Shown here piece by piece: positions 1 to 64,000 of a stretch of 64,000 nt of DNA. Within the stretch, counting starts at the first letter, position 1. Every line of letters starts with the position of its first letter. The notes beneath the pieces are model-generated. The model made no database searches. It worked only from the letters and a program-made list of their open reading frames with translations, and had not been told where the DNA came from. The stretch is from positions 3,968,001 through 4,032,000 of the forward strand of contig NZ_CP024202.1 in assembly GCF_003932755.1 (NCBI RefSeq), given 5' to 3'. This stretch comes from Methylomicrobium sp. wino1. GTDB lineage: Bacteria; Pseudomonadota; Gammaproteobacteria; Methylococcales; Methylomonadaceae. Position numbers and translations under genes: made by a program.

Positions 1-23
1 CTTCCCGATTTGCGAATGTCTCT

Positions 24-51
24 TGTAGGAGCGAATTCATTCGCCCCTACA
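24..51. repeat. short palindrome upstream of the first gene
   Basis: The arms TGTAGG-GCGAAT and ATTCGC-CCTACA pair around a two-base loop with one A/C mismatch. It lies about 45 bases before the first gene. No U-run follows on either strand, so it looks more like a REP-type repeat than a terminator. Confidence 0.5.
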
Positions 52-96
52 GTTGAGAAGTTATTATCAGCCCATTATCATCCTTAGGAGTAATTT

Positions 97-1170
97 TTGA
101 ATAAGCGAGCCCGACTCATCGCCTTTCATTTGCCTCAATTTCATCCCACTCCCGAAAACGATGAATGGTGGGGCAAAGGATTCACCGAATGGACCAACGT
201 GGCCAAGGCACAACAGCTTTTTCCAGGTCATTACCAACCGCACGTCCCTGCTGATTTGGGTTTCTACGATCTTCGACTGCCCGAAGCACGCCATGCGCAA
301 GCGGAATTGGCCAAGGAATACGGCATAGAAGGGTTTTGTTACTACCACTATTGGTTAGGCGATGGCAGACGCATGCTGGAGCGCCCGTTTAATGAGATTC
401 TTTCCAGCGGCGAACCGGATTTTCCTTTTTGTCTATGCTGGGCCAATCACAGTTGGAACACCGCCTGGCAAGGAACGGATAAAGTACTCATCGAACAAAC
501 CTATCCCGGTTGGGACGATCACGCCGAACATTTCGACTGGTTGCTTCAAGCATTCAATGACCGGCGATATTTGACCATCGACGGTAAACCGATATTTGTT
601 ATCTATAAACCTGACGATATTCCAAATATTTTGGATTTATGCAGCTTTTGGCGTGATAAAGCCGTCAAAAACGGATTGCCCGGACTTTATTTGATTGGCG
701 TCTCACATCGTAATCAAAAATGGGACCCAAGGCTGCGCGGATTGGATGCTTCGGTTATGCAAGTCCTTCCTCGGCGCGACGGGCGCATCCCTAATCGTTA
801 TCTGCTGACAAAGCTGAAACTGGCATTACAGGGTAATCGCCACGAATTGACCATCTGGGATTATGAAGAAATCATGCCCATTTTGCTTAGAAACAACGTT
901 GTGGATTGGCCCGATTATCCCTTGGTTTTGCCTAATTGGGACAATACCCCGCGCTCAGGCATGCGCGGTCTCGTTTTTCATAACTCCACTCCTGAATTAT
1001 TTCGAAAACACCTTAATGATGCTCTTTCAAGAGTTGAAGATCGTAAGCATGAAGAAAAAATCGTTTTCGTAAAAGCCTGGAATGAATGGGCGGAGGGTAA
1101 TCACCTGGAGCCGGATCAAAAATGGGGACGGGCATATTTAGATATAATCTTGGAAGAAATATTTATCTAA
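97..1170 (+). CDS. WbsX-type glycosyltransferase / GH99-like protein
   Basis: This 357-residue protein has the hallmarks of the WbsX family (GH99-like fold), found in O-antigen and exopolysaccharide loci. Near the N-terminus it has the typical IAFHLPQFHPTPEND segment followed by WWGKGFTEWTNV, then GFCYYHYWLGDGRRMLERP and CWANHSW. The C-terminus has the characteristic KAWNEWAEGNHLEPD segment. The family acts on polysaccharide, either as transferase or as endo-acting hydrolase; the exact reaction is not settled for most members. The start is TTG with a good AGGAG six bases upstream (86-90). It heads the polysaccharide cluster and may belong to a longer operon beginning before the window. Confidence 0.88.
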   Translation: MNKRARLIAFHLPQFHPTPENDEWWGKGFTEWTNVAKAQQLFPGHYQPHVPADLGFYDLRLPEARHAQAELAKEYGIEGFCYYHYWLGDGRRMLERPFNEILSSGEPDFPFCLCWANHSWNTAWQGTDKVLIEQTYPGWDDHAEHFDWLLQAFNDRRYLTIDGKPIFVIYKPDDIPNILDLCSFWRDKAVKNGLPGLYLIGVSHRNQKWDPRLRGLDASVMQVLPRRDGRIPNRYLLTKLKLALQGNRHELTIWDYEEIMPILLRNNVVDWPDYPLVLPNWDNTPRSGMRGLVFHNSTPELFRKHLNDALSRVEDRKHEEKIVFVKAWNEWAEGNHLEPDQKWGRAYLDIILEEIFI

Positions 1171-1219
1171 GCTTTCTCCCGATCTGACAAATAATAGTAA
1201 AATTTTATTTTAAAATATT

Positions 1220-2188
1220 ATGAATAAATTTAAACACAATGTTTATTACTTAATAAATAAATATATTATAGAAAGTTTTTTTGAGAAATTACCATGGATT
1301 GGATTATCAATTAAGAGATATAAGAAGCTTAATAGAATTGCTAAAGCTTGTGGATATGAACCTGGCCATTACTACAGCCCTATACCATCTCTCCCTGAAA
1401 TTAAAAATGATGCAAATCGAATTTATTCCGATTATGAACTATTGGATATAGATCTGAATAAAAACCAACAGTTTGCAATGTTAGAAACATTTAAGAAATT
1501 TTTTCAGGATTTACCGTACGATTTTATAAATGGAGTAGAAAATCAAAATCTTCGTTACAGATGGGTCAACGGCTGCCAATATCGTTTTTCCGATGTAGTG
1601 TTTCTTTACTGTTTTATTCGTTACTTACGCCCAAATAAAATTGTAGAAGTTGGCTCTGGTGCTTCTTCTTCTGTAATGCTAGATATAAATGAACTTTTTT
1701 TTGATTCTAAGATTGAAACAACTTTTATTGAACCATATCCAAAACGGTTATTAGGTTTTTTAAAAGATCTAGATAAAAAAAGCTCAAATATTATTTCTGA
1801 AAAGGTTCAAGATGTAGAAATTGATATCTTCCTTGAACTTAATGAAAACGATATTTTATTTATTGATTCATCACATGTAATAAAAACAGGAAGCGATGTT
1901 AATTATTTATTTTTTAAAATACTCCCACGTCTACGATCAGGTGTTTATATTCATTTCCATGATATATTTTTCCCCTTTGAGCTTCCTGAGCACTGGGTAT
2001 TAAAACACAAACGATTTTGGAATGAAAATTATCTTCTAAGAGCATTTCTTATGAATAATAACTCTTATGAGATTCTCTTATTCAACTCATATCTCCACAA
2101 AGAATATAAAACATGGTTTGAAAAAGAAATGCCGGCATGCTTACTGGATGAACAAAATACCGGATCTATATGGCTAAGAAAAAAATAA
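1220..2188 (+). CDS. class I SAM-dependent methyltransferase
   Basis: The protein has 322 residues. A Rossmann motif I is visible as KIVEVGSGASSSVML (about residues 140-155), followed by an acidic strand end (TFIEPYP) and a later FIDSSH and YIHFHDIFFP, the layout of Methyltransf_24-like enzymes. Substrate is unknown; in this setting it plausibly methylates a sugar or a lipid-linked glycan. Base composition is clearly richer in A+T than the genes on either side, and codon use leans to AAA/AAT/TTT, which suggests a separate origin. There is no obvious strong ribosome-binding site before the ATG. It lies 49 bases after the WbsX-type gene on the same strand. Confidence 0.75.
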   Translation: MNKFKHNVYYLINKYIIESFFEKLPWIGLSIKRYKKLNRIAKACGYEPGHYYSPIPSLPEIKNDANRIYSDYELLDIDLNKNQQFAMLETFKKFFQDLPYDFINGVENQNLRYRWVNGCQYRFSDVVFLYCFIRYLRPNKIVEVGSGASSSVMLDINELFFDSKIETTFIEPYPKRLLGFLKDLDKKSSNIISEKVQDVEIDIFLELNENDILFIDSSHVIKTGSDVNYLFFKILPRLRSGVYIHFHDIFFPFELPEHWVLKHKRFWNENYLLRAFLMNNNSYEILLFNSYLHKEYKTWFEKEMPACLLDEQNTGSIWLRKK

Positions 2189-2243
2189 TGGCAATGAGAT
2201 ATGTTATTTAAAGCTGCTCAACATTAATCAGATTTTTTTAAAT

Positions 2244-4208
2244 TTATTTATTCACACCCAATACCCAACAACAAGGTAAAATATGCAAAGTGGAATTGCA
2301 ATATTTATTATGCCGTTCCTCATAAGCTAACCATTTCAAGCTATCAATTTCGTGGTTTTTCCATGCTATTTTTTCTGACTGACACTTATTAGTATTGATT
2401 ACCAAGAATTCGATATTGTCGCCGCTGCTTAAATTTATAACTCTTAGGTATGGATTATTTAGAATTAGACATGGAACCTTACATGCTTTATTTATAACCT
2501 CTGTATTTGAACCTATCAGCGAAGGCGGTAAACCTTGATTTGTTTTCTCAAGATATATAATCGCTATTGCTAAATAATGACGATAAATCGGCTCCGGATG
2601 AAGCATACAAAGATGATAAAGCGCTTCAGCCCAGAACGCTAATGCATCTTGGCGTGACTTGGATTCCGCCAGGTATTCTAAGAAACTGGTTTTCGCAATC
2701 GCTTTTATTGCGTCATCTAATACCCCTTGTAGTTGTTGAGATGGAAAACGTCTTAAATACCTCGTCAAATCCATGATGTTGACGCTTTGATAGCGCACGT
2801 TGAAATGAATTGGCGATAAATGTCTTTCAATGATCCCCCCAGGCATAACAAATCTAGGATATCTGCGCTTTATGATATGGAGCTTGGGTATCAGATGCTT
2901 CCATGCCAAACGTTTAATCGCTCGCATAGGTAGCGGCAACCTTTTGGCTTCTTGCTCCGGCAACAAAGTCAATCCGATTGCTTTAAACAATGGACGATAC
3001 AACCATTCTGCCGGTTTCAAATTGAGAACAGCCTCGGCAGTCTTGCAAGCCGAAGTTACTATATCTTTATATTGATCGTCGCCGGTACATTCCCGGTATC
3101 TATCCAGAGCAACAATGGTATCGAGATGCGTATTCAAGATCATTTTGTTGGTCGGCGACTTTCCGAGGAAAGTACTTGGAATCCATCGGGATCCGCTTTT
3201 ATTCATCAACTCGGCACTCTGTTCGAGAGCGTCATGTAAAAACCAAACGCCGAATTGAGTATTGTCGGTATGTTTAGCGATGAAGGCAGCCGCTTTTTCC
3301 AGGGCAGTTCGGATCAGGTTATCGGGTTCGTTATCTAAAGCCGCTTCAAGTAGAAGCATACCGCCGCAATGTAAACGAAAATGGGATTCCATCAAATCCG
3401 TCCACTCGCCATGATGCCAGCCGCCGTCGTCGGCTTGCCGGGCTATCACCGAATACACGATTTGCCGTTTCAACAATCCATAAATTTTTTTATTCGTCGC
3501 AAGTTCCAATCCGGCAAGCGCCAAATAGAGCGAATAAGCGTCGAGCTCCGAACAGATCTTTCTTTTGTGACTCCAATTAAATTGATTTTCGTAGACATGC
3601 CCATGAATAAGATGTTTGTACAAATCAGCCGGCTGCTGATATTTTGAATGCGAACTAAACAAAAAGACCGGTTGTTTCTCCAATACGTAAAGTTTTTCAA
3701 GTTCCCCGAGCAGCTTGGATGCCTCTCCGCTAAACCGCCAAATCGTGCAATCTAAATGTAAGTTTTCAGGTATCGCGATATCGATCGTAAGCGCTTGAAG
3801 CGAGATATTAAAACCTAGAAGGTTAGCCGGTTTTTCCGAAAGTATTCGCCCTTGTGGATCAAAACTCCGCACCATTGGCAAAAGAGGAATCCAGTAAGCG
3901 TTAGCGCCCACCTCAGTCGGCTTGAACAGCCACCCGCCCCCGGCACAAGTTTCAAGCTGGTATGACCCATTGATGCTAAACCGGACAGTCTTGGTGCCAT
4001 CGCTTGACAGTCTGATAAAACAGCAACTTACACTATCTGTCTTGTCAAAGTTATCGACTATCGTATGAGCAAAGTCATTAAGCTCAATCGATGATCTTTC
4101 AAATGCATCGGTTACTGTAATTTTTCGAACATCCTTAAAATTGACCGGTTTGGTTATTTGTTCAACGGAAAAAGTAAGGTCGTCTATTTCAACTTTGTTA
4201 GTGTCCAT
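2244..4208 (-). CDS. uncharacterised 654-residue protein of the polysaccharide locus
   Basis: I do not recognise a named family. The first about 190 residues look beta-rich. From about residue 200 onward the chain is helical, with repeated hairpin-like segments and aromatic/Gly motifs such as ARQADDGGWHHGEW and MESHFRLHCGGMLLLEAAL. These recall the alpha/alpha-toroid folds of polysaccharide lyases, epimerases and terpene cyclases. The last about 70 residues are again beta-like. There is no signal peptide, so a cytoplasmic role is likely. It is the only gene of the locus on the minus strand and is convergent with the methyltransferase. A polysaccharide-modifying role is inferred from fold impression and neighbours only. 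Confidence 0.7.
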   Translation of the reverse strand: MDTNKVEIDDLTFSVEQITKPVNFKDVRKITVTDAFERSSIELNDFAHTIVDNFDKTDSVSCCFIRLSSDGTKTVRFSINGSYQLETCAGGGWLFKPTEVGANAYWIPLLPMVRSFDPQGRILSEKPANLLGFNISLQALTIDIAIPENLHLDCTIWRFSGEASKLLGELEKLYVLEKQPVFLFSSHSKYQQPADLYKHLIHGHVYENQFNWSHKRKICSELDAYSLYLALAGLELATNKKIYGLLKRQIVYSVIARQADDGGWHHGEWTDLMESHFRLHCGGMLLLEAALDNEPDNLIRTALEKAAAFIAKHTDNTQFGVWFLHDALEQSAELMNKSGSRWIPSTFLGKSPTNKMILNTHLDTIVALDRYRECTGDDQYKDIVTSACKTAEAVLNLKPAEWLYRPLFKAIGLTLLPEQEAKRLPLPMRAIKRLAWKHLIPKLHIIKRRYPRFVMPGGIIERHLSPIHFNVRYQSVNIMDLTRYLRRFPSQQLQGVLDDAIKAIAKTSFLEYLAESKSRQDALAFWAEALYHLCMLHPEPIYRHYLAIAIIYLEKTNQGLPPSLIGSNTEVINKACKVPCLILNNPYLRVINLSSGDNIEFLVINTNKCQSEKIAWKNHEIDSLKWLAYEERHNKYCNSTLHILPCCWVLGVNK

Positions 4209-4861
4209 TTTATTTGTATTTGGAAGATTGATTCGGCGGATTAATAAATCTTAGTCATTGGAAGCTAATATGTACAATTCCCGCGTGAAGAATACGGATG
4301 GTTAGCTTAAAAATGTAATTATTCACCCCCTATCGTTCCCACGCTCCGGCGCTCATCGTTATACATAAGTCAAAAATTACTGTTTTGCAATCTTAGCTAA
4401 TGAGGCTTCGATACCATTTTTTGTCGCCCAACGTTCCCGACTTCGAAATCGCGATCTGGGGACGCTCCCACAGAGCATCCGGCCCCTTGTGGGAGCGACG
4501 CCTTCGTCGCGATTTCGAAGCCACTGATGTTCAATATCCGCAGATTTATCAAACAGCACCGTTTCCAGGTATACGACGAACTCTGTTTAGCAAGTTTACC
4601 GATACTTGTGTATAACGGCGAGCGCTCCGGCGTGGGAATGAAGACCGAGACGCTGGAGCGGTACTCAGGCGTTCCCACGCAGAGCGTGGGAACGATAACT
4701 TCCGGGGGACTGAATAGTTGCAAATTCACATGGCCTAATATGGATTTTGCGCACTATCTTAGATTCCGTCGGCTATAGTAGATAAGCTATACTAAAAAAC
4801 AAGTACAAGGGTACTTTAAAGCCCTTACTGCAATTATTCAAAGAAGCATTTATAAAAACAA
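4209..4861. other. 653-bp intergenic region between divergent genes, mostly repeat
   Basis: This gap separates two divergently oriented polysaccharide genes, so promoters for both should lie here. A TATACT hexamer at 4788-4793 is a candidate -10 for the plus-strand operon, but no good -35 accompanies it. Most of the gap (4331-4697) is a nested inverted-repeat element listed separately. Reading frames inside it are short and follow the palindromes, so I call no gene. Confidence 0.5.
4331..4697. repeat. nested palindromic intergenic element (about 367 bp)
   Basis: The outer arms are TATCGTTCCCACGCTC (4331-4346) and its exact complement (4682-4697). A second, longer imperfect pair lies inside (about 4338-4371 against 4606-4638, both containing the GCTCCGGCG core and a CGTTATACA-AAGT tract). 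A third pair, CTTCGAAATCGCGA-type arms at about 4441-4454 and 4507-4520, is at the centre around GCTCCCACA/TGTGGGAGC. The structure therefore looks like repeats inserted within repeats. No transposase is present. Confidence 0.7.
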
Positions 4862-7108
4862 ATGAAAAACGAATCACCATCGAATAATTCATCAGAGAAT
4901 CATGATCTTATCAGCGTCATCATGCCCTGTTACAACGCTGAAGCCTTTCTGGCCGATTCTATCAATTCGGTACTCAATCAAAGTTATCCGAACATTGAGC
5001 TCATTGTCGTTGACGACGGCTCGACGGATAATTCTAAAGCTATTCTTGATGGCTTCGGCAAACGAATAAAAACCCTTTTTCAAAGCAACTGCGGCCCCGG
5101 ACCGGCAAGAAACCGAGGGATCGAACAGGCAACCGGTGATTTTATTGCGTTTTTGGATTCCGATGATTACTGGGATCCTCGATGTTTGGAATTACTTTAC
5201 TTGGCAATACAATCCTCAAATGCAGCCCTCGCCTATTGCGGCTGGCAAAACATAGGAAAAACCACCAAACCGACTCCCCCTTATGTTCCGCCTAACTATC
5301 AAACAGGCGATAAGGTACAAGATTTTCTCAAATCAGCTGCTCCATGGCCGATTCATGCCGCACTAGTTCGGCATGATGTGTTGAAACAAACCGGCAATTT
5401 CGATGAACAATGGGCAACCTGCATGGATTACGATTTGTGGTTACGAATCGGCACAACTCATCCGATCGTTTTAGTCCCGGAGGTACTAGCATTTTATCGA
5501 CATCATGGCACCGGTCAAATTACCTCGAAACAATGGCGCCAGGCGGAAAATGTCCTCAAAGTCAAATTACATTACATTAAAAATCATCCGAATCTAGTAA
5601 AGCATCTGACCTCTGCGCGACTTGATGAATTAACCTATGGCGCTTATCTCAAACGAGGCTTTGATGCCTACTGGAAACGTGACTTAGTGAGCGCGCACAA
5701 GATATTTCGTAAATGCCTTTTGAGCCGCCATTACAAACTCTCGGATTTAAAATATTTATTGTTTGCATTGTTACCGGAAGGCCTATATGTCAAGTTCATT
5801 TCTTTTTCTGACAAATCAATATTAGAAAAAATTAAACATTTTGTGTTTGTACAAAAATGCATTCCTTGGTCGGTTTCAAAAAAATTCTCAGACTGGACCG
5901 AAAGAAAGCTTTATTTCAGTTATCCTTCTTTTTATCGACTGATTAAATTTAAGACAATAAAAAATAGAGTTACTCCATTAACTAGCGAACCCAATCATCA
6001 CTTCTTCGGCTACTACGACAAAACCCCGTGGAGCGAATCCGGCAACAAAATATTGACCCATTCAGTCGCATTTAATGACCGCCCCCCTACCCCGGACGAC
6101 ATTTTGACTATTGGCTATGTCACTCCGAATAATCCGCACTCATTTATTGCAATAGCTGAGACTAAAGCGTGGAACTGGCAACAAGGAGCGATGCTGCAAT
6201 GGCACCCCTTAGCACCGGACTCGAAAATATTTTTTAATGAACGATCGGACGGAAAGTTTATAGGCATTTGTTATGACCTTGAAACAAAAGAAAAAGTCGT
6301 ATATGGCCGCCCGATTTATGCCGTATCACCGGAAGGTGACTTAGCTTATAGCATTAACTTTTCTCGATTATTCGACTTTAGACCGGGATACGGCTACGCC
6401 GGAGTGCCGGATCCATTCCGCGATCATAAGCAGCCGACTGATGACGGTATTTTTAAGATCGATCTCAATTCCGGCAATTCCGATCTGATTGTCTCGTTGA
6501 AACAACTAGCGGATTTAAACCCGCTCCCTTCGATGCAGAATGCCAATCATTACATCAATCATATTCAAATTTGCCCAAGCGGCGAACGATTGGCTTTTTT
6601 TCATATATGGCACATTGATGACAAAGAATGGTATGTCAGATTTTATACAATTAAGCCCGATGGATCGGATTTAGACTGTTTATTGGACACTGGAGATATT
6701 TCGCACTACGATTGGATGAATGATAACTGCATACTGGTATGGGCGAAGCATCCTAACGCAACAAACAATCACTTTTTACTTTGTAATGTAAACGATAAGT
6801 CAATCAACGTCATCGGCAAAGAAGAGCTAAAAGAGGATGGCCATTGCAGTTTTTCCCCGGATAGAAAATGGATTGTCAATGATACTTATCCCAACGAATA
6901 CGATCATCGAACACTGATGTTGATACGCAATTCCGATCATAAAGTCATTAAACTGCATAACTTTTATTCGCCGAAAAACAAATGGTGGGGGGAAATTCGT
7001 TGCGATTTACACCCTCGCTGGAATCGGAACGGCGATAAAATCTGTGTCGATTCGGTGCATTCGGGCACCCGGCAAATGTACACGATTGATTTAAAAGGAA
7101 TTATCTAA
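4862..7108 (+). CDS. GT2 glycosyltransferase fused to a C-terminal beta-propeller-like domain
   Basis: Residues about 15-250 are a family 2 (GT-A) glycosyltransferase: ISVIMPCYNAE, then IVVDDGSTDNS and the metal-binding AFLDSDDYW. A helical linker (about 250-370) follows. From about residue 375 the protein begins a second domain at NHHFFGYYDKTPWSESGNKI. It repeats short beta segments with WHP, SPEG and SPDRKW motifs up to residue 748, as in PD40/TolB-like propellers. At 748 residues it is more than twice a plain GT2 enzyme. The two halves could be catalysis plus glycan binding or assembly; this is inference. It starts a tight plus-strand operon, and its stop overlaps the next ATG as TAATG. 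Confidence 0.85.
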   Translation: MKNESPSNNSSENHDLISVIMPCYNAEAFLADSINSVLNQSYPNIELIVVDDGSTDNSKAILDGFGKRIKTLFQSNCGPGPARNRGIEQATGDFIAFLDSDDYWDPRCLELLYLAIQSSNAALAYCGWQNIGKTTKPTPPYVPPNYQTGDKVQDFLKSAAPWPIHAALVRHDVLKQTGNFDEQWATCMDYDLWLRIGTTHPIVLVPEVLAFYRHHGTGQITSKQWRQAENVLKVKLHYIKNHPNLVKHLTSARLDELTYGAYLKRGFDAYWKRDLVSAHKIFRKCLLSRHYKLSDLKYLLFALLPEGLYVKFISFSDKSILEKIKHFVFVQKCIPWSVSKKFSDWTERKLYFSYPSFYRLIKFKTIKNRVTPLTSEPNHHFFGYYDKTPWSESGNKILTHSVAFNDRPPTPDDILTIGYVTPNNPHSFIAIAETKAWNWQQGAMLQWHPLAPDSKIFFNERSDGKFIGICYDLETKEKVVYGRPIYAVSPEGDLAYSINFSRLFDFRPGYGYAGVPDPFRDHKQPTDDGIFKIDLNSGNSDLIVSLKQLADLNPLPSMQNANHYINHIQICPSGERLAFFHIWHIDDKEWYVRFYTIKPDGSDLDCLLDTGDISHYDWMNDNCILVWAKHPNATNNHFLLCNVNDKSINVIGKEELKEDGHCSFSPDRKWIVNDTYPNEYDHRTLMLIRNSDHKVIKLHNFYSPKNKWWGEIRCDLHPRWNRNGDKICVDSVHSGTRQMYTIDLKGII

Positions 7109-7893
7109 TGCCTCGTATAGTTATCTTGATGTATCACATCATAGCATCCCCTAAATCGGATCAGGAAGCCAAGTATTGCTGCACGCCGTCCGAATTTGCC
7201 AAACAGATGAACTATCTTGCCACTTCAAATTATCGCCTAATCGATTTAAATGATATTTCATCGATATTGAAAGGCGAACTACAATTGAAGTCTGATGCTG
7301 TTGCAGTGACATTTGATGACGGCTTCGAGGATTTTTACCATGATGCTCTGCCCGTTTTACGGGAAAACAATATCCCAGCAACCTTATTTATGGTTAGCAA
7401 TAAAACCGATGGTTTCAATGACTGGATGGTAAAAAAAGGTTCTCCAAAACGAAAACTACTATCAGTCCCGCAATTGCTTGAAATCTCGAAAAACAACATC
7501 ACCATTGGTTCGCATACACGAACGCACCCTAAACTGACAGAAATATCTAGCGATTTGAATTCTCTAAATAGGGAAATTAAAGAATCAAAAGTTGAACTGG
7601 AAAATAAATTAGGATTAGCCGTAAACCATTTCGCTTATCCCTACGGCCTATTTGATGAATTGACCATCAATGTTGTCAAAGAAGCGGGTTATTCAACAGC
7701 TTGTTCGACACGATCCGGTTTCAATCGTACTGATATCAACCCGTTTCTGTTAAGACGTATAGAAGTTTTTGGAAAAGATAAATTATGGCATTTCAGGCAA
7801 AAATTAAAATTCGGAACCAATGAAATGTCATACCTCTATCCTTTTAACTACTATTTAGCACAGGCTAAATCAAGAATTATTGACAGGAACTGA
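7108..7893 (+). CDS. polysaccharide deacetylase (NodB/CE4 family)
   Basis: The protein has 261 residues. The CE4 motif 1 is seen as VAVTFDDGFEDF (metal-binding second Asp), motif 2 as GSHTRTHPKL (the HxxxH pair), and motif 3 as FAYPYGLFDE. These enzymes remove N-acetyl groups from GlcNAc-type residues in polysaccharide. There is no signal peptide, so the enzyme could act on a lipid-linked intermediate in the cytoplasm or be exported otherwise. It overlaps the previous gene by one base (TAATG) and precedes a GT2 gene after five bases, so it is surely co-transcribed. Confidence 0.9.
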   Translation: MPRIVILMYHIIASPKSDQEAKYCCTPSEFAKQMNYLATSNYRLIDLNDISSILKGELQLKSDAVAVTFDDGFEDFYHDALPVLRENNIPATLFMVSNKTDGFNDWMVKKGSPKRKLLSVPQLLEISKNNITIGSHTRTHPKLTEISSDLNSLNREIKESKVELENKLGLAVNHFAYPYGLFDELTINVVKEAGYSTACSTRSGFNRTDINPFLLRRIEVFGKDKLWHFRQKLKFGTNEMSYLYPFNYYLAQAKSRIIDRN

Positions 7894-7897
7894 CCCA

Positions 7898-8836
7898 ATG
7901 GATTTCACGGTAATTATTTGTACTTATAATCGAAGTAATAACCTTCCGAAATGTATCGCAGCATTGGAACAACAAGAAAATACCAATCAATTGAATTGGG
8001 AAGTATTGATAGTAGACAACAATTCCTCCGATGCAACCGAGACTATCGTTAAGGACTTGATAAACAATTCCAAAATTAAAATTCGTTATGCATTCGAACA
8101 AAAACAAGGCCTCAATCATGCACGCAACCTTGGGATGCAAAATGCTCTTGGAAAATACTTCGCTTATCTCGATGACGATATTACGGCCGCGCCTCAATGG
8201 CTTTCATCAATCTATAAATCTTTAGCGGAAAATGATGCGGACGCCAGCGGAGGGCGTATACATTTAGACCCTGCAATCGTCTTACCTAATTGGATTAAAC
8301 TCAATCCATCCATGTATGGATTCTTAGGTTATCAAGACTATGGCGATCAGCCCATGCGAGTCGACGGCATTAAACAGTATCCATTCGGCGGCAACATGGC
8401 GTTTAATCGTCGAGTAATCGAAAAAGTCGGATTTTTCAATACCCAATTGGGGCGCAAAGGAGAAGGGTTCAAAAAAAATGAATTATTCAAAGGTGCCGAA
8501 ACCGACTATTTCCATCGCTTGGCTGCCAATCGAGAATCGAAGATATTTTACACCCCTGACGCAATTGTCTACCATCATATCCTTCCGCATCAACTCACTA
8601 AAAAATATTTCTTAACGATTCATTATAATGCTGGCTATCAAAAGGCACTCCATGACGATACGATTTATAAACGTACACTTCTAGGGATTCCGTTATTTAT
8701 ATTACCTCAAACTTTAAGAGCAATTTTTAATTATTTTAAAATCGTTTTTCTTAAAGGTTTTGACTCGGCATTTCGACAACGCATGACTGTCACTCATTTT
8801 TTCGGCACTATTTCAGGCTTTTTGCACAAGAAATAA
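7898..8836 (+). CDS. GT2 family glycosyltransferase
   Basis: The protein has 312 residues from the chosen ATG. The frame is open from a TTG at 7880 inside the upstream gene. I prefer ATG 7898 because AGGA at 7885-7888 sits nine bases before it and the GT2 fold begins at once with FTVIICTYNRSN. The nucleotide-binding region has VDNNSSDATE and the metal site is AYLDDDITAAPQW. A later GAETDYFHRL segment matches the acceptor-side ED motif region. The last 60 residues are hydrophobic and may touch the membrane. It probably adds one sugar of the locus glycan. Confidence 0.9.
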   Translation: MDFTVIICTYNRSNNLPKCIAALEQQENTNQLNWEVLIVDNNSSDATETIVKDLINNSKIKIRYAFEQKQGLNHARNLGMQNALGKYFAYLDDDITAAPQWLSSIYKSLAENDADASGGRIHLDPAIVLPNWIKLNPSMYGFLGYQDYGDQPMRVDGIKQYPFGGNMAFNRRVIEKVGFFNTQLGRKGEGFKKNELFKGAETDYFHRLAANRESKIFYTPDAIVYHHILPHQLTKKYFLTIHYNAGYQKALHDDTIYKRTLLGIPLFILPQTLRAIFNYFKIVFLKGFDSAFRQRMTVTHFFGTISGFLHKK

Positions 8837-8846
8837 TTTATTTTTT

Positions 8847-9803
8847 ATGACCAACCACCTTTTGAATAGACCTATATTTATAGTCGGATCAGGAAGATCG
8901 GGCACTACATTATTACAGAGAATGCTTGGATCGCATTCGAGGGTTTCATCTCCAACCGGTGAATCTCATTTTTTTATTCCCTTATATAAAAATCAGAATA
9001 AATATGGCGACTTATCTAAGGTTGAAAACGTAAAAAAAGTTCTTGAAGAAATGCGCCGGATAAGCCGAGAATTCGTAGAAGAAGATTTGCATGGAATAGA
9101 ATTTAATTCAAGCCAACTCGCTCAGGAATTTGTCGATAATGGTTATAATACGATTATTTCTATTATCAATGGTCTACTGAGTAAGAATGCTTACGAAGAA
9201 GGTAAACAAAGATGGCTAGATAAAACACCTTACTATGTTTTACATATTAAAACCATTTTAGAAATGTTTCCGGATGCTCAATTTATTCATATCATTAGAG
9301 ACGGAAGAGATTGTGCTCTCTCAATGCTTGAACGAAAATTCGACTTGAAAATTTTTAATACATATCATGCGGCTTATACATGGTCTAAATATGTTAATGC
9401 CGGACAAGCTGCAAAATCAATTTTACCTGCTAATTCATATTTTGAAATAAAATACGAGGATTTAATTTCCGACCCGGAAACCAATATTGTTAAAATTTGT
9501 GAATATTTAGGTGAAACGTTTGAGCCTAATGTCATTCACTTTAAAAAGTCTCAGGATCCAAATAATAAGACTCCCTTACTCAGCAAGGATCTACAAAGTA
9601 CAAATACTGGGAAATGGAGAGCCAAAATGACTGATCGTCAAATTAAAATCTTTGAATCATTAGCTGGGAATACTTTAGTCCGCTGTGGATATGAATTATC
9701 ATTGCCCCATCCTAAAATCAATTTTTTTGAATGGATTGCAAGCGAACTACATATAAAGTTATGTCTTTTTTATTGCCGCCATTTTTTAAATAAACGTAAA
9801 TGA
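8847..9803 (+). CDS. PAPS-dependent sulfotransferase
   Basis: The protein has 318 residues. The 5'-phosphosulfate loop is FIVGSGRSGTTLLQRML near the N-terminus, and the 3'-phosphate-binding segment is FIHIIRDGRDCALSML. Both are diagnostic for the Sulfotransfer_3-like fold. It transfers sulfate from PAPS to a hydroxyl or amine, here most likely of the glycan. The coding sequence is noticeably A+T-rich compared with the flanking GT2 genes. It follows the previous gene by ten bases and overlaps the next by four (ATGA), so it is an integral operon member. Confidence 0.88.
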   Translation: MTNHLLNRPIFIVGSGRSGTTLLQRMLGSHSRVSSPTGESHFFIPLYKNQNKYGDLSKVENVKKVLEEMRRISREFVEEDLHGIEFNSSQLAQEFVDNGYNTIISIINGLLSKNAYEEGKQRWLDKTPYYVLHIKTILEMFPDAQFIHIIRDGRDCALSMLERKFDLKIFNTYHAAYTWSKYVNAGQAAKSILPANSYFEIKYEDLISDPETNIVKICEYLGETFEPNVIHFKKSQDPNNKTPLLSKDLQSTNTGKWRAKMTDRQIKIFESLAGNTLVRCGYELSLPHPKINFFEWIASELHIKLCLFYCRHFLNKRK

Positions 9804-10729
9804 ACTTGACAGTTACTATTTGTACCCATAATCGGCACGAATTATTGCTAAAAACACTTTTATCAATCAATAACTCGGCAATTCCGGATCAAATCAATCT
9901 TTCTATTTTGGTTATCGCAAATAACTGCAGCGATGATACGATTTACTGTCTACAAAACTATCAATCAATACAACAATCAGAAAATTTATTTCCTTTGGTT
10001 TATGCCGAAGAACCTAGACCAGGAAAATCACATGCCTTAAATAAAGCGTTAACAATTATCGAAGATGATTGGATATGCTTTATCGATGATGATCATCGTC
10101 TTGATAATCATTATTTCCAAGCTGTGCTCAATGCCATTATCAAATATCCTGAGACCAATCTATTCTCCGGAAAAATCATCCCCGATTGGACTGGTGAAGA
10201 ACCTGAGTGGGCTCATGAAACTGGTGAGTTTAAAATTACGCCTTATCCGGTCCCCTATTTCGATCTTGGCGAAGAATCATTGACTTTAACTGCAAGCACA
10301 TCGATTCCGGGCGGAGGAAATTTAATAGTTAATCGGAATGTGTTTGAGCGAATAGGCAACTTCTCTATAGCTCTTGGCCCTAAAGGCCATGATTTAATGG
10401 GCAGTGAAGATAGCGACTTTGTACTGAGAGCTCTTCAGGCCGGCGAAAGGCTTCGCTATATACCCGATATCATTCAATATCATTATGTAAATCCGGAGCA
10501 TTTTAAACTCCGTTTTCTTATCAAGAAAAGTTTTCAAAGAAATCGATCAATTACTTTAATTCATCGGCCGGAAAGTACCAAAATACCATTATATTTATGG
10601 TCTAAACTCCTACGATATTTTACAGGTACCTTATTTAGCTTCCAAAAATACAAAACTCGTTTTTATATAACCCGTATTGCCGGAGTACTTGGTCAAATGG
10701 CTGGCTACTTACAATCTAAAAACTACTGA
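9800..10729 (+). CDS. GT2 family glycosyltransferase
   Basis: The protein has 309 residues. It begins directly with LTVTICTHNRHELL, the GT-A nucleotide fold. CFIDDDHRLDN carries the DDD metal site, and SEDSDFVLRALQAGE is the second conserved acidic segment. It is paralogous in layout to the 7898 gene. The start overlaps the sulfotransferase stop by four bases (ATGA), indicating translational coupling. The acceptor and sugar cannot be read from sequence. Confidence 0.9.
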   Translation: MNLTVTICTHNRHELLLKTLLSINNSAIPDQINLSILVIANNCSDDTIYCLQNYQSIQQSENLFPLVYAEEPRPGKSHALNKALTIIEDDWICFIDDDHRLDNHYFQAVLNAIIKYPETNLFSGKIIPDWTGEEPEWAHETGEFKITPYPVPYFDLGEESLTLTASTSIPGGGNLIVNRNVFERIGNFSIALGPKGHDLMGSEDSDFVLRALQAGERLRYIPDIIQYHYVNPEHFKLRFLIKKSFQRNRSITLIHRPESTKIPLYLWSKLLRYFTGTLFSFQKYKTRFYITRIAGVLGQMAGYLQSKNY

Positions 10730-10739
10730 ATCTTACTTC

Positions 10740-11999
10740 ATGCGCGATATTGTCGTTCTTATCTTTTTATGCGGATGTATTGTCGCTGCCATCAAAAAAC
10801 CCTGGTGGGGTGTGCTTTCGCTTGCCATTTTCAGTTACTTGAACCCTCACGCTTATGCTTGGGGTTTTGTGCGAACTTTACCGGTCTATTATGTGCTCTT
10901 TTTAGTTGTTGCTTTTCGTGCATTTACAACCAAAGATAAACAATCCATACCCAAAGACTGGCGTATCTATTTTTTTATTTTGTTGTGGCTTTATTTCATT
11001 TTCACTACTACTCAAGCGTATTTTCAAACCATTGCTTGGGAACGGTTTTGGTTTATCACCAAAATTTATATACCTTTTTATTTCACATTAGTCCTAATCA
11101 ATACTCGAGAAAAGCTTTACTATCTTATTATTACAATCGGAGCTTCTATTGGCATCGTAGCACTTAAAGGGGGACTTTTCGCCTTGGCAACTGGATTCGG
11201 TCACCGTGTATACGGCCCGCCTGCAACTCAATTTGAAGGAAACAATGAGTTTGCGGTCGCTATGTTGATATCAATTCCGTTACTTTTGGTTTGGCAAAAA
11301 CAAACACTCAATCCATTGATAAAAAAGGGGCTACTTTTTTCCATACCTATAATCTATGCGGCTTCATTGTCGTCTTGGTCCAGAGGCGCCTTACTGACAA
11401 TGGCTGCATTGACCCTAATATTAATATGGCATAGCAATCGTAAATATTTGGCTATCCCGTTAGTATTAGCCGGCGCATTTTTTGCCAAAGACTATATGCC
11501 TCAGGAGTGGTTCGGTCGCATGGAAACAATCGATACCTACCAGGAAGATGCTTCCGCTATGAGCCGAATAGAAATTTGGACAGACGGATGGAACCACACT
11601 CTTCAAAAACCTTTTACCGGTGCTGGTTTCGAAGGATGGATGTATGTTGGCAAACGCGACTGGCACAGTTCTTATGTTGAAATGTTTTCCGAACATGGAT
11701 TTGTCGCATTCGGTCTTTGGTTTTCGATGATTTTCGGCAGTGTCATTAGCTTAACTTTACTGCCTAAAAAAACTAAGAATATCGAAGGTATGGAATGGGT
11801 TACTAATTACTGTTTCATGGTGAGAGCATCAATCATCTGTTATATGGTCGGCACCGCATTTTTAGGACTGTCTTATTGGGATTTGATTTATCATTTAGTA
11901 TTTATTTCAGTATTAATCAAAAAATTTGCACTAGAAGAAATGGAGACGAAAGAATCTTCAAGCAAACGCCAGAGAAATTTATCTCCTTTTGCCATATGA
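10740..11999 (+). CDS. exosortase-A-associated O-glycosylation ligase (Wzy/WaaL-like)
   Basis: This polytopic membrane protein has 419 residues from ATG 10740. The frame extends up to 10677 inside the previous gene, but the family begins with MRDIVVLIFLCGC. The N-terminal pattern, KPWWGVLSLAIF then YLNPHAYAWGFV, matches the PEP-CTERM/exosortase-A O-ligase family (TIGR03097). WSRGALLTM is the usual ligase-superfamily motif, and about ten membrane segments are visible. It should polymerise or transfer the lipid-linked glycan on the periplasmic side. The family link implies that XrtA/PEP-CTERM machinery exists elsewhere in this genome; none is in the window. Confidence 0.85.
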   Translation: MRDIVVLIFLCGCIVAAIKKPWWGVLSLAIFSYLNPHAYAWGFVRTLPVYYVLFLVVAFRAFTTKDKQSIPKDWRIYFFILLWLYFIFTTTQAYFQTIAWERFWFITKIYIPFYFTLVLINTREKLYYLIITIGASIGIVALKGGLFALATGFGHRVYGPPATQFEGNNEFAVAMLISIPLLLVWQKQTLNPLIKKGLLFSIPIIYAASLSSWSRGALLTMAALTLILIWHSNRKYLAIPLVLAGAFFAKDYMPQEWFGRMETIDTYQEDASAMSRIEIWTDGWNHTLQKPFTGAGFEGWMYVGKRDWHSSYVEMFSEHGFVAFGLWFSMIFGSVISLTLLPKKTKNIEGMEWVTNYCFMVRASIICYMVGTAFLGLSYWDLIYHLVFISVLIKKFALEEMETKESSSKRQRNLSPFAI

Positions 12000-12046
12000 T
12001 CGAATCAACGCGTAGAAAAAGGATTTAAGCCGCCAAAATACAATCC

Positions 12047-12081
12047 GCGTATTTAAATTTGCTAATTCATTTCAAATACGC
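12047..12081. terminator. hairpin between convergent genes
   Basis: GCGTATTT (12047-12054) pairs with AAATACGC (12074-12081) around a 19-base loop, just past the ligase gene and touching the end of the convergent sulfotransferase gene. It has no clean U-run, so terminator function is only plausible. Confidence 0.3.
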
Positions 12082-13020
12082 TCAACATCTATTTTCCGAA
12101 ACCTTATCTAACGAATCTTGATTTAGATCGTAAACCATGTGCAACACCCGCTCTATCCTGTCTCGATTAGCGCTCTTTTTCCACTTCTCGACGCCAATTT
12201 CGGAAAATGTATTGTATGGCTTGTTTAAAACCGAACGACAATGGTTTTGCATGGCTTGATCGAAAGGCACCGAACAACCGTCAAAAAGCCGCTTAAACTC
12301 TTCGACCGGGTCGGCAATCAATGCTTCGTAGCTGACTTCATGCCATTGTTCGACCGGAATCGTCTTTTTGGCGGAAAGAATCGCTTTGTTCATCGCTTTG
12401 TATTGAAACGCGCAAACTTCTTCGATAGTCGATCGAGTCAATTGTCGCCAACCTTCGGCTAGAAAAAAACACCAGCGTTTGTATTTGCCGTTATCAATGG
12501 CAATATCTTCAGGCAATTCATCTGCCCAAGTCCCAAACTCATCGGCTTTATTCCAACCTTTGATTAACGAATCGATATTATCTCCGGGATTCCGCTTGAT
12601 ATACACGAAATGCGCATCGGGAAATAATCGGTATAGATAAGGCACCGAGAGTCCGTTTTGATTGTTTTTATCGACAATACGCCACTTGCCGGTTTGCGTG
12701 TAGAAAAAACGCGTTACGATTTCACGGTCTTTATCGCTGGCCGATTCAGGTTCGATTTCGTGCGAATCCCAATTTCTTTCCGACAAAGGATGCAATTGTA
12801 CCCAGAAATCGTGAGTTTCTTTTTGCAAACTGCCTAAATATTTTGATTCGGAAAAGGTTTTATAGACCAGGGTTGTCCCGGATCGGCTACAGCCAATAAC
12901 GAAAATCGGTTGTTTCAATTTAATGTTTAAATAAGGAGACGCTAGACTGCGCGCTTTTATTGACACCAGTTTTTGATAATGCTTTAACGTTTTTTCGATT
13001 TTTTCTTGTAATTGATTCAT
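12082..13020 (-). CDS. sulfotransferase family protein
   Basis: The protein has 312 residues. The PAPS loop is FVIGCSRSGTTLVYKTF (about residues 35-52) and the 3'-phosphate site is FVYIKRNPGDNIDSLIKGW. These are the two signature elements of the Sulfotransfer_1/3 fold. It is a second, divergent sulfotransferase of the locus, transcribed towards the ligase gene. Compared with the 8847 gene it is less A+T-rich and only distantly similar. A role in sulfating the same polysaccharide is inferred from proximity. Confidence 0.85.
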   Translation of the reverse strand: MNQLQEKIEKTLKHYQKLVSIKARSLASPYLNIKLKQPIFVIGCSRSGTTLVYKTFSESKYLGSLQKETHDFWVQLHPLSERNWDSHEIEPESASDKDREIVTRFFYTQTGKWRIVDKNNQNGLSVPYLYRLFPDAHFVYIKRNPGDNIDSLIKGWNKADEFGTWADELPEDIAIDNGKYKRWCFFLAEGWRQLTRSTIEEVCAFQYKAMNKAILSAKKTIPVEQWHEVSYEALIADPVEEFKRLFDGCSVPFDQAMQNHCRSVLNKPYNTFSEIGVEKWKKSANRDRIERVLHMVYDLNQDSLDKVSENRC

Positions 13021-13056
13021 TTTATTTATCGCTCAGGTTTTCCAATTGCGCAACAC

Positions 13057-14637
13057 TTATACTGAATCCTTCCCTATTTTTGAGATTGACTCAATTGATT
13101 CTAAGTCGAAGCCTATAACAGATCGGCTGTCTTTGCTGAATTCTACTCCGATTAAATGAATCGGTTGATTGGCGCTACGGTATTTGTAGGCATAATGTTT
13201 GTCTTTGAGCTGCTGTAAGGCTTTTCCTTCCGGGACTAATTCGACTACTTTGAATTCGAACAGATAAATCTGGTTGTTGAAGCGGACTGTCATGTCGATG
13301 CGGCCTTGGTGCGTGACGTCTTCTAGAATGATATCCAAGCCTAATGCAGCGATGTGGCTATAGAATACGCTCGTATAAAAACCTTCGTATTGCGCGATCG
13401 GGTTGTTTCGATACCAATCGTTCGGGATGCTGGCATAGAGGCTTTCGAAATGGATTTTCAGGCCGGTGAAGTCGTTGGCGCTCAATAAATCGTAGAAGCG
13501 GCTTTGCGCTTGTTCGGCCAACATGCCGTCGTTAACCAGGCCTTTCAGTAAGGCATCGTTCAATGCGCTTTTGACTTCGAGATTGGGGGGTATTTCAACG
13601 CATATTCGATTCGCGCGCCCTGTTGTCGTCTGCCGTTCAAGGTCAGATAACCGGTCTGCCACAGCAGAGCCACGGTGGCGATGTTGTTGACGTCGAAGGT
13701 CGACAGCAGCGCTTCGCTGGCGTGAAGGCGTTCGAAATCCGGTGCAAAAAAGCCGCGCTCGGTCAATACGTCGATCAAGAATATCGGCGTGCCGGTTTCG
13801 AACCAGTACGGTTTGAATTCTCGGGTGCTGAATAACAGTAATAGATCGAATGGGTTGTAGACCGCCTCTCGCATCCAGTTGTAACCGTTGTACCAGTCTT
13901 GCATTTGCGTTCGATCCAGTCCTTCCAGTTCCGGCGCAAACACTTGATCGAGATCGTTTTCGGTGTAGCCGCAGAGCGGCGGAGTATTTGGGGGATACGG
14001 TGATATCTTCGAGGTTGTTCAGTCCTGAAAATATACTGGCTTTGCTAAATTTTGAGACGCCGGTCAGAAAGGCAAAATAAACATGGGCATCGGAATCTTT
14101 GATAACGGAGTATAAGTTAAGCAAACCATCGCGCATTTCGCGTGCAATTTCAGGCTTGGTTAAATTATCCAGTATTGGTTTGTCATATTCATCGATCAGA
14201 ATGACAACACGTTGCCCGGTTTCGGCATGTGTTTGTTCGATCAATTCGGCAAAACGGCCCGCGATGCTTTTCGCTTGCGTTGTGCATTGCAGAGACTTTT
14301 CGTGTTCGGCCAATATCTCCCGAATCCGTTCGTCCAACGCTTCGCGGCTTTGTAATTCGCCTTCGCCAAAGCTGATGCGAATGATGGGATTGCGTTTCGT
14401 CCAATCCCATCGGTCATGACAATACAATCCCTGAAAGAGCGTTTCGTTACCGGCAAACAGCTCGCCTATCGTATCTAAAAGCAAGGATTTGCCGAAGCGG
14501 CGCGGGCGGGACAGGAAGTAATATTTTCCTTCTTTGATCAAGCGCAGGATAAATTCGGTTTTATCGACGTAATAACAATCGTCTTTTCGGATTTCGCGGA
14601 AGGTTTGGATTCCGATGGGGAGTTTTTTTCGAGTCAT
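13057..14637 (-). pseudogene. AAA-ATPase-like / PD-(D/E)XK nuclease gene with two compensating frameshifts
   Basis: The N-terminus (PIGIQTFREIRKDDCYYVDK, then SRPRRFGKSLLLDT as Walker A and VVILIDEYDKPI as Walker B) and the C-terminus (GRIDMTVRFNNQIYLFEFKV, PD-(D/E)XK-like) match the intact paralogue at 18389-19945. The middle does not. Near 13977 an extra C (TCCGCCGCTCTGC against TCCGCGCTCTGC) shifts the frame. Near 13585 a run of six C (four expected) shifts it back by two more bases. The sum is +3, so the frame stays open over 526 codons while about 125 codons are read in the wrong frame. The correct middle (QDWYNGYNW, YNPFDLLLLF) is in the neighbouring frame at 13560-13943. It is probably non-functional unless the shifts are assembly errors. 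Confidence 0.85.
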
Positions 14638-15236
14638 CGGATATGCTCTTTTTCTATTGCCAACCCGGACATGAGTTCATCCGCCAATGGATATGCCGCA
14701 TTTTTGTTTCGTGGGTCAGGGATGCTTTCAAAATGACCGCGCACGCGTTCCAATAGAATTTGCTTTAAAGGGTTTTTCTCTGTTTGAGGCTGCCCAGCAG
14801 CGGGATGTCGGGAGTTTTTTAGTCATTTTTTTCACAATGGCTAATTACGTAATGCTATGATTATGCCAAAACAAGAAAACAATTGAAACGCAATAAATTG
14901 CGCTGGCGTGTTTCCGGCGAGGCATCGCCGTCTACCTCTAGGAATCACTGCCATTAAGTTAAGCCTTCTTCCCCCTTTGAAAAAGGGGGATTGAGGGGGA
15001 TTTATTAGAAATATCCCCCCAGCCCCTCGGCAATTGCTCCTGCATTGCCCTACCTCCTGCATCCTTGCAGTCGTCTTTTTCAAAGAGGGGAGTAAAACTC
15101 CAGGATCTTAACTTAATGGCAGTGCCCTCTAGCTCTGGGGCTCTACGTCTTTTAGGGGGGAGAGGATGTCCATTTTTATTGTCAGAGTAAAACTGGGATA
15201 TCAAACTCAGTTTTGTTAACTATTTAAGGAGTCATT
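14638..15236. other. 599-bp intergenic region with a TIR element
   Basis: This gap separates the broken ATPase gene from the VapB gene. Its main content is the inverted-repeat element at 14946-15124. The remainder has low-complexity C- and G-rich tracts of the CCCCCTTTGAAAAAGGGGG type. I see no credible gene in it. Confidence 0.5.
14946..15124. repeat. 179-bp inverted-repeat element, family CACTGCC
   Basis: The termini are CACTGCCATTAAGTTAAG (14946-14963) and its perfect complement (15107-15124), 18 of 18. The interior includes a CCCCCTTT/AAAGGGGG-type palindrome and has no open reading frame of note. The same terminus recurs at 20844-20861 (one end only) and at both ends of 23188-23342, there with a different interior. 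CCTCTAG occurs just outside each end, but its spacing makes it a doubtful target duplication. Confidence 0.75.
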
Positions 15237-15485
15237 ATGCAAACCGCTACAGTTTCTGAACAAGGCCAAGTCATTATTCCTCTGGATATTCGCAAACAAT
15301 TGGATATTACTCCAGGATGCCAGCTTAGTTTTATGGTAGAAGGCTCTAATTTAAGAGTTGAAATCACTCACCGTATTCAGTCGACAAAACCTGAAGACGG
15401 TTATGGATTGCTCGTTAGCAAATTACCAGGCGAACGGAATCTGGCGGAATTTGATGTTGCAAAAGTTATACGAGACGTTAAATGA
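15237..15485 (+). CDS. AbrB/MazE-fold antitoxin (VapB type)
   Basis: The protein has 82 residues. The swapped-hairpin DNA-binding domain is clear at the start: ATVSEQGQVIIPLDIRKQL then ITPGCQLSF. The C-terminal tail would wrap the toxin. AAGGAG lies a few bases before the ATG. The gene overlaps the following PIN-domain gene by four bases (ATGA), the usual VapBC arrangement. VapB dimers bind their own promoter and neutralise VapC. The toxin here is interrupted, so this may persist as an orphan antitoxin or regulator. Confidence 0.88.
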   Translation: MQTATVSEQGQVIIPLDIRKQLDITPGCQLSFMVEGSNLRVEITHRIQSTKPEDGYGLLVSKLPGERNLAEFDVAKVIRDVK

Positions 15486-15874
15486 TAGGTCTTGACACTA
15501 ATATTTTGGCTCGATTTTATGTCGACGACCCCAACGATTCGCAGGCAGCTAAACAACGCCCGATTGCTCGGCGCATCATGATTGAATCGCCTCAATTGTT
15601 TGTTCCATTAACCGTCATTTAGGAATTGGAGTGGGTACTACGTGCTTTTTATGAATTCGAACGTGCAGATTTTTGCCGCGCTATTGAGCATCTTCTAGGA
15701 CTCGCCAATGTTACCGTTGAAGAATGGCCTCGCGTTTCCCAAGCCTTAGCTTTACACGCAGAAGGCTTTGACTTTGCCGATGCTTTGCATCTGGCCGCTT
15801 GCAATCATTGTGAAAGTTTTTACAGCTTTGACGATCGACGTTTTGCTCGTCGGGGCCGCCCGTTTGCCATTTAG
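15482..15874 (+). pseudogene. VapC-type PIN-domain toxin interrupted by an amber codon
   Basis: Translation gives IGLDTNILARFYVDDPNDS (first PIN Asp) up to LFVPLTVI, then TAG at 15620-15622. After that come ELEWVLRAFYEFERADF and FDFADALHLAACN (third and fourth acidic residues), ending in SFDDRRFARR. Read through the stop, it is a complete PIN ribonuclease of about 130 residues. A single CAG-to-TAG change would explain the stop. The downstream part could start at TTG 15626 but would lack the first catalytic Asp. It is likely an inactive toxin unless amber suppression occurs. Confidence 0.85.
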
Positions 15875-15904
15875 ACCTAATGTTATCGTACCAATGGAAT
15901 AATA

Positions 15905-16048
15905 ATGCAGCAGACCATCACAGCAGATTGCCCACCTGAAATTTTATTGAGCTTAGATCTCAATGCCGAAAGTTTTAGAGCCTGCATAAAACAGCAAGCA
16001 GCCATTAGGCTATTTGGAGGAAGATTTGGATACCACGGCGATCGGTAG
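15905..16048 (+). pseudogene. UPF0175-like small protein, truncated remnant
   Basis: A 47-codon frame begins MQQTITADCPPEILLSLDL and continues through AAIRLFGGRFG before stopping. This resembles the first half of UPF0175 proteins (antitoxin-like, HTH-containing, normally about 80-90 residues). The helix-turn-helix half is missing. It ends at a TAG just before sequence related to the group II intron flank. It is probably a decayed partner-type gene next to the VapBC remnant. Confidence 0.45.
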
Positions 16049-16304
16049 TTTTTTCAGGTCATCTGTTAGGGTCTTTTTTTGGCAATATCTGAGTTGGGTT
16101 GGTCGCTTCGTGGGAGTCACTCCCCATAAGCTTCAACTGAGTACCTATTCTATGGAGCATTTGCAGTTTTATTTGTTATATCGGTACCCCCCTGAAGGGC
16201 ACGTGTGGATTGCCAATATCCTGGGACATGGATATGAAGCTATGCATACCATCCGTGGCACTATAGGGGTAGAGAAGAGCCGTTTCAGACTCTCCCCTCC
16301 CTCC

Positions 16305-16337
16305 GAACCGTGCGTGCGGTTCTCCCGCACACGGCTC
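16305..16337 (-). ncRNA. group II intron domain V
   Basis: On the minus strand this reads GAGCCGTGTGCGGGAG followed by AACCGCACGCACGGTTC, a 33-34-nt hairpin with the AGC triad at its start. This is the catalytic core signature of group II introns. A domain VI-like hairpin with ACGGCTCTTCTCTACC follows towards 16262. Confidence 0.8.
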
Positions 16338-16354
16338 TCCAGTCGATAGTTTCC

Positions 16355-17148
16355 TCATCGGGATTGACTCGCTTGCGCATGGGCTTCAGTCAGTGTGAAA
16401 AGTCCCAGGTTTGCGAAGTAGGCATTTGGCCATTGTTGATGGTCGCTGACGTTCCTCCCTGTCCCGCTCCCTTTCTTTTGGTACTTGCGCAAGATACTTC
16501 TGAGTCTGCGCCGTACAAATCCGCCCATGGCTTGTAACTCGCTCTTGTGGACGTGTTTAAAGTAGTTAAACCAGCCGCGGAATATCGGATTGAGTCGGTG
16601 AATCACGGTATCGATTGAAACTCCTTGGCTTCGCCGGGTCTGCGCTCTCATCTTATCCCGCATCGCTTTTCGGCTTTTCTTGCGGATTAAGCGCAGCCCC
16701 TTTTTGAAGGTGTAGCCCAGAAAGTCGAATCCGTGCGGGTCATTTTGTTCGTTGACAAGCCTTGTCTTGTCAGGATGCAGTTCGAGCTGGTGGTGCGCCA
16801 TCCACTGTTTCACTTCGGTCAGGGCTGCGTCGGCTTCGCTGGCCGCCAAGATTCCGCTTTACTTTCAAATCGCTCGATACTGATCTTGTCTATGCCGGCC
16901 GCGCCCCGGTTACTTTTCACCCGTTGCCAGGCGATCCGTAAGGTTCGCTCCGCATAGGTTTTGTCCATCATACTATGCCATTTGCCTCCTTTGACACCGT
17001 TGCCCAGTGCCGCCAACATGCGCTCCGTCCATAATCCGGCTTTCAACCCCGGACACTGCTCCAGTGCGGGGATGTCTGTTTCCTGTCTAGTCTCTTCTGG
17101 CACTGTGGATTCTACCTCTTCGGTTGCCTTTTCATATTCAGTTCGCAT
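16355..17148 (-). pseudogene. group II intron maturase/reverse transcriptase with RT core deleted
   Basis: Two overlapping frames make up the remnant. The first (17148 to 16819) has the N-terminus, with YAERTLRIAWQRVKSNRGAA and GIDKISIERFE (RT-0/1 region). The second (16849 to 16355) resumes just after where YADD should be, ASEADAALTEVKQWM, and continues through PHGFDFLGYTFKKG and the GIIM/X domain FRGWFNYFKHVHKSE. All of RT blocks 2-5, including the catalytic Asp pair, is gone, and the junction changes frame. Without these the intron cannot retrohome by itself, though the X-domain portion is intact. Confidence 0.88.
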
Positions 17149-17731
17149 CTATCTTCCTACCCCCCTTAGCTAAAAGCGGTTTTGCTTCCCGCTCGTCTCA
17201 ACGGCTACAGGACGTAAAACAGAGCCGGTTTCACGCTACGCCCTGCTGTCGGGATTTCTGGTTCGGCTTTCCCACAAGCTCTTCGAGGCTCTGTTTGTCT
17301 CCGTCTTCACTACTATGAGGGCTCTGACTCCTGCCGGTCGTTCACTGCAACCCGCAGGTCTCCCCGCTTGCCACGTACTACCTTCCTGTCATTCAATCTC
17401 CAAACATCCCATGCAGCTGAATCATCGCTTTAATAGCCAAGTCAGCGTGATCCGTGAGTTCCAGGCTTCGCCATGAATCCGAAGGCTCGCCACCACATGG
17501 AACCGAAACGAGTTTGCCTTACTACAGACTGACAGTTCATTTCCAGTTACTCCCCACCCCACCTCGCGGTGACGCAGTTACTTTCCTTTTCAGAGCTTTT
17601 GGCTTACTCTGGTACGGACTTTCACCGTACTGATAGTACGCCCTCGCGGGCGTACGGATTCCGCCAATCCCTGGCGGAATGACGCGTTATTTCCTTAAGT
17701 TTGCGCCTATGGCGTCGCTCCCACAGGGGTG

Positions 17732-18334
17732 TTAATTTTCATTCTGCATCGCGCTGGCTTGTTGCTGTAAATAATTCAGCACATCTTCGTTTTCGACTCG
17801 TTTGTAAATCATTTCGACCGGTATGCGGCAATCGATTGATTCTATATGTATTTCATCACCCATGAAATAGTGTTCCGATCGCCAATGATTGTTCCGTCGG
17901 CATATTTCCACGTCGACAAAGTCTTATTCTATGACGACGTATTCTTGCAAACTTGCCAAGCTTTGATAGGCTTGTCTTTTTAACGTTTGATCGATTTTTC
18001 GGGTCGCTTTCGATAAGACTTCGACGATGAGTATCGGCGCATCGGTAACGCCGTAGTCGTTGCCCTGATGATTACAGACGACCAGTACATCAGGATAATA
18101 GAAATCTTCTGCGACTTGTACTTTCATATCTGATGCGAACGGCTCGCAAGGCGTTTTTCTTAATTTTGCATGGAGAGCGCTGAGTATATTGGCGACAATG
18201 CGATTATGATTGGTGCTCGCGCCGGCCATCGCATAGACTTGGCCGTCGATGCATTCGTGTTTGATTTCGCTGTGCAGTTCGCCTTCCAGATAATCTTGTA
18301 TCGATACTGAGTCGATCTTGTATTTCAGGTTCAT
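17732..18334 (-). pseudogene. Uma2-family nuclease (copy 1), interrupted by an ochre codon
   Basis: The sequence matches the intact copy at 20162-20764 along its whole length. ELHSEIKHECIDGQVYAMAG, ASDMKVQVAEDFYYPDVLVV and PILIVEVLSKATRKIDQTLK are present; PD...E-x-V is the PD-(D/E)XK-like catalytic signature. At codon 137 the intact copy has CAA (in VIEQDFVD) and this copy has TAA. The remaining about 63 codons are otherwise intact. The first 136 residues include the catalytic acidic residues, so a shortened protein might fold, but loss of function is more likely. Confidence 0.85.
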
Positions 18335-18388
18335 ATTCGTTGTACCTCTTTTTATTCGTCGCTCCCAATAACTGTATTCCGCACCTCA

Positions 18389-19945
18389 TTATGCCGATGT
18401 TTCTACGTCGAAGCCTACAACAGTTCGGCTGTCTTTGCTGAATTCTACGCCGATTAGGTGGATCGGTTGATTCGCGCTACGGTATTTGTCGGCGTAGCGT
18501 TTATCTATCAACTGCTGCAAGGCTTTGCCTTCCGGCACCAATTCGACGACTTTGAATTCGAACAGGTAGATTTGTTCGTTGAAACGGACCGTCATGTCGA
18601 TCCGGCCTTGATGTGTGACGTCTTCCAAGATGATGTCCAAACCCAGCGCCGCGATATGGCTGTAGAATACGCTGGCGTAAAAACCTTCGTATTGCGCGAT
18701 CGGGTTGTTCCGGTACCAATCGTTCGGGATGCTCGCATAGAGGCTTTCGAAATGGGTTTTCAAGCCAGCGCAATCGTTCGCGTAGAGTAGATCGTAAAGC
18801 CGGCTTTCCAGTTCGCTGGCGCGCCCCGGATTGCCTATCAGCACTTTGATTAGTGCATCGTTTAGCGCGCTTTTGACTTCTAAATTCGGGTAACCGAGCG
18901 TGTATTCGATCCGTGCGCCGATGGTTCGACTGCCGGCAAAGGTCAAGTATCCGGTTTGCCAGAGTAAGGCTTCGGTGGCGATATTTTCGACGTCGAATGC
19001 GGACAGTAAGGCGATATCGCCTCGTATATGCTCTAGGGTCGGAAGATAAAATCCTCGCTCGGTCAATACGTCGATCAAGAACGTCGGCGTGCCGGTTTCG
19101 AACCAGTATGGTTTGAATTCTCGGGTGTTGAATAGCAGTAGTAGATCGAACGGGTTATATACCGCTTCGCCGAGCCAGTTGTAGCCGTTGTACCAGTCTT
19201 GCATTTGCATTCGACCCAGTCCTTCCAGTTCCGACGCAAACACTTGATCGAGATCGTTTTCTGTGTAGCCGCAGAGCGCGGAGTAGCGCTTGTCGACGGT
19301 GATGTCTTGTAGGTTGTTCAGTCCGGAAAATAAGCTGACTTTGCTAAATTTCGATACGCCGGTTAGAAACGCAAAGCGAATATGGGCATCGGAATCTTTG
19401 ATAACCGAGTACAGATTGCGCAGACCATGACGGATTTCTGTGGCTAATTCCGGTTGGGTGATGTTATCTAGTATCGGTTTATCGTATTCGTCGATCAACA
19501 CGACGACTCTTTCGCCCGCTTTTTTGGCCGCATTTCGGATCAATTCGGCAAAATAGCCCGGTATATCGGCTTCGTCGCTGCAGTCGAGGCCGAGATTGTC
19601 TCTGTTGAGACGTAATAAGGCGCGTATGCGTGTTTCCAATTGCGCCACACTGCGCACCACGCCGCCCCCGAAGCTAATGCGAATGACGGGATTTCGCGTC
19701 GACCAATCCCATCGGTCATGACAATACAAGCCCTGAAAAAGCGTTTCGTTACCGGAAAACAATTCGTCGATCGTATCTAAAAGCAAGGATTTGCCGAAGC
19801 GGCGCGGGCGGGATAGGAAATAATGCGTGCCTTCGTCGATTAACTGCAATATATAGCGCGTTTTATCGACGTAGTAATAATCGTCTTCGCGAATCTTCTC
19901 AAAAGTTTGGATGCCGATCGGCAGTTTTTTTCGGGTCATGGGCAT
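18389..19945 (-). CDS. AAA-ATPase-like protein with C-terminal PD-(D/E)XK nuclease domain (copy 2, intact)
   Basis: The protein has 518 residues. The N-terminal half is the AAA-ATPase-like family (PF09820): PIGIQTFEKIREDDYYYVDK, Walker A-like SRPRRFGKSLLLDT, Walker B VVVLIDEYDKPI, and a sensor-like FLTGVSKFSK. The C-terminal half is the DUF1703/PDDEXK_9 domain (PF08011), with GRIDMTVRFNEQIYLFEFKV holding the D...ExK residues. The family's role is unknown; it is common in patchy accessory islands. ATG occurs at 19945 and 19939 (MPMTRKK) and both are possible starts. It lies between two Uma2 genes on the same strand. Its frameshifted twin is at 13057-14637. Confidence 0.88.
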   Translation of the reverse strand: MPMTRKKLPIGIQTFEKIREDDYYYVDKTRYILQLIDEGTHYFLSRPRRFGKSLLLDTIDELFSGNETLFQGLYCHDRWDWSTRNPVIRISFGGGVVRSVAQLETRIRALLRLNRDNLGLDCSDEADIPGYFAELIRNAAKKAGERVVVLIDEYDKPILDNITQPELATEIRHGLRNLYSVIKDSDAHIRFAFLTGVSKFSKVSLFSGLNNLQDITVDKRYSALCGYTENDLDQVFASELEGLGRMQMQDWYNGYNWLGEAVYNPFDLLLLFNTREFKPYWFETGTPTFLIDVLTERGFYLPTLEHIRGDIALLSAFDVENIATEALLWQTGYLTFAGSRTIGARIEYTLGYPNLEVKSALNDALIKVLIGNPGRASELESRLYDLLYANDCAGLKTHFESLYASIPNDWYRNNPIAQYEGFYASVFYSHIAALGLDIILEDVTHQGRIDMTVRFNEQIYLFEFKVVELVPEGKALQQLIDKRYADKYRSANQPIHLIGVEFSKDSRTVVGFDVETSA

Positions 19946-19979
19946 GATTTCGGATTTTGAATGTGTTTTTGGCAGCAGC

Positions 19980-20015
19980 GTAGGTCGGGTACCGCTAGCG
20001 TAACCCGACCTACGC
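19980..20015. repeat. strong hairpin upstream of the intact ATPase gene
   Basis: CGTAGGTCGGGT and ACCCGACCTACG pair around ACCGCTAGCGTA. It lies between the two genes of the Uma2-ATPase pair. It could act as an attenuator or as a REP-type repeat. The sequence after it (about 20069-20102) is a GCGACG-TAGGCGTCGC unit that recurs near 20790. Confidence 0.55.
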
Positions 20016-20161
20016 GGCTCTTTTAGCCAATTAGACCTCGATACCGTTTAGTGTTATCTAGCCTTTCAGGCCTCGAAATCGCGACGTAGGCGTCGCTCCC
20101 ACAAACGAACGGCAGATAATTAACCAGCCTCCTCCTTTGCAAAAGGGGGATTGACGGGGGA

Positions 20162-20764
20162 TTAATTTTCATTCTGCATCGCGCAGGCTTGTTGTTGTAA
20201 ATAATCCAGCACATCTTCGTTTTCGACTCGTTCGTAAATCATTTCGACAGGTATGCGGCAATCGATTGTTTCTAAGTGTAATTCATCGCTCATGAAATAG
20301 TGTTCCGATTGCCAATGGTTTTTTCGACGGCATATTTCCACGTCGACAAAGTCTTGTTCGATGACGACGTATTCTTGCAAACTGGCCAAGCTTTGATAAG
20401 CCTGTCTTTTTAGCGTTTGATCGATTTTTCGCGTGGCTTTGGATAAGACTTCGACGATGAGTATCGGCGCATCGGTGACGCCGTAGTCGTTGCCCTGATG
20501 ATTGCATACAACCAGCACGTCGGGATAATAAAAATCTTCGGAAACTTGTACTTTCATATCCGATGCGAACGGTTCGTAGGGTGTTTTTCTTAATTTAGCG
20601 TGGAGAGCGCTGAGTATATTGGCGACGATGCGATTATGATTGGTGCTCGCGCCGGCCATCGCATAGACTTGGCCGTCGATGTATTCGTGTTTGATTTCGC
20701 TATGCAATTCGCCTTCCAGATATTCTTGTGTCGTAACCGAGTAGATTTTGTATTTTAGATTCAT
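20162..20764 (-). CDS. Uma2-family endonuclease-like protein (copy 2, intact)
   Basis: The protein has 200 residues (MNLKYKIYSVTTQEYLEGEL...). The Uma2/DUF820 fold (PF05685) is recognised by HEYIDGQVYAMAGAS, FYYPDVLVVCNHQG and ILIVEVLSKATRKIDQTLK, the PD-(D/E)XK-type catalytic core. AGGAG sits just upstream of two adjacent ATG codons (20767 and 20764); I use the second because copy 1 starts there. Uma2 proteins are multicopy in many bacteria and their role is unknown. It heads a two-gene unit with the downstream ATPase-nuclease gene. Confidence 0.88.
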   Translation of the reverse strand: MNLKYKIYSVTTQEYLEGELHSEIKHEYIDGQVYAMAGASTNHNRIVANILSALHAKLRKTPYEPFASDMKVQVSEDFYYPDVLVVCNHQGNDYGVTDAPILIVEVLSKATRKIDQTLKRQAYQSLASLQEYVVIEQDFVDVEICRRKNHWQSEHYFMSDELHLETIDCRIPVEMIYERVENEDVLDYLQQQACAMQNEN

Positions 20765-20843
20765 CATTGCTGCTCCTATTTTTGTTGATCGCGACGTAGG
20801 CGTTGCTCGCACAGGCTTTTCCGCTGTTTCCCAAGCTAGAGAG

Positions 20844-20861
20844 CACTACCATTAAGTTAAG
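20844..20861. repeat. solo end of the CACTGCC repeat family
   Basis: CACTACCATTAAGTTAAG matches the terminal repeat of the 14946-15124 element at 17 of 18 positions. No opposite end is found before the sulfatase gene. The following sequence is a fragment of another repeat family, GTCATTCCGCCA. Confidence 0.65.
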
Positions 20862-20950
20862 GGTAACTCGTCATTCCGCCATGGATGGCAGGCTTTTGAA
20901 GCACATTCGATTCTGAATGCCAGCATTAACTTTCACAGCTTCTAGGACCT

Positions 20951-22987
20951 TCAATGCAGATGCATATAAACCTGAGCACTTGGAAATTTCGTCCGTTGCC
21001 GGTATTCAAACTCATGCCATTTTAAATTTTCCCATCTGCGAATGATATTAGTCATGCGCTCTTTTTGCTGAGGCTCTTCCAACCAATCTTGATAGGGTTT
21101 CCATTGCTGTAGTTCGCTCAGAAACGCTTGTTCCGATCGGAAATCGAATACGATCCGGTCATCGCCGAATTTAACATGCCCGATGAGTGCCGGCAGTTTT
21201 AAGTTACCGACTAATTGGAAAACGTTTTTTTCTTGGTCGAGCCATTGGTTCGGCAGTCCGAATGCCGATCGAATCGCCATTTCGGCGACATCGATCTGTC
21301 CTATCGCTTCTTGTACTTCTATGTTGGGATCGTTGAATACGAGCGGTATATGCGTTTGCGCGTCGTTGATCGCATGACCGTGTCCGAGAAATCCGTCTTC
21401 AAATAACGATTCGCCGTGATCGCCTAATATGACCAATGTGGTTTGATCGTAGAGATGATTGCTTTTGAGCATTTCGACCACCTGCCCGACCGCCCAGTCG
21501 GCATTAGCTATCGCATTCCAATAGGTTTCGGCGACTCTTTCGCGATTTTCCGCCCGGATTTCCGGCCGTGGAATGAAATCGTCGATTAAGATTTTCTGCA
21601 TGTTCGGATGGGAGTACGGAAAATGCGCCGCCTGAAAGTTGATGTAGATAAATTGCGGCTTATCTAATTCGAGCTCGTTGACGCGTTGTTGAAATTGCGC
21701 TACGACACGTTCTTCGCTGAGTCTCAGGCTGCCGGGGTCTTTGCTGGGAAACACCCGGTCCTTAATTGCCGTGCGCGCGTCGAATAAATAAACGCCTGTG
21801 TTGATCATCCCGGTGTTTTTTGCAATGTCGCCGAACGATTCGTCTTGACCGGAAATGATCGAGATCCCGTAACCGGATTTTTGCAAATAATCGATCAAGC
21901 GGATGTGGTGATCGTGCTGTATCAATTCGCGGTTGAATATCGCCATCAACGAGGTGGTAGTGTAGCCGGTATGGCTGTAAGCGTAATCGACCGAGGTTCC
22001 GGTACGGGCGATTTCGCGCAATACCGGCGCAACGTAGCGACCATTGAGCTTCTTGTTCAACAGGTCGAATCGTGCGGTTTCTAAAACTATCAAAACAATG
22101 TGTTTTCCCGCCCGCGGTTCGATAGTTCGCAAGGGGTCCGGATTAAGCGGCATCAATACAGCATCGCCCATGATGCCGTCTTCGTCGATTCGATTGCCGG
22201 GAATATCCATGGCGCCGGGATAAATCCACGCATCGAATAATGCAGGATCTTTAGGATAACCGAAGAGACCGTAGCCGTCCCGGTCGAAGTCGGTCAGTGT
22301 ATCTAAGACCGCGCTAACCAGATGATAAGAGGTCTTTTTTTGCAAGCCGTAGCGAAGATAATGGTTTTCGGAAATAAAATAGGTCAAAAAGGGGGTAATT
22401 ACACCGAGCGTTATCAATAAACGTTTGAATGTTTTAGTATCGGTACTTTGTTGGTGGTAGTCTCGAACGAATTCATGATTGGTTAATAATCTGGCAATCA
22501 CGATAAATACGATGATAATAACGGCCATGATACCGACAAACAAAGCGATTTCGTTAGAGGCATAGAGCAAGCCTTCCCTCAGGCTGCCCCCGCCCAAGTT
22601 TCTAATGATTTGATAATTGATTGTGTCGTTAAAATAGGACAGGACCTTGAACTTGAGTCCGAGCCAAATCCCCATTGCTAGCAGTACGATGACCGTGAAG
22701 CCGTAATAAATGATGATGCCGAATTTATTGAGCCGGTCGGCGGTATAAAACCAAAGGCTGGCTAGTATGCCGCAGAGGAAAAAGTCGTACCAAAGTGTAA
22801 GTAGTAAAAATATAGCTCTTTCGGGTAGTGTTTTGTATGAATAAGGCTGTAAGAATCCGCCGGTAAAAATATCGTATTTGACGTGCAATAACGCCAGTTC
22901 GAAAAATTGAATGACCACAACGGAAAATAGGACGACAAACGGTCTTCTGTGTCGCCAAATGAATTCTTCGATCTTCAAGAAGGGCAT
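20951..22987 (-). CDS. membrane-anchored sulfatase / phosphoglycerol- or phosphoethanolamine-transferase-like protein
   Basis: The protein has 678 residues. The first about 235 have five membrane segments. The periplasmic domain has the alkaline-phosphatase-superfamily metal sites: HIVLIVLETARFD at the start, SHTGYTTTSL where the nucleophile Thr/Ser is expected, VILGDHGESLFEDGF and HGHAIND. The layout is that of LtaS/EptA-type transferases. An unusual insert before the catalytic domain (about residues 240-280) has a calcium-loop-like DFDRDGYGLFG and NRIDEDGI, reminiscent of EF-hand or thrombospondin-3 repeats. The substrate is unknown; it may decorate surface glycan or lipid. Confidence 0.8.
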   Translation of the reverse strand: MPFLKIEEFIWRHRRPFVVLFSVVVIQFFELALLHVKYDIFTGGFLQPYSYKTLPERAIFLLLTLWYDFFLCGILASLWFYTADRLNKFGIIIYYGFTVIVLLAMGIWLGLKFKVLSYFNDTINYQIIRNLGGGSLREGLLYASNEIALFVGIMAVIIIVFIVIARLLTNHEFVRDYHQQSTDTKTFKRLLITLGVITPFLTYFISENHYLRYGLQKKTSYHLVSAVLDTLTDFDRDGYGLFGYPKDPALFDAWIYPGAMDIPGNRIDEDGIMGDAVLMPLNPDPLRTIEPRAGKHIVLIVLETARFDLLNKKLNGRYVAPVLREIARTGTSVDYAYSHTGYTTTSLMAIFNRELIQHDHHIRLIDYLQKSGYGISIISGQDESFGDIAKNTGMINTGVYLFDARTAIKDRVFPSKDPGSLRLSEERVVAQFQQRVNELELDKPQFIYINFQAAHFPYSHPNMQKILIDDFIPRPEIRAENRERVAETYWNAIANADWAVGQVVEMLKSNHLYDQTTLVILGDHGESLFEDGFLGHGHAINDAQTHIPLVFNDPNIEVQEAIGQIDVAEMAIRSAFGLPNQWLDQEKNVFQLVGNLKLPALIGHVKFGDDRIVFDFRSEQAFLSELQQWKPYQDWLEEPQQKERMTNIIRRWENLKWHEFEYRQRTKFPSAQVYMHLH

Positions 22988-23694
22988 GGATTGTGTGGTT
23001 TAATAATTTTGTTGGGAGCTTGTGATTAGGATTTTAGGTTGTTTTTTTGAATCAATCTAAAAATGCGTCGTGACATACCGTTCTGCCGGAGCTAAGGAAT
23101 AAGGATAAAATAACACCGGCAAATGGTTCCCGCACTCTTGGTGGGAAACCAGGTAGGATTGCTTTAGCGTCCCGAACCGCAGAGCGTCACTGCCATTAAG
23201 TTAAGGACTTTTCCGTTCGCCCTAAGTTTGTCGAAGGGCGAGCTGAAAAGTCCGACTCGATAAATTAAGCCGTCCGTGGTTCGACAGGGCTCTTCTGAGC
23301 TTAACCGAAGGGCTCACCACGAACGGCTTAACTTAATGGCAGCAATGCGCAAAGCGTGGAAACGATGGATACATTCACTCCCTCTGAAACAGGACGGTGA
23401 TACGGCATCAAAAGCCTAAGTAACTTCGTGCCTATTCTTAAGTCAAAATAATTGTTCGCTCCTTCCTAAGCTCTAGCTTGGGAAGCAAAAACCGGAAGCT
23501 ATAGCTTCCGGAAACCTGCCCGACCAATTGAGTTTGGCTTAGCGGTAACCTCTGCATGCGAAGAACATTATAGATTCTTTTTCACTTGTATCGCGAAGCT
23601 AGAGCTTCACGTATTGGTTGCTCGAGTTGGAGCTGGGAAAACAGCAGTTACCATTCAACCGCTCTGTTTTGATTCATGGTATAAATTGGTTCGT
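22988..23694. other. 707-bp intergenic region filled with repeats
   Basis: Besides the 23188-23342 element, this gap contains a GGTTCCCGCA/TGGGAAACC hairpin (about 23124-23150), a perfect 20-nt palindrome starting CCGGAAGCTA (23492-23511), and a CGAAGCTAGAGCTTC unit (about 23592-23608) that recurs at 42489. I see no gene. The frame that runs into the acyltransferase from 23614 is repeat-derived. Confidence 0.55.
23188..23342. repeat. 155-bp inverted-repeat element, family CACTGCC, different interior
   Basis: The left end is CACTGCCATTAAGTTAAG (23188-23205). The right end is CTTAACTTAATGGCAG (23327-23342), 16 of 18 positions. The interior holds TTCGCCCT/AGGGCGA and CCGTGGTTCGA/CCACGAACGG palindromes and is unrelated to the interior of 14946-15124. 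Confidence 0.72.
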
Positions 23695-24777
23695 ATGATA
23701 CAGGCTCCCCACTTTTCAAAAGATCAAACACTGGCTTTAAAAGGCGTCGGCATCCTGTTAATTATTTTGCATAATTTTTTCCATAATTTGTCGCCGACGA
23801 TCGGAGAAAACGAGTTTTCCTTCTCCATTGCATCATCTTCCAATTTTCATCATACGCTTCGGCTTCACCCTGCCGAGTTTTTTCGTGCCGTTTTCACCTA
23901 TTTCGGCCATTACGGTGTCCAGATATTCGTTTTTTTCAGTGCTTATGGCTTAACCAGAAAATACATTAAACAACCGCTAGTTTATAGCGAATTTATAAAA
24001 AGACGAATCTTCAAGATTTATTTTTCCTTTCTGCTCTGTCTTGCCGTTTATATCGTTTTGGGTTTGTTGAAAACCCATTTAATGAACGACAGCAAGGTTC
24101 TTTACTGGGACAGCCTGCTTTGGAAAGCGTTATTGGTGTCTAATTTCATTCCCGGACAAGCGCTTATGCCGGTTGGCCCTTGGTGGTTTTTACCGTTTAT
24201 TTTTCAGTTTTATCTGGTTTACCCGTTCTTTTTGAAGTTATATCAAAAATTCGGAGCACCATTTCTTTTTGCTACCTTTGTACTCTTTACTTGCCTGGAA
24301 TGGTTCTTTAACCCGGTTTTAATGGACTACCACCTAAACCTGAATTACATAGTATTTGGCCATGCATCGGTCATTTGCTTGGGGGTTTATTTAGGATCAC
24401 AAGAAAATATTAAAATTCCCGTCATTTGTGTCGTCTTGTCCTTGATGTTGTTTGTACTGGCATCGGTCAATCACCTTGCCTGGCTTATTTCCGATCTGGC
24501 TTTTACGGTTTTGATTTTGACTTTTTTCTTATGGATCTTCAAAACTCGATTGCAGCTATCAATCCTAATGGCCTTGCTTGTTTTCTTCGGCGATCTTTCA
24601 TTCCATTTATTTATGGTCAACGGTTTTTTGAGAACGCCTTTTCATCTTATTGCCGAAGCCTATAATCTTTGGTGGGTCGATAATTTAACGGCTTTGGCTA
24701 GCCTGCTTTTTTCCACGCTTTTTGCGTTTGGCTTGAGCTATTTCGACAAAAGACTTCGCGTTGTTTTTGGATTATGA
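23695..24777 (+). CDS. acyltransferase family 3 membrane protein (OafA/NolL-like)
   Basis: The protein has 360 residues with about ten hydrophobic membrane spans. The family start is seen as FSKDQTLALKGVGILLIILH, then YFGHYGVQIFVFFSAYGLTRKY, typical of Acyltransferase_3 proteins that O-acetylate sugars or peptidoglycan. The frame is open from 23614, but that upstream part is repeat sequence, so I use ATG 23695. TATAAA lies 15 bases before it. It stands alone between repeats, with no operon partner. Its substrate is unknown, but the surface-glycan genes nearby make O-acylation of a polysaccharide plausible. Confidence 0.8.
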   Translation: MIQAPHFSKDQTLALKGVGILLIILHNFFHNLSPTIGENEFSFSIASSSNFHHTLRLHPAEFFRAVFTYFGHYGVQIFVFFSAYGLTRKYIKQPLVYSEFIKRRIFKIYFSFLLCLAVYIVLGLLKTHLMNDSKVLYWDSLLWKALLVSNFIPGQALMPVGPWWFLPFIFQFYLVYPFFLKLYQKFGAPFLFATFVLFTCLEWFFNPVLMDYHLNLNYIVFGHASVICLGVYLGSQENIKIPVICVVLSLMLFVLASVNHLAWLISDLAFTVLILTFFLWIFKTRLQLSILMALLVFFGDLSFHLFMVNGFLRTPFHLIAEAYNLWWVDNLTALASLLFSTLFAFGLSYFDKRLRVVFGL

Positions 24778-24941
24778 CTCGCTATCGAAAAAGCGGCCGC
24801 GACGGCGGTGTTTTCTGAGTCTATTGAGCGTTGAGGCTGGCTTATTCTCTGTTCGAGACTGGCTTACCGGAAGAATTAGAGGTATCCAAGCTTTAACATT
24901 ATGTTTCAAGATTCGGACTTGCCTGTTTGACATCAAAGACC

Positions 24942-25026
24942 GATGTATTCGTGTTCGATTTTGCTAGGCAACTCGAATTTCAGATCATCTTGCATGGATA
25001 GAGTGGATTTTATATTCGAGGTTAAT
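24942..25026 (-). pseudogene. fragment of a third Uma2-type gene (5' end only)
   Basis: Read on the minus strand from 25026, the sequence gives (I)NLEYKIHSIHA and then, after a one-base shift, QDDLKFELPSKIEHEYIG. This aligns with MNLKYKIYSVTTQEYLEGEL...KHEYIDG of the intact Uma2 genes. The ATG is replaced by ATT, and nothing of the catalytic part follows. It lies in a 440-bp gap (24778-25217) that otherwise contains only a GTCATTCCGCCAGGGATTG repeat at about 25107-25126. Confidence 0.6.
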
Positions 25027-25217
25027 GACGCAATCTCGTTGGTAAGCATTGAGCTCCTCTCAATGTCCTTCAGGTACTTTCATATTTCAGAAAATCTTAA
25101 AATTTCGTCATTCCGCCAGGGATTGACGGAATCCAGGGCCAGGGATGGCAAGCTTTCGACATTGTCTGACCATTCATGGGGCGCCAAGACGATTCTTAAA
25201 AAAGCAACGCTCAAGAA

Positions 25218-26867
25218 TCAATCTTTTCCAATCCATACCGAATCAAGATTATGCGTTCTTTTTACCCTCGCCGCATAAGCGGAAGCCTCATCCCGGCTCT
25301 TAAATCCGGAAACCGATAACCTATACCAAGTTTGACCTTTAACTTGCACCGGAATAACTTTGGTCGGTACTCCCTGCTTTGAGAATTCAGCGGCTTTTCT
25401 ATTAGCGTACCAGTCTTGCTTAAACGAAATAAGGTTCACTGACCAACTGGCAGATTTTGCTGTGACTCTTGACGAACTTCGTCTTACCGGGGCTGACGGT
25501 TTGCTTACCGCTTTTTTGACTGGCGGAGCGGTCGCCTTAGCAAGCTTCTTTTCCAATTCTTTAATTCTAGCTTCCAATGCCGCTACTTGATTGGTCTCGT
25601 TAGTAACATCGGATACCGGCGGTGAGCCCTCCTCTTGTTCGATTTTCTTTTCAGTATCGGTCGGTGTTGCCTCAGTTGTGCTTGTCGCTTCCGTTTCGGC
25701 AAGCTTTGGTGTTAACGGTGTTAAAGGAATGATCTCGGTTTTATCGCCTTCAATAGATTCATCTTGAGATGCCATTGGCGCAGGGCTTGTTTGAGCGACT
25801 TCCGGCATATTATTTTTGATCAATAAAGCATTCAATTCGGCTTGATTTTCTTCCAACGTACCGATTAATTCAGTCAATGACTCGATTTCATTATCGCTTT
25901 GCAAAACCAAATAAGCGAACACGCCGGCTGTTAATAAAGCCACAACGGCAATAACCATTGCCACATAAGTAATCGTCGGTATGTTAACGACTTTGTCGAG
26001 TTGTTTTTTTAATTGGCTTTGCGCCTTAGACAATCGATCGACTTCATCGGTCTGTCCCTGGCCCATCGAAGCGCTTATTGTAGCCAATTGTTGCTTTAAA
26101 ACTTCCTGCTCGCTAAATAATTGACTGATTTGTGTCGTAATAACATCGTCAACGACTTTTTTATGGGGTGCATCCGCAGTCATCGATTCAGAGAGCACCG
26201 AAGCATCGTCATAGACCGCAAAGTCCGGCTCTGTCAGATCCGGTTCTTGTTCTACTTCTTCAGGGTCTTCCATTGCCCGAGGATTATCCTCTTCTTCCTC
26301 GAATGCTATATTCTCGTCCTGAGTCGTTGCAAATTCGTCAAATTGATCTTCCGGATCGGAAATATCGAATTCCGCTAAAGTAAAGTCATCATTATCAAAA
26401 TCTGTTTCGGGAACCGCTTCTGACTCTTCTTGTTTCGGTGGTGAAGAAACCGGGCTTGGTTCCGCTACCGGCTCTGATTCTGCAAACTCGTCGAAACCTA
26501 TTTCTGAAAATTCGTCGATTTCAGCCATGGCTGAATCTTCTGAAAGATCGACCGGCTCCGTGGATTGAACGAAATTGCTCTCTGCCCCTGAAAACTCATT
26601 TTCAGTAGTTAAATCATCGGCAAATTCATCAGTTATTTGATCTCCGACAGTTGAATCATCGGCAAATAACTCCCCGAATTCGTCTTCTTCGTCGGACAAA
26701 TCTTGCTCATCAAAAGCGCTATCCATCAATAATTTGTCGATGGCATCATCATCATTCATTAACTCATCGCTATCGATTGACGAAGCCGCATCATCGAGCA
26801 TTGAATCTAAGTCATCGGCAAAGTTTTTAGGCGATTCTGACTTTTTTTTATGTTCTGAGTCGGCCAT
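25218..26867 (-). CDS. SPOR-domain inner-membrane protein with long acidic N-terminus
   Basis: The protein has 549 residues. About 240 N-terminal residues are extremely acidic and low in complexity (repeated DEF, EFAD, SDEE). A single membrane helix (about 299-324, TYVAMVIAVVALLTAGVFAY) follows a short coiled coil. After it come a Thr/Glu-rich linker, a second coiled coil (LEARIKELEKKLAKA), and a C-terminal SPOR domain (about 470-549, WSVNLISFKQDWYANRKAAE). SPOR domains bind denuded peptidoglycan at the septum, so a cell-division or envelope role is likely. The acidic cytoplasmic tail is unusually long. It is monocistronic, with no close same-strand neighbour. Confidence 0.82.
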   Translation of the reverse strand: MADSEHKKKSESPKNFADDLDSMLDDAASSIDSDELMNDDDAIDKLLMDSAFDEQDLSDEEDEFGELFADDSTVGDQITDEFADDLTTENEFSGAESNFVQSTEPVDLSEDSAMAEIDEFSEIGFDEFAESEPVAEPSPVSSPPKQEESEAVPETDFDNDDFTLAEFDISDPEDQFDEFATTQDENIAFEEEEDNPRAMEDPEEVEQEPDLTEPDFAVYDDASVLSESMTADAPHKKVVDDVITTQISQLFSEQEVLKQQLATISASMGQGQTDEVDRLSKAQSQLKKQLDKVVNIPTITYVAMVIAVVALLTAGVFAYLVLQSDNEIESLTELIGTLEENQAELNALLIKNNMPEVAQTSPAPMASQDESIEGDKTEIIPLTPLTPKLAETEATSTTEATPTDTEKKIEQEEGSPPVSDVTNETNQVAALEARIKELEKKLAKATAPPVKKAVSKPSAPVRRSSSRVTAKSASWSVNLISFKQDWYANRKAAEFSKQGVPTKVIPVQVKGQTWYRLSVSGFKSRDEASAYAARVKRTHNLDSVWIGKD

Positions 26868-27002
26868 GGTTGAACGGTCTCTTTATTGGAATAGTTGAAT
26901 AACATTTATTATAGTGTTTTCCGCAGCTTTTGCGATTTTGCCGCTTATGATAATTCATTCTATTCGACTACAAGCCATTCATCGCTGATGCAGCATGCCC
27001 TA

Positions 27003-27452
27003 TCAAAATTTCAATTCAACATCCCCTTCATAATCGAATGGAAGCGTTATCAGGCTGCGCATTAAACCTAGATGCCCGGTCAATTGGTAGCGAATGGGAG
27101 CGCCATCACGTCGAGTCAATTGACGTAAAAGCGTCTTTAAATTAACGCTCACGGGCAATTCGACAACGGATTCGCCGTATTCGGGAACCGTAATTTCCTG
27201 ATCACTCACGCCTTGAGCAAAATCAGCGCCATTAAGTTTCAGCGCATAGACCATGTCTCTTATCGCCAATTCGGAATCGTTCCTATTTTGCAAGCGCAAA
27301 CGTATATTAAAACGTTGTTCGAATAAGCCGAACTGTGAAGGCTCAATAGCCAACAATTTAACCTTTGGTGCTTTGAAATCGTCATACATCCATGTGCACG
27401 CATTAAGCTGCGAGACAAAAATAAGCATCGCTAAAAACTGAATCCATTTCAC
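27003..27452 (-). CDS. LEA14/WHy-domain lipoprotein
   Basis: The protein has 149 residues from GTG 27452. The frame is open further up, but that part overlaps a repeat element. The N-terminus (VKWIQFLAMLIFVSQLNAC) is a lipoprotein signal with a lipobox ending at Cys19. The mature part has KVKLLAIEPSQFGLFEQRFN, LRLQNRNDSELAIRDM and PEYGESVVELPVSV, the LEA type 2 / WHy beta-sandwich. Related proteins are outer-membrane or periplasmic and linked to desiccation or osmotic stress, which would suit a halotolerant host. AGG lies about 12 bases upstream; the start is moderately certain. Confidence 0.72.
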   Translation of the reverse strand: MKWIQFLAMLIFVSQLNACTWMYDDFKAPKVKLLAIEPSQFGLFEQRFNIRLRLQNRNDSELAIRDMVYALKLNGADFAQGVSDQEITVPEYGESVVELPVSVNLKTLLRQLTRRDGAPIRYQLTGHLGLMRSLITLPFDYEGDVELKF

Positions 27453-27528
27453 CGATTGAAAACCTACTGTGAAAAAAAGGAGTAATCCTACCTTATCTAT
27501 CACTAATGCAATAGCGTTTAGATATAAT

Positions 27529-27643
27529 CCTAAAAAGAGCAGTTGGCATGTGTTGTAGACCGTTCGTGCTGAGCCAAGTCGAAGCATGAACGGTCTACAA
27601 CACTTTCACCGGCTTGGTGAAGCCTCAAACTACTCATTTTAGG
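27529..27643. repeat. 115-bp inverted-repeat element, family CCTAAAAAGAGCA
   Basis: The left end is CCTAAAAAGAGCA (27529-27541) and the right end CTCATTTTAGG (to 27643). It contains the hairpin TGTTGTAGACCGTTC/GAACGGTCTACAACA. ATAAT occurs immediately on both sides (27524-27528 and 27644-27648), a possible 5-bp target duplication. A longer copy is at 39801-39992. Confidence 0.72.
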
Positions 27644-27713
27644 ATAATCGTTTGAGCATCTGGATTCGATTATCGGTAAAATAGACTCTGACTCAGATCC
27701 ATAAACTATTAGC

Positions 27714-28334
27714 ATGACACTCGACGACGAATTTTCCGAAAAAGCCGTGCAATTAATCGAAGCCGGACGCTTTATCGATAGCAAAGGCTGGGTACCGGCA
27801 ACCAGCGGCAATTTTTCCGCACGCTTGTCTAATGGTAATGTAGCTATTACCGTTTCAGGCAAACACAAAGGTCGCCTTAGCGCAGAAGATATCATGCTGA
27901 TTGCTCCTGACGGTACGTCCCTTGACGGTAAAAAACCGTCAGCTGAAACACTATTGCATACAGCGCTATACCAAAGATTCCCGGAGGTTCAAGCCGTTCT
28001 GCACCCACATTCGTTAAATGCCACGCTCATATCCAAACTATTTAAAAACGAGCTGGTGCTCGATGATTATGAATTATTGAAAGCGTTACCCGATATCGAT
28101 ACACATGAAACGCGCATCAGCATTCCCATTTTCGCGAATGATCAAAATATGCACCGACTATCAGCAACAATCGATGTTTATATGGATCGACGCGAATCAA
28201 CTTATGCTTATATTATCTCGGGACACGGCTATTACACATGGGGCCGGAGTGTCGAAGATGCGCTAAGGCATGTTGAAGCGTTGGAGTTTTTATTTGACTG
28301 TGAAATACGACTGTACGGAGCCTTAAACCGATGA
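27714..28334 (+). CDS. mtnB: methylthioribulose-1-phosphate dehydratase
   Basis: The protein has 206 residues and belongs to the class II aldolase/adducin fold. It shows GWVPATSGNFSARL, the zinc ligands in VLHPHSLNATL, and a C-terminal HGYYTWGRSVEDALRHVEAL with the third His. MtnB dehydrates methylthioribulose 1-phosphate to diketo-methylthiopentyl-1-phosphate in the methionine salvage pathway. The stop overlaps the ATG of mtnD by four bases, so the two are coupled. The mtnA and mtnN/mtnP-type genes needed earlier in the pathway are not in the window. Confidence 0.95.
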   Translation: MTLDDEFSEKAVQLIEAGRFIDSKGWVPATSGNFSARLSNGNVAITVSGKHKGRLSAEDIMLIAPDGTSLDGKKPSAETLLHTALYQRFPEVQAVLHPHSLNATLISKLFKNELVLDDYELLKALPDIDTHETRISIPIFANDQNMHRLSATIDVYMDRRESTYAYIISGHGYYTWGRSVEDALRHVEALEFLFDCEIRLYGALNR

Positions 28335-28891
28335 GCGCCTTGACTGTATACCCCGATAATGACCCGAATAACGGCAATACTTATCTTGATTTCAGCGATA
28401 TACAAACCCAGCTGACACCACTGAATGTCCGATTTGAACGTTGGAACGCAGGATTCAAGCTTCCGGACGATGCCGACCAGGATGCTATATTACAAGCCTA
28501 CCGGCAACCGATTGACCGCTTGCAAGAAGAATACGGTTTTCAATCCGTCGATGTAATCGGTATGAGCCCGAATCACCCCGATAAATCGGCATTACGACAA
28601 AAGTTTTTATCCGAACATATCCATGACGATTTCGAAGTTCGATTTTTCATCGAGGGCAGCGGATTGTTTTCATTACATGCCGGAAATAAGGTGTATTGCA
28701 TTTTATGCGAACAAGACGATTTAATCAGCGTTCCGGCAGGCACCAAACATTGGTTCGACATGGGTGAGAATCCGAATTTCCGCTGTATTCGATTGTTCAC
28801 AACAGCGGACGGCTGGGTTGCGAATTTTACCGGTAGCAACATTTCCGAGCAATTCCCCAGTTTCGACAACTATGTTCAACAATTAGATTAA
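28331..28891 (+). CDS. mtnD: acireductone dioxygenase (ARD)
   Basis: The protein has 186 residues of the cupin superfamily. The metal ligands are in EHIHDDFEVRFFIEG (His-x-His-x3-Glu) and AGTKHWFDMG (the fourth His). The enzyme oxidises acireductone; with Fe2+ it gives the methionine precursor KMTB, with Ni2+ an off-pathway product. It sits between mtnB (four-base overlap) and mtnC (103 bases), forming a compact salvage unit. Confidence 0.95.
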   Translation: MSALTVYPDNDPNNGNTYLDFSDIQTQLTPLNVRFERWNAGFKLPDDADQDAILQAYRQPIDRLQEEYGFQSVDVIGMSPNHPDKSALRQKFLSEHIHDDFEVRFFIEGSGLFSLHAGNKVYCILCEQDDLISVPAGTKHWFDMGENPNFRCIRLFTTADGWVANFTGSNISEQFPSFDNYVQQLD

Positions 28892-28994
28892 TATTCTTTC
28901 TATTCTTTTTCCCTTAGGAATGGACACGAAATAACATAGGTTTACCTAATTTCTACCTTATTTATACCCATCGTAGATCAAACATTCGACACTT

Positions 28995-29669
28995 ATGATC
29001 ACAACCATCGTCACCGATATTGAAGGTACAACCTCATCTTTATCCTTCGTCAAGGAGGTATTATTTCCTTATGCTAGGGCCCATATTGCCGAATTCATTC
29101 GCATCCATGGTCACGAACCGAAAGTTAGAGAATTACTGCACGATGCCGCCAAGCTAATCGACGACCCGACGAATACCGAATCATTAATCGAACAAATGAT
29201 TCGATGGATCGATCAAGATCAAAAAGTCACTCCATTGAAATCCTTACAAGGATTGATTTGGGAACACGGTTATCGTCAAGGCGATTTCAAGGGACATATT
29301 TATACAGATGCAGCTCAAGCCATGCAGGAATGGCATAATCAGGGCATCAAACTTTATGTATATTCATCGGGCTCGGTCTATGCGCAACAACTGTTATTCA
29401 AGCATACCGACTTCGGTGACTTAACCTCGCTATTTTCCGGCTATTTCGACACACACATCGGCGGTAAAAAAGAGACCGCCTCTTACTCGACAATCGCCGA
29501 ACAAATCGAAACCGAACCGGAAAATATTTTATTTTTGTCGGATATTACCGAGGAGCTGGATGCCGCTTTAAAAGCAGGATTCAAAACATGCCGATTAGTC
29601 AGGGAGGGAAAAGTCGATGACCCAAACGATCACGACACCGTATCTAATTTTTTTGATATCAAATTATAG
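28995..29669 (+). CDS. mtnC: enolase-phosphatase E1 (HAD family)
   Basis: The protein has 224 residues. HAD motif I is seen as VTDIEGTTSSLSFVKEVLFP, motif II as YVYSSGSVYAQQLLF, and the motif III/IV region as GKKETASY and ILFLSDITEELDAA. MtnC enolises and dephosphorylates diketo-methylthiopentyl-1-phosphate to acireductone, the substrate of MtnD. Length and motifs are normal. A strong terminator follows the gene. Confidence 0.95.
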   Translation: MITTIVTDIEGTTSSLSFVKEVLFPYARAHIAEFIRIHGHEPKVRELLHDAAKLIDDPTNTESLIEQMIRWIDQDQKVTPLKSLQGLIWEHGYRQGDFKGHIYTDAAQAMQEWHNQGIKLYVYSSGSVYAQQLLFKHTDFGDLTSLFSGYFDTHIGGKKETASYSTIAEQIETEPENILFLSDITEELDAALKAGFKTCRLVREGKVDDPNDHDTVSNFFDIKL

Positions 29670-29681
29670 CTAGTCAGCGCC

Positions 29682-29712
29682 ATATCGGCATTGATTGCCG
29701 ATATTCTGTTTT
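29682..29712 (+). terminator. Rho-independent terminator of the mtn genes
   Basis: A perfect 9-bp stem, ATATCGGCA/TGCCGATAT, around TTGAT is followed by TCTGTTTT. It lies 12 bases past the mtnC stop. The rest of the gap to 29928 carries a CCTGGCGGAATGACG-type repeat unit and a GGGGTTTGACGG-type unit. Confidence 0.75.
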
Positions 29713-29928
29713 ACGGAGGTGAAGCTACGCATTGCCATCTATGGCACTGGATTACGCCACAAATTCGTATGGAACGGATTTGCATTTACCCGAAGGGCTC
29801 CGGGCAGGATAGCCCGGAGTGAATCCCTGGCGGAATGACGCGTCGGCGCCTCTGGGGTTTGACGGCAACTCGAACCCCAAGGATGACGGTAAATGCAGAT
29901 AAGGTATCAGAATACTTGCCACCAAGGC

Positions 29929-30546
29929 TCATTCAAACATATCGAAATCATCCATCGATTCATCGACCATCGGCATAGGCTCTTCTTCCTCCTTTGTAAC
30001 CTCTTCTACCGGCTTAGGTTTCAGTAAGTTTTTGGCATCGGGGCCCATCGCAATTGAATAGTCGGTAGTCGCCACAAAATAGCCGCTATCGATATCGACA
30101 ACTCTTAGCGACACATAAGCGTTCTTCTTTCCCGGCGCAAATGTACCAACTAACAAAGCTTGCGCACCAATTTCGGCCAATCCGGCTTTGGTTTCATCGG
30201 ACAACTGCAAAATACCGGTGTCATTTTTGACAAAAATTTCGGTCGGCAACTCCATTCCCATGACACGGTAACCTGAACGATGAAATGCCGATGCAATTTG
30301 ATCGGATACGATTCGACCGAACGAAAACGATTGACTCATATCATCCACATTGACTAACGAGTTAACGACAACCAAACTTCCTCTAGGCAATGGTTGTCTA
30401 ACATGCGTCAATAACTCATCTACCGCATCGTAACTGACTTCCACCAAATCATCATCGTCGATATCCTGGGCATAATAAACCCGATTACACCCGCTCAGTG
30501 CGGTTACAGCCGAAATCAGCAAAACAATTGCCTGCTTTTTGAACAT
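29929..30546 (-). CDS. FlgO-family outer-membrane lipoprotein
   Basis: The protein has 205 residues. The lipoprotein signal ends in the lipobox ALSGC (Cys about 20). The FlgO domain is recognised by YDAVDELLTHVRQPLPRGS, VVNSLVNVDDMSQSFSFGRI and SDQIASAFHRSGYRVMGMEL. FlgO proteins were named in Vibrio flagellar loci, but many homologues, like this one, stand outside such loci and their role is unclear. The C-terminal 30 residues are acidic (EEEEPMPMVDES). It appears monocistronic. Confidence 0.78.
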   Translation of the reverse strand: MFKKQAIVLLISAVTALSGCNRVYYAQDIDDDDLVEVSYDAVDELLTHVRQPLPRGSLVVVNSLVNVDDMSQSFSFGRIVSDQIASAFHRSGYRVMGMELPTEIFVKNDTGILQLSDETKAGLAEIGAQALLVGTFAPGKKNAYVSLRVVDIDSGYFVATTDYSIAMGPDAKNLLKPKPVEEVTKEEEEPMPMVDESMDDFDMFE

Positions 30547-31050
30547 TAGGAATCTCCTTTTTAAATTTGCAAATCATAAAAACTGAAAACCGTATCGCGT
30601 CAATGCTTAGGATATACTCAAAAATAACTTCTCTGTGCGCTCTCCTGATCCAACCCTCGCCCGGAGGACGAGGAAGCAAAATGCGGAAGTTATCTTTGCC
30701 GAAATCCTTAATCGATATAGTAAATAAGTATTGATAGCTTTTGTTAGCCAAATTGCGGCATCGGGTTGACAGCTCCTCACATATCACTAGCTGAGATGCT
30801 GTCTGAGCCTCCACCCAAGACACCGGCGTCCTCGATACATCGGCGCCCAAATTTAATAGCTAAAAGCTGCCCTGTAATAAATTTATTAAGTATCGATAGA
30901 GTTGAGGCACAATACATTCAATTAAACTTTCGAACAATTATAGACCAGGTAGAACTGTTTCAAAAAATACTACGCTCATAATTATTGAATCCGTGACAGG
31001 GTTATCCTAAATTATCTAATAGACCTATACCAGCCAATCACCCTTAGCCA
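30547..31050. other. 504-bp intergenic region without recognised features
   Basis: This lies between divergent genes (the FlgO-like lipoprotein and the L,D-transpeptidase), so promoters must lie here. I cannot point to convincing -35/-10 pairs, and the short frames look random. No palindromic repeat of the families seen elsewhere is obvious. Confidence 0.4.
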
Positions 31051-32706
31051 ATGAAATACACATTGTATAAATTTTTAATCACACTGACGGTAATCGCTTT
31101 ATTCTTGCCGAAAATGTCGACTGCCGAGCATCTAAGCGTTGAAGAATCGATACGCGAGCGAATTGAATCCGCGGCTGAGATTCTTGATCTTTCAATCGAT
31201 AACCAACCTTTAAACTCGCAAAAGGGCCTTATCACCTTTTACTCGGACAGGCAATTTTCTAAAGCTTGGCTTGCCAACGGTCAACCGACCCCGCAAGCTT
31301 ATCAACTGATTCATATACTCAATAGCGCTGATCAGCATGGTCTCAACAAAAGCAATTACCATGTCACGGCAATTAATGAACGCCTGGAAAGATTAAAAGC
31401 ACCGTTGGATGAATCCGAAGTCTTGATGCTCTCGGTCGATTTAGACTTATTATTAAGCGATGCCTTTCTAACTTACGGCACCCATTTGGTACAAGGACAA
31501 GTCAACCCGCAAAAGCTCCAATCGAAATGGGATACCGGTCGACGTGCAACCGATATAGTCAAAATTCTGACCGATGCGATCAACACCAATTCGATTGAGC
31601 AAAGCCTCAATGTGTTAATGCCGAAACAACCGGGCTACCGCTCTTTGGTACGAGCATTGGCCGATCATCGTGCGATCAAGGACCGGGGCGGTTGGCCTTC
31701 GGTGACGAGAGGCCCCAGTCTTCGCCCTGATGAGAAAAACCCTCGCATCATCGAACTCAGAAAAAGGCTGGTCGCCTCGGGCGATTTAGTTAACGATGTC
31801 GCTCTTGACAGCCAAGAATTCGACCGGCCACTCCAACAAGCAGTTAAATACTTTCAAAAACGCCACGGCTTGGAAACCGACAGCATTGTCGGAAAAGCCA
31901 CGCTTGCGGCACTCAACGTCAGCGTGGATCAACGCATCGCACAAATTCGCGCTAATCTCGAACGATGGCGCTGGCTTCCTGAGGATCTTGGCGCGCGCCA
32001 TATCATGGTCAATATTGCTGGATTCGAACTTGATTTTGTCGGTAACGGCGAAGTCTTGCTACAAATGCCGGTCATTGTCGGTAAAACATACAGAGAAACC
32101 CCGGTATTTACCGGTTCAATGACTTATTTGGTCATCAACCCTTCCTGGTATGTACCGAACAGTATCGCCGTCAAAGACAAATTACCGATTCTGGTTAGGG
32201 ACCCTTATTACATCGAACGAAACCACATGAAGCTTTACCGTGGTTGGGGAGCCGATAGAACAGAAATAAACCCATTATCGGTTAATTGGCGACAAGTAGA
32301 CCCGAATAACTTTCCCTTTCGCTTGGTCCAAAAACCGGGACCCAAAAATGCCATGGGCAAGGTGAAATTCATGTTTCCCAATCCGCATAACGTTTATTTG
32401 CACGATACTTCGGAACCAAGTTTATTTAATCGGGTCGATCGTACATTCAGTTCCGGCTGCATTCGTGTCGGCAAACCTTTCGCACTGGCAAACTTAGTGC
32501 TTGAAAACAATTCCCGCATGACGCCGGATGCCATCCGAGAGGCTTTCGACCAAAGCGATCAAAAAACCGTCACGCTGCTTAACCCGATTCCCGTGCATAT
32601 TTTGTATTGGACGGCCTGGGTTGATTCGGAAGGTATCGTTCAATTTCGAAGGGACATTTACGGCCGTGACGATGAACTCATCCAAAAATTGCAAAAATCC
32701 TTTTAG
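31051..32706 (+). CDS. periplasmic L,D-transpeptidase of the YcbB/LdtD type
   Basis: The protein has 551 residues. The N-terminal signal is FLITLTVIALFLPKMSTAEH. A YcbB-type scaffold (GLITFYSDRQFSKAWL, YQLIHILNSADQHGLNKSNY) is followed by a peptidoglycan-binding repeat (RPLQQAVKYFQKRHGLETDS, about 250-290). The YkuD catalytic domain comes last (about 320-500), with VYLHDTSEPSLF and the active-site SSGCIRVGKP. These enzymes make 3-3 peptidoglycan crosslinks or attach lipoprotein. The next gene is an M15-type peptidase 26 bases downstream, the same neighbour pair as ycbB-ycbK in enterobacteria. Confidence 0.92.
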   Translation: MKYTLYKFLITLTVIALFLPKMSTAEHLSVEESIRERIESAAEILDLSIDNQPLNSQKGLITFYSDRQFSKAWLANGQPTPQAYQLIHILNSADQHGLNKSNYHVTAINERLERLKAPLDESEVLMLSVDLDLLLSDAFLTYGTHLVQGQVNPQKLQSKWDTGRRATDIVKILTDAINTNSIEQSLNVLMPKQPGYRSLVRALADHRAIKDRGGWPSVTRGPSLRPDEKNPRIIELRKRLVASGDLVNDVALDSQEFDRPLQQAVKYFQKRHGLETDSIVGKATLAALNVSVDQRIAQIRANLERWRWLPEDLGARHIMVNIAGFELDFVGNGEVLLQMPVIVGKTYRETPVFTGSMTYLVINPSWYVPNSIAVKDKLPILVRDPYYIERNHMKLYRGWGADRTEINPLSVNWRQVDPNNFPFRLVQKPGPKNAMGKVKFMFPNPHNVYLHDTSEPSLFNRVDRTFSSGCIRVGKPFALANLVLENNSRMTPDAIREAFDQSDQKTVTLLNPIPVHILYWTAWVDSEGIVQFRRDIYGRDDELIQKLQKSF

Positions 32707-32732
32707 CTCCCAACCATACCCCAAAAGCATTA

Positions 32733-33707
32733 ATGAAATTAAGCGCATTATTGATAATCGTATTTTTGTCTTACTCCAACCTATCACAGGCAGGACATCA
32801 TCGCAGCGAACGAAACAGTTTTTCAGTTACTATTCATTCATTTTCGAAACATAGCAGCAAAAACGAAGACATTCCCTTTAATACTCTTGGCATCTTTGTA
32901 TTACCTAATGAAAGATTTATTCTTCAAATTAAAACAAAAAAACCCTCAGTCCCTGTAAAGTTTCAAGCTGTCGATGGAAAAACACGGCAACTTGCTCAGC
33001 AACAATGGCAATGGCAAGCACCCAATAAACCGGGCTTGACCGTTATACGACTGACTCACCCCATTAGCAAGGAAACTGCAGAGCTTAACGTTTTTGTCAT
33101 GGTACCGGCTAGCAAAGTGAAAAAAGGTGTGCTAAACGGCTATCAAATCGGAAGTTATCCCCGCTTACCGTTTAAAAACATGGAAACTTACGAAACGCCG
33201 AAAGGTTTTATCGAAGTCACCGAAGCCAATCAAGACGCAAAAGTATCCCCGCATTTCACGATCGGCGAATTCCTTTCCCATCAAAAAGACGGCTTTCCGA
33301 AATATCTGGTGCTGCGCGAACGATTGCTACTCAAGCTCGAACACATTATCGAAACGCTGTACAGCAAGCATTTTCCGGTCGATTCGCTTCATATCATGAG
33401 CGGCTACCGAACGCCATGGTATAACAAATCGCTCGGACAAGGCCCCTACAGTCAACACATCTATGGCGGAGCCGCGGATATTTACATCGACGTAAAACCC
33501 AAAGACGGCTATATGGACGATCTCAACAAGGACGGTAAACGAGATTATCAAGATGCCAAGGTCTTGATCGATATTATCGAGGAAATGGAAGGTCAATCTC
33601 TATACAACAAATTCATAGGCGGCCTAGCGCGTTATCGAACGACGCCACACCACGGTCCCTTCGTGCATATCGACGAACGCGGCTATAAAGCGCGTTGGAA
33701 TGATTAA
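32733..33707 (+). CDS. M15A / YcbK-type peptidase with N-terminal beta domain
   Basis: The protein has 324 residues with signal peptide LSALLIIVFLSYSNLSQAG. The N-terminal about 120 residues form a beta-rich domain unlike short YcbK proteins. The M15A peptidase domain has MSGYRTPWYNKSLG, the zinc motif SQHIYGGAADIYID and HHGPFVHIDERG. A calcium-loop-like DLNKDGKRDYQD is inserted between the zinc ligands. It is co-transcribed with the upstream L,D-transpeptidase. The likely role is trimming of peptidoglycan peptides in the periplasm. Confidence 0.85.
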   Translation: MKLSALLIIVFLSYSNLSQAGHHRSERNSFSVTIHSFSKHSSKNEDIPFNTLGIFVLPNERFILQIKTKKPSVPVKFQAVDGKTRQLAQQQWQWQAPNKPGLTVIRLTHPISKETAELNVFVMVPASKVKKGVLNGYQIGSYPRLPFKNMETYETPKGFIEVTEANQDAKVSPHFTIGEFLSHQKDGFPKYLVLRERLLLKLEHIIETLYSKHFPVDSLHIMSGYRTPWYNKSLGQGPYSQHIYGGAADIYIDVKPKDGYMDDLNKDGKRDYQDAKVLIDIIEEMEGQSLYNKFIGGLARYRTTPHHGPFVHIDERGYKARWND

Positions 33708-33759
33708 ACCGATTCGCCAGAAAGTCTGGTCCACAAGGATTTTGTTAAAAATGTAGGAA

Positions 33760-33799
33760 GCGGTTAGCGGTTAGCGGTTAGCGGTTAGCGGTTAGCGGT
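33760..33799. repeat. heptanucleotide tandem array (GCGGTTA)n
   Basis: Five perfect units plus five bases of GCGGTTA lie between the convergent M15-type and MarC genes. The unit length is 7 and copies are exact, which implies recent expansion. It is outside coding sequence. Confidence 0.9.
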
Positions 33800-33831
33800 G
33801 AAATGATGCGGCATTTTAACCACTTGTCAAG

Positions 33832-33850
33832 CCCCCTTTCCCCTTTCCCT
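33832..33850. repeat. heptanucleotide tract at the marC-like stop codon
   Basis: The plus strand reads CCCCCTTTCCCCTTTCCCT. On the coding strand of the MarC gene it reads TAGGGAAAGGGGAAAGG, so the stop codon is the first element of the purine tract. The same tract begins at the feoC stop (42549-42581). Confidence 0.7.
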
Positions 33851-34481
33851 ACCCCACCAAACCGCTCTGCTCGATACCGTCGAAAACAAACTGAACCGCC
33901 AATGCCGAGAGTAGAATCCCCGAAATCCGGGTGATGACTTGGATGCCGGTAACACCCAAGAATCGATGAATTTGACTGGCCATTAACAATATCGAGAGCG
34001 TCAGCAACATGATAATGAACAATGACGACAAAACGACTAATTGACGGGAGAAATCGCCGGCAGAATCGGCCATTAGCAAAATAATCACGCCCATAGCGCC
34101 AGGACCGGCAATCAAGGGAGTCGCCAAAGGAAAAATCGAAATATCATGCCTCAAACGGGCTTCATCGGTTTCCGCCGACGTTGTCGTAAGCGCTCCCGAA
34201 GAACGCGCGAAAACCATATCGAGAGCAATCAAAAATAATAAAATGCCGCCCGAAGTTCTCAAGGCGGCCAAAGAAATGCCCAAACTATTCAATAAAAAGT
34301 CGCCGGCAAACGCAAAGACCAATAAGATCATGGTCGCGCTAACGACTCCGCGAACCGCATAAACCTGTCGCTCCTTAAGCGTCGCCGAAGCAGTCATCGC
34401 GGTAAAAACGGCAGCCACATCCAATGGTCCGACTGTCGTAAATAAAGCGGCTAAAGCAACCGTTGCGGTGTCGATCATCAT
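33849..34481 (-). CDS. MarC-family integral membrane protein
   Basis: The protein has 210 residues and about six membrane spans. Family motifs are visible: TVGPLDVAAVFTAMTA, then FPLATPLIAGPGAMGVIILL and the C-terminal LGVTGIQVITRISGILLSAL. MarC/UPF0056 proteins are of unknown function despite the historical link to multiple antibiotic resistance. It is monocistronic and convergent with the M15-type gene. Confidence 0.9.
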   Translation of the reverse strand: MMIDTATVALAALFTTVGPLDVAAVFTAMTASATLKERQVYAVRGVVSATMILLVFAFAGDFLLNSLGISLAALRTSGGILLFLIALDMVFARSSGALTTTSAETDEARLRHDISIFPLATPLIAGPGAMGVIILLMADSAGDFSRQLVVLSSLFIIMLLTLSILLMASQIHRFLGVTGIQVITRISGILLSALAVQFVFDGIEQSGLVG

Positions 34482-34518
34482 ATTATCCGGGGAAAATTTA
34501 ATTTATACTCATCGGATA

Positions 34519-34663
34519 TCAAAATTCGGCGCCGGGGTGCCCGTTAAAGGACGCCGTGAATACGTCCATGTAGGCTCTATGCCAGCTCCATGCTGGCAAA
34601 GCCTTTACCGAGCACCCCGGCGCCTTCTTAGGCACTGCCGAAATTTGAAGTGCGAAAGGTATA
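34519..34663. repeat. inverted-repeat element, family TCAAAATTCGGC, uninterrupted copy
   Basis: TCAAAATTCGGC (34519-34530) faces GCCGAAATTTGA (34637-34648), 11 of 12 complementary, and identity with the copy at 52300-52527 continues to about 34663. The interior has CCAGCTCCATGCTGG and GGCGCCGGGGTGC palindromes. On the minus strand it reads GTATTCACGGCGTCC with no insert, which is the empty site for the 64-bp element found in the other copy. It overlaps the end of the adjacent gene. Confidence 0.8.
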
Positions 34664-35074
34664 GTCGGTATGACTGACTCTAACCCCGAAATAATCCAAC
34701 TCGGCTATCAGATTGAATTTCGGCGGTTTCTCTATATCAAGCAACTCGAAAATCTCTTTCAAGCGTCTTTGTCTTAGCTTTTCAAGATCGCCGTATCGAA
34801 TCGTAAACAACTTATCTTGCTTACCGGGCGGATAGCGTTTTTTGATTTCGTCTATTCTGCGATTTATCGTCAGCACCGCATTTTTCAATAAAACCGAAAT
34901 TTCCTGAGCTAATTCAATCGTTTCATTTCCATCGGTCAAATCTCTCGATTTCTCGAAACGATCCGTTTTAAGGCCCTGCTTAGCCAATAACGCTAATCGC
35001 TTACTCTTAACTTGCGGCACTAATAAATTTGCTTCGGTTAAAACAATCTTTGTAGAATTTTTACGGGTTGTCAT
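34628..35074 (-). CDS. uncharacterised 148-residue protein
   Basis: I do not recognise the family. It is basic at the N-terminus (MTTRKNSTKIVLTEANLLVP), helical in the centre (LKNAVLTINRRIDEIKKRYP) and has no signal or membrane segment. The last about ten residues (TFRTSNFGSA) and the stop codon are encoded by the repeat element 34519-34663. The same codons, ending in TGA, occur in the repeat copy at 52300. The original C-terminus was therefore probably replaced by the insertion. Confidence 0.55.
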   Translation of the reverse strand: MTTRKNSTKIVLTEANLLVPQVKSKRLALLAKQGLKTDRFEKSRDLTDGNETIELAQEISVLLKNAVLTINRRIDEIKKRYPPGKQDKLFTIRYGDLEKLRQRRLKEIFELLDIEKPPKFNLIAELDYFGVRVSHTDYTFRTSNFGSA

Positions 35075-35206
35075 CGGATTACATTATGGGTTCCTTCGGA
35101 GGACCGTGGAAACCAGAAAAAAAACTAAAACTATGTCCTTTTTCCTCGTTCCCATCGCTCTAGCGTGGGAATGCATACCAATCCTGCCTCGGGCAGCCCA
35201 AGTATG

Positions 35207-35232
35207 GGTTCCCACGGAGGACCGTGGGAACC
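35207..35232. repeat. perfect 11-bp hairpin
   Basis: GGTTCCCACGG and CCGTGGGAACC pair around AGGA. A degraded version (GGTTCCTTCGG...CCGTGGAAACC) lies near 35088-35114. It belongs to the GTTCCCACG family seen at 4331-4697. Confidence 0.7.
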
Positions 35233-35280
35233 AGAAAAAGAACATTGATGTCCAGCCCCTTCCGGAACGACGAGAGGCTA

Positions 35281-35595
35281 TTAATATAAAAACGGAGGCA
35301 TGATACGAGCGTTACGAATTTTCGATTCGGCATTTCGTATGCCTTCTGCAAATTCCTGTAAGGATTTTTTTGCATTTTGCAAATAATACTCATCTAATTT
35401 GGAATCATTCTCTATCAATTTAGTCAGATACTGCTTGGTATTGTGCCGCTTGATTTCCAGGCTCGGCGCGCATTGCTCATAAGCCATTTTTGTACTCAGA
35501 TTGCCCTGTATCAACTGATGACGTAATTGATCGTAGCGCTTGCAAACCTCGTCGAATTCTTTTTGAATGCATTCTATTTCGATCCGACTATTCAT
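35281..35595 (-). CDS. uncharacterised 104-residue helical protein downstream of trkH
   Basis: No known family is evident. The chain is almost entirely charged helix (IECIQKEFDEVCKRYDQLRH, LTKLIENDSKLDEYYLQNA), so a coiled coil is likely. It has no signal peptide. The ATG is 24 bases past the trkH stop on the same strand, so it is probably transcribed with trkA-trkH. A function in potassium transport cannot be claimed. Confidence 0.6.
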   Translation of the reverse strand: MNSRIEIECIQKEFDEVCKRYDQLRHQLIQGNLSTKMAYEQCAPSLEIKRHNTKQYLTKLIENDSKLDEYYLQNAKKSLQEFAEGIRNAESKIRNARIMPPFLY

Positions 35596-35619
35596 TAAAC
35601 TTACCCATCATTGCCATAA

Positions 35620-37074
35620 TCAGTAGCGCCAATATTTCGGTGAAAGCAAGACTAAAATCGTAAATATTTCCAAGCGACCCAAGAGCATCGCAAAACAAGC
35701 CAACCATTTGACCGGATCGCTTACCGTTCTAAAACTTGTTGCAACATCGCCCAAGCCTGGGCCGACGTTATTAATACAGGCCGCAACTGCAGAAAAAGCC
35801 GTTACTTGATCGAGCCCTCCGGCCATCATCAATAACATGATAATTCCGAAGGATACGACATATAAACCGAAAAAGCCCCAAACTGCCTCGACTATTCGCT
35901 CTTGCTGCACTTCCTTACCCACTTTAACGGGAATACAGGCATTCGGATGAATTAACCGCTGTATCTCTCGTTGGCCTTGTTTATAAAGCAACATTACGCG
36001 TATGACTTTCAGGCCTCCAGCCGTCGAACCCGCACATCCGCCGACAAAACCGATAAACACCAGCATTACCGGCACCGGCCCTGGCCAGTTATAAAAATCG
36101 GTCGTTGAAAAACCGGATGTAGTCATAAACGAGACGATTTGAAACATGCCATGCCGCGTCGCATCGAACAACGAAAATTCAGAGATGCCTTCATAATACA
36201 GAATTCCTCCGACTACTGACCCCGATAAAATCATCAACAACAAATAGGTACGCGCCTCGCTATCCAATAAATAAACTTTCAACGAAGCACTTTGCAATGC
36301 TGCGAAATGTAAGGCGAAATTCATACCGGATACGGCCATAAAAAAAATCGCGGCGATTTCTATCGCCGGATTTTTGAAAAAACCGATGCTGTCGTCATGC
36401 GTCGAATAACCGCCATTAGCCGTTGTCGAAAAAGAATGTCCGATCGCATCGAACCAATCCATACCGGCAATACGATAAGCGATCGCGCAAATTATCGTAA
36501 TTCCTAAATAGATCACCCAAAGCGCCTTAGCGGTCCCGGCGATACGTGGCGTCAACTTACTGTCTTTGACCGGCCCCGGTACTTCTGCTCGAAACAACTG
36601 CATACCGCCGATACCCAATACCGGCAAAACCGCTAATGCCAGCACGATAACGCCCATCCCGCCGAACCATTGCAATAATTGCCGATAAAACAAAATCGAT
36701 TTCGGCATATCGTCCAAACCTTCGAGAATGGTCGCGCCGGTCGTCGTGAAACCCGAAACCGATTCGAACACGGCATCGGTAATCGATAAACTAGGCGTAT
36801 CGCCTAAAATAAACGGCACGGCTCCCATCGTGCCCAGAATCATCCAAAACAACGCGACGATCAAAAAACCGTCGCGATGATAGAGCTGACGCTTTTCATT
36901 ACGGAACGGAAACCAAAGTACGGCACCCGCACTCAGTAGGATCAAAAAACTTTGCCAAAACAATAATTCGGCTTGATCTTGGTAAATATAAGAAACCAAC
37001 AACGGCAGGAACAGCGTGGTACTGAACATCATCAATAGCAAACCGATGCTTCTTAAAACGACTTTAGCTTGCAT
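35620..37074 (-). CDS. trkH: Trk system potassium uptake protein TrkH
   Basis: The protein has 484 residues and about ten membrane spans. The four selectivity-filter-like pore loops are visible, for example SGFTTTGATIL, HSFSTTANGGYST, TTSGFSTTDFY and NNVGPGLGDVA. TrkH forms the K+ channel-like pore, gated by TrkA in the cytoplasm. It follows trkA by 11 bases. Both genes suit a marine or halotolerant lifestyle. Confidence 0.96.
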   Translation of the reverse strand: MQAKVVLRSIGLLLMMFSTTLFLPLLVSYIYQDQAELLFWQSFLILLSAGAVLWFPFRNEKRQLYHRDGFLIVALFWMILGTMGAVPFILGDTPSLSITDAVFESVSGFTTTGATILEGLDDMPKSILFYRQLLQWFGGMGVIVLALAVLPVLGIGGMQLFRAEVPGPVKDSKLTPRIAGTAKALWVIYLGITIICAIAYRIAGMDWFDAIGHSFSTTANGGYSTHDDSIGFFKNPAIEIAAIFFMAVSGMNFALHFAALQSASLKVYLLDSEARTYLLLMILSGSVVGGILYYEGISEFSLFDATRHGMFQIVSFMTTSGFSTTDFYNWPGPVPVMLVFIGFVGGCAGSTAGGLKVIRVMLLYKQGQREIQRLIHPNACIPVKVGKEVQQERIVEAVWGFFGLYVVSFGIIMLLMMAGGLDQVTAFSAVAACINNVGPGLGDVATSFRTVSDPVKWLACFAMLLGRLEIFTILVLLSPKYWRY

Positions 37075-37085
37075 ATGACAATCCC

Positions 37086-38453
37086 TTAAATGCGCTGAAA
37101 ATAGCTTTCAATGTTTTTAACGAGCTTCTTATCCAGCGCGAACATCACGATATGATCGTTTTCTTCGAAAATCGTATCGTGATGAATCGGAATGACTTCC
37201 TTATTTCTAATCAAGGCCCCCAGCACGACACCTTCGGGAAGCTTCACTTCATCGACTCTAAGCCCCACGACCGATAATAGGCGGCCGTCTTCGTCCTTAT
37301 GCGCGATTGCCTCGATAGCTTCGGCGCTCCCGCCGCACAAAGAGCTTACCCTGGCGACATCGCCCTTGCGGACATGTTTAAGAATATGGCCCAAAGTTTC
37401 CTGATTCGGCTGAACCACGACATCGATTTCACTGCCGGTCAATAGCTTGATATAAGAGCCATGATTGATCAAACAAATCGTTTTCTTGACGCCCAACTTT
37501 TTCGCCAATGCGGCGGCAATGATATTAACGCCGTCGTTATTAGTGACTGCGCAAAACAAATCGGTCTTGGCAACCAGTTCATCGACGAGTAATGTTTCCT
37601 CGGTACAGTCGCCTTGTAATACAACAGTATTTTCGAGTTCGTTGGCAATTTTCTTAACCCGGATCGGGTCGTGTTCAATGACCTTGACTTGATGATTATG
37701 CTCCAGCGCCATCGCCAATCGTTTGCCTATATGACCGCCGCCGGCGATCATGATCGTTTTGACCGGTTCTTCCAAAGTATGAAGTTCGGTCAATACTTTA
37801 CGTATTTTATGCCGCGGAGAGACGAAAAAAACTTCGTCCCCTTCGAGAATATCGGCCTCGCCATTAACATCCAATGACTCGCCCCGCCTGAATATCGCCA
37901 CAACACGGATTTTTCCGTTGGCGAGTTTTTGTTTGAGCGCCTTTATTTTTTTACCCGTTAAAAATCCCTCGGGAACGGCCTTGATCGAAAACAGCCTTAC
38001 TAGTCCGTCCGCAAACGAAGAAATATGTAAAACGCCCGGGAACTTAATTAAATTGTGTATCGCTTCCATCACAATCTGCTCGGGACTGATCACGATATCG
38101 ATCGCGATCCCATAAGGATTGAATAATTCGGGATGCTTAAGAAAATCGATTGCTCTTACCCGAGCGATCGTTTTAGGCTTACTATATAAAGTGTTGATGA
38201 TCTGGCAAGCCAGCATATTGGTTTCATCCCGATCGGTCACCGCGATGACGATATCGGTATCGCGAACACCGGCCATCTCTAATATACTGGGGTGGGCCGC
38301 ATTACCGGCCACCGTGGCAATATCGTAGCGTTCCTTCAATGCCGCTAATAATTCCGGTTTTCTATCGATTACAACAATATCGTTTTCTTCGCTTGCCAAA
38401 GCACTGGCAACGGACGAACCGGTTACACCGGCGCCTAAAATGAGTATTTTCAT
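37086..38453 (-). CDS. trkA: Trk system potassium regulator TrkA
   Basis: The protein has 455 residues, the normal length, with two RCK repeats. The first Rossmann motif is ILGAGVTGSSVASALASEE and the second MIAGGGHIGKRLAMALEHN, each followed by a TrkA-C domain. It binds NAD(H)/ATP and gates TrkH. It is the first gene of the trkA-trkH unit, followed closely by trkH. Confidence 0.96.
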   Translation of the reverse strand: MKILILGAGVTGSSVASALASEENDIVVIDRKPELLAALKERYDIATVAGNAAHPSILEMAGVRDTDIVIAVTDRDETNMLACQIINTLYSKPKTIARVRAIDFLKHPELFNPYGIAIDIVISPEQIVMEAIHNLIKFPGVLHISSFADGLVRLFSIKAVPEGFLTGKKIKALKQKLANGKIRVVAIFRRGESLDVNGEADILEGDEVFFVSPRHKIRKVLTELHTLEEPVKTIMIAGGGHIGKRLAMALEHNHQVKVIEHDPIRVKKIANELENTVVLQGDCTEETLLVDELVAKTDLFCAVTNNDGVNIIAAALAKKLGVKKTICLINHGSYIKLLTGSEIDVVVQPNQETLGHILKHVRKGDVARVSSLCGGSAEAIEAIAHKDEDGRLLSVVGLRVDEVKLPEGVVLGALIRNKEVIPIHHDTIFEENDHIVMFALDKKLVKNIESYFQRI

Positions 38454-38655
38454 TAAATCATAAAGTCGTCATAGTTGAGCTCGTTCATGGCAAGCTCGAA
38501 TTAAACCGCAACATCAAGGTAAACTCGCTTATTTTATAGCAATTACCGGTCTGCTTCGAGCCTTAGATTCCTCATTTTCTTGCCGGTTTTACAAGGCACA
38601 ACTATTATTGGTCATTTCGTCACAATAGTTCAACTTACACGAATCACATCAAGCC

Positions 38656-39792
38656 ATGAAAATATTGGTCGTAGACGACATAGAGCAAAATAGACTGATG
38701 TTGTTTAAGCTACTATCGAGAAAAGCGCATCACATACTATTTGCAGAAAACGGACTCGAAGCCATAGAACAATTCAATCACGAACATCCGGACTTGATAC
38801 TGATGGATATCATGATGCCGGTCATGGATGGCTTTGAAGCGACCTCCAAAATAAGAGCCTTAAATATCGACAAATGGGTTCCGATTCTTATTCTGAGCGC
38901 TGTCGACGGCGAGTATAATATCGTCAAAGGCCTGGAGGTCGGCGCCGACGATTATTTGCCCAAGCCCATCAATCCCGCGATTCTCTATGCGAAAATAACG
39001 AGCATCGAACGGTCGATCGAGATGCAAAACAGCATCATTGAGGGAAAACGCCAACTCCAAGCTTACCAAGACCAAAATGAAGTCGAACAGCGTTTCGCGC
39101 AGACGATCTTCGATCGTTTGATTCATCAAAACGACTTACAAGACCCGCAGTTGAATTATTGGCTACTGCCAGCCAGACGTTTTAGCGGCGATTTAGTTTG
39201 TGTTAAACGCATCGGCCCCGACCGCCTCTATTTTATGCTGGCCGATTCGACCGGACATGGCCTCGCCGCCGCGCTGCCGACCATCATCGTCAATCAAGTT
39301 TTTCAAGGAATGACGCAAAAAAGATTATTGGTTTCTTGCATTGCTAGAGAAATCAACAACCGTTTGAAAAAAGAATTACCATCGGGGCATTTCGTGGCTT
39401 TAGTCTTAGGCATGGTCGATAACCGTAACCAATTGATTGAAATATGGAACGGGGGCTTACCCGACCAATGGGCTCTAAATATTCAAGGCATTCCGGTACG
39501 CACTTTCAAATCGCAACATACATTCGCCGGCGTACTGGACAATGACGACTTTGACGATGGCACAGAAATCTGGCAATGGCTGAAAGCGTGCGAATTTTTT
39601 TTCTATTCCGACGGACTCGTCGACATTGAAGATCCTCTCTCCGAATGTTCCGGCCATGATTGGTTGTTGAAAACCTTAAAACAATCTACATCGGGACAAC
39701 GAATACAAGCCATTCAAGCCGAATTATCCGACTACATGCAAAAAAATGAAATTCACGATGATATTTCTTGTCTATCTATTCTATGCCGTTAA
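38656..39792 (+). CDS. response regulator with PP2C-type phosphatase output (REC-SpoIIE)
   Basis: The protein has 378 residues. The receiver (1-120) has VVDDIEQNRLML, the phospho-acceptor Asp in LILMDIMMPVMDGFEA, and DDYLPKPINPAIL with the Lys. A coiled coil (about 120-155) leads to a PP2C/SpoIIE domain (about 165-378) with FSGDLVCVK, MLADSTGHGLAAALP and FFYSDGLVDIED. Such RsbU-like proteins dephosphorylate anti-sigma-factor antagonists. No sensor kinase, anti-sigma factor or STAS protein is in the window, so the target is unknown. Confidence 0.88.
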   Translation: MKILVVDDIEQNRLMLFKLLSRKAHHILFAENGLEAIEQFNHEHPDLILMDIMMPVMDGFEATSKIRALNIDKWVPILILSAVDGEYNIVKGLEVGADDYLPKPINPAILYAKITSIERSIEMQNSIIEGKRQLQAYQDQNEVEQRFAQTIFDRLIHQNDLQDPQLNYWLLPARRFSGDLVCVKRIGPDRLYFMLADSTGHGLAAALPTIIVNQVFQGMTQKRLLVSCIAREINNRLKKELPSGHFVALVLGMVDNRNQLIEIWNGGLPDQWALNIQGIPVRTFKSQHTFAGVLDNDDFDDGTEIWQWLKACEFFFYSDGLVDIEDPLSECSGHDWLLKTLKQSTSGQRIQAIQAELSDYMQKNEIHDDISCLSILCR

Positions 39793-39800
39793 CCGATAAA

Positions 39801-39992
39801 CCTAAAAAGAGCAGTTGACATGTGTTGTAGACCGTTCGTGCTGAGCTAAGTCGAAGCATGAAGGGTCTACAACACTTTCATCGTCTTGGTGAAGCCTCAA
39901 ACTACCGTTCACCCTTCGACGAGGCTCTCCTGAGTGCAGCCGAAAGGCTCAGAGCGAACGGTAGTTTGAGGCTCTCAAATGCTCTTTTTAGG
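39801..39992. repeat. 192-bp inverted-repeat element, family CCTAAAAAGAGCA, expanded copy
   Basis: The ends are CCTAAAAAGAGCA (39801-39813) and TGCTCTTTTTAGG (39980-39992), a perfect 13-bp pair. It shares the first about 100 bases with 27529-27643. It then has an extra hairpin, CAAACTACCGTTC/GAACGGTAGTTTG, absent from the shorter copy. ATAAA and ATAAG flank the two ends. Confidence 0.75.
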
Positions 39993-40062
39993 ATAAGCGG
40001 AAATTTTAAACCCTATCGAACCGGGCAAGGAAACGAATGAACCATTGGCAAAAGGTGAGCTT

Positions 40063-40599
40063 ATGCTGCCGGACTTAACCAGCATTCAACCCGCTTTTGT
40101 AGGATTTAATTTTCGAAATACGGTAGCTGCCGAACAAAATCCTAACGCTTCCGAAAACGACACTCAAATCCAAGGACGAGACACAAGCCTTGCGGATGAT
40201 GCGCAATTTTCTATCGAGGAACAGCGTCAAATCAAGGCATTAAAAGCCCGGGATGTAGAGGTCAGGGCTCATGAGCAAGCGCATGTAAATGCAGCCGCGG
40301 GTATTGCCGTCAGCGGTGCAAGCTTTTCCTATCAAACCGGTCCCGACGGAAACCGCTACGCCATCGGCGGCGAAGTTCAAATCGACACCTCTCCGGCCCC
40401 CGGCGATCCCGAGGCTACGCTAAGAAAAGCCGAATCTATTCGCAGGGCGGCACTTGCACCGGCGCAGCCATCCTCTCAAGATTTCAGTGTGGCAGCCAAC
40501 GCCGCCAGAATGACAAGCGATGCCAGAATTGAACTTCTCAAACAAACGCAGGAAAACGCCGACCCTAAGTTTGGCACAGCCATCGATATCGCCGTTTAA
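40063..40599 (+). CDS. SprA-related HExxH protein (putative metalloprotease)
   Basis: The protein has 178 residues. The core EVRAHEQAHVNAAAG has the zinc-metalloprotease HExxH pattern, followed by SYQTGPDGNRYAIGGEVQID and later AESIRRAALAPAQPS, the SprA-related family (PF12118). Catalytic activity is presumed, not shown. I prefer ATG 40063 to the TTG at 40045 because AGGTGAG lies directly in front of it. There is no signal peptide. It converges on the HerA-like gene. Confidence 0.75.
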   Translation: MLPDLTSIQPAFVGFNFRNTVAAEQNPNASENDTQIQGRDTSLADDAQFSIEEQRQIKALKARDVEVRAHEQAHVNAAAGIAVSGASFSYQTGPDGNRYAIGGEVQIDTSPAPGDPEATLRKAESIRRAALAPAQPSSQDFSVAANAARMTSDARIELLKQTQENADPKFGTAIDIAV

Positions 40600-40643
40600 A
40601 CGCGGCTGTGGGCCGAAATTTACCTAGAGAGAAAAAGAAGCCT

Positions 40644-42308
40644 TTATTTTCGGGTTTGAGTGCGCCATAATTGCACAATTTGATCCACATCCAAATCGTC
40701 AGGGCCTTCACGCCAACCCATATAATAATCCACGTCATTACTTTTCGGCTCCGGATTGGGGCGATAGATCTGCACGCGGGTCGGCAAAGGTGCCGCCTCA
40801 CCCAGTACTAACGCCTCACCTCTTCCGAGAGAAGTTAAAATATCGGTCAAGTCGCCTTCGGCTTCCGGAACCAATCCGCGTATATAAGCTTGATCGTCCG
40901 GGTTGGTTGTTCTCAGACAGAAAAACGAACTGCATTGGGCCAACATCGTTTCCGATAATTCGGTCGGCCTTTGGCTAATGACCCCGATCGAAACGCCGTA
41001 TTTTCGCCCTTCTTTTGCGATACGCTCCATCATCCTTTTCGTTCCTTCGAACTGACCGCCTTTCTCACGCGGGATATAAGCATGAGCCTCTTCGCAAATC
41101 AGCGTAATCGGAAATTCCCGGCGTCTCGGATTCCAATAATTGAATTCATAGGCCAACCGGCCCACTTGTGCGGAAACCGCCGGCCTAACATCGGTCGGCA
41201 CCGAACTCAGGTCTACAACGGTAATATTGGCCTTGTTATCGCCCAATCCGATGAACTGCCGCAGTAAATCGGCCATGCCGGCAGAAGTATTTCGTTTTTT
41301 CGGTTTTAACAAGAAATCATAACGCACATCATTGAATCGACTCTGCATTCTGACTAAAAATTCGTCGAATTGACCAAATAAGGCGCCTTTGCTTTTACCG
41401 AAATCCTTACGCTCTTCATTGGCATTCTTGAACTGCATATACAATTCGGCCAGTGAAAAATAAATCGGCGTATCGATCGAAACCACGCCTAAACCGATTT
41501 CCTTTGCTTCCTTCCGCTTGAGTTGTTGCAAGATTTCACGCATGAATGCCATCTGCATCGAAGCGCCGTTATCGTTGCGATCGATAAAGAGATCGACTAA
41601 CTCTGAATAACTCATCATCCAATAAGGCATCTCCATATCCATCGCATCGACATAGTTGACCATGTCGCTAGGAAAGGCGGATTGAATTGTGCCATTATCG
41701 TCCTTCCAACAATATTCGCCATGTAAATCCAACATAATCAAATGCGCTTTCGGCATGGCCTTGATGGTATGTTGAATCAGGCTAGTGACGGTCCAGGACT
41801 TACCCGAACCGGACTGTCCGATGATCGCGAAGTGGCGCCCGAATAAAGCCCGAGGATCGAGACTGAGATGATATTCCTTATGCGAAGCCAACTGGCCGAT
41901 AAAAAATTCGTAATCCCTAAAGGCAGAAAAAATAGCGTTAATTTCGCTTAAGCCGACAGCGTAAACTTTCGCACCGGGTGTCGGATAGTGTCTAACGCCT
42001 CGAACGAAGCTGCCGTCTTCCTTGATTTCCCCGACCGGAATCAACGAAATAAAACGATCCGCCTTGCGTATTCCAACCGAATCGAAACGATCGCGCTCCC
42101 ACATTTTAAAAACCAGGGCCAGCACGCCAATTGTCCCCTGTCTGATAACGACATACGAACCAATATGACCGGCCAGGATTTCTTCGTTACCAATTCGAAT
42201 TATCGGCAAGTCGGAAGAATGCTGTTCGGCTATTCTGGCCTCCATGCCATCTCCGCGCACTTCGGAAAGATAGCCGATTAGAATACTATTTAAGGGTTGC
42301 TCGGACAT
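40644..42308 (-). CDS. HerA/DUF87-type ATPase
   Basis: The protein has 554 residues. An N-terminal HerA beta-barrel precedes the P-loop AIIGQSGSGKSWTVTSLI. Walker B is ITLICEEAHAYIPRE, followed by a conserved ISQRPTELSETMLAQ and an arginine-finger-like segment. HerA-type ATPases form hexamers that translocate DNA and usually work with NurA nuclease. No NurA gene is adjacent, so the partner, if any, is elsewhere; some family members act alone or in defence. It is monocistronic. Confidence 0.88.
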   Translation of the reverse strand: MSEQPLNSILIGYLSEVRGDGMEARIAEQHSSDLPIIRIGNEEILAGHIGSYVVIRQGTIGVLALVFKMWERDRFDSVGIRKADRFISLIPVGEIKEDGSFVRGVRHYPTPGAKVYAVGLSEINAIFSAFRDYEFFIGQLASHKEYHLSLDPRALFGRHFAIIGQSGSGKSWTVTSLIQHTIKAMPKAHLIMLDLHGEYCWKDDNGTIQSAFPSDMVNYVDAMDMEMPYWMMSYSELVDLFIDRNDNGASMQMAFMREILQQLKRKEAKEIGLGVVSIDTPIYFSLAELYMQFKNANEERKDFGKSKGALFGQFDEFLVRMQSRFNDVRYDFLLKPKKRNTSAGMADLLRQFIGLGDNKANITVVDLSSVPTDVRPAVSAQVGRLAYEFNYWNPRRREFPITLICEEAHAYIPREKGGQFEGTKRMMERIAKEGRKYGVSIGVISQRPTELSETMLAQCSSFFCLRTTNPDDQAYIRGLVPEAEGDLTDILTSLGRGEALVLGEAAPLPTRVQIYRPNPEPKSNDVDYYMGWREGPDDLDVDQIVQLWRTQTRK

Positions 42309-42488
42309 TATATGCTTCCTATCAATTCAAAGATATTAAGCATTCTAGACGAAATTTAAGTTTTAAACTTCGTTCGGAAGTTTTTTGGCCGTCATTTCAA
42401 ATTTGGAGAGAAAGCACGCCGTCAAACGATTTGAATTGTTATCAATCCAAGCCATCGTGCAAAAAAATAGCGCCTATGCGCTTTGTTT

Positions 42489-42581
42489 CGCGAAGCTAGA
42501 GCTTCGCGTACCGATTTCCCAAGCTTGGAGCTTGGGAAACAGCGGAACTCCCCTTTCCCCTTTCCCCTTTCACCTTTCCCT
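42489..42581. repeat. two hairpins and a (GGGAAAG)n heptamer array before the feoC stop
   Basis: CGCGAAGCT/AGCTTCGCG (42489-42508) and TTTCCCAAGCT/AGCTTGGGAAA (42515-42539) are strong hairpins and may end feoABC transcripts. Between them and the feoC stop lies a period-7 CCCCTTT array (about 42550-42580). The feoC stop codon, TAG on the minus strand, is the first part of that array. Confidence 0.75.
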
Positions 42582-42801
42582 AATCAATCCATTCATAAAA
42601 TTCGGTTAATGCCGGGTCGCATTTACAGCAACTGGTTCCACACGACCCATTCGGCGATGATGATTTAATTTTTCCTTTACTGATCCACTTGCCTAACATG
42701 CCTCTAATCGCGTCGGCATCCATATCGAAATGATTGACTAAATCCACCATCGCCACTTTATGCCTTTGCTTGATATAGTTTCTAAGATCGGACAGTATCA
42801 C
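42580..42801 (-). CDS. feoC: FeoC-like iron-transport regulator
   Basis: The protein has 73 residues. An N-terminal winged-helix (MILSDLRNYIKQRHKVAMVD) is followed by a Cys-rich loop (GSCGTSCCKCDPALTE), which in FeoC proteins can bind an Fe-S cluster. It overlaps feoB by 20 bases. FeoC is thought to protect or regulate FeoB. The gene ends in the heptamer tract. Confidence 0.88.
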   Translation of the reverse strand: MILSDLRNYIKQRHKVAMVDLVNHFDMDADAIRGMLGKWISKGKIKSSSPNGSCGTSCCKCDPALTEFYEWID

Positions 42802-45112
42802 CTGTTTTCTCCTGTTGAACGGGATTGTTGGAATTTCGCCCGGATAAGCGCAACATCAACAATACCAATAAAAAGAAAAGACTTAGCCCAATCAACCACG
42901 TCAACGAATAACTCGGATGATCGCTAAAGGTTGATAATTGATAGAAAAATGTTGCGGTCGTATAGGCAATACCGGTCGTCCAAGAGACGACAAACAATGT
43001 CCAACCTAAATTAGTTTCTCGAAAGATCGCCGCCGTCGCCGCGACGCAAGGCGCATACAATAAAATAAATAATAGGTAGGCGAATGCCCCGGCTTGGCCG
43101 TCAAAACTGACGCGCATTGCCCCGTAAGTTCCTGTATCGACTTCTTGGTCATTGACTGCGGTTTCGATGTCGAGCCCCAACGGATCCAACAGATTACCGG
43201 CAACACTCAGTAAGTTTTCAGGAATCGTCATCACCGCCTCACTCAGGGTTACGACTAAATCGAAACCTTCATCGTCGACCTCAGCACCATCAAACGCCAT
43301 TTGACTGTACAAAGCGTTCAAAGTACCGACTACGGCCTCTTTAGCCAATACGCCGGTAAAAATGCCGACCGTAGCAGGCCAATTGTCGTTCTCTATGCCC
43401 ATTGGTTTGAATACCGGCGTCAAGCCTCGGCCTATTTCACTTAATACCGATTGGTCGCTGTTTTCACGACCGAAACTGCCGTCCGTACCCATCGCATTGA
43501 GAAAATTCAAAACCAGTACCATCGGTACGATCACCTTACCGGCATTGAAAATAAAGGTTTTGAGCCGATCCCAAGTTCTGAGTAAAACACTTCGCAGGCG
43601 CGGAATATGATAAGCCGGCAGCTCCATGATAAATGGCGTGGCTTCGCCCTTGAACAAGGTATGGCGCATAATCAGACCGGTAAAAACCGCCACCGCAATG
43701 CCAATCAAATACAGTCCGAATACCAGATTTTGTCCGCCGACCGGGAAAAAAGCCGCCGCGAACAACGCATAAACCGGCAATCGGGCGCCGCAGGACATGA
43801 AGGGGTTCATCATATTGGTCAGAATCCGATCATGTTGATTTTCCAGCGTTCTGGTCGCCATGATTGCGGGTACGTTACAACCGAAACCGACGATCATCGG
43901 CACGAAGGATTTACCGGGCAGGCCGATCATGCGCATAAAACGATCCATCACGAAAGCGGCGCGCGCCATGTAGCCGGAATCCTCCAAAGCGGATAACACC
44001 ATAAATAGAAACCCGACAATAGGAATAAACGTCGCGACAACTTGCACGCCTCCGCCCGCGCCTTGAGCGATTAAAACCACTAACCACTCCGGCCAATTCA
44101 TTTGATTTAATACAAACGCTAAACCATCGACAAAAAATGCTCCGGTCACTTGTTCAAAAAAATCTATGAAAGCGCTGCCGATATTAATCGTGAACATGAA
44201 CATCAAATACATCACCAGCAAAAAAATCGGTATGCCTAAAAAGCGATTCAATACCAAGGCATCAATTCGCTCGGTAGTATGCCGATTTAATTGTTGAGTA
44301 TGAATCACGAAACGCTGAGTCAATGAATTGACGAATCCATAGCGAGCATCGGCGGCTAGAATATCGATCTCGTCATCAGCTTCGGTTTCTATTTGTCGTT
44401 GCAGAGCCGCAACAGTCCCTTTGAGTTCATAACCGGCAATTTGTTTGGCTAAAGTGTCGTCTTCGAGCAAACGAACAGTCAACCACCGCAGGTCGCAACG
44501 GTGCCGCTCGGCCAGCGGTTGCAATAACGGCAATAACTTGTCGATAGCTTGTTCTAAAGCCGGCGCATAAGGAATATCGAGACTCGGAACAGGCTTAGGC
44601 TTATCCTGCGCGGCACGATTAATAACTTCCTTTAAATGACTTATTCCTTCTCCGGTCGATGCACTGATTGGCACAACCGGGCAACCCAATAGATTGGAAA
44701 GTTCATCAACATCGATCGCCACGCCTTTTAGTCGAGCGGCATCGATCATGTTCAGAGCGATCATCATCGGCACCCGCATTTCCAGGAGCTGAGAAGTCAA
44801 ATATAAATTACGTTCGATGTTTGACGCATCGACGATATTAATGATCAAATCCGCTTCCCTAGCCGCAACATAGTCTCTGGCCACTTTCTCATCGAGAGAA
44901 ACATCGTCATCGGCAGCTTCCAGGGAGTAGGTACCCGGCAAATCGACAACACGCACGATTTTATGATCGAAACGATATTCGCCGGTTTTCTTTTCGACGG
45001 TCACACCCGGCCAGTTGCCTACGTGCTGTTTAGAGCCGGTCAAAATATTGAACAGCGTCGTTTTACCGCAATTAGGATTACCGACGACGCCTATCGTAAA
45101 ATCGATTGCCAT
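42782..45112 (-). CDS. feoB: ferrous iron transporter FeoB
   Basis: The protein has 776 residues. The G domain has VGNPNCGKTTLFNIL (G1), VDLPGTYSLEA (G3) and LNMIDAARLKG (G4). The membrane part has two gate regions with Cys, such as GFGCNVPAIMATRTLE and YAPCVAATAAIFRETN. It imports Fe2+ across the inner membrane. It starts at the last base of the feoA stop and overlaps feoC. Fur control is indicated by the upstream box. Confidence 0.97.
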   Translation of the reverse strand: MAIDFTIGVVGNPNCGKTTLFNILTGSKQHVGNWPGVTVEKKTGEYRFDHKIVRVVDLPGTYSLEAADDDVSLDEKVARDYVAAREADLIINIVDASNIERNLYLTSQLLEMRVPMMIALNMIDAARLKGVAIDVDELSNLLGCPVVPISASTGEGISHLKEVINRAAQDKPKPVPSLDIPYAPALEQAIDKLLPLLQPLAERHRCDLRWLTVRLLEDDTLAKQIAGYELKGTVAALQRQIETEADDEIDILAADARYGFVNSLTQRFVIHTQQLNRHTTERIDALVLNRFLGIPIFLLVMYLMFMFTINIGSAFIDFFEQVTGAFFVDGLAFVLNQMNWPEWLVVLIAQGAGGGVQVVATFIPIVGFLFMVLSALEDSGYMARAAFVMDRFMRMIGLPGKSFVPMIVGFGCNVPAIMATRTLENQHDRILTNMMNPFMSCGARLPVYALFAAAFFPVGGQNLVFGLYLIGIAVAVFTGLIMRHTLFKGEATPFIMELPAYHIPRLRSVLLRTWDRLKTFIFNAGKVIVPMVLVLNFLNAMGTDGSFGRENSDQSVLSEIGRGLTPVFKPMGIENDNWPATVGIFTGVLAKEAVVGTLNALYSQMAFDGAEVDDEGFDLVVTLSEAVMTIPENLLSVAGNLLDPLGLDIETAVNDQEVDTGTYGAMRVSFDGQAGAFAYLLFILLYAPCVAATAAIFRETNLGWTLFVVSWTTGIAYTTATFFYQLSTFSDHPSYSLTWLIGLSLFFLLVLLMLRLSGRNSNNPVQQEKTGDTVRS

Positions 45113-45345
45113 TAAATTTTCTCGATTAATAAGACAGAAGCTTCATCCTTGCGTAATGTCAATGAAAAACCACGCAGCTTTATCTCGACCGGGTCCCCCA
45201 TTGGCGCAAAGCGAGTGACACAAAACTGTGTCCCAGGCGTTAAACCCATCGCCAACAAACGTTTTCGGTAGGCCTTTGCAGATTTATCGAAGCCGGTAAT
45301 ACGACCGCAATCGCCAACGATGAGGTTTTTTAAACTTAAGTTCAT
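45112..45345 (-). CDS. feoA: ferrous iron transport protein FeoA
   Basis: The protein has 77 residues, an SH3-like fold: GRITGFDKSAKAYRKRLLAM then GLTPGTQFCV and GDPVEIKLRGFSLTLRKDEA. It assists FeoB in the cytoplasm. It is the first gene of feoA-feoB-feoC, overlapping feoB by one base. Confidence 0.95.
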   Translation of the reverse strand: MNLSLKNLIVGDCGRITGFDKSAKAYRKRLLAMGLTPGTQFCVTRFAPMGDPVEIKLRGFSLTLRKDEASVLLIEKI

Positions 45346-45389
45346 TTGCTTAGCCTCTTAGTCTTGGATACCCAAAACAATATAATTAG

Positions 45390-45404
45390 TAATAATCATT
45401 CTCA
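45390..45404 (-). promoter_or_regulatory. Fur box upstream of feoABC
   Basis: On the minus strand the site reads TGAGAATGATTATTA, matching the 7-1-7 Fur consensus TGATAATNATTATCA at 12 of 14 defined positions. It lies 45 bases before the feoA start, where it would overlap the promoter. It predicts Fe2+-Fur repression. Confidence 0.8.
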
Positions 45405-45645
45405 TTAAACGACTATATCATAACTATACTTAACGTCAAAACATGGTTTTCCGAACTTGTTTTACATTGGCGGATCGAGCGGAGTACGTTTCTTGCTTAC
45501 TGTGAAAGTTCGTAGATTGGGACTTCCTTGATTGAAACTCTTTATCATCTAATTTTTTGATATGAAAAACAATGTTGGTTCCGAGGAGGGTGCGGTTGCT
45601 CGACCAACAGGCATCGGCGCCGTGGAGCCTACATGGACATATTTA

Positions 45646-45709
45646 CCCAGCACCTAAATTGTCTATTTAATCTATCATGGCCAATAATCTATGGAATTTA
45701 GGTGCTGGG
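45646..45709. repeat. 64-bp inverted-repeat element with TTTA duplication
   Basis: CCCAGCACCTAAATT (45646-45660) and its exact complement (45695-45709) bound 34 interior bases. TTTA occurs directly on both sides (45642-45645 and 45710-45713), a 4-bp target duplication. The host sequence is a partial 34519-type repeat. It is the same size as the copy at 52422-52485 but in the opposite orientation. Confidence 0.82.
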
Positions 45710-45803
45710 TTTACGGCGTCCTGTCGGGCGAGTGATCGCACCCTAGCCACCCCTCGCACTTTCATTTGCCGGGTTGATGATAGCTTCTTCATGATCGTTA
45801 GGG

Positions 45804-46049
45804 CTATTGACCTTTTTCGATTTTTTTCATTAATTTTGCATATTGGCTTTTCCATTTAAACGAACTAATACCGGAAACCAATACACCAATGATAATACCC
45901 GCCAGCAACTCTAACGTTAAAGCCAAAGTGAGCGGCATCGAAATAGTAAAGAAATAAAAATTGATTTGAACTGAATGAAAATTCAGAATGGAAAAGATCA
46001 ACGCAACAATGAAAATGCTGATGAAAATAACGATCGATAGAAATTTCAT
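45804..46049 (-). CDS. lapA: LapA-family inner-membrane protein
   Basis: The protein has 81 residues with two membrane helices (FLSIVIFISIFIVALIFSIL and LTLALTLELLAGIIIGVLVS), the LapA/DUF1049 layout. LapA works with LapB and FtsH to control LPS synthesis. The position behind ihfB is the usual one. The lapB gene that normally follows is absent here. The start is 121 bases past the ihfB stop. Confidence 0.82.
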   Translation of the reverse strand: MKFLSIVIFISIFIVALIFSILNFHSVQINFYFFTISMPLTLALTLELLAGIIIGVLVSGISSFKWKSQYAKLMKKIEKGQ

Positions 46050-46170
46050 TATTATCCAATTGTTACGTTGACTGGGGATAGCTGTCAGTGTCTAATTTAT
46101 CAAACACTGGTCCAGCAAAGAAAAGGATTTTTCTTCAATCAATATGCCTAGCGGATTGACTAAACGGCGA

Positions 46171-46476
46171 TTAATCCGTTATTTTGCAATTTTCACGAGA
46201 CATATCGACCCTGTCTCGAAGCTCCTTACCAGGCTTAAAGTGCGGTACATATTTTTTGGGTAAGGCCACCGATTCACCGGTTTTTGGATTGCGTCCCATT
46301 CTAGCTTCGCGTTCACGTAACGAAAAACTGCCGAACCCTCTGATTTCTATTCTTTCATTGGAAGACAACGACTGACTCATCTGTTCGATGATGCATTTGA
46401 CCGCCAACTCGACATCTTTTAAAGCTAGATGCGGTTGATGTTTTGCGAGTGCTTCTATTAATTCCGATTTTGTCAC
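46171..46476 (-). CDS. ihfB: integration host factor beta subunit
   Basis: The protein has 101 residues. The HU/IHF fold is clear: [40 protein letters not shown] and [20 protein letters not shown], which includes the beta-arm Pro. IHF binds and bends DNA with IhfA. It is downstream of rpsA after a terminator, as in many gammaproteobacteria. Confidence 0.97.
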
Positions 46477-46498
46477 ATTCTATCCTGCGAAAATGAAT

Positions 46499-46530
46499 AA
46501 AATCAAAAGGGTGCGCAGCTTAGCGCACCC
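46499..46530 (-). terminator. Rho-independent terminator of rpsA
   Basis: On the minus strand GGGTGCGC and GCGCACCC form a perfect 8-bp stem around TAAGCT and run into TTTTGATTTTATT. It is 13 bases past the rpsA stop and separates it from ihfB. Confidence 0.88.
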
Positions 46531-46542
46531 GTCTGCATGACT

Positions 46543-48204
46543 TTACTTTTCCATTTGCTTGAAGATATCGCCTAAGGTAGGCGTACCCGCTGGCTGTTGA
46601 GTATAGTCTTTAAGCGCTTCGGACTCTTCATCCTGATCCTTTGCCTTAATCGACAAGGAAATCGATTTACTTTTTTTATCGACACCGATAAATTTCGCTT
46701 CGATTTGCTCGCCTTCTTTCAGTAAAGTCCGAGCATCTTCAACACGGTCCCGTTGAATCTCGGAAGCACGCAGATAGCCTTCGACATTATCGGCTAATGT
46801 GATAACGGCTCCCTTCGCATCGACTTCTTTAATTGTTCCGTTAACCAGACCGCCTTTTTCATGAAGGGCCAAGTAGTTTTGGAACGGGTCTTGCTCAAGT
46901 TGCTTAATACCTAGCGAAATACGTTCACGCTCGGCGTCGACTGCCAAAATAACGGTTTCTACCTCATCGCCTTTCTTGAAGTCGCGCGCGGCTGCTTCAG
47001 TATCGTCGTTCCAGGAAATATCGGACATATGAACCAAACCGTCAATGCCACCATCCAGTCCGATGAAAATACCGAAATCAGTGATCGATTTGATTTTGCC
47101 GGAAATTTTGTCGCCTTTGTTATGAGTCGCGGCAAACTCATCCCATGGATTGGTTTGGCATTGCTTCATACCCAAGGAAATACGGCGACGCTCTTCGTCG
47201 ATTTCCAAAACCATGACTTCGACTTCATCGCCCAATTGCACAACTTTGGAAGGATTGACGTTTTTGTTGGTCCAGTCCATTTCGGAAACGTGTACCAGAC
47301 CTTCAACACCCTCTTCGATTTCAATGAAGCAGCCGTAATCGGTCAGGTTATTGACTTTACCGAATACGCGAGTACCGGCCGGGTAACGGCGAGCAATATT
47401 TTGCCAAGGATCTTCACCCAATTGTTTCATACCCAATGAAACGCGGTTTTTCTCTTTATCGAACTTCAGAACCTTGACTTTGATCTCTTGGCCTATTTCG
47501 ACACACTCGGATGGATGACGAACACGGCGCCACGCCATATCGGTTATATGCAGCAAGCCATCGATACCGCCCAGGTCGATAAACGCACCGTAATCGGTCA
47601 GGTTTTTGACGATACCGGTGACTTCGGCACCATCATGCAGAGATTTGAGCAGTTCTTCTCTTTCTTCGCTATATTCTTTTTCGACGACCGCACGACGCGA
47701 CAATACGACATTGTTACGTTTTTGGTCGATTTTAATAACCTTGAATTCCAGATCGCGATTTTCTAGGAAAGTCGTGTCTCTAATAGGACGCACATCGACT
47801 AATGAGCCAGGCAGGAACGCTCTCAACGCGCCTACGGCAACGGTAAAGCCGCCGCGAACCTTGCCGGTAATACGACCGGTAATGGTTTCTTCTTTTTCAA
47901 AGGCCTGTTCCAGCTCGATCCAAGCTTTGTTTTTCTTGGCTTTATCGCGGGAAAGAAGAGTGGCTCCCAAGCCGTCTTCAAATAAATCGAGAGCGACTTC
48001 GATTTCATCGCCGACTTCGACTTCCAAATCACCATCGGCATTTAAAAACTGCCATTTAGGAATCACACCCTCTGATTTGGCTTGGGTACTGACGATCACG
48101 AATTCATTTTCGATATCGACAACGGTACCCATTAACATTGCACCAGGACGCATTTCGGTCTTGGCTAAACTTTCTTCAAATAATTCAGCAAAGCTTTCGC
48201 TCAT
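46543..48204 (-). CDS. rpsA: 30S ribosomal protein S1
   Basis: The protein has 553 residues and six S1 RNA-binding repeats, the normal proteobacterial length. Repeats 3-6 share the pattern [20 protein letters not shown] / [20 protein letters not shown] / [21 protein letters not shown]1 brings mRNA to the 30S subunit. A terminator ends the preceding cmk gene, so rpsA likely has its own promoter in 48205-48263. Confidence 0.98.
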
Positions 48205-48263
48205 TGTTCTTCTTTCCCAAGCTTGTTGTACATAGGCACAAGCTTCATATAAGTTATCAAGGT

Positions 48264-48296
48264 TAAAAAAAAAGCCGCTTAATACTGCTTGCGGCG
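48264..48296 (-). terminator. Rho-independent terminator between cmk and rpsA
   Basis: On the minus strand GCCGC and GCGGC enclose AAGCAGTATTAA and are followed by nine T. It lies directly past the cmk stop and would limit read-through from the gyrA-cmk genes into rpsA. Confidence 0.72.
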
Positions 48297-48310
48297 GACG
48301 TAAATACTAC

Positions 48311-48967
48311 TCAGCGAATCAAATTTACTATCTGCTCAATGACCGTCTCGATGGACATATCGGAAGAATCGATAAAAACAGCATCATCAGCCTGCATCAA
48401 TGGCGCGGCTTTGCGCTGTTGATCGCGGCGATCACGCTCTTCAATCTCTTGAGTAATGTGCGAAAGGTTAGCATCAATTCCTTTTTCTTTCAACTGTTTA
48501 TATCGGCGCATCGCTCTTTCTTCAGCACTAGCCGTTAAAAACACCTTATTTTGAGCATCAGGAAATACAACGGTACCCATGTCTCGACCGTCTGCAACTA
48601 AGCCGGGTGGCTTTCTAAAATCCTTTTGTTTTTGCAGCAAAACCTTTCTAACTTCAGGTAAGGCGGCGACCACCGAGGCTGCATTGCCTATATTTTCAAA
48701 ACCCAATTGACCGGTTATATTCTTACCATCAAGCTTAACGGTTAATTCGTGGGCGCATTCGAACTCCAATACCATCGCCTTGGCAACTTCCGCAACGACC
48801 GCCTCGTCGCTCAAGTCGGCTCCTGCTGCAATGGCGGCAATGGCCAATGATCGATAGATCGAACCGCTATCCAAGTAGTGCCAGCCCAATCTTCTCGCAA
48901 TTGCTCGACTGACCGTGCCTTTACCGGCGCCGGACGGACCGTCGATTGTCAATACCGGAACCGACAT
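48311..48967 (-). CDS. cmk: cytidylate kinase
   Basis: The protein has 218 residues from ATG 48967. The frame is open further upstream into aroA, but the family starts MSVPVLTIDGPSGAGKGTVS, the P-loop. Later come LVADGRDMGTVVFPDA and RAMRRYKQLKEKG. It phosphorylates CMP and dCMP. The start overlaps the aroA stop by one base (TAATG), so it is translationally coupled. Confidence 0.95.
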   Translation of the reverse strand: MSVPVLTIDGPSGAGKGTVSRAIARRLGWHYLDSGSIYRSLAIAAIAAGADLSDEAVVAEVAKAMVLEFECAHELTVKLDGKNITGQLGFENIGNAASVVAALPEVRKVLLQKQKDFRKPPGLVADGRDMGTVVFPDAQNKVFLTASAEERAMRRYKQLKEKGIDANLSHITQEIEERDRRDQQRKAAPLMQADDAVFIDSSDMSIETVIEQIVNLIR

Positions 48968-50286
48968 TAGCCTTGCTCGGACTGCAGTTTTAAACCTAGA
49001 GCCGGAGCGATTTTTATGAACTCCGGAAAGGACGTATTGACGTTTTCGCAATCGTTAATGACGATTTTTCCGCCGGCCTTGAGCCCGGCAATCGAAAACG
49101 CCATTGCGATACGATGATCACCATGCGATTCGACCGAGCCCGAACCGATTTTTCCGCCTTGAATGATCATGCCGTCCGGCGTCGGCTGCGCATCGATGCC
49201 GAGAATTTGCAAACCATCGGCCATGACTTGAATGCGGTCTGATTCCTTGACTCTGAGCTCATCGGCACCGGTCAAACGGGTTTGCCCTATGGCGCAAGCC
49301 GCAGCAACAAACAATACCGGAAATTCATCGATCGCCAGCGGAACCAACTCCTCAGGAATATCGATGCCTTTCAATGGCGCCGATTTAACATGCAGATCGG
49401 CTACCGGTTCGCCGCCGACGATGCGTTCGTTCAATATTTCGATATCGGCACCCATCAATCGTAGAATATCGATTACACCGGTACGGGTAGGATTGATACC
49501 GACATGATTCAGCACGATATCGGAACCTTGTGCAATGGATGCGCCGACCAAAAAAAACGCCGCCGAAGAAATGTCACTAGGCACATCGATATCGGTCGAC
49601 GTTAGTCTGCCTTCGGCAGTAATTGTCACCTTAGCCCCTTCTTTTTCGATCGGATACGAAAAACCGTTCAGCATCCGTTCGGTATGATCGCGTGTCGGCG
49701 CCGGCTCGGTAACGCGGGTCACCCCTTCTGCGTACATCCCTGCCAATAACAAACATGACTTGACTTGAGCGCTGGCCATTGGCATTTGATAATCGATGCC
49801 TTTCAATTTACCGGCCTGCCCTTTGATATGCAGTGGTGCCGTGCCCTTTTCAGTCGTTTCGATCACCGCACCCATTTGTGCCAACGGATCGGTAACCCGT
49901 TTCATCGGCCTGCCGGACAAGGATTTGTCGCCGGTCAATACCGAGTCGAAAGCCTGCCCCGCCAACAACCCGGACAGTAAGCGCATCGATGTACCCGAGT
50001 TACCTAGATACAATGGTTTTTGCGGCGCCTTCAAACCGTGTTTACCGACCCCATGAATCGTTAATTCGCCATTTTTCGGCCCTTCGATAACGACACCCAT
50101 GTCTTTGAATGCCTGCAGCGTCGCCAATGCGTCTTCGGCTTCGAGAAAGCCTTTGACATGCGTGACGCCATCGGCCAGGGAACCGAGCATGATCGAACGG
50201 TGAGAAATCGACTTGTCGCCAGGGACCCTTGTCTGCCCATTTAATGAACCGCCGGGTTGTACAATGAAAGTTATCGTTTTAGCCAT
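48967..50286 (-). CDS. aroA: 3-phosphoshikimate 1-carboxyvinyltransferase (EPSP synthase)
   Basis: The protein has 439 residues. Signature segments are GDKSISHRSIMLGSLADG, LYLGNSGTSMRLLSGLLAGQ, GDKSLSGRPMKRV and LRVKESDRIQVMADGL, with the shikimate and PEP residues in place. LGNSGTSMR has the Gly-Thr-type class II signature rather than the E. coli LGNAGTAMR. It catalyses step six of the shikimate pathway. It follows tyrA by one base and precedes cmk with a one-base overlap. Confidence 0.97.
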   Translation of the reverse strand: MAKTITFIVQPGGSLNGQTRVPGDKSISHRSIMLGSLADGVTHVKGFLEAEDALATLQAFKDMGVVIEGPKNGELTIHGVGKHGLKAPQKPLYLGNSGTSMRLLSGLLAGQAFDSVLTGDKSLSGRPMKRVTDPLAQMGAVIETTEKGTAPLHIKGQAGKLKGIDYQMPMASAQVKSCLLLAGMYAEGVTRVTEPAPTRDHTERMLNGFSYPIEKEGAKVTITAEGRLTSTDIDVPSDISSAAFFLVGASIAQGSDIVLNHVGINPTRTGVIDILRLMGADIEILNERIVGGEPVADLHVKSAPLKGIDIPEELVPLAIDEFPVLFVAAACAIGQTRLTGADELRVKESDRIQVMADGLQILGIDAQPTPDGMIIQGGKIGSGSVESHGDHRIAMAFSIAGLKAGGKIVINDCENVNTSFPEFIKIAPALGLKLQSEQG

Positions 50287-50287
50287 T

Positions 50288-51163
50288 TTAATTTGTCAAT
50301 TGATCGAGAAAACGCTGTCGGGCTTGACCCGCGTATGTGAAGGTTTGAAAAATCTGCTGGCTGTCGTCGTTTTCAAGAGCCAGCTCCATCGTATCTAATT
50401 CTTGTTTGAGCTGTTGAATCAGCGGTATTATTTTTTGCTTATTGGCCAAACATATATCCAACCACATGGTCGCATCGCTTGAAGCGATGCGCGTAAAATC
50501 CTTAAAACCACCGGCTGCATATTTAAATATTTCGACTTGCTCGTCCTTACGTCCGAGTAGATCGACCAACACAAAGGCCAGTAAATGCGGCAAATGACTG
50601 GTCGCGGCTAGTACCGCATCATGATGATCGACCTCCATGATCGACACGATCGCACCCAAGCGCTGCCAAAACTGTTGCATTGATGCCGTCGCCTTTGGAT
50701 CGGTTTGTTCAACCGGCGTGATAATCAGTCGCTTATCGTCGAATAAACCATTCACCGAAGCCGTTACACCGCTTTGTTCGGCTCCAGCAATCGGATGAGC
50801 CGGAACAAAATTACTCGGCATGTACCCGAATACTCGCTTAGCAGCATTGACCACATTGCCCTTGGTACTGCCGACATCGGAATAAACGGCTCGTTCGGAC
50901 CAATAAGGCTGCAACTCGCCAAGTACCTTTTCGATTGCACCAACCGGCGTCGCGATGATGATGCAATCGGCGTCCTTCAAGGCCGCTTCGAGGTTTATAA
51001 AATACTCGTCGATGACACCCAGTCGTCGAGCTTCTATCAAATTATCGAGATCTATTTCACGACCGTACGCGACGATGGCCTTACATAAGTCGCGATCGCG
51101 TGCGGCGCGAGCTATCGAGCCGCCGATCAGCCCGACGCCGATTAGACATAGCTTATTAAACAT
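50288..51163 (-). CDS. tyrA: prephenate dehydrogenase
   Basis: The protein has 291 residues from ATG 51163; the TTG two codons upstream is less likely. The NAD site is KLCLIGVGLIGGSIARAAR; CIIIATPVGAIEKVL, FVPAHPIAGAEQSG and TSHLPHLLAFVLVD are family motifs. It makes 4-hydroxyphenylpyruvate for tyrosine. It is the monofunctional form (no chorismate mutase). It overlaps hisC by eight bases. Confidence 0.94.
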   Translation of the reverse strand: MFNKLCLIGVGLIGGSIARAARDRDLCKAIVAYGREIDLDNLIEARRLGVIDEYFINLEAALKDADCIIIATPVGAIEKVLGELQPYWSERAVYSDVGSTKGNVVNAAKRVFGYMPSNFVPAHPIAGAEQSGVTASVNGLFDDKRLIITPVEQTDPKATASMQQFWQRLGAIVSIMEVDHHDAVLAATSHLPHLLAFVLVDLLGRKDEQVEIFKYAAGGFKDFTRIASSDATMWLDICLANKQKIIPLIQQLKQELDTMELALENDDSQQIFQTFTYAGQARQRFLDQLTN

Positions 51164-52268
51164 CGGCAAGCACAGCCTCTAGCGCCTCGAGACAACGGCT
51201 ATTTTCGGCGGGTGTACCGATACTAATGCGCAAATAGTCGGGCATTTCGTAATTCGCGACCGGTCTTACGATGACGCCTTTTTGCAACAAAGCCCGATAA
51301 ACACCCTCTCCCGAGCATTTGACATCGACCGATACAAAATTGCCGGCCGACGGAATCCAGTCCAGTCCGAGTTTACGGAATCCATCGATTAACTGTTGCA
51401 TGCCATCGTTGTTAATCTCTATCGTACGTTGCAAGTGCTCATGATCCGCAAGCGCCGCTTCAGCCGCCGCCAATGCGAGCATATTATTGTTGAAGGGCTG
51501 GCGTACTCGATTCAGAAAATCGGCAATCCCCGGATTGGAAAAACTGTAACCGACACGCAAGCCAGCCAAGCCATAGGCTTTGGAAAAAGTCCGGGTCACG
51601 ATCAAATTAGGGTGATCAGCCAACCAGGCGATTGAATCGGCACGGCTTTTCGGGTCGATAAATTCGTAATAAGCTTCATCCAAGACGCAAAGCACATGAC
51701 TCGGCAATGCCGCAATAAAATGGCGCAGTTCATCGGGCGCCAATAAGGTGCCGGTCGGATTGTTCGGATTCGCAATAAAAACAAGCCGGGTTTTATCATT
51801 GATCGCCGCCAACATCGCATCGAGATCATGCCCGTATTCGCGCGCCGGAATAACAACGCCGGTAGCACCGACGGCCTGCGTCACAATCGGATAAACGGCG
51901 AATGCATGCTGCGAAAAAATCACCTCATGAGCCGGTGTTAAGAAAGCTCTGGCCAGTAACTCCAGAATTTCATTAGAACCATTACCCAATGTAATGTGCG
52001 ACATATCGACGCTAAATTTTTCGGCTAACGCACGTTTCAACTTGAAACCGTTACCATCGGGGTAACGTGCCAAATCGGGTAAGGTCGCATTAATCGCCGC
52101 CAACGCCATCGGACTCGGCCCTAGCGGGTTTTCATTCGATGCCAATTTAACGATATCGCTCAGACCTAATTCGCGTTCGAGTTCTTCGATCGGTTTACCG
52201 GGCGTATAAGGAACAAGTCGCTGCACGCCAGGCGTGGCCAGAGAATAAAAATTGTCGGTGATATTCAT
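51156..52268 (-). CDS. hisC: histidinol-phosphate / aromatic aminotransferase
   Basis: The protein has 370 residues, fold-type I PLP enzyme: KLASNENPLGPSPMAL, NPNNPTGTLL, and the PLP lysine in VTRTFSKAYGLAGLRVGY. In this operon position (pheA-hisC-tyrA) the enzyme often serves phenylalanine and tyrosine transamination as well as or instead of histidine. Sequence alone cannot decide. It overlaps tyrA. Upstream is a 361-bp gap dominated by a repeat. Confidence 0.92.
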   Translation of the reverse strand: MNITDNFYSLATPGVQRLVPYTPGKPIEELERELGLSDIVKLASNENPLGPSPMALAAINATLPDLARYPDGNGFKLKRALAEKFSVDMSHITLGNGSNEILELLARAFLTPAHEVIFSQHAFAVYPIVTQAVGATGVVIPAREYGHDLDAMLAAINDKTRLVFIANPNNPTGTLLAPDELRHFIAALPSHVLCVLDEAYYEFIDPKSRADSIAWLADHPNLIVTRTFSKAYGLAGLRVGYSFSNPGIADFLNRVRQPFNNNMLALAAAEAALADHEHLQRTIEINNDGMQQLIDGFRKLGLDWIPSAGNFVSVDVKCSGEGVYRALLQKGVIVRPVANYEMPDYLRISIGTPAENSRCLEALEAVLADV

Positions 52269-52299
52269 TAATAGGGAATAAAAATATGATTTTGAACAT

Positions 52300-52527
52300 T
52301 ATACCTTTCGCACTTCAAATTTCGGTAGTGCCTGAGGAAGCGACGGGGTGTGCGGCCCCTCACCTAACGCTAGGTGAGGGGCCAGCATGGAGCTGGCATA
52401 GAGCCTACATGGACGTATTCACCCAGCACCTAAATTCCATAGCCTTTTGGCTATGGTAACTATCTTGCATAATTTAGGTGCTGGGTTCATGGCGTCCTTT
52501 GACGGGCACCCCGGTGCCGAATTTTGA
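52300..52527. repeat. inverted-repeat element, family TCAAAATTCGGC, carrying a nested 64-bp element
   Basis: It matches the 34519-34663 repeat, with CTTCAAATTTCGG at the left and GCCGAATTTTGA at the right (to 52527). It differs by two extras: a CCCCTCACCTA/TAGGTGAGGGG hairpin near 52356-52383, and the 64-bp element at 52422-52485. It occupies most of the gap between pheA and hisC and may affect the operon's lower half. Confidence 0.82.
52422..52485. repeat. 64-bp inverted-repeat element with TTCA duplication
   Basis: CCCAGCACCTAAATT (52422-52436) and its exact complement (52471-52485) bound 34 bases. TTCA is on both sides (52418-52421 and 52486-52489). The empty site in the sister repeat reads ATTCACGGCG, with TTCA once. 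Confidence 0.85.
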
Positions 52528-52629
52528 TCTACAATGGGCATATATACCGGCAAACGGGTGATAGTGATTGAATGGGCTATCAAGAAGCTTCGACGTTCCG
52601 ACGTTTACGCAATTTACGCGTTTCATTTT

Positions 52630-53715
52630 TTATAGAACCGCCTTCGGGTACGACCCTAATATATTCAACATACTGACCCGGGCGCCCAGCATTTTTAACG
52701 CCGCCGCAACATTCTCGTCCTCGGCATGACCTTCGATATCAATAAAGAATACATAATCCCACAGTCCTTGACGCGATGGCCTCGACTCAATATGCATCAT
52801 GCCGATACCGTGATGCGCGAACGGCTCTAAGACTCGATAAAGCGCGCCCGGCTGATTGCCGGTCGACACCAACAGCGAGGTTTTATCCTTACCGGTCAAC
52901 CCTGAAATCTGGCGACCGATAATGATGAATCGAGTGGTATTGTTCGACTCATCCTCAATGTTGCATTCGATGACCGAGAGCCCGTAAAGTTCGGCAGCGA
53001 ATTTTCCGGCTATCGCCGCCTTATCTTTGGAACCGGCAGCCAAGCGCGCCGCCTCACCGTTACTATTGACGGCGGTGCGTTTCGCATCGGGCAAGTGCAG
53101 ATCCAACCATTGACGGCACTGCGCCAAGGATTGCTGGTGCGAAAAAACCTCCGTGATATCCGCAAGACTTCCGGCATTACCGATCAGATTATGATGAACC
53201 CGCAATTCGACCTCGCCGCAGATCTTCAACGGAGAACTAACGAATCGATCCAAGGTATGATTGACCACCCCTTCTGTCGAATTTTCGACCGGCACGACAC
53301 CGAACTGACAATGCTCGTTTTCGACCGCATTGAATATTTCTGCGATCGTCGTAGCAGGCACTGCATTGACCGCATGCCCGAAATGTTTAATCGTTGCCTG
53401 TTGAGTAAAAGTACCTTCCGGGCCCAAAAACGCGACGTCCAATGGTTTCTCAAGCGCCAAACAGGCCGACATCAACTCTCTAAAAAAACGCATCGCGGTT
53501 TCATCGGCAAGCGGACCTTGATTGAGTGCCTTAACCCGCCTTAATACCAACGACTCCCTATCCGGCCGGTAAAAACATCCCGATTCACCTTCCGCCGTCT
53601 TGGTTTTAGCCACTTCGATGGCACAAGACGCACGTTGATTGATCAACTGTAGAATCTGTTCGTCGATCATATCAATTTGCGCCCTTAAATCGGCAAGAGG
53701 AGTAATTGAAGTCAT
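52630..53715 (-). CDS. pheA: bifunctional chorismate mutase / prephenate dehydratase (P-protein)
   Basis: The protein has 361 residues from ATG 53715 (the frame opens upstream in serC). Chorismate mutase AroQ is at 1-95 (LADLRAQIDMIDEQILQLIN), prephenate dehydratase about 100-280 (VAFLGPEGTFTQQA, VPVENSTEGVVNHTLD) and a regulatory ACT domain at the end with the Phe-binding MHIESRPSRQGLWDY. It makes phenylpyruvate and should be Phe-inhibited. It lies ten bases past serC. Confidence 0.95.
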   Translation of the reverse strand: MTSITPLADLRAQIDMIDEQILQLINQRASCAIEVAKTKTAEGESGCFYRPDRESLVLRRVKALNQGPLADETAMRFFRELMSACLALEKPLDVAFLGPEGTFTQQATIKHFGHAVNAVPATTIAEIFNAVENEHCQFGVVPVENSTEGVVNHTLDRFVSSPLKICGEVELRVHHNLIGNAGSLADITEVFSHQQSLAQCRQWLDLHLPDAKRTAVNSNGEAARLAAGSKDKAAIAGKFAAELYGLSVIECNIEDESNNTTRFIIIGRQISGLTGKDKTSLLVSTGNQPGALYRVLEPFAHHGIGMMHIESRPSRQGLWDYVFFIDIEGHAEDENVAAALKMLGARVSMLNILGSYPKAVL

Positions 53716-53725
53716 GTTGCGATAC

Positions 53726-54808
53726 TCAGGCTCGGGTTCTTTCGAATTCGGCCATGAATTCAATTAAAGCTTTTACGCCTTCCTCAGGCATTGCATTATA
53801 AATGCTCGCACGCATACCGCCTACGGAACGATGCCCTTTTAATTCGGCGAAGCCATTGGCTTCGGCTTGGGTTAAAAACTCTTTATCGAGCGATGCATCG
53901 GATAAGATGAAAGGCACGTTCATTCGCGAACGAAATTCGGTTTGCACCGGATTGCTATATAACGAAGAACGATCGATTGCGTCATACAAACTCGCCGCTT
54001 TTCTGATATTGACGGATTCTATCGCCTCGACGCCACCAGCCAATTTGAGCCATTTCAACACCAAACCGACTAAATACCAATTGTAAGTCGCCGGCGTATT
54101 CAGCATCGATTGATTCTTGGCCTGTACCGCATAATTGAATACATCGGGTAATCGATCATCGGTTTCACCGATCAAATCATCGCGCACGATTACGACGGTA
54201 ACTCCGGCAGGTCCCATATTTTTCTGGGTTCCCGCATAAATCAACCCGAACCGACTGACGTCGATCTTGCGCGACAAAATATTGGATGACATATCGGCCA
54301 CCAACGGCAAGCCATTGACATTCGGTATGAATGGAAATTCGACGCCGTGTATTGTTTCGTTCGAGGTGTAGTGCAAATACGCCGCATCAGGTTCGATTTG
54401 CCACTCGGTAACATCAGGAATCATCGTAAATTTTTCCGACTCCGAACTAGCCGAGACGACGACCTCGCAGAACCGCCCGCCATCCTTGATCGCTTTCTCG
54501 GACCAAGCGCCGGTATTGATATAGCAAGCTTTGGTCTTACCGCGCAAGAGATTCAAAGGAATAAATGAAAACTGGCCGGTCGCGCCGCCTTGTAAAAACA
54601 AGACCTTATAATTATCGGGAATCGCCATCAATTCGCGCAAATCGACTTCCAATTGTTCGGCAATATTCGAAAAATGCTTGCCTCGATGACTCATTTCCAT
54701 CACCGACATGCCGCTAGACTGCCATTCAAGCATTTCATCGCGCGCCTGCCGAAGCACCGCCTCGGGTAATGCCGATGGTCCAGCGCTGAAATTATATATT
54801 CTGGCCAT
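53726..54808 (-). CDS. serC: phosphoserine aminotransferase
   Basis: The protein has 360 residues, class V aminotransferase: RIYNFSAGPSALPEAVL, LFLQGGATGQFSFIPLN, and the PLP lysine in IYAGTQKNMGPAGVTVV. It makes phosphoserine for serine and a related intermediate for pyridoxal phosphate. The start shares one base with the gyrA stop (TAATG). Confidence 0.97.
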   Translation of the reverse strand: MARIYNFSAGPSALPEAVLRQARDEMLEWQSSGMSVMEMSHRGKHFSNIAEQLEVDLRELMAIPDNYKVLFLQGGATGQFSFIPLNLLRGKTKACYINTGAWSEKAIKDGGRFCEVVVSASSESEKFTMIPDVTEWQIEPDAAYLHYTSNETIHGVEFPFIPNVNGLPLVADMSSNILSRKIDVSRFGLIYAGTQKNMGPAGVTVVIVRDDLIGETDDRLPDVFNYAVQAKNQSMLNTPATYNWYLVGLVLKWLKLAGGVEAIESVNIRKAASLYDAIDRSSLYSNPVQTEFRSRMNVPFILSDASLDKEFLTQAEANGFAELKGHRSVGGMRASIYNAMPEEGVKALIEFMAEFERTRA

Positions 54809-57429
54809 TATTCTTGTTCTCCCGAGTCCTGTTCTATCTCTGTTTCATTATCGACTTCCCCACCTAATTCGGACTCCGCGTCCATTACGACGTCCTCGTC
54901 TTCGGCCAGACCTTCTATTCGATCGACTCCAACCACTTTTTCGTTTTTGTCGAGACGAATAACCGTAACGCCCTGAGTATTCCGGCCGACGATCGATATT
55001 TCATCGACGCGGGTTCTGACCAAGGTGCCGCCGTTCGTAATCAGCATGATCTCATCGCGCTCGGACACCAATACCGCCCCGACGACATTACCGTTACGCT
55101 CGGAGGTTTGTATCGATATCACGCCCTGCCCACCCCGGCCTTTACGCACGAATTCTTTCAAATGCGTCCGTTTACCGTAGCCATTTTCGGTGATCGTTAA
55201 TACAGTGCCTTCGGCCGATACGATCAGCGAAATGACTTTTTGCCCCGGCTGCAGTCTAATGCCGCGCACACCTGCCGCAGTCCGTCCCATTGAGCGAACG
55301 TCCTCTTCATTGAAACAAACCGCCTTACCATCGGTCGAGAACAGTAAAATATTTTGCTGACCGTCGGTCACGGCTACACCGACCAAGGCATCTTCTTCGC
55401 GCAAATCTATCGCGATTTTGCCGTTGGTGCGCTGACGTTCGAACTCGGGGAGCGGCGTTTTTTTAACGGTGCCGTTCGCGGTTGCCATAAAAATGAACTT
55501 ATCGACACTGAATTCTCTAACCGGTAGCAAAGCGTTAATATTTTCCCCGGATTCCAGCGGCAGCAAATTGACGAAAGGCTTGCCTCGCGATGCGCGGCTC
55601 GCGACCGGCAATTGATAAACCTTGAGCCAATAGACTTTACCTAGCGACGAGAAACAGAGAATCGTATCGTGCGTATTGGCAACGATCAATTTGTCGATAA
55701 AATCGGTTTCCTTCGTTGCCGTCGCTGATTTTCCACGACCGCCGCGCCGCTGCGCCTTATAATCGTCGAGCGGTTGTGCTTTAACATAACCTTCGTGCGA
55801 TACGGTCACGACCATATCTTCTTCGGTAATCAAATCCTCGTCGGTCAGATCGAGATGATCCTGCAAAATCTCGGTGCGCCGCTCGTCTCCGTATTCCGCT
55901 TTAATTGCTTCAAGCTCTTCCTTGATAACCTCCATCAACCGGACATCGCTGCCTAGAATTTCCAGATACTCGTCGATGAGTTTCAGCAAGTCTCTATATT
56001 CATTGACTATTTTTTCCTGCTCGAGACCGGTCAGACGGTGCAGGCGCAAGTCTAAAATCGCACTTGCTTGCGTTTCGGATAATCGGTAGTACCCGTTAAC
56101 CAAGCCGAATTCGGGCGTTAAATCCTCAGGTCTGGACCGGTCTGCATCGGCACGATCGAGCAAGGCATTGACCAAGCCGGCCTCCCAAGTCCTGGACAAG
56201 AGTCCGGCCTTCGCTTCCGCCGAATCTTTAGCCGATTTAATCAATGCGATCATTTCGTCAATATTGGCTAAAGCGATCGCCAAACCTTCGAGTATGTGAG
56301 CCCTATCCCGCGCCTTGCGTAAATTATAAACCGTTCTGCGCGTAACGATTTCCCGACGGTGATCGATAAAAGCCGTGAGAATCTCTTTTAGATTCATGCA
56401 ATGAGGACGGCCGCCTAAAAGCGCAACCATATTGATACCGAATACCGTCTGCATTTGCGTTTGCTTGTACAGATTATTCAGTATCACTTCGGGAACTTCG
56501 CCGCGTCGAAGTTCGATAACCATGCGCATACCATCCTTGTCGGATTCGTCGCGCAGACCTGAGATTCCCTCTAACTTGGCTTCCTTGACCATTTCGGCAA
56601 TTTTTTCCAACAGCCTGGCCTTATTAACCTGATACGGCAATTCGGTCGTAATGATCGCATAACGTCCGCTCTCGCCGATTTCCTCGAAATGGCAGCGAGC
56701 GCGCAAATAGACCTTGCCTCGACCCGTGGCATAGGCGCTACGAATCCCGGCCGCCCCGTTGATCGTTGCCGCCGTCGGAAAATCGGGCCCCGGAATAAAT
56801 TGCATCAACTCGCTAATCGTAATTTCAGGATTTTCAATTTGTGCAAGACAGGCACTGACGACTTCGGTTAGGTTATGCGGCGGGATATTGGTTGCCATGC
56901 CGACCGCGATACCGGACGAACCGTTGATTAGCAGCGTCGGCACCCGAGTCGGCAATACTTTGGGCTCGGATTCCGATTCGTCGTAGTTCGGTATGAAATC
57001 GACGGTTTCTTTATCGATATCGGCCAATAATTCATGCGCAATCTTGGCCATGCGAACTTCGGTGTACCGCATCGCCGCCGGAGAATCACCGTCGACCGAC
57101 CCGAAATTGCCTTGTCCGTCAATAAGCATGTAACGCAGAGAAAACGGTTGCGCCATCCTGACGATCGTATCGTAAACCGCGGTATCGCCATGAGGGTGAT
57201 ATTTACCAATAACGTCACCGACTACACGTGCGGATTTTTTATAAGCTTTGTTCCAATCATTGCCGAGTTCGCTCATTGCATAGAGAACACGGCGATGCAC
57301 CGGTTTCAGGCCGTCCCGAACATCGGGTAGTGCTCGACCAACTATCACGCTCATTGCATAGTCGAGATAGGACTGTTTCATCTCGTCTTCGAGATTGACA
57401 GGAATAATTTCTTTAGCGAAGTCCGACAT
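54808..57429 (-). CDS. gyrA: DNA gyrase subunit A
   Basis: The protein has 873 residues. The breakage-reunion domain has [19 protein letters not shown] and the active-site Tyr in [14 protein letters not shown]. The C-terminal domain has the wrapping GyrA box [12 protein letters not shown] and propeller blades. An acidic tail (about 845-873) is present. The position equal to E. coli Ser83 is Thr, a natural variant, and Asp87 is kept. It is the first gene of the gyrA-serC-pheA chain; its promoter should lie in 57430-57600. Confidence 0.98.
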
Positions 57430-58068
57430 TGATCCGTTTTTTACAAAAATAAAGCCCGTTACCTAAATCGGCAAGCGGTTTCCTTCAATGAGATAATTCC
57501 GAAAAGACTTATAAAAATCCTTACATCCAATGGAATTACGCGAGATACCAAAACCGGGTGATTATAACAAAATGTCGAACGAGAGTCGAAGAGCTTACGA
57601 CTTTACCAGCAATTCCCAGTTTGAGCATTCTTGCTGGATTTAGGGTGTGGGGTATCCCTGTCGAGGAACGCCGTGAACCCATCCCTGGGGGCTTGACGGC
57701 AGCTAAACGCCAAGGATGGCGTGAATGCAGATTTTGCAGGAGCAAAAATCTGCCCCTGCTGCCGACATCCTCGCCAAGCATACCCCACAGCCTGCTTGAT
57801 CCCCAAATTGGGAATTGCTGACGACTTTATCAAAGCTTCTCAAATGGGGCTAGCGCAAGAGCTGCAAAACGCAGCCTCGACCAACAACACAAACGCCATT
57901 TTTGACACAAAAGCATCATAGACCTGCCATCTATGTCACTTTTTTTTACAAAAGTTTAATATGCTTTTAATAACATATTACTAAATCATTGAAAATACTT
58001 ATTTTGATTAGATAGGCCTTGATATTGCTTCATTTATTATGAAACAACATTGATCAGAGGTGAAGACA
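57430..58068. other. 639-bp intergenic region upstream of gyrA
   Basis: The gap separates divergent gyrA and the small 58069 gene. The repeat element at 57608-57819 fills its centre. The A+T-rich stretch 57950-58060 probably carries the promoter of the small gene. I see no further gene. Confidence 0.5.
57608..57819. repeat. 212-bp inverted-repeat element with flanking direct repeats
   Basis: AGCAATTCCCAGTTTG (57608-57623) and CAAATTGGGAATTGCT (57804-57819) pair at 15 of 16 positions. Further inside, GTGTGGGGTAT faces ATACCCCACAG. ACGACTTTACC (57597-57607) and ACGACTTTATC (57821-57831) lie directly outside, a near-perfect 11-bp direct repeat that looks like a target duplication. Confidence 0.78.
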
Positions 58069-58275
58069 ATGGAAAATCAAACTATAGAAATCACAAGCCA
58101 AGCACAGTCCGCATTCATCGAAATGCTAAGCGCTGAATTTATTGCGCAAACCGGAGTTGGCGTTTATGCCTATCTGACACCGCTTGCGATCAACAGCTTA
58201 TTCAGACAATATTTACAACACAGAGAGCCGCTAAGGGCATTCACGAAGCAATATGTGAAAACCGTTTTGGTTTAA
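58069..58275 (+). CDS. small uncharacterised protein, 68 residues
   Basis: I recognise no family. The sequence (MENQTIEITSQAQSAFIEML...) is helical with a central aliphatic stretch and a basic C-terminus, and has no signal peptide. I use ATG 58069 because AGAGGTGA precedes it at the correct distance; GTG 58060 is the alternative. It is monocistronic between gyrA and hemN, with its own A+T-rich upstream region. Confidence 0.6.
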   Translation: MENQTIEITSQAQSAFIEMLSAEFIAQTGVGVYAYLTPLAINSLFRQYLQHREPLRAFTKQYVKTVLV

Positions 58276-58327
58276 TTGCAACCAAAAACAGGAAACGAAG
58301 AACGCTAAAATCGGTTTTCTGGATTTC

Positions 58328-58366
58328 TTAGACATGGATTTGCAAATAACGCAAATCCCATGTCTA
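58328..58366. terminator. long hairpin between convergent genes
   Basis: TTAGACATGG-ATTTGC pairs with GCAAATCCCATGTCTAA around AAATAAC, a 16-bp stem with one bulge. It sits eight bases before the hemN stop and 53 bases past the small gene. It may terminate in both directions, but no U-run follows. Confidence 0.5.
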
Positions 58367-58373
58367 ACGGATT

Positions 58374-59750
58374 TTAAATAACTTTGGAAAACTGTTTTTT
58401 TTCAGTAAGATAGCGATCGAATACCATACAGATATTGCGAATAAGCAAACGTCCGGCAGGTCGCACTAAAATTTGGTCGGTATCGATCGTCAAAAGTCCA
58501 TCTTTGGCCATTTTCTGCAACTTAATCAATTCGTGCTCGAAGTATGTCTTGAAATCGATTGCGAACTCGCGCTCCAGCGGTCTGAATTCAAGCTCGAAGT
58601 GACAGATCAACCCGCTGATGACCGCCCGCCTCAGTTTGTCGTCCCGGTTCAATTCAAACCCTTTGAACACCGGCAAACGTCCCTGTTCTATCGTTCGCCG
58701 ATAAGTGTCAAGATCTTTTACATTTTGAATGTAGGCATCGCCCACTCGACCGATTGAAGTAATACCCAAGCCAATCAAATCGCATTCGGAGTGTGTCGAA
58801 TAGCCCTGAAAATTTCGGTACAGCTTTCCTTCGCGCTGAGCAACCGCCAATTCGTCATTCGGTTTTGCGAAGTGATCCATGCCGATATAAACATAACCGG
58901 CTTCGGTCAAGCGCTGGATTACCATTTGCAAAATCGCCAACTTGACCTCCGGAGCCGGTATGTCGGCATCATTGATCTGGCGCTGAGTTTTGAAGCGCTG
59001 CGGCAAATGCGCATAATTGAACACCGAAAACCGCTCGGGCGAGACTTCAAGAATCTTTTCCAATGTTCGTGAAAACGACTCGACGGTCTGTAGCGGCAAC
59101 CCGTAAATCAAATCAATACTGGTCGAACGAAAGCCTTCGTTGCGTGCCGCCTCCAATACCGCAAAGGTTTCCTGTTCGGTCTGAATACGGTTGACCGCTT
59201 TTTGTACATCGGGTTCGAAATCCTGCAAACCCAAGCTAATCCGGTTAAAACCCAATTCCCGTAATACGGCTATCGTCCGATCGTCGGTTTCTCTAGGATC
59301 GACTTCGATAGAGTATTGTCCTTCGTCATCCTCGCGCAGATTGAAATGCTGGCGAGTCATCGCCATCAGTCGCCGCATTTGGTTCTCATTTAAGAAAGTA
59401 GGCGTTCCGCCGCCCCAATGCAATTGATCGACGACACGGCCTCGATCGAACAAAGCGCCCTGCATTTCGATTTCGCGGCAAAGATCGTTTAAATACGGCT
59501 CGGCATGCGCGCGATTTTTGGTAACGATCTTATTGCACGCACAGTAGTAGCAGACCGTATCGCAAAACGGAATATGAAAATAAAGCGATAACGGGCCTCC
59601 GAGCCTATTCGATTGCTCGATATGACGTAAATAATCCGCTTCTCCGAAATTCTCGTGTAATTCCAAAGCGGTCGGATAAGACGTATATCGAGGCCCGGCC
59701 TGATCGTAACGATGAATGAGATCGAGATCGAACGTTACGGACTGGTCCAT
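58374..59750 (-). CDS. hemN: oxygen-independent coproporphyrinogen III oxidase
   Basis: The protein has 458 residues, a radical-SAM enzyme. The cluster motif is FCDTVCYYCACNK (CxxxCxxC plus Cys), preceded by the RYTSYPTA substrate motif and followed by LHWGGGTPTF. HemN makes protoporphyrinogen without oxygen. Its ATG shares one base with the ccmI stop, so haem synthesis is tied to the cytochrome c maturation operon. Confidence 0.95.
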   Translation of the reverse strand: MDQSVTFDLDLIHRYDQAGPRYTSYPTALELHENFGEADYLRHIEQSNRLGGPLSLYFHIPFCDTVCYYCACNKIVTKNRAHAEPYLNDLCREIEMQGALFDRGRVVDQLHWGGGTPTFLNENQMRRLMAMTRQHFNLREDDEGQYSIEVDPRETDDRTIAVLRELGFNRISLGLQDFEPDVQKAVNRIQTEQETFAVLEAARNEGFRSTSIDLIYGLPLQTVESFSRTLEKILEVSPERFSVFNYAHLPQRFKTQRQINDADIPAPEVKLAILQMVIQRLTEAGYVYIGMDHFAKPNDELAVAQREGKLYRNFQGYSTHSECDLIGLGITSIGRVGDAYIQNVKDLDTYRRTIEQGRLPVFKGFELNRDDKLRRAVISGLICHFELEFRPLEREFAIDFKTYFEHELIKLQKMAKDGLLTIDTDQILVRPAGRLLIRNICMVFDRYLTEKKQFSKVI

Positions 59751-60955
59751 TATTTAACCTTTTGATCGATCGTTATAGTAACGCCTTCTGTTTCAGCTGG
59801 TGCAACGCTCTCCACAAAACCAATCCAATCGCCTGGACGAGATTCTGCCTGACCCGACATGGAAATTCGGGCGCTAATTTTAACACGATCGAAATTTGAC
59901 AACCTCATCTCCGGCATCATCGCCTGCTCGTCGCTCAACACAACTGTTATAGGTAAATCAGCCACTTGTTTCTTAACAATCGCCAGCGGCATTGGTGGCC
60001 CCTGTAATGCCTGAGCATAAATAAATACGGTATCGGTGGCGGAGACAGCGCCTTGCAATTCATCGGAGATAGCTACATTGACCTTCAGGTCTTTAGCGAT
60101 AGCTGCCGGCTGCTGCTCGGCAGGCGCCGTACCTAATCTCTCCATGACTTGTGCAATCAAACCCTGCACTTCCCGGTGTGGCTCGGAACCTGTCGGCAAT
60201 TGCGCGGCTAATTTTTGCCAATGCCGTAAGGCTTCGTCATATTTACCCGCTTCGGCTTTAGCCATGCCCGACAACCACAATGCCGTCGAATCATCCGGCG
60301 CCAATTTAAGCGCCTTCGCAAGCAATTCCGTCGGTTTCCCGGATAATAGACCGTCATTAGCCATCGCCAGCGCATCGGCGTACTGAAGCAGCACATCGGC
60401 CCGGTCGCCCAACAGACGATAAGCCTCCGAAAAGGCTTGCGCCGATTCGGAATAGCGGTTCATGTATTTGTAAGAACGTCCAAGCATCAACCAACCTTCC
60501 GCATCGTCCGGTTGGCTTTGTAGACGCTGAGCCAACCCTGAAACCATCGCATTGATTTCATCAATCTGCTGCGCGGCTCTGTCCGCTTCCGGCAACAATG
60601 CATCGGCGTTACCTAAAGCGCGGTACAAAGTCACCGAAACCAACGGTATAACGATCAATGCCAAAACGATCAACCACCGGCCCGATGATTCCGATTGCCG
60701 CGAAGTCGACTCAATGTGCAAATCATCGGCCAGCACCGATTGCAATTCTTGGTATAAGTCTTCGTATTCATCCGCCGTAATCGTTCCGGCCGAGCGCTGC
60801 TCTTTTAAATCCAGCAGACGCTGCTTAGCGATATCGACATTGAAGCGCTCCGTTTCGATGTCTATTGAACCCGGTCGACGCCATAACGGCGGCAATACAA
60901 ACGCAAACGCTACCGCGATCAAAACGCTTGCGGTCAGCCAAAATTCTGTCGTCAC
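59750..60955 (-). CDS. ccmI: cytochrome c biogenesis protein CcmI (TPR)
   Basis: The protein has 401 residues. Two N-terminal membrane helices (LTASVLIAVAFAFVLPPLW; WLIVLALIVIPLVSVTLYRA) flank a leucine-zipper-like loop; TPR repeats follow (EGWLMLGRSYKYMNRYSESA; ALWLSGMAKAEAGKYDEALR), then a beta-rich C-domain. CcmI carries apocytochrome to the haem lyase CcmF/H. It overlaps ccmH by four bases and hemN by one. Confidence 0.92.
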   Translation of the reverse strand: MTTEFWLTASVLIAVAFAFVLPPLWRRPGSIDIETERFNVDIAKQRLLDLKEQRSAGTITADEYEDLYQELQSVLADDLHIESTSRQSESSGRWLIVLALIVIPLVSVTLYRALGNADALLPEADRAAQQIDEINAMVSGLAQRLQSQPDDAEGWLMLGRSYKYMNRYSESAQAFSEAYRLLGDRADVLLQYADALAMANDGLLSGKPTELLAKALKLAPDDSTALWLSGMAKAEAGKYDEALRHWQKLAAQLPTGSEPHREVQGLIAQVMERLGTAPAEQQPAAIAKDLKVNVAISDELQGAVSATDTVFIYAQALQGPPMPLAIVKKQVADLPITVVLSDEQAMMPEMRLSNFDRVKISARISMSGQAESRPGDWIGFVESVAPAETEGVTITIDQKVK

Positions 60956-61452
60956 CGATCATCTCCTTGTTCCAATAAACGGCGAATTTCTTCCGATTGT
61001 GCAGAATCATGCGCAGACTCGGAATGAGTCGCCAAACGTTTTTTACGCACGACACTCCAAGCAACCAATAAGCCGATCACTAAAAACAATAACGGCGCCA
61101 ACCATAATAAACTGGTCTTAGCCTTCATCGGAGGATTGTACAATACGAAATCGCCATAACGCTGAGTCATAAAATCGACAATCTCCTGCCTTGACTTGCC
61201 TTGTTGCAGCATTTTGTAAACTCGGGCACGCAAATCTTTCGCCAAATCGGCGTTCGAATCGGCAATAGTCTGGTTTTGGCAAACCAAACAACGTAACTCG
61301 GAAATCAGCGAGTTGTAAACTCGCTCTTGTTCGGGAGTATCAAAATTCTTGACCTCGACAGCCGCGGCAATGGCCTGAACGCCCCACAATAAAAAGAAGG
61401 CTAAAAATATAATACGCATAATTGCATTGATCGAATGATTAGTAACGTGCAT
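60952..61452 (-). CDS. ccmH: cytochrome c maturation protein CcmH
   Basis: The protein has 166 residues. The signal region is MRIIFLAFFLLWGVQAIAAA, the redox motif is ELRCLVCQNQTIADSNADLA (LRCxxCQ), and one C-terminal membrane helix is LLWLAPLLFLVIGLLVAW. It reduces apocytochrome c for haem attachment. ATG 61452 has AGG upstream; ATG 61419 would put the signal peptide right at the N-terminus and is a fair alternative. Confidence 0.92.
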   Translation of the reverse strand: MHVTNHSINAIMRIIFLAFFLLWGVQAIAAAVEVKNFDTPEQERVYNSLISELRCLVCQNQTIADSNADLAKDLRARVYKMLQQGKSRQEIVDFMTQRYGDFVLYNPPMKAKTSLLWLAPLLFLVIGLLVAWSVVRKKRLATHSESAHDSAQSEEIRRLLEQGDDR

Positions 61453-61518
61453 GAATTAACCTGAAAAAGCATCTACCTTGCCCTTCAAGAGAGACTTGGA
61501 TCAAGGAAACACCTTAGG

Positions 61519-62346
61519 CTATATCCGCAATAGAAAAAAACGCATGACTCGATAAATTCCGTTCATGACGAATAGAAAACCCAGCATGAATAGTAAATTG
61601 GAAACGGTCAATAATCTGGGTAAATTGATCAAATAAGCAAAAAGACCTTCCGGCTCGTTGACATAGCGGCGATTATTGATCTCGGAGTCGGCATATTGCG
61701 CGGCCAGTTTTTTGAATTCGACAGCCTGGTTATTGGCTTGATAACTATCCTCGGAAAACTGATTATCGAATCCAAGATAGCTGACCCCTTGGTAAACTTT
61801 ATGCGTGACCTTTTCATCCAAGGTATTCCAGGCATCATTAACATGAAGTGCCATAGCGACCGTATCGTCGACCATTTCCCGTAAGGCTTCATCAATAACA
61901 AGCTCATCATCGATGATTTCCAGGCTCATAATAAACTCTTTCGATAAAAGCAAAGGATTAAATCCAGGCTGATGACCGGGTGCGGATTGGTTGAAAATAT
62001 ACGGCGAAACTTCAGTCTCGGCAAACGGGTTGGAATACAGAGGATTTTCAGTTTCGGCAGCTTTACGATTAAAGGAGTTAGCGCCAAAATCGCCTTGTTT
62101 TTTCAGGGGCGCTAACCGCTGCCGACCGCCCAGCTCACTCGAAGAGGCGTCAGATTTTTTTTGTATTTGCCTTAAGGCATCGGCAACGAGAGACCTTTCT
62201 TTAAGTTCGGAACCATCATCAAGTCGGCTTTCGGGTTCGATTGCATCAAGATTGTCCGCACCACCCTGAGCCTTAAGCGCAATGCTTGCCGCCGGGGCGT
62301 AGATACTATAAGCGCACAACAAAAAAAGCAGACATAACTTTGTCAC
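61519..62346 (-). CDS. uncharacterised membrane protein inside the ccm operon
   Basis: The protein has 275 residues. It has an N-terminal signal (TKLCLLFLLCAYSIYAPAAS), a polar periplasmic part of about 210 residues, and one C-terminal membrane helix (LTVSNLLFMLGFLFVMNGIY) with a basic end. I do not know a family. There is no Cys-x-x-Cys or haem motif, and only single Cys residues occur in the signal. It lies between ccmG (23 bases) and ccmH (66 bases) on the same strand. This suggests a role in cytochrome c maturation, but that is only by position. Confidence 0.65.
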   Translation of the reverse strand: MTKLCLLFLLCAYSIYAPAASIALKAQGGADNLDAIEPESRLDDGSELKERSLVADALRQIQKKSDASSSELGGRQRLAPLKKQGDFGANSFNRKAAETENPLYSNPFAETEVSPYIFNQSAPGHQPGFNPLLLSKEFIMSLEIIDDELVIDEALREMVDDTVAMALHVNDAWNTLDEKVTHKVYQGVSYLGFDNQFSEDSYQANNQAVEFKKLAAQYADSEINNRRYVNEPEGLFAYLINLPRLLTVSNLLFMLGFLFVMNGIYRVMRFFLLRI

Positions 62347-62369
62347 ATAGCCGTACCATTTCTAAAAAT

Positions 62370-62897
62370 TTATTCAGCCTGCAAAGCATTCAAAAGAGGT
62401 AAGAATATCGTTTCAATATCTTTATCAGTCACAGGCCCTGTATGCTTGTAACGAACTACGCCTTGCTTGTCGATTACAAACGTTTCCGGAACGCCATAAA
62501 CTCCCCAATCGATTCCGGTCAATCCTTCCATATCCAAGACACTGACATCATAAGGATTACCCAATCTGGCCAGCCAGTTTTTTGCCGCTTCCGGTTCATC
62601 CTTGTAATTGAGGCCAATAATAACAGCCAATTTTTGCTCCGCCAACCGATTAAGCACCGGATGTTCGGCACGGCACGACACACACCAGGAAGCCCAAACA
62701 TTCAGCAACCAAATTTGCCCATTCAAATCCGCCGTACTCAAGGTACGTGATGGATCCTCCAAGGTTTGCAGCGTAAAAGGCGGGGCCGGCTTATCGATGA
62801 ATGGCGACGGAATTTCACGCGGATTGAGATTCAAACCGATCGCCAAAAAAATCGCCAGTACTGCAAAAATTAAAAGTGGCGTCAAAAATTTAAGCAT
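62370..62897 (-). CDS. ccmG: thiol:disulfide interchange protein CcmG/DsbE
   Basis: The protein has 175 residues. An N-terminal membrane anchor (LTPLLIFAVLAIFLAIGLNL) is followed by a thioredoxin fold with WLLNVWASWCVSCRAEHPVL (WCVSC redox pair) and GVYGVPETFVIDKQG with the cis-Pro. It delivers reductant to the cytochrome c apoprotein system. It overlaps ccmF by eight bases. Confidence 0.94.
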   Translation of the reverse strand: MLKFLTPLLIFAVLAIFLAIGLNLNPREIPSPFIDKPAPPFTLQTLEDPSRTLSTADLNGQIWLLNVWASWCVSCRAEHPVLNRLAEQKLAVIIGLNYKDEPEAAKNWLARLGNPYDVSVLDMEGLTGIDWGVYGVPETFVIDKQGVVRYKHTGPVTDKDIETIFLPLLNALQAE

Positions 62898-64000
62898 TTT
62901 TGCTTACCCGCTGTTTTTTATTGGTCATTCGATAACGTCTGTCGCAAACAGCCCAGAGACCGCCCAATGCCATGAAAACCCCGCCGATCCATATCCACCG
63001 TATAAAGGCTTTATAATAAACTCGCATGCTCCATGCGCCCGAATCGCCCAAGGGTTCGCCGATCGCAACGAAAAGATCGCGAAATAAACCGGCATCGATC
63101 GCGGCTTCGGTCATCGGCATTTGTTGCACTCGGTAAATTCTTTTTTGCGGTTCGAGTTTAGCGACCGTTTTATCATCGTAACTGACCGTCAAATGACCTT
63201 GTTGCGCTCGATAATTCGCCCCTTCAACCACATCAATACCATGAAATTCGAACACATAACCGGACATTTCCAGCTTGTCGCCGGGTGCCATTCTGACGTC
63301 TTTTTCAATACTATAAACCGAGGTCAAGGTAATCCCGACGATAAAGACCGCAACACCCAAATGCGCCAAGGTCATGCCGTAAAAGGCTCTCGGCACTTTC
63401 AGCAAGGCTGTAAAATCAGGCATTTTATGCCCTAGACGCTCTGAAAAGGCCAGTCCGGTCAGCGCCGTCGTCCACAGCGCCAACGTCAAGCCGATCGCGG
63501 CAGCCCACGAATAATAGGGCATCAACAACGGTAATGCCGCGCCGAGCAACAGGCAGCCCAGCATCAGCCAACGGATTCGTAGCGCGAGCGCGTTGAACTG
63601 GTCTTTTTTCCAACGTAGCAAAACGCCGATACCCGAGACCACGGCAAGCGGCGCCATCAAAGGAACAAAAATCGCATTGAAATAAGGCGGCCCGACCGAA
63701 ATTTTGCCCATGCCCAACGCATCGATAAACAACGGATATAAGGTACCGACCAAAATACTGGCCGCCGTCACGACCAATAGTACATTGTTCAATAACAATG
63801 CGGACTCTTTCGAAATCATATCGAAGCTAGCGCTGCTTTTCACCGCCGGCGCTCTAATCGCATAAAGCAGCAACGAACCGCCGACAACAATGGCCAGAAA
63901 AATCAAAATGAACAAACCGCGCGCCGGATCGCTGGCAAAGGCATGCACCGAAGTCAATACGCCGGAACGGACCAAAAAAGTACCCAACAGACTCAACGAA
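62890..64000 (-). CDS. ccmF: haem lyase CcmF, C-terminal part (runs off the window)
   Basis: About 370 residues are present, out of about 650 usual. The visible part opens in the conserved membrane segment LLGTFLVRSGVLTSVHAFAS, followed by ASDPARGLF, then periplasmic and membrane segments and a basic C-terminus. CcmF joins haem to apocytochrome c together with CcmH and CcmI. The true start lies beyond position 64000; the ATG at 63996 is internal. Confidence 0.93.
   Translation of the reverse strand, partial: SLSLLGTFLVRSGVLTSVHAFASDPARGLFILIFLAIVVGGSLLLYAIRAPAVKSSASFDMISKESALLLNNVLLVVTAASILVGTLYPLFIDALGMGKISVGPPYFNAIFVPLMAPLAVVSGIGVLLRWKKDQFNALALRIRWLMLGCLLLGAALPLLMPYYSWAAAIGLTLALWTTALTGLAFSERLGHKMPDFTALLKVPRAFYGMTLAHLGVAVFIVGITLTSVYSIEKDVRMAPGDKLEMSGYVFEFHGIDVVEGANYRAQQGHLTVSYDDKTVAKLEPQKRIYRVQQMPMTEAAIDAGLFRDLFVAIGEPLGDSGAWSMRVYYKAFIRWIWIGGVFMALGGLWAVCDRRYRMTNKKQRVSKNA

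Follow-up and report, generated by a model that had tools for sequence, protein, structure and literature searches.

A probable MITE-like element of 64 to 65 bp hosted by other repeats in Methylomicrobium sp. wino1

Prokaryotic MITEs with target duplications are well known, as the accessible parts of earlier reports indicate (PMC2229807, PMC10969869, PMC3049150), and the size range given for BOX in the available portion of one of them is 67 to 637 bp (PMC3049150). Insertion sequences specific for a dispersed palindromic intergenic repeat have also been described in the available part of one report (PMC1525189); REP-targeting examples are IS1397, ISKpn1, IS621 and ISPpu9. We have analyzed a stretch of 64,000 nucleotides (the window) from the single-contig, 5.06-Mb genome of Methylomicrobium sp. 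wino1, referred to as the home genome or G000 (the window being G000:C1:3968001-4032000). Below, "inner" designates a 64- to 65-bp element, "outer" the larger repeat hosting it and "composite" the two together.

A first-pass annotation of the window had reported two 64-bp copies with identical 15-bp inverted ends, opposite interiors and the flanking tetramers TTCA/TTCA and TTTA/TTTA, all of which we could reproduce from the sequence. Copy 1 occupies positions 52422-52485 (plus strand; arms at 52422-52436 and 52471-52485), is predicted to fold as a single hairpin (z -8.8) and lies between TTCA at 52418-52421 and TTCA at 52486-52489. It is part of a 243-bp composite with an outer of type I (52300-52542, plus strand, the range of the repeat match), located between a prephenate dehydratase/chorismate mutase-domain gene and an aminotransferase gene and having near-full-length matches at many places in the genus. 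Copy 2 (45646-45709, minus strand), with its interior oriented opposite to that of copy 1, lies between TTTA at 45642-45645 and TTTA at 45710-45713 (all four tetramers being read on the plus strand). Its composite, with an outer of type II, spans 45497-45802 (plus strand), with approximate ends taken from repeat matches and with differences among the orthologues. A third outer copy, which had been said to lack the insert, was also recovered on the minus strand: this type I outer extends over 34509-34663 (approximate ends) and has its core GGACGTATTCACGGCGTCC at 34549-34567, with the target TTCA at 34557-34560. The proposal that the copies sit at the same point of one larger repeat was right regarding the central part, which is common, but the outers are two different, though related, variants.

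With up to 3 mismatches, the 15-mer arm gave four matches in the window, all four exact and forming two inverted pairs. Four or more matches at 3 mismatches were reached by 12 of 100 shuffles, so that this count alone is not significant and the window evidence for the arms rests on the four exact matches being paired at the same spacing. A comparison of window positions 34000-54000 with Rfam returned seven matches up to E 10, none at the gathering score. The window also carries another pair of repeats, 89% identical (27506-27633 and 39778-39905), with a 54-base inverted repeat, GTGTTGTAGACCGTTCG..., and a duplicated gene seen as two long ORFs about 5.3 kb apart (13057-14637 and 18389-19945) with stretches of 77-91% identity. 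At 35085-35243 there are two 41-base copies of TATGGGTTCC...GGAGGACCGTGG...ACCAG, 118 bases apart; a motif resembling this repeat adjoins an arm-like 15-mer at locus L177.

The genome-wide search with the 15-bp end that the annotation had proposed yielded 181 plus 177 occurrences on the two strands at up to 1 mismatch, and none for the reversed-pattern control. We have sampled the home genome through the window and 60 stretches of 20 kb at near-regular spacing (1.264 Mb in total), searching for arm pairs with up to 3 mismatches per arm within limits of 48 to 72 bp. The sample contained 47 distinct elements of 63-67 bp, 30 of them measuring 65 bp and 14 measuring 64 bp. The inner is short and has no coding capacity; forms of 50 and 53 bp were also found, and the 50- to 53-bp forms are near-perfect hairpins. 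Each of four inner strands subjected to folding gave one predicted hairpin (z -5.5 to -15.3), in which the arm CCCAGCACCTAAATT pairs with the opposite arm and not with itself. Not one of the 47 copies had over half of its length within an open frame of 150 aa or longer, though such frames (approximate starts) cover 80% of the sample bases.

The conservation of the element was concentrated in its arms. Among 29 copies with exact duplication, the pairwise divergence was 3.2% and 2.3% in the two arms versus 23% in the interior. These were the rows kept out of 50 after dropping those that had no exact duplication, exceeded 70 bp or showed over 2 mismatches in the right core, together with L190. 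In G194, which belongs to another genus, the 85 pairs have exact arms, as the search pattern demanded, and their interiors share little with those of the home genome beyond the arm-adjacent bases. Judging from these alignments, some factor appears to read the arms and to be nearly indifferent to the interior.

Exact arm pairs spaced 20-50 apart were found 82 times in the home genome and 6, 110, 66, 7 and 88 times in G001, G002, G003, G004 and G005, respectively, all of the same genus. G021, a member of another genus, had 11, and the other 54 of the 61 genomes searched had none, so that 7 of the 61 genomes, belonging to 2 of 39 genera, carry exact inner pairs. An order-wide search extended this to 9 of 251 genomes and 3 of 48 genera, by adding G194 (with its 85 pairs) and G165 (one pair). 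The viral contigs searched contained no exact inner pair and the plasmids searched no match to the composite, very near records possibly being left out in both cases. The outer core GGACGTATTCACGGCGTCC, at up to 2 mismatches, was present in 18 of the 61 genomes, which represent 9 of the 39 genera. G004 had 540 outer-core sites versus 7 exact inner pairs, showing that the outer is itself a very abundant family. With searches that differed in strictness for inner and outer, the outer is probably the wider and older repeat and the inner the later guest.

The tabulation of the flanking tetramers, also proposed by the annotation, revealed an exact 4-bp duplication in 31 of the 47 sample elements and its absence in 16. 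We have also sought the cores of the outer without using the arms, and found an inner-like insert in 35 of 121 spaced core-half pairs. These filled cores comprised 25 TTCA/TTCA, 7 TTTA/TTTA and 3 others, one of the latter being a chance match with a single arm-like end; exact duplications accounted for 32 of the 35, and there was no TTCA/TTTA mixture (Fisher p 3e-7). Empty cores selected with the same tight criteria (n = 26) displayed the same polymorphism, with 20 TTCA, 5 TTTA and 1 TTAA. Copying of the target tetramer during insertion would lead one to expect such an agreement between left and right. Two insertion events are the minimum that it requires, barring joint conversion of the two sides, and the number rises if both interior orientations are counted.

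The sample elements lay within a full outer core in 32 of 47 cases (two of these being core type III), so that passive spread with the composite may account for much of the copy number. No duplication was present at three copies of the I/II core class, two of which, L044 and L185, are type III cores with TTTA/TGAA. The inner was nevertheless not always fused with the outer repeat, the situation that the annotation had set against an independent element. One such location was the arm of a different inner copy, where the insertion point is the TTTA of AATTTAGG (L187, L190, L194 and, reversed, L035) and the flanks TTCA/TTTA form a near-duplication; another was a third core type (III), GGATGGGTTYACGGCG. 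In addition, our reading placed 10 of 16 rows of G021 in a repeat unrelated to the outer. The single empty relative of this second host repeat in the home genome (L203) reads CGTATTCAAGGC on the opposite strand, and one G021 copy in it, L244, has TGAA/CGAA flanks; a loose pattern search for the repeat gave mostly noise. Considering these few sites, a target TATTCA, followed by C/A and GGC, would be common to unrelated repeats. We have also observed an apparent outer inside an inner (L005:1500), and nesting may run the other way too.

The empty type I outer of the window has a predicted fold (z -7.7) with the TTCA in the seven-base apical loop of a small hairpin. A model in which insertion requires such a loop was dropped, since the second host repeat folds no better than shuffles (z 0.27) despite the looped target in the type I outer. 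This lack of a special fold made recognition of a TATTCA-like sequence the preferred reading, and double-strand, sequence-guided insertion with a 4-bp stagger is our better guess.

The annotation had taken the filled and empty sites together as evidence of movement. The two window copies alone were insufficient for this, but an orthologous locus with filled and empty states supported it. We have searched the flanks of 33 loci in G002-G005, starting with 15 filled ones with exact duplication and unique flanks and followed by 11 empty and 7 filled ones with unique flanks; regions from some of the relatives were compared for 23 loci, 13 from the first set and 10 from the second (18 loci). A clean inner-only difference was obtained at one of the 33 loci tried, E3 (L042:493). 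There, the outer is empty in G000, G004 and G005, and in G002 it is filled by an inner of 65 bp with TGAA on either side (TTCA when read on the opposite strand); the G002 flanks are 95.7 and 99.05% identical to those of G000. Over about 860 bp, the empty regions of G005 and G004 show 97.9 and 97.0% identity to G000, and a segment of about 480 bp, the outer included, is absent from G003. An unrooted tree of 3,310 joined columns grouped G002 with G004 (support 1.0) and G003 with G005 (0.969), apart from G000, so that the closest relative of G002 is E3-empty. With this tree, one gain in G002 is the simplest history, and the E3 difference is best read as a gain, although, the tree being unrooted, one precise loss to one side of the branch of G002 keeps a low probability.

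Presence of the whole composite also differed between relatives at one site. At 52.3 kb, the entire 243-bp composite is absent, with a clean junction, from G002, G003, G004 and G005, which indicates that the composite moved at this site. This absence of the full unit makes it probable that many copies were spread as composites. The inner was common to a relative at case 5 (G005), case 9 (G002 and G004) and case 13 (G003 and G005), and an empty outer was common to a relative at E1 (G002), E5 (G003) and E8 (G005). At F12 and F16 the inner difference was less clear, and at the remaining loci the outer was not shared or the comparison was not interpretable.

Taken together, the concordant duplications, the conserved arms with a variable interior and the E3 locus supported that the inner inserted independently and is not a module of the outer repeat. 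We consider it probable that the inner is a non-autonomous, MITE-like transposable element of 64-65 bp with a TTYA target, hosted by other repeats. The alternative that survives best, although we judge it unlikely, is that one or a few old insertions were followed by gene conversion or template switching between outers, which spread the inner with no recent transposition of its own. Signs of such exchange do exist. At case 14 and F15, the inner is in the home genome and absent from the relatives' shared outer, but one outer half differs too, so that presence of the inner coincides with an exchanged outer half and outer copies also exchange parts. At the 45497-45802 site, the inner of G003 (L072/L074) belongs to the same subfamily, but the right half of the outer differs and TTCA replaces TTTA, a further sign of exchange between repeat copies. 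Moreover, the identities of inner and outer flanks were uncorrelated in the 29 copies (Mantel r 0.075, p 0.24; the test is free of the type labels, which are crude in this set, the type I copy L036 12637 being labelled II), and very similar inners occur in outers of types I and II. The lack of correlation counts equally for the MITE-like explanation. Conversion is not readily compatible, however, with the unchanged outer flanks on both sides of E3, with the lack of TTCA/TTTA mixtures across the insert among the 35 cores, or with the copies found inside the arm of a second inner or in a repeat unrelated to the outer.

We have looked for an autonomous unit bearing the ends of the inner in the window, in the sampled loci of the home genome and its relatives and at 24 transposase loci, and none could be accepted. 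The scan covered 683 arm-like pairs 0.5-3.5 kb apart, of which five passed the open-frame and end filters. The sole unit of these with TTCA/TTCA, L035, was rejected, given that it encloses a ppnN-like gene (read from the translation) between two separate composites; the other four had unequal flanks. At 12 Y1 and 12 DDE_Tnp_1 loci, in no case did arms flank the gene on both sides. An inner pair at the IS4-like locus L323 was also discarded as a candidate, as it lies about 160 bp beyond the IS end and not at it. The comparison of the arms with local transposase ends, suggested by the annotation, therefore failed to provide a partner, with no matching ends at the Y1, DDE_Tnp_1 or IS1634 loci.

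Among the IS ends worked out, the IS1634-family element was the only one with CCCA ends and 4-bp duplications. This element (about 2.2 kb, YTAN-type duplications) was seen at L326, L333, L334, L339, L340, L343, L344, L347, L348, L351, L352, L355, L356 and L359. A special case of the MITE-like explanation, with a named partner, would be that the inner is a miniature derivative of such an element, and we regard this as rather improbable. What speaks for the relationship is that the 2.2-kb element, in G000 and G003, ends in CCCA...TGGG and is flanked by 4-bp duplications in all 13 copies for which both ends were found. Yet only the terminal CCCA is shared, the further end sequence differing from the arm, and the IS targets YTAN and not TTYA. 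Furthermore, no family member was above the cut-off in G001, G002, G004, G005 and G021, although G002 and G005 hold 110 and 88 exact inner pairs.

It is very improbable that the inner is a stem-loop module of the outer and that the empty sites reflect precise deletions by slippage between the flanking 4-bp direct repeats. A long hairpin between 4-bp direct repeats, as present here, is a known substrate for precise excision, and the location of 32 of the 47 sampled copies within a full outer core would be compatible with a module. Against this, the inner-free outer core occurs in more genera than the inner, the empty state at E3 is found in three lineages around the filled one, and the inner resides in other host repeats as well. 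Equally hard to sustain is a REPIN-like origin, in which a REP-associated tyrosine (Y1) transposase would move the inner as a folded single strand. In its favour, the inner is a short hairpin with two inverted conserved ends and a variable spacer outside long open frames, the genome has 12 Y1 matches, and at one Y1 locus (L316) a lone arm-like 15-mer (2 mismatches) lies about 260 bp away from the gene. Against it, the only arm pair at the 12 loci, at L316, is about 1 kb distant from the gene, and none of the other 11 loci has an arm match with fewer than 3 mismatches. Moreover, each arm pairs with the other and not with itself, and 4-bp duplications are, to our knowledge, not a feature of the Y1/REPIN pathway.

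The MITE-like explanation has to accommodate copies that do not follow a uniform duplication. Exact duplications were rare outside the home genus, in 1 of 16 rows for G021 and in 0 of 17 rows for G194/G165. The latter flank table was drawn from the 85 and 1 exact arm pairs of these genomes, using 15 listed G194 copies, 80 kb more of G194 sequence and the one G165 copy; after merging copies with identical flanks, 16 rows came from G194 and one from G165. Three copies, L011, L038:19733 and L043:7536, keep the left TTCA and miss TTCACGGCGT on the right, with six core bases replaced and no duplication. Of the 10 G021 copies hosted by the second repeat, 9 have an equally large gap when compared with the single empty relative at L203. 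These six-base core replacements lie ten bases from the usual 4-bp duplication product.

In G194, the commonest flank pair was TTTA/TGAA on either strand (7 of 16 rows; L365, L366, L372, L374, L375, L378 and L386, mostly core type III), which adds four bases to the inverted repeat. Changes of this type are known to arise through template switching at imperfect hairpins, which could have acted once before amplification of these copies. Both the six-base replacements and the TTTA/TGAA flanks count against a uniform 4-bp duplication.

Based on these data, we propose that a putative transposase supplied in trans would read the 15-bp inverted arms and insert the inner at TTYA, mostly at the central TTCA or TTTA of the larger palindromic repeat (core GGACGTATTYACGGCGTCC). 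A 4-bp staggered cut would then give rise to the TTCA or TTTA duplication. A DDE-type enzyme may move the inner, and TTYA may be recognised by sequence. Once inside the outer, the inner would multiply passively whenever the outer moves, and also by exchange between outer copies, so that hitch-hiking may supply many of its copies. The outer would itself be MITE-like, with ends TATAC.../...GTATA and probably a TA target.

A bolder version, which we offer tentatively and would not be surprised to see fail, regards the inner as a parasite of a parasite. The substrate would need little beyond the pair of 15-bp arms, and the TTYA core of other mobile repeats would be its target. A 50- to 65-bp hairpin with a free interior would then shelter in other MITEs and be carried by them in several genera of methanotrophs, and the six-base core replacements, ten bases off or about one helical turn, would be the second product of the same enzyme.

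If the MITE-like explanation is true, it lowers the known size of a DNA unit transposing with target duplication and provides a natural test of transposase needs, reduced to two 15-bp ends with almost nothing between them. Specificity for mobile repeats would also explain how more than 100 insertions could accumulate in one genome with 0 of 47 sampled copies in a long open frame. In addition, the layered states (no outer, outer, outer plus inner) could mark genome change in methanotrophs. Neither a description of the inner nor work on the repeats of this genus was found in the literature searched, which takes in few of the subscription journals and is available in part, so that this is weak evidence of novelty.

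Among known systems, MITEs such as Correia/NEMIS, ERIC, RUP and BOX resemble the inner in being short and gene-free or nearly so, with inverted ends, target duplication, many copies and no transposase of their own, as described in the available portions of two reports (PMC2229807, PMC10969869). The 64-65 bp of the inner fall below the smallest BOX size given in the accessible part of another (PMC3049150). In contrast to known MITEs, the inner enters one point of another repeat, and its arm is common to three genera while the interior turns over. It shares with MITEs in general the conserved terminal inverted repeats and the empty orthologous sites (E3 and the whole composite); a duplication of fixed length, 4 bp, was found in the home genome but not in the samples from other genera. 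A parallel to the inner within the outer is provided by ERIC, whose elements can carry small internal insertions at fixed positions.

The REP-targeting insertion sequences likewise use a dispersed palindromic intergenic repeat as target, according to the part of the report available (PMC1525189). Unlike the 64-bp inner, they encode a transposase, and the host repeat here was not matched to REPs. REPINs with RAYT transposases, as far as the accessible text describes them (PMC3116915), have in common with the inner the inverted conserved ends, the spacer, the hairpin and the high copy number. The inner differs from them by the lack of association with Y1 genes (12 loci), by its 4-bp duplications and by arms that are not hairpins alone. 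The IS1634 family has similar CCCA ends and a 4-bp duplication, but differs in its YTAN target, in its terminal sequence and in not rising above the cut-off in several hosts of the inner. What would be new here, compared with these systems, is the exceptionally small size of a MITE-like element that resides by preference in other mobile repeats.
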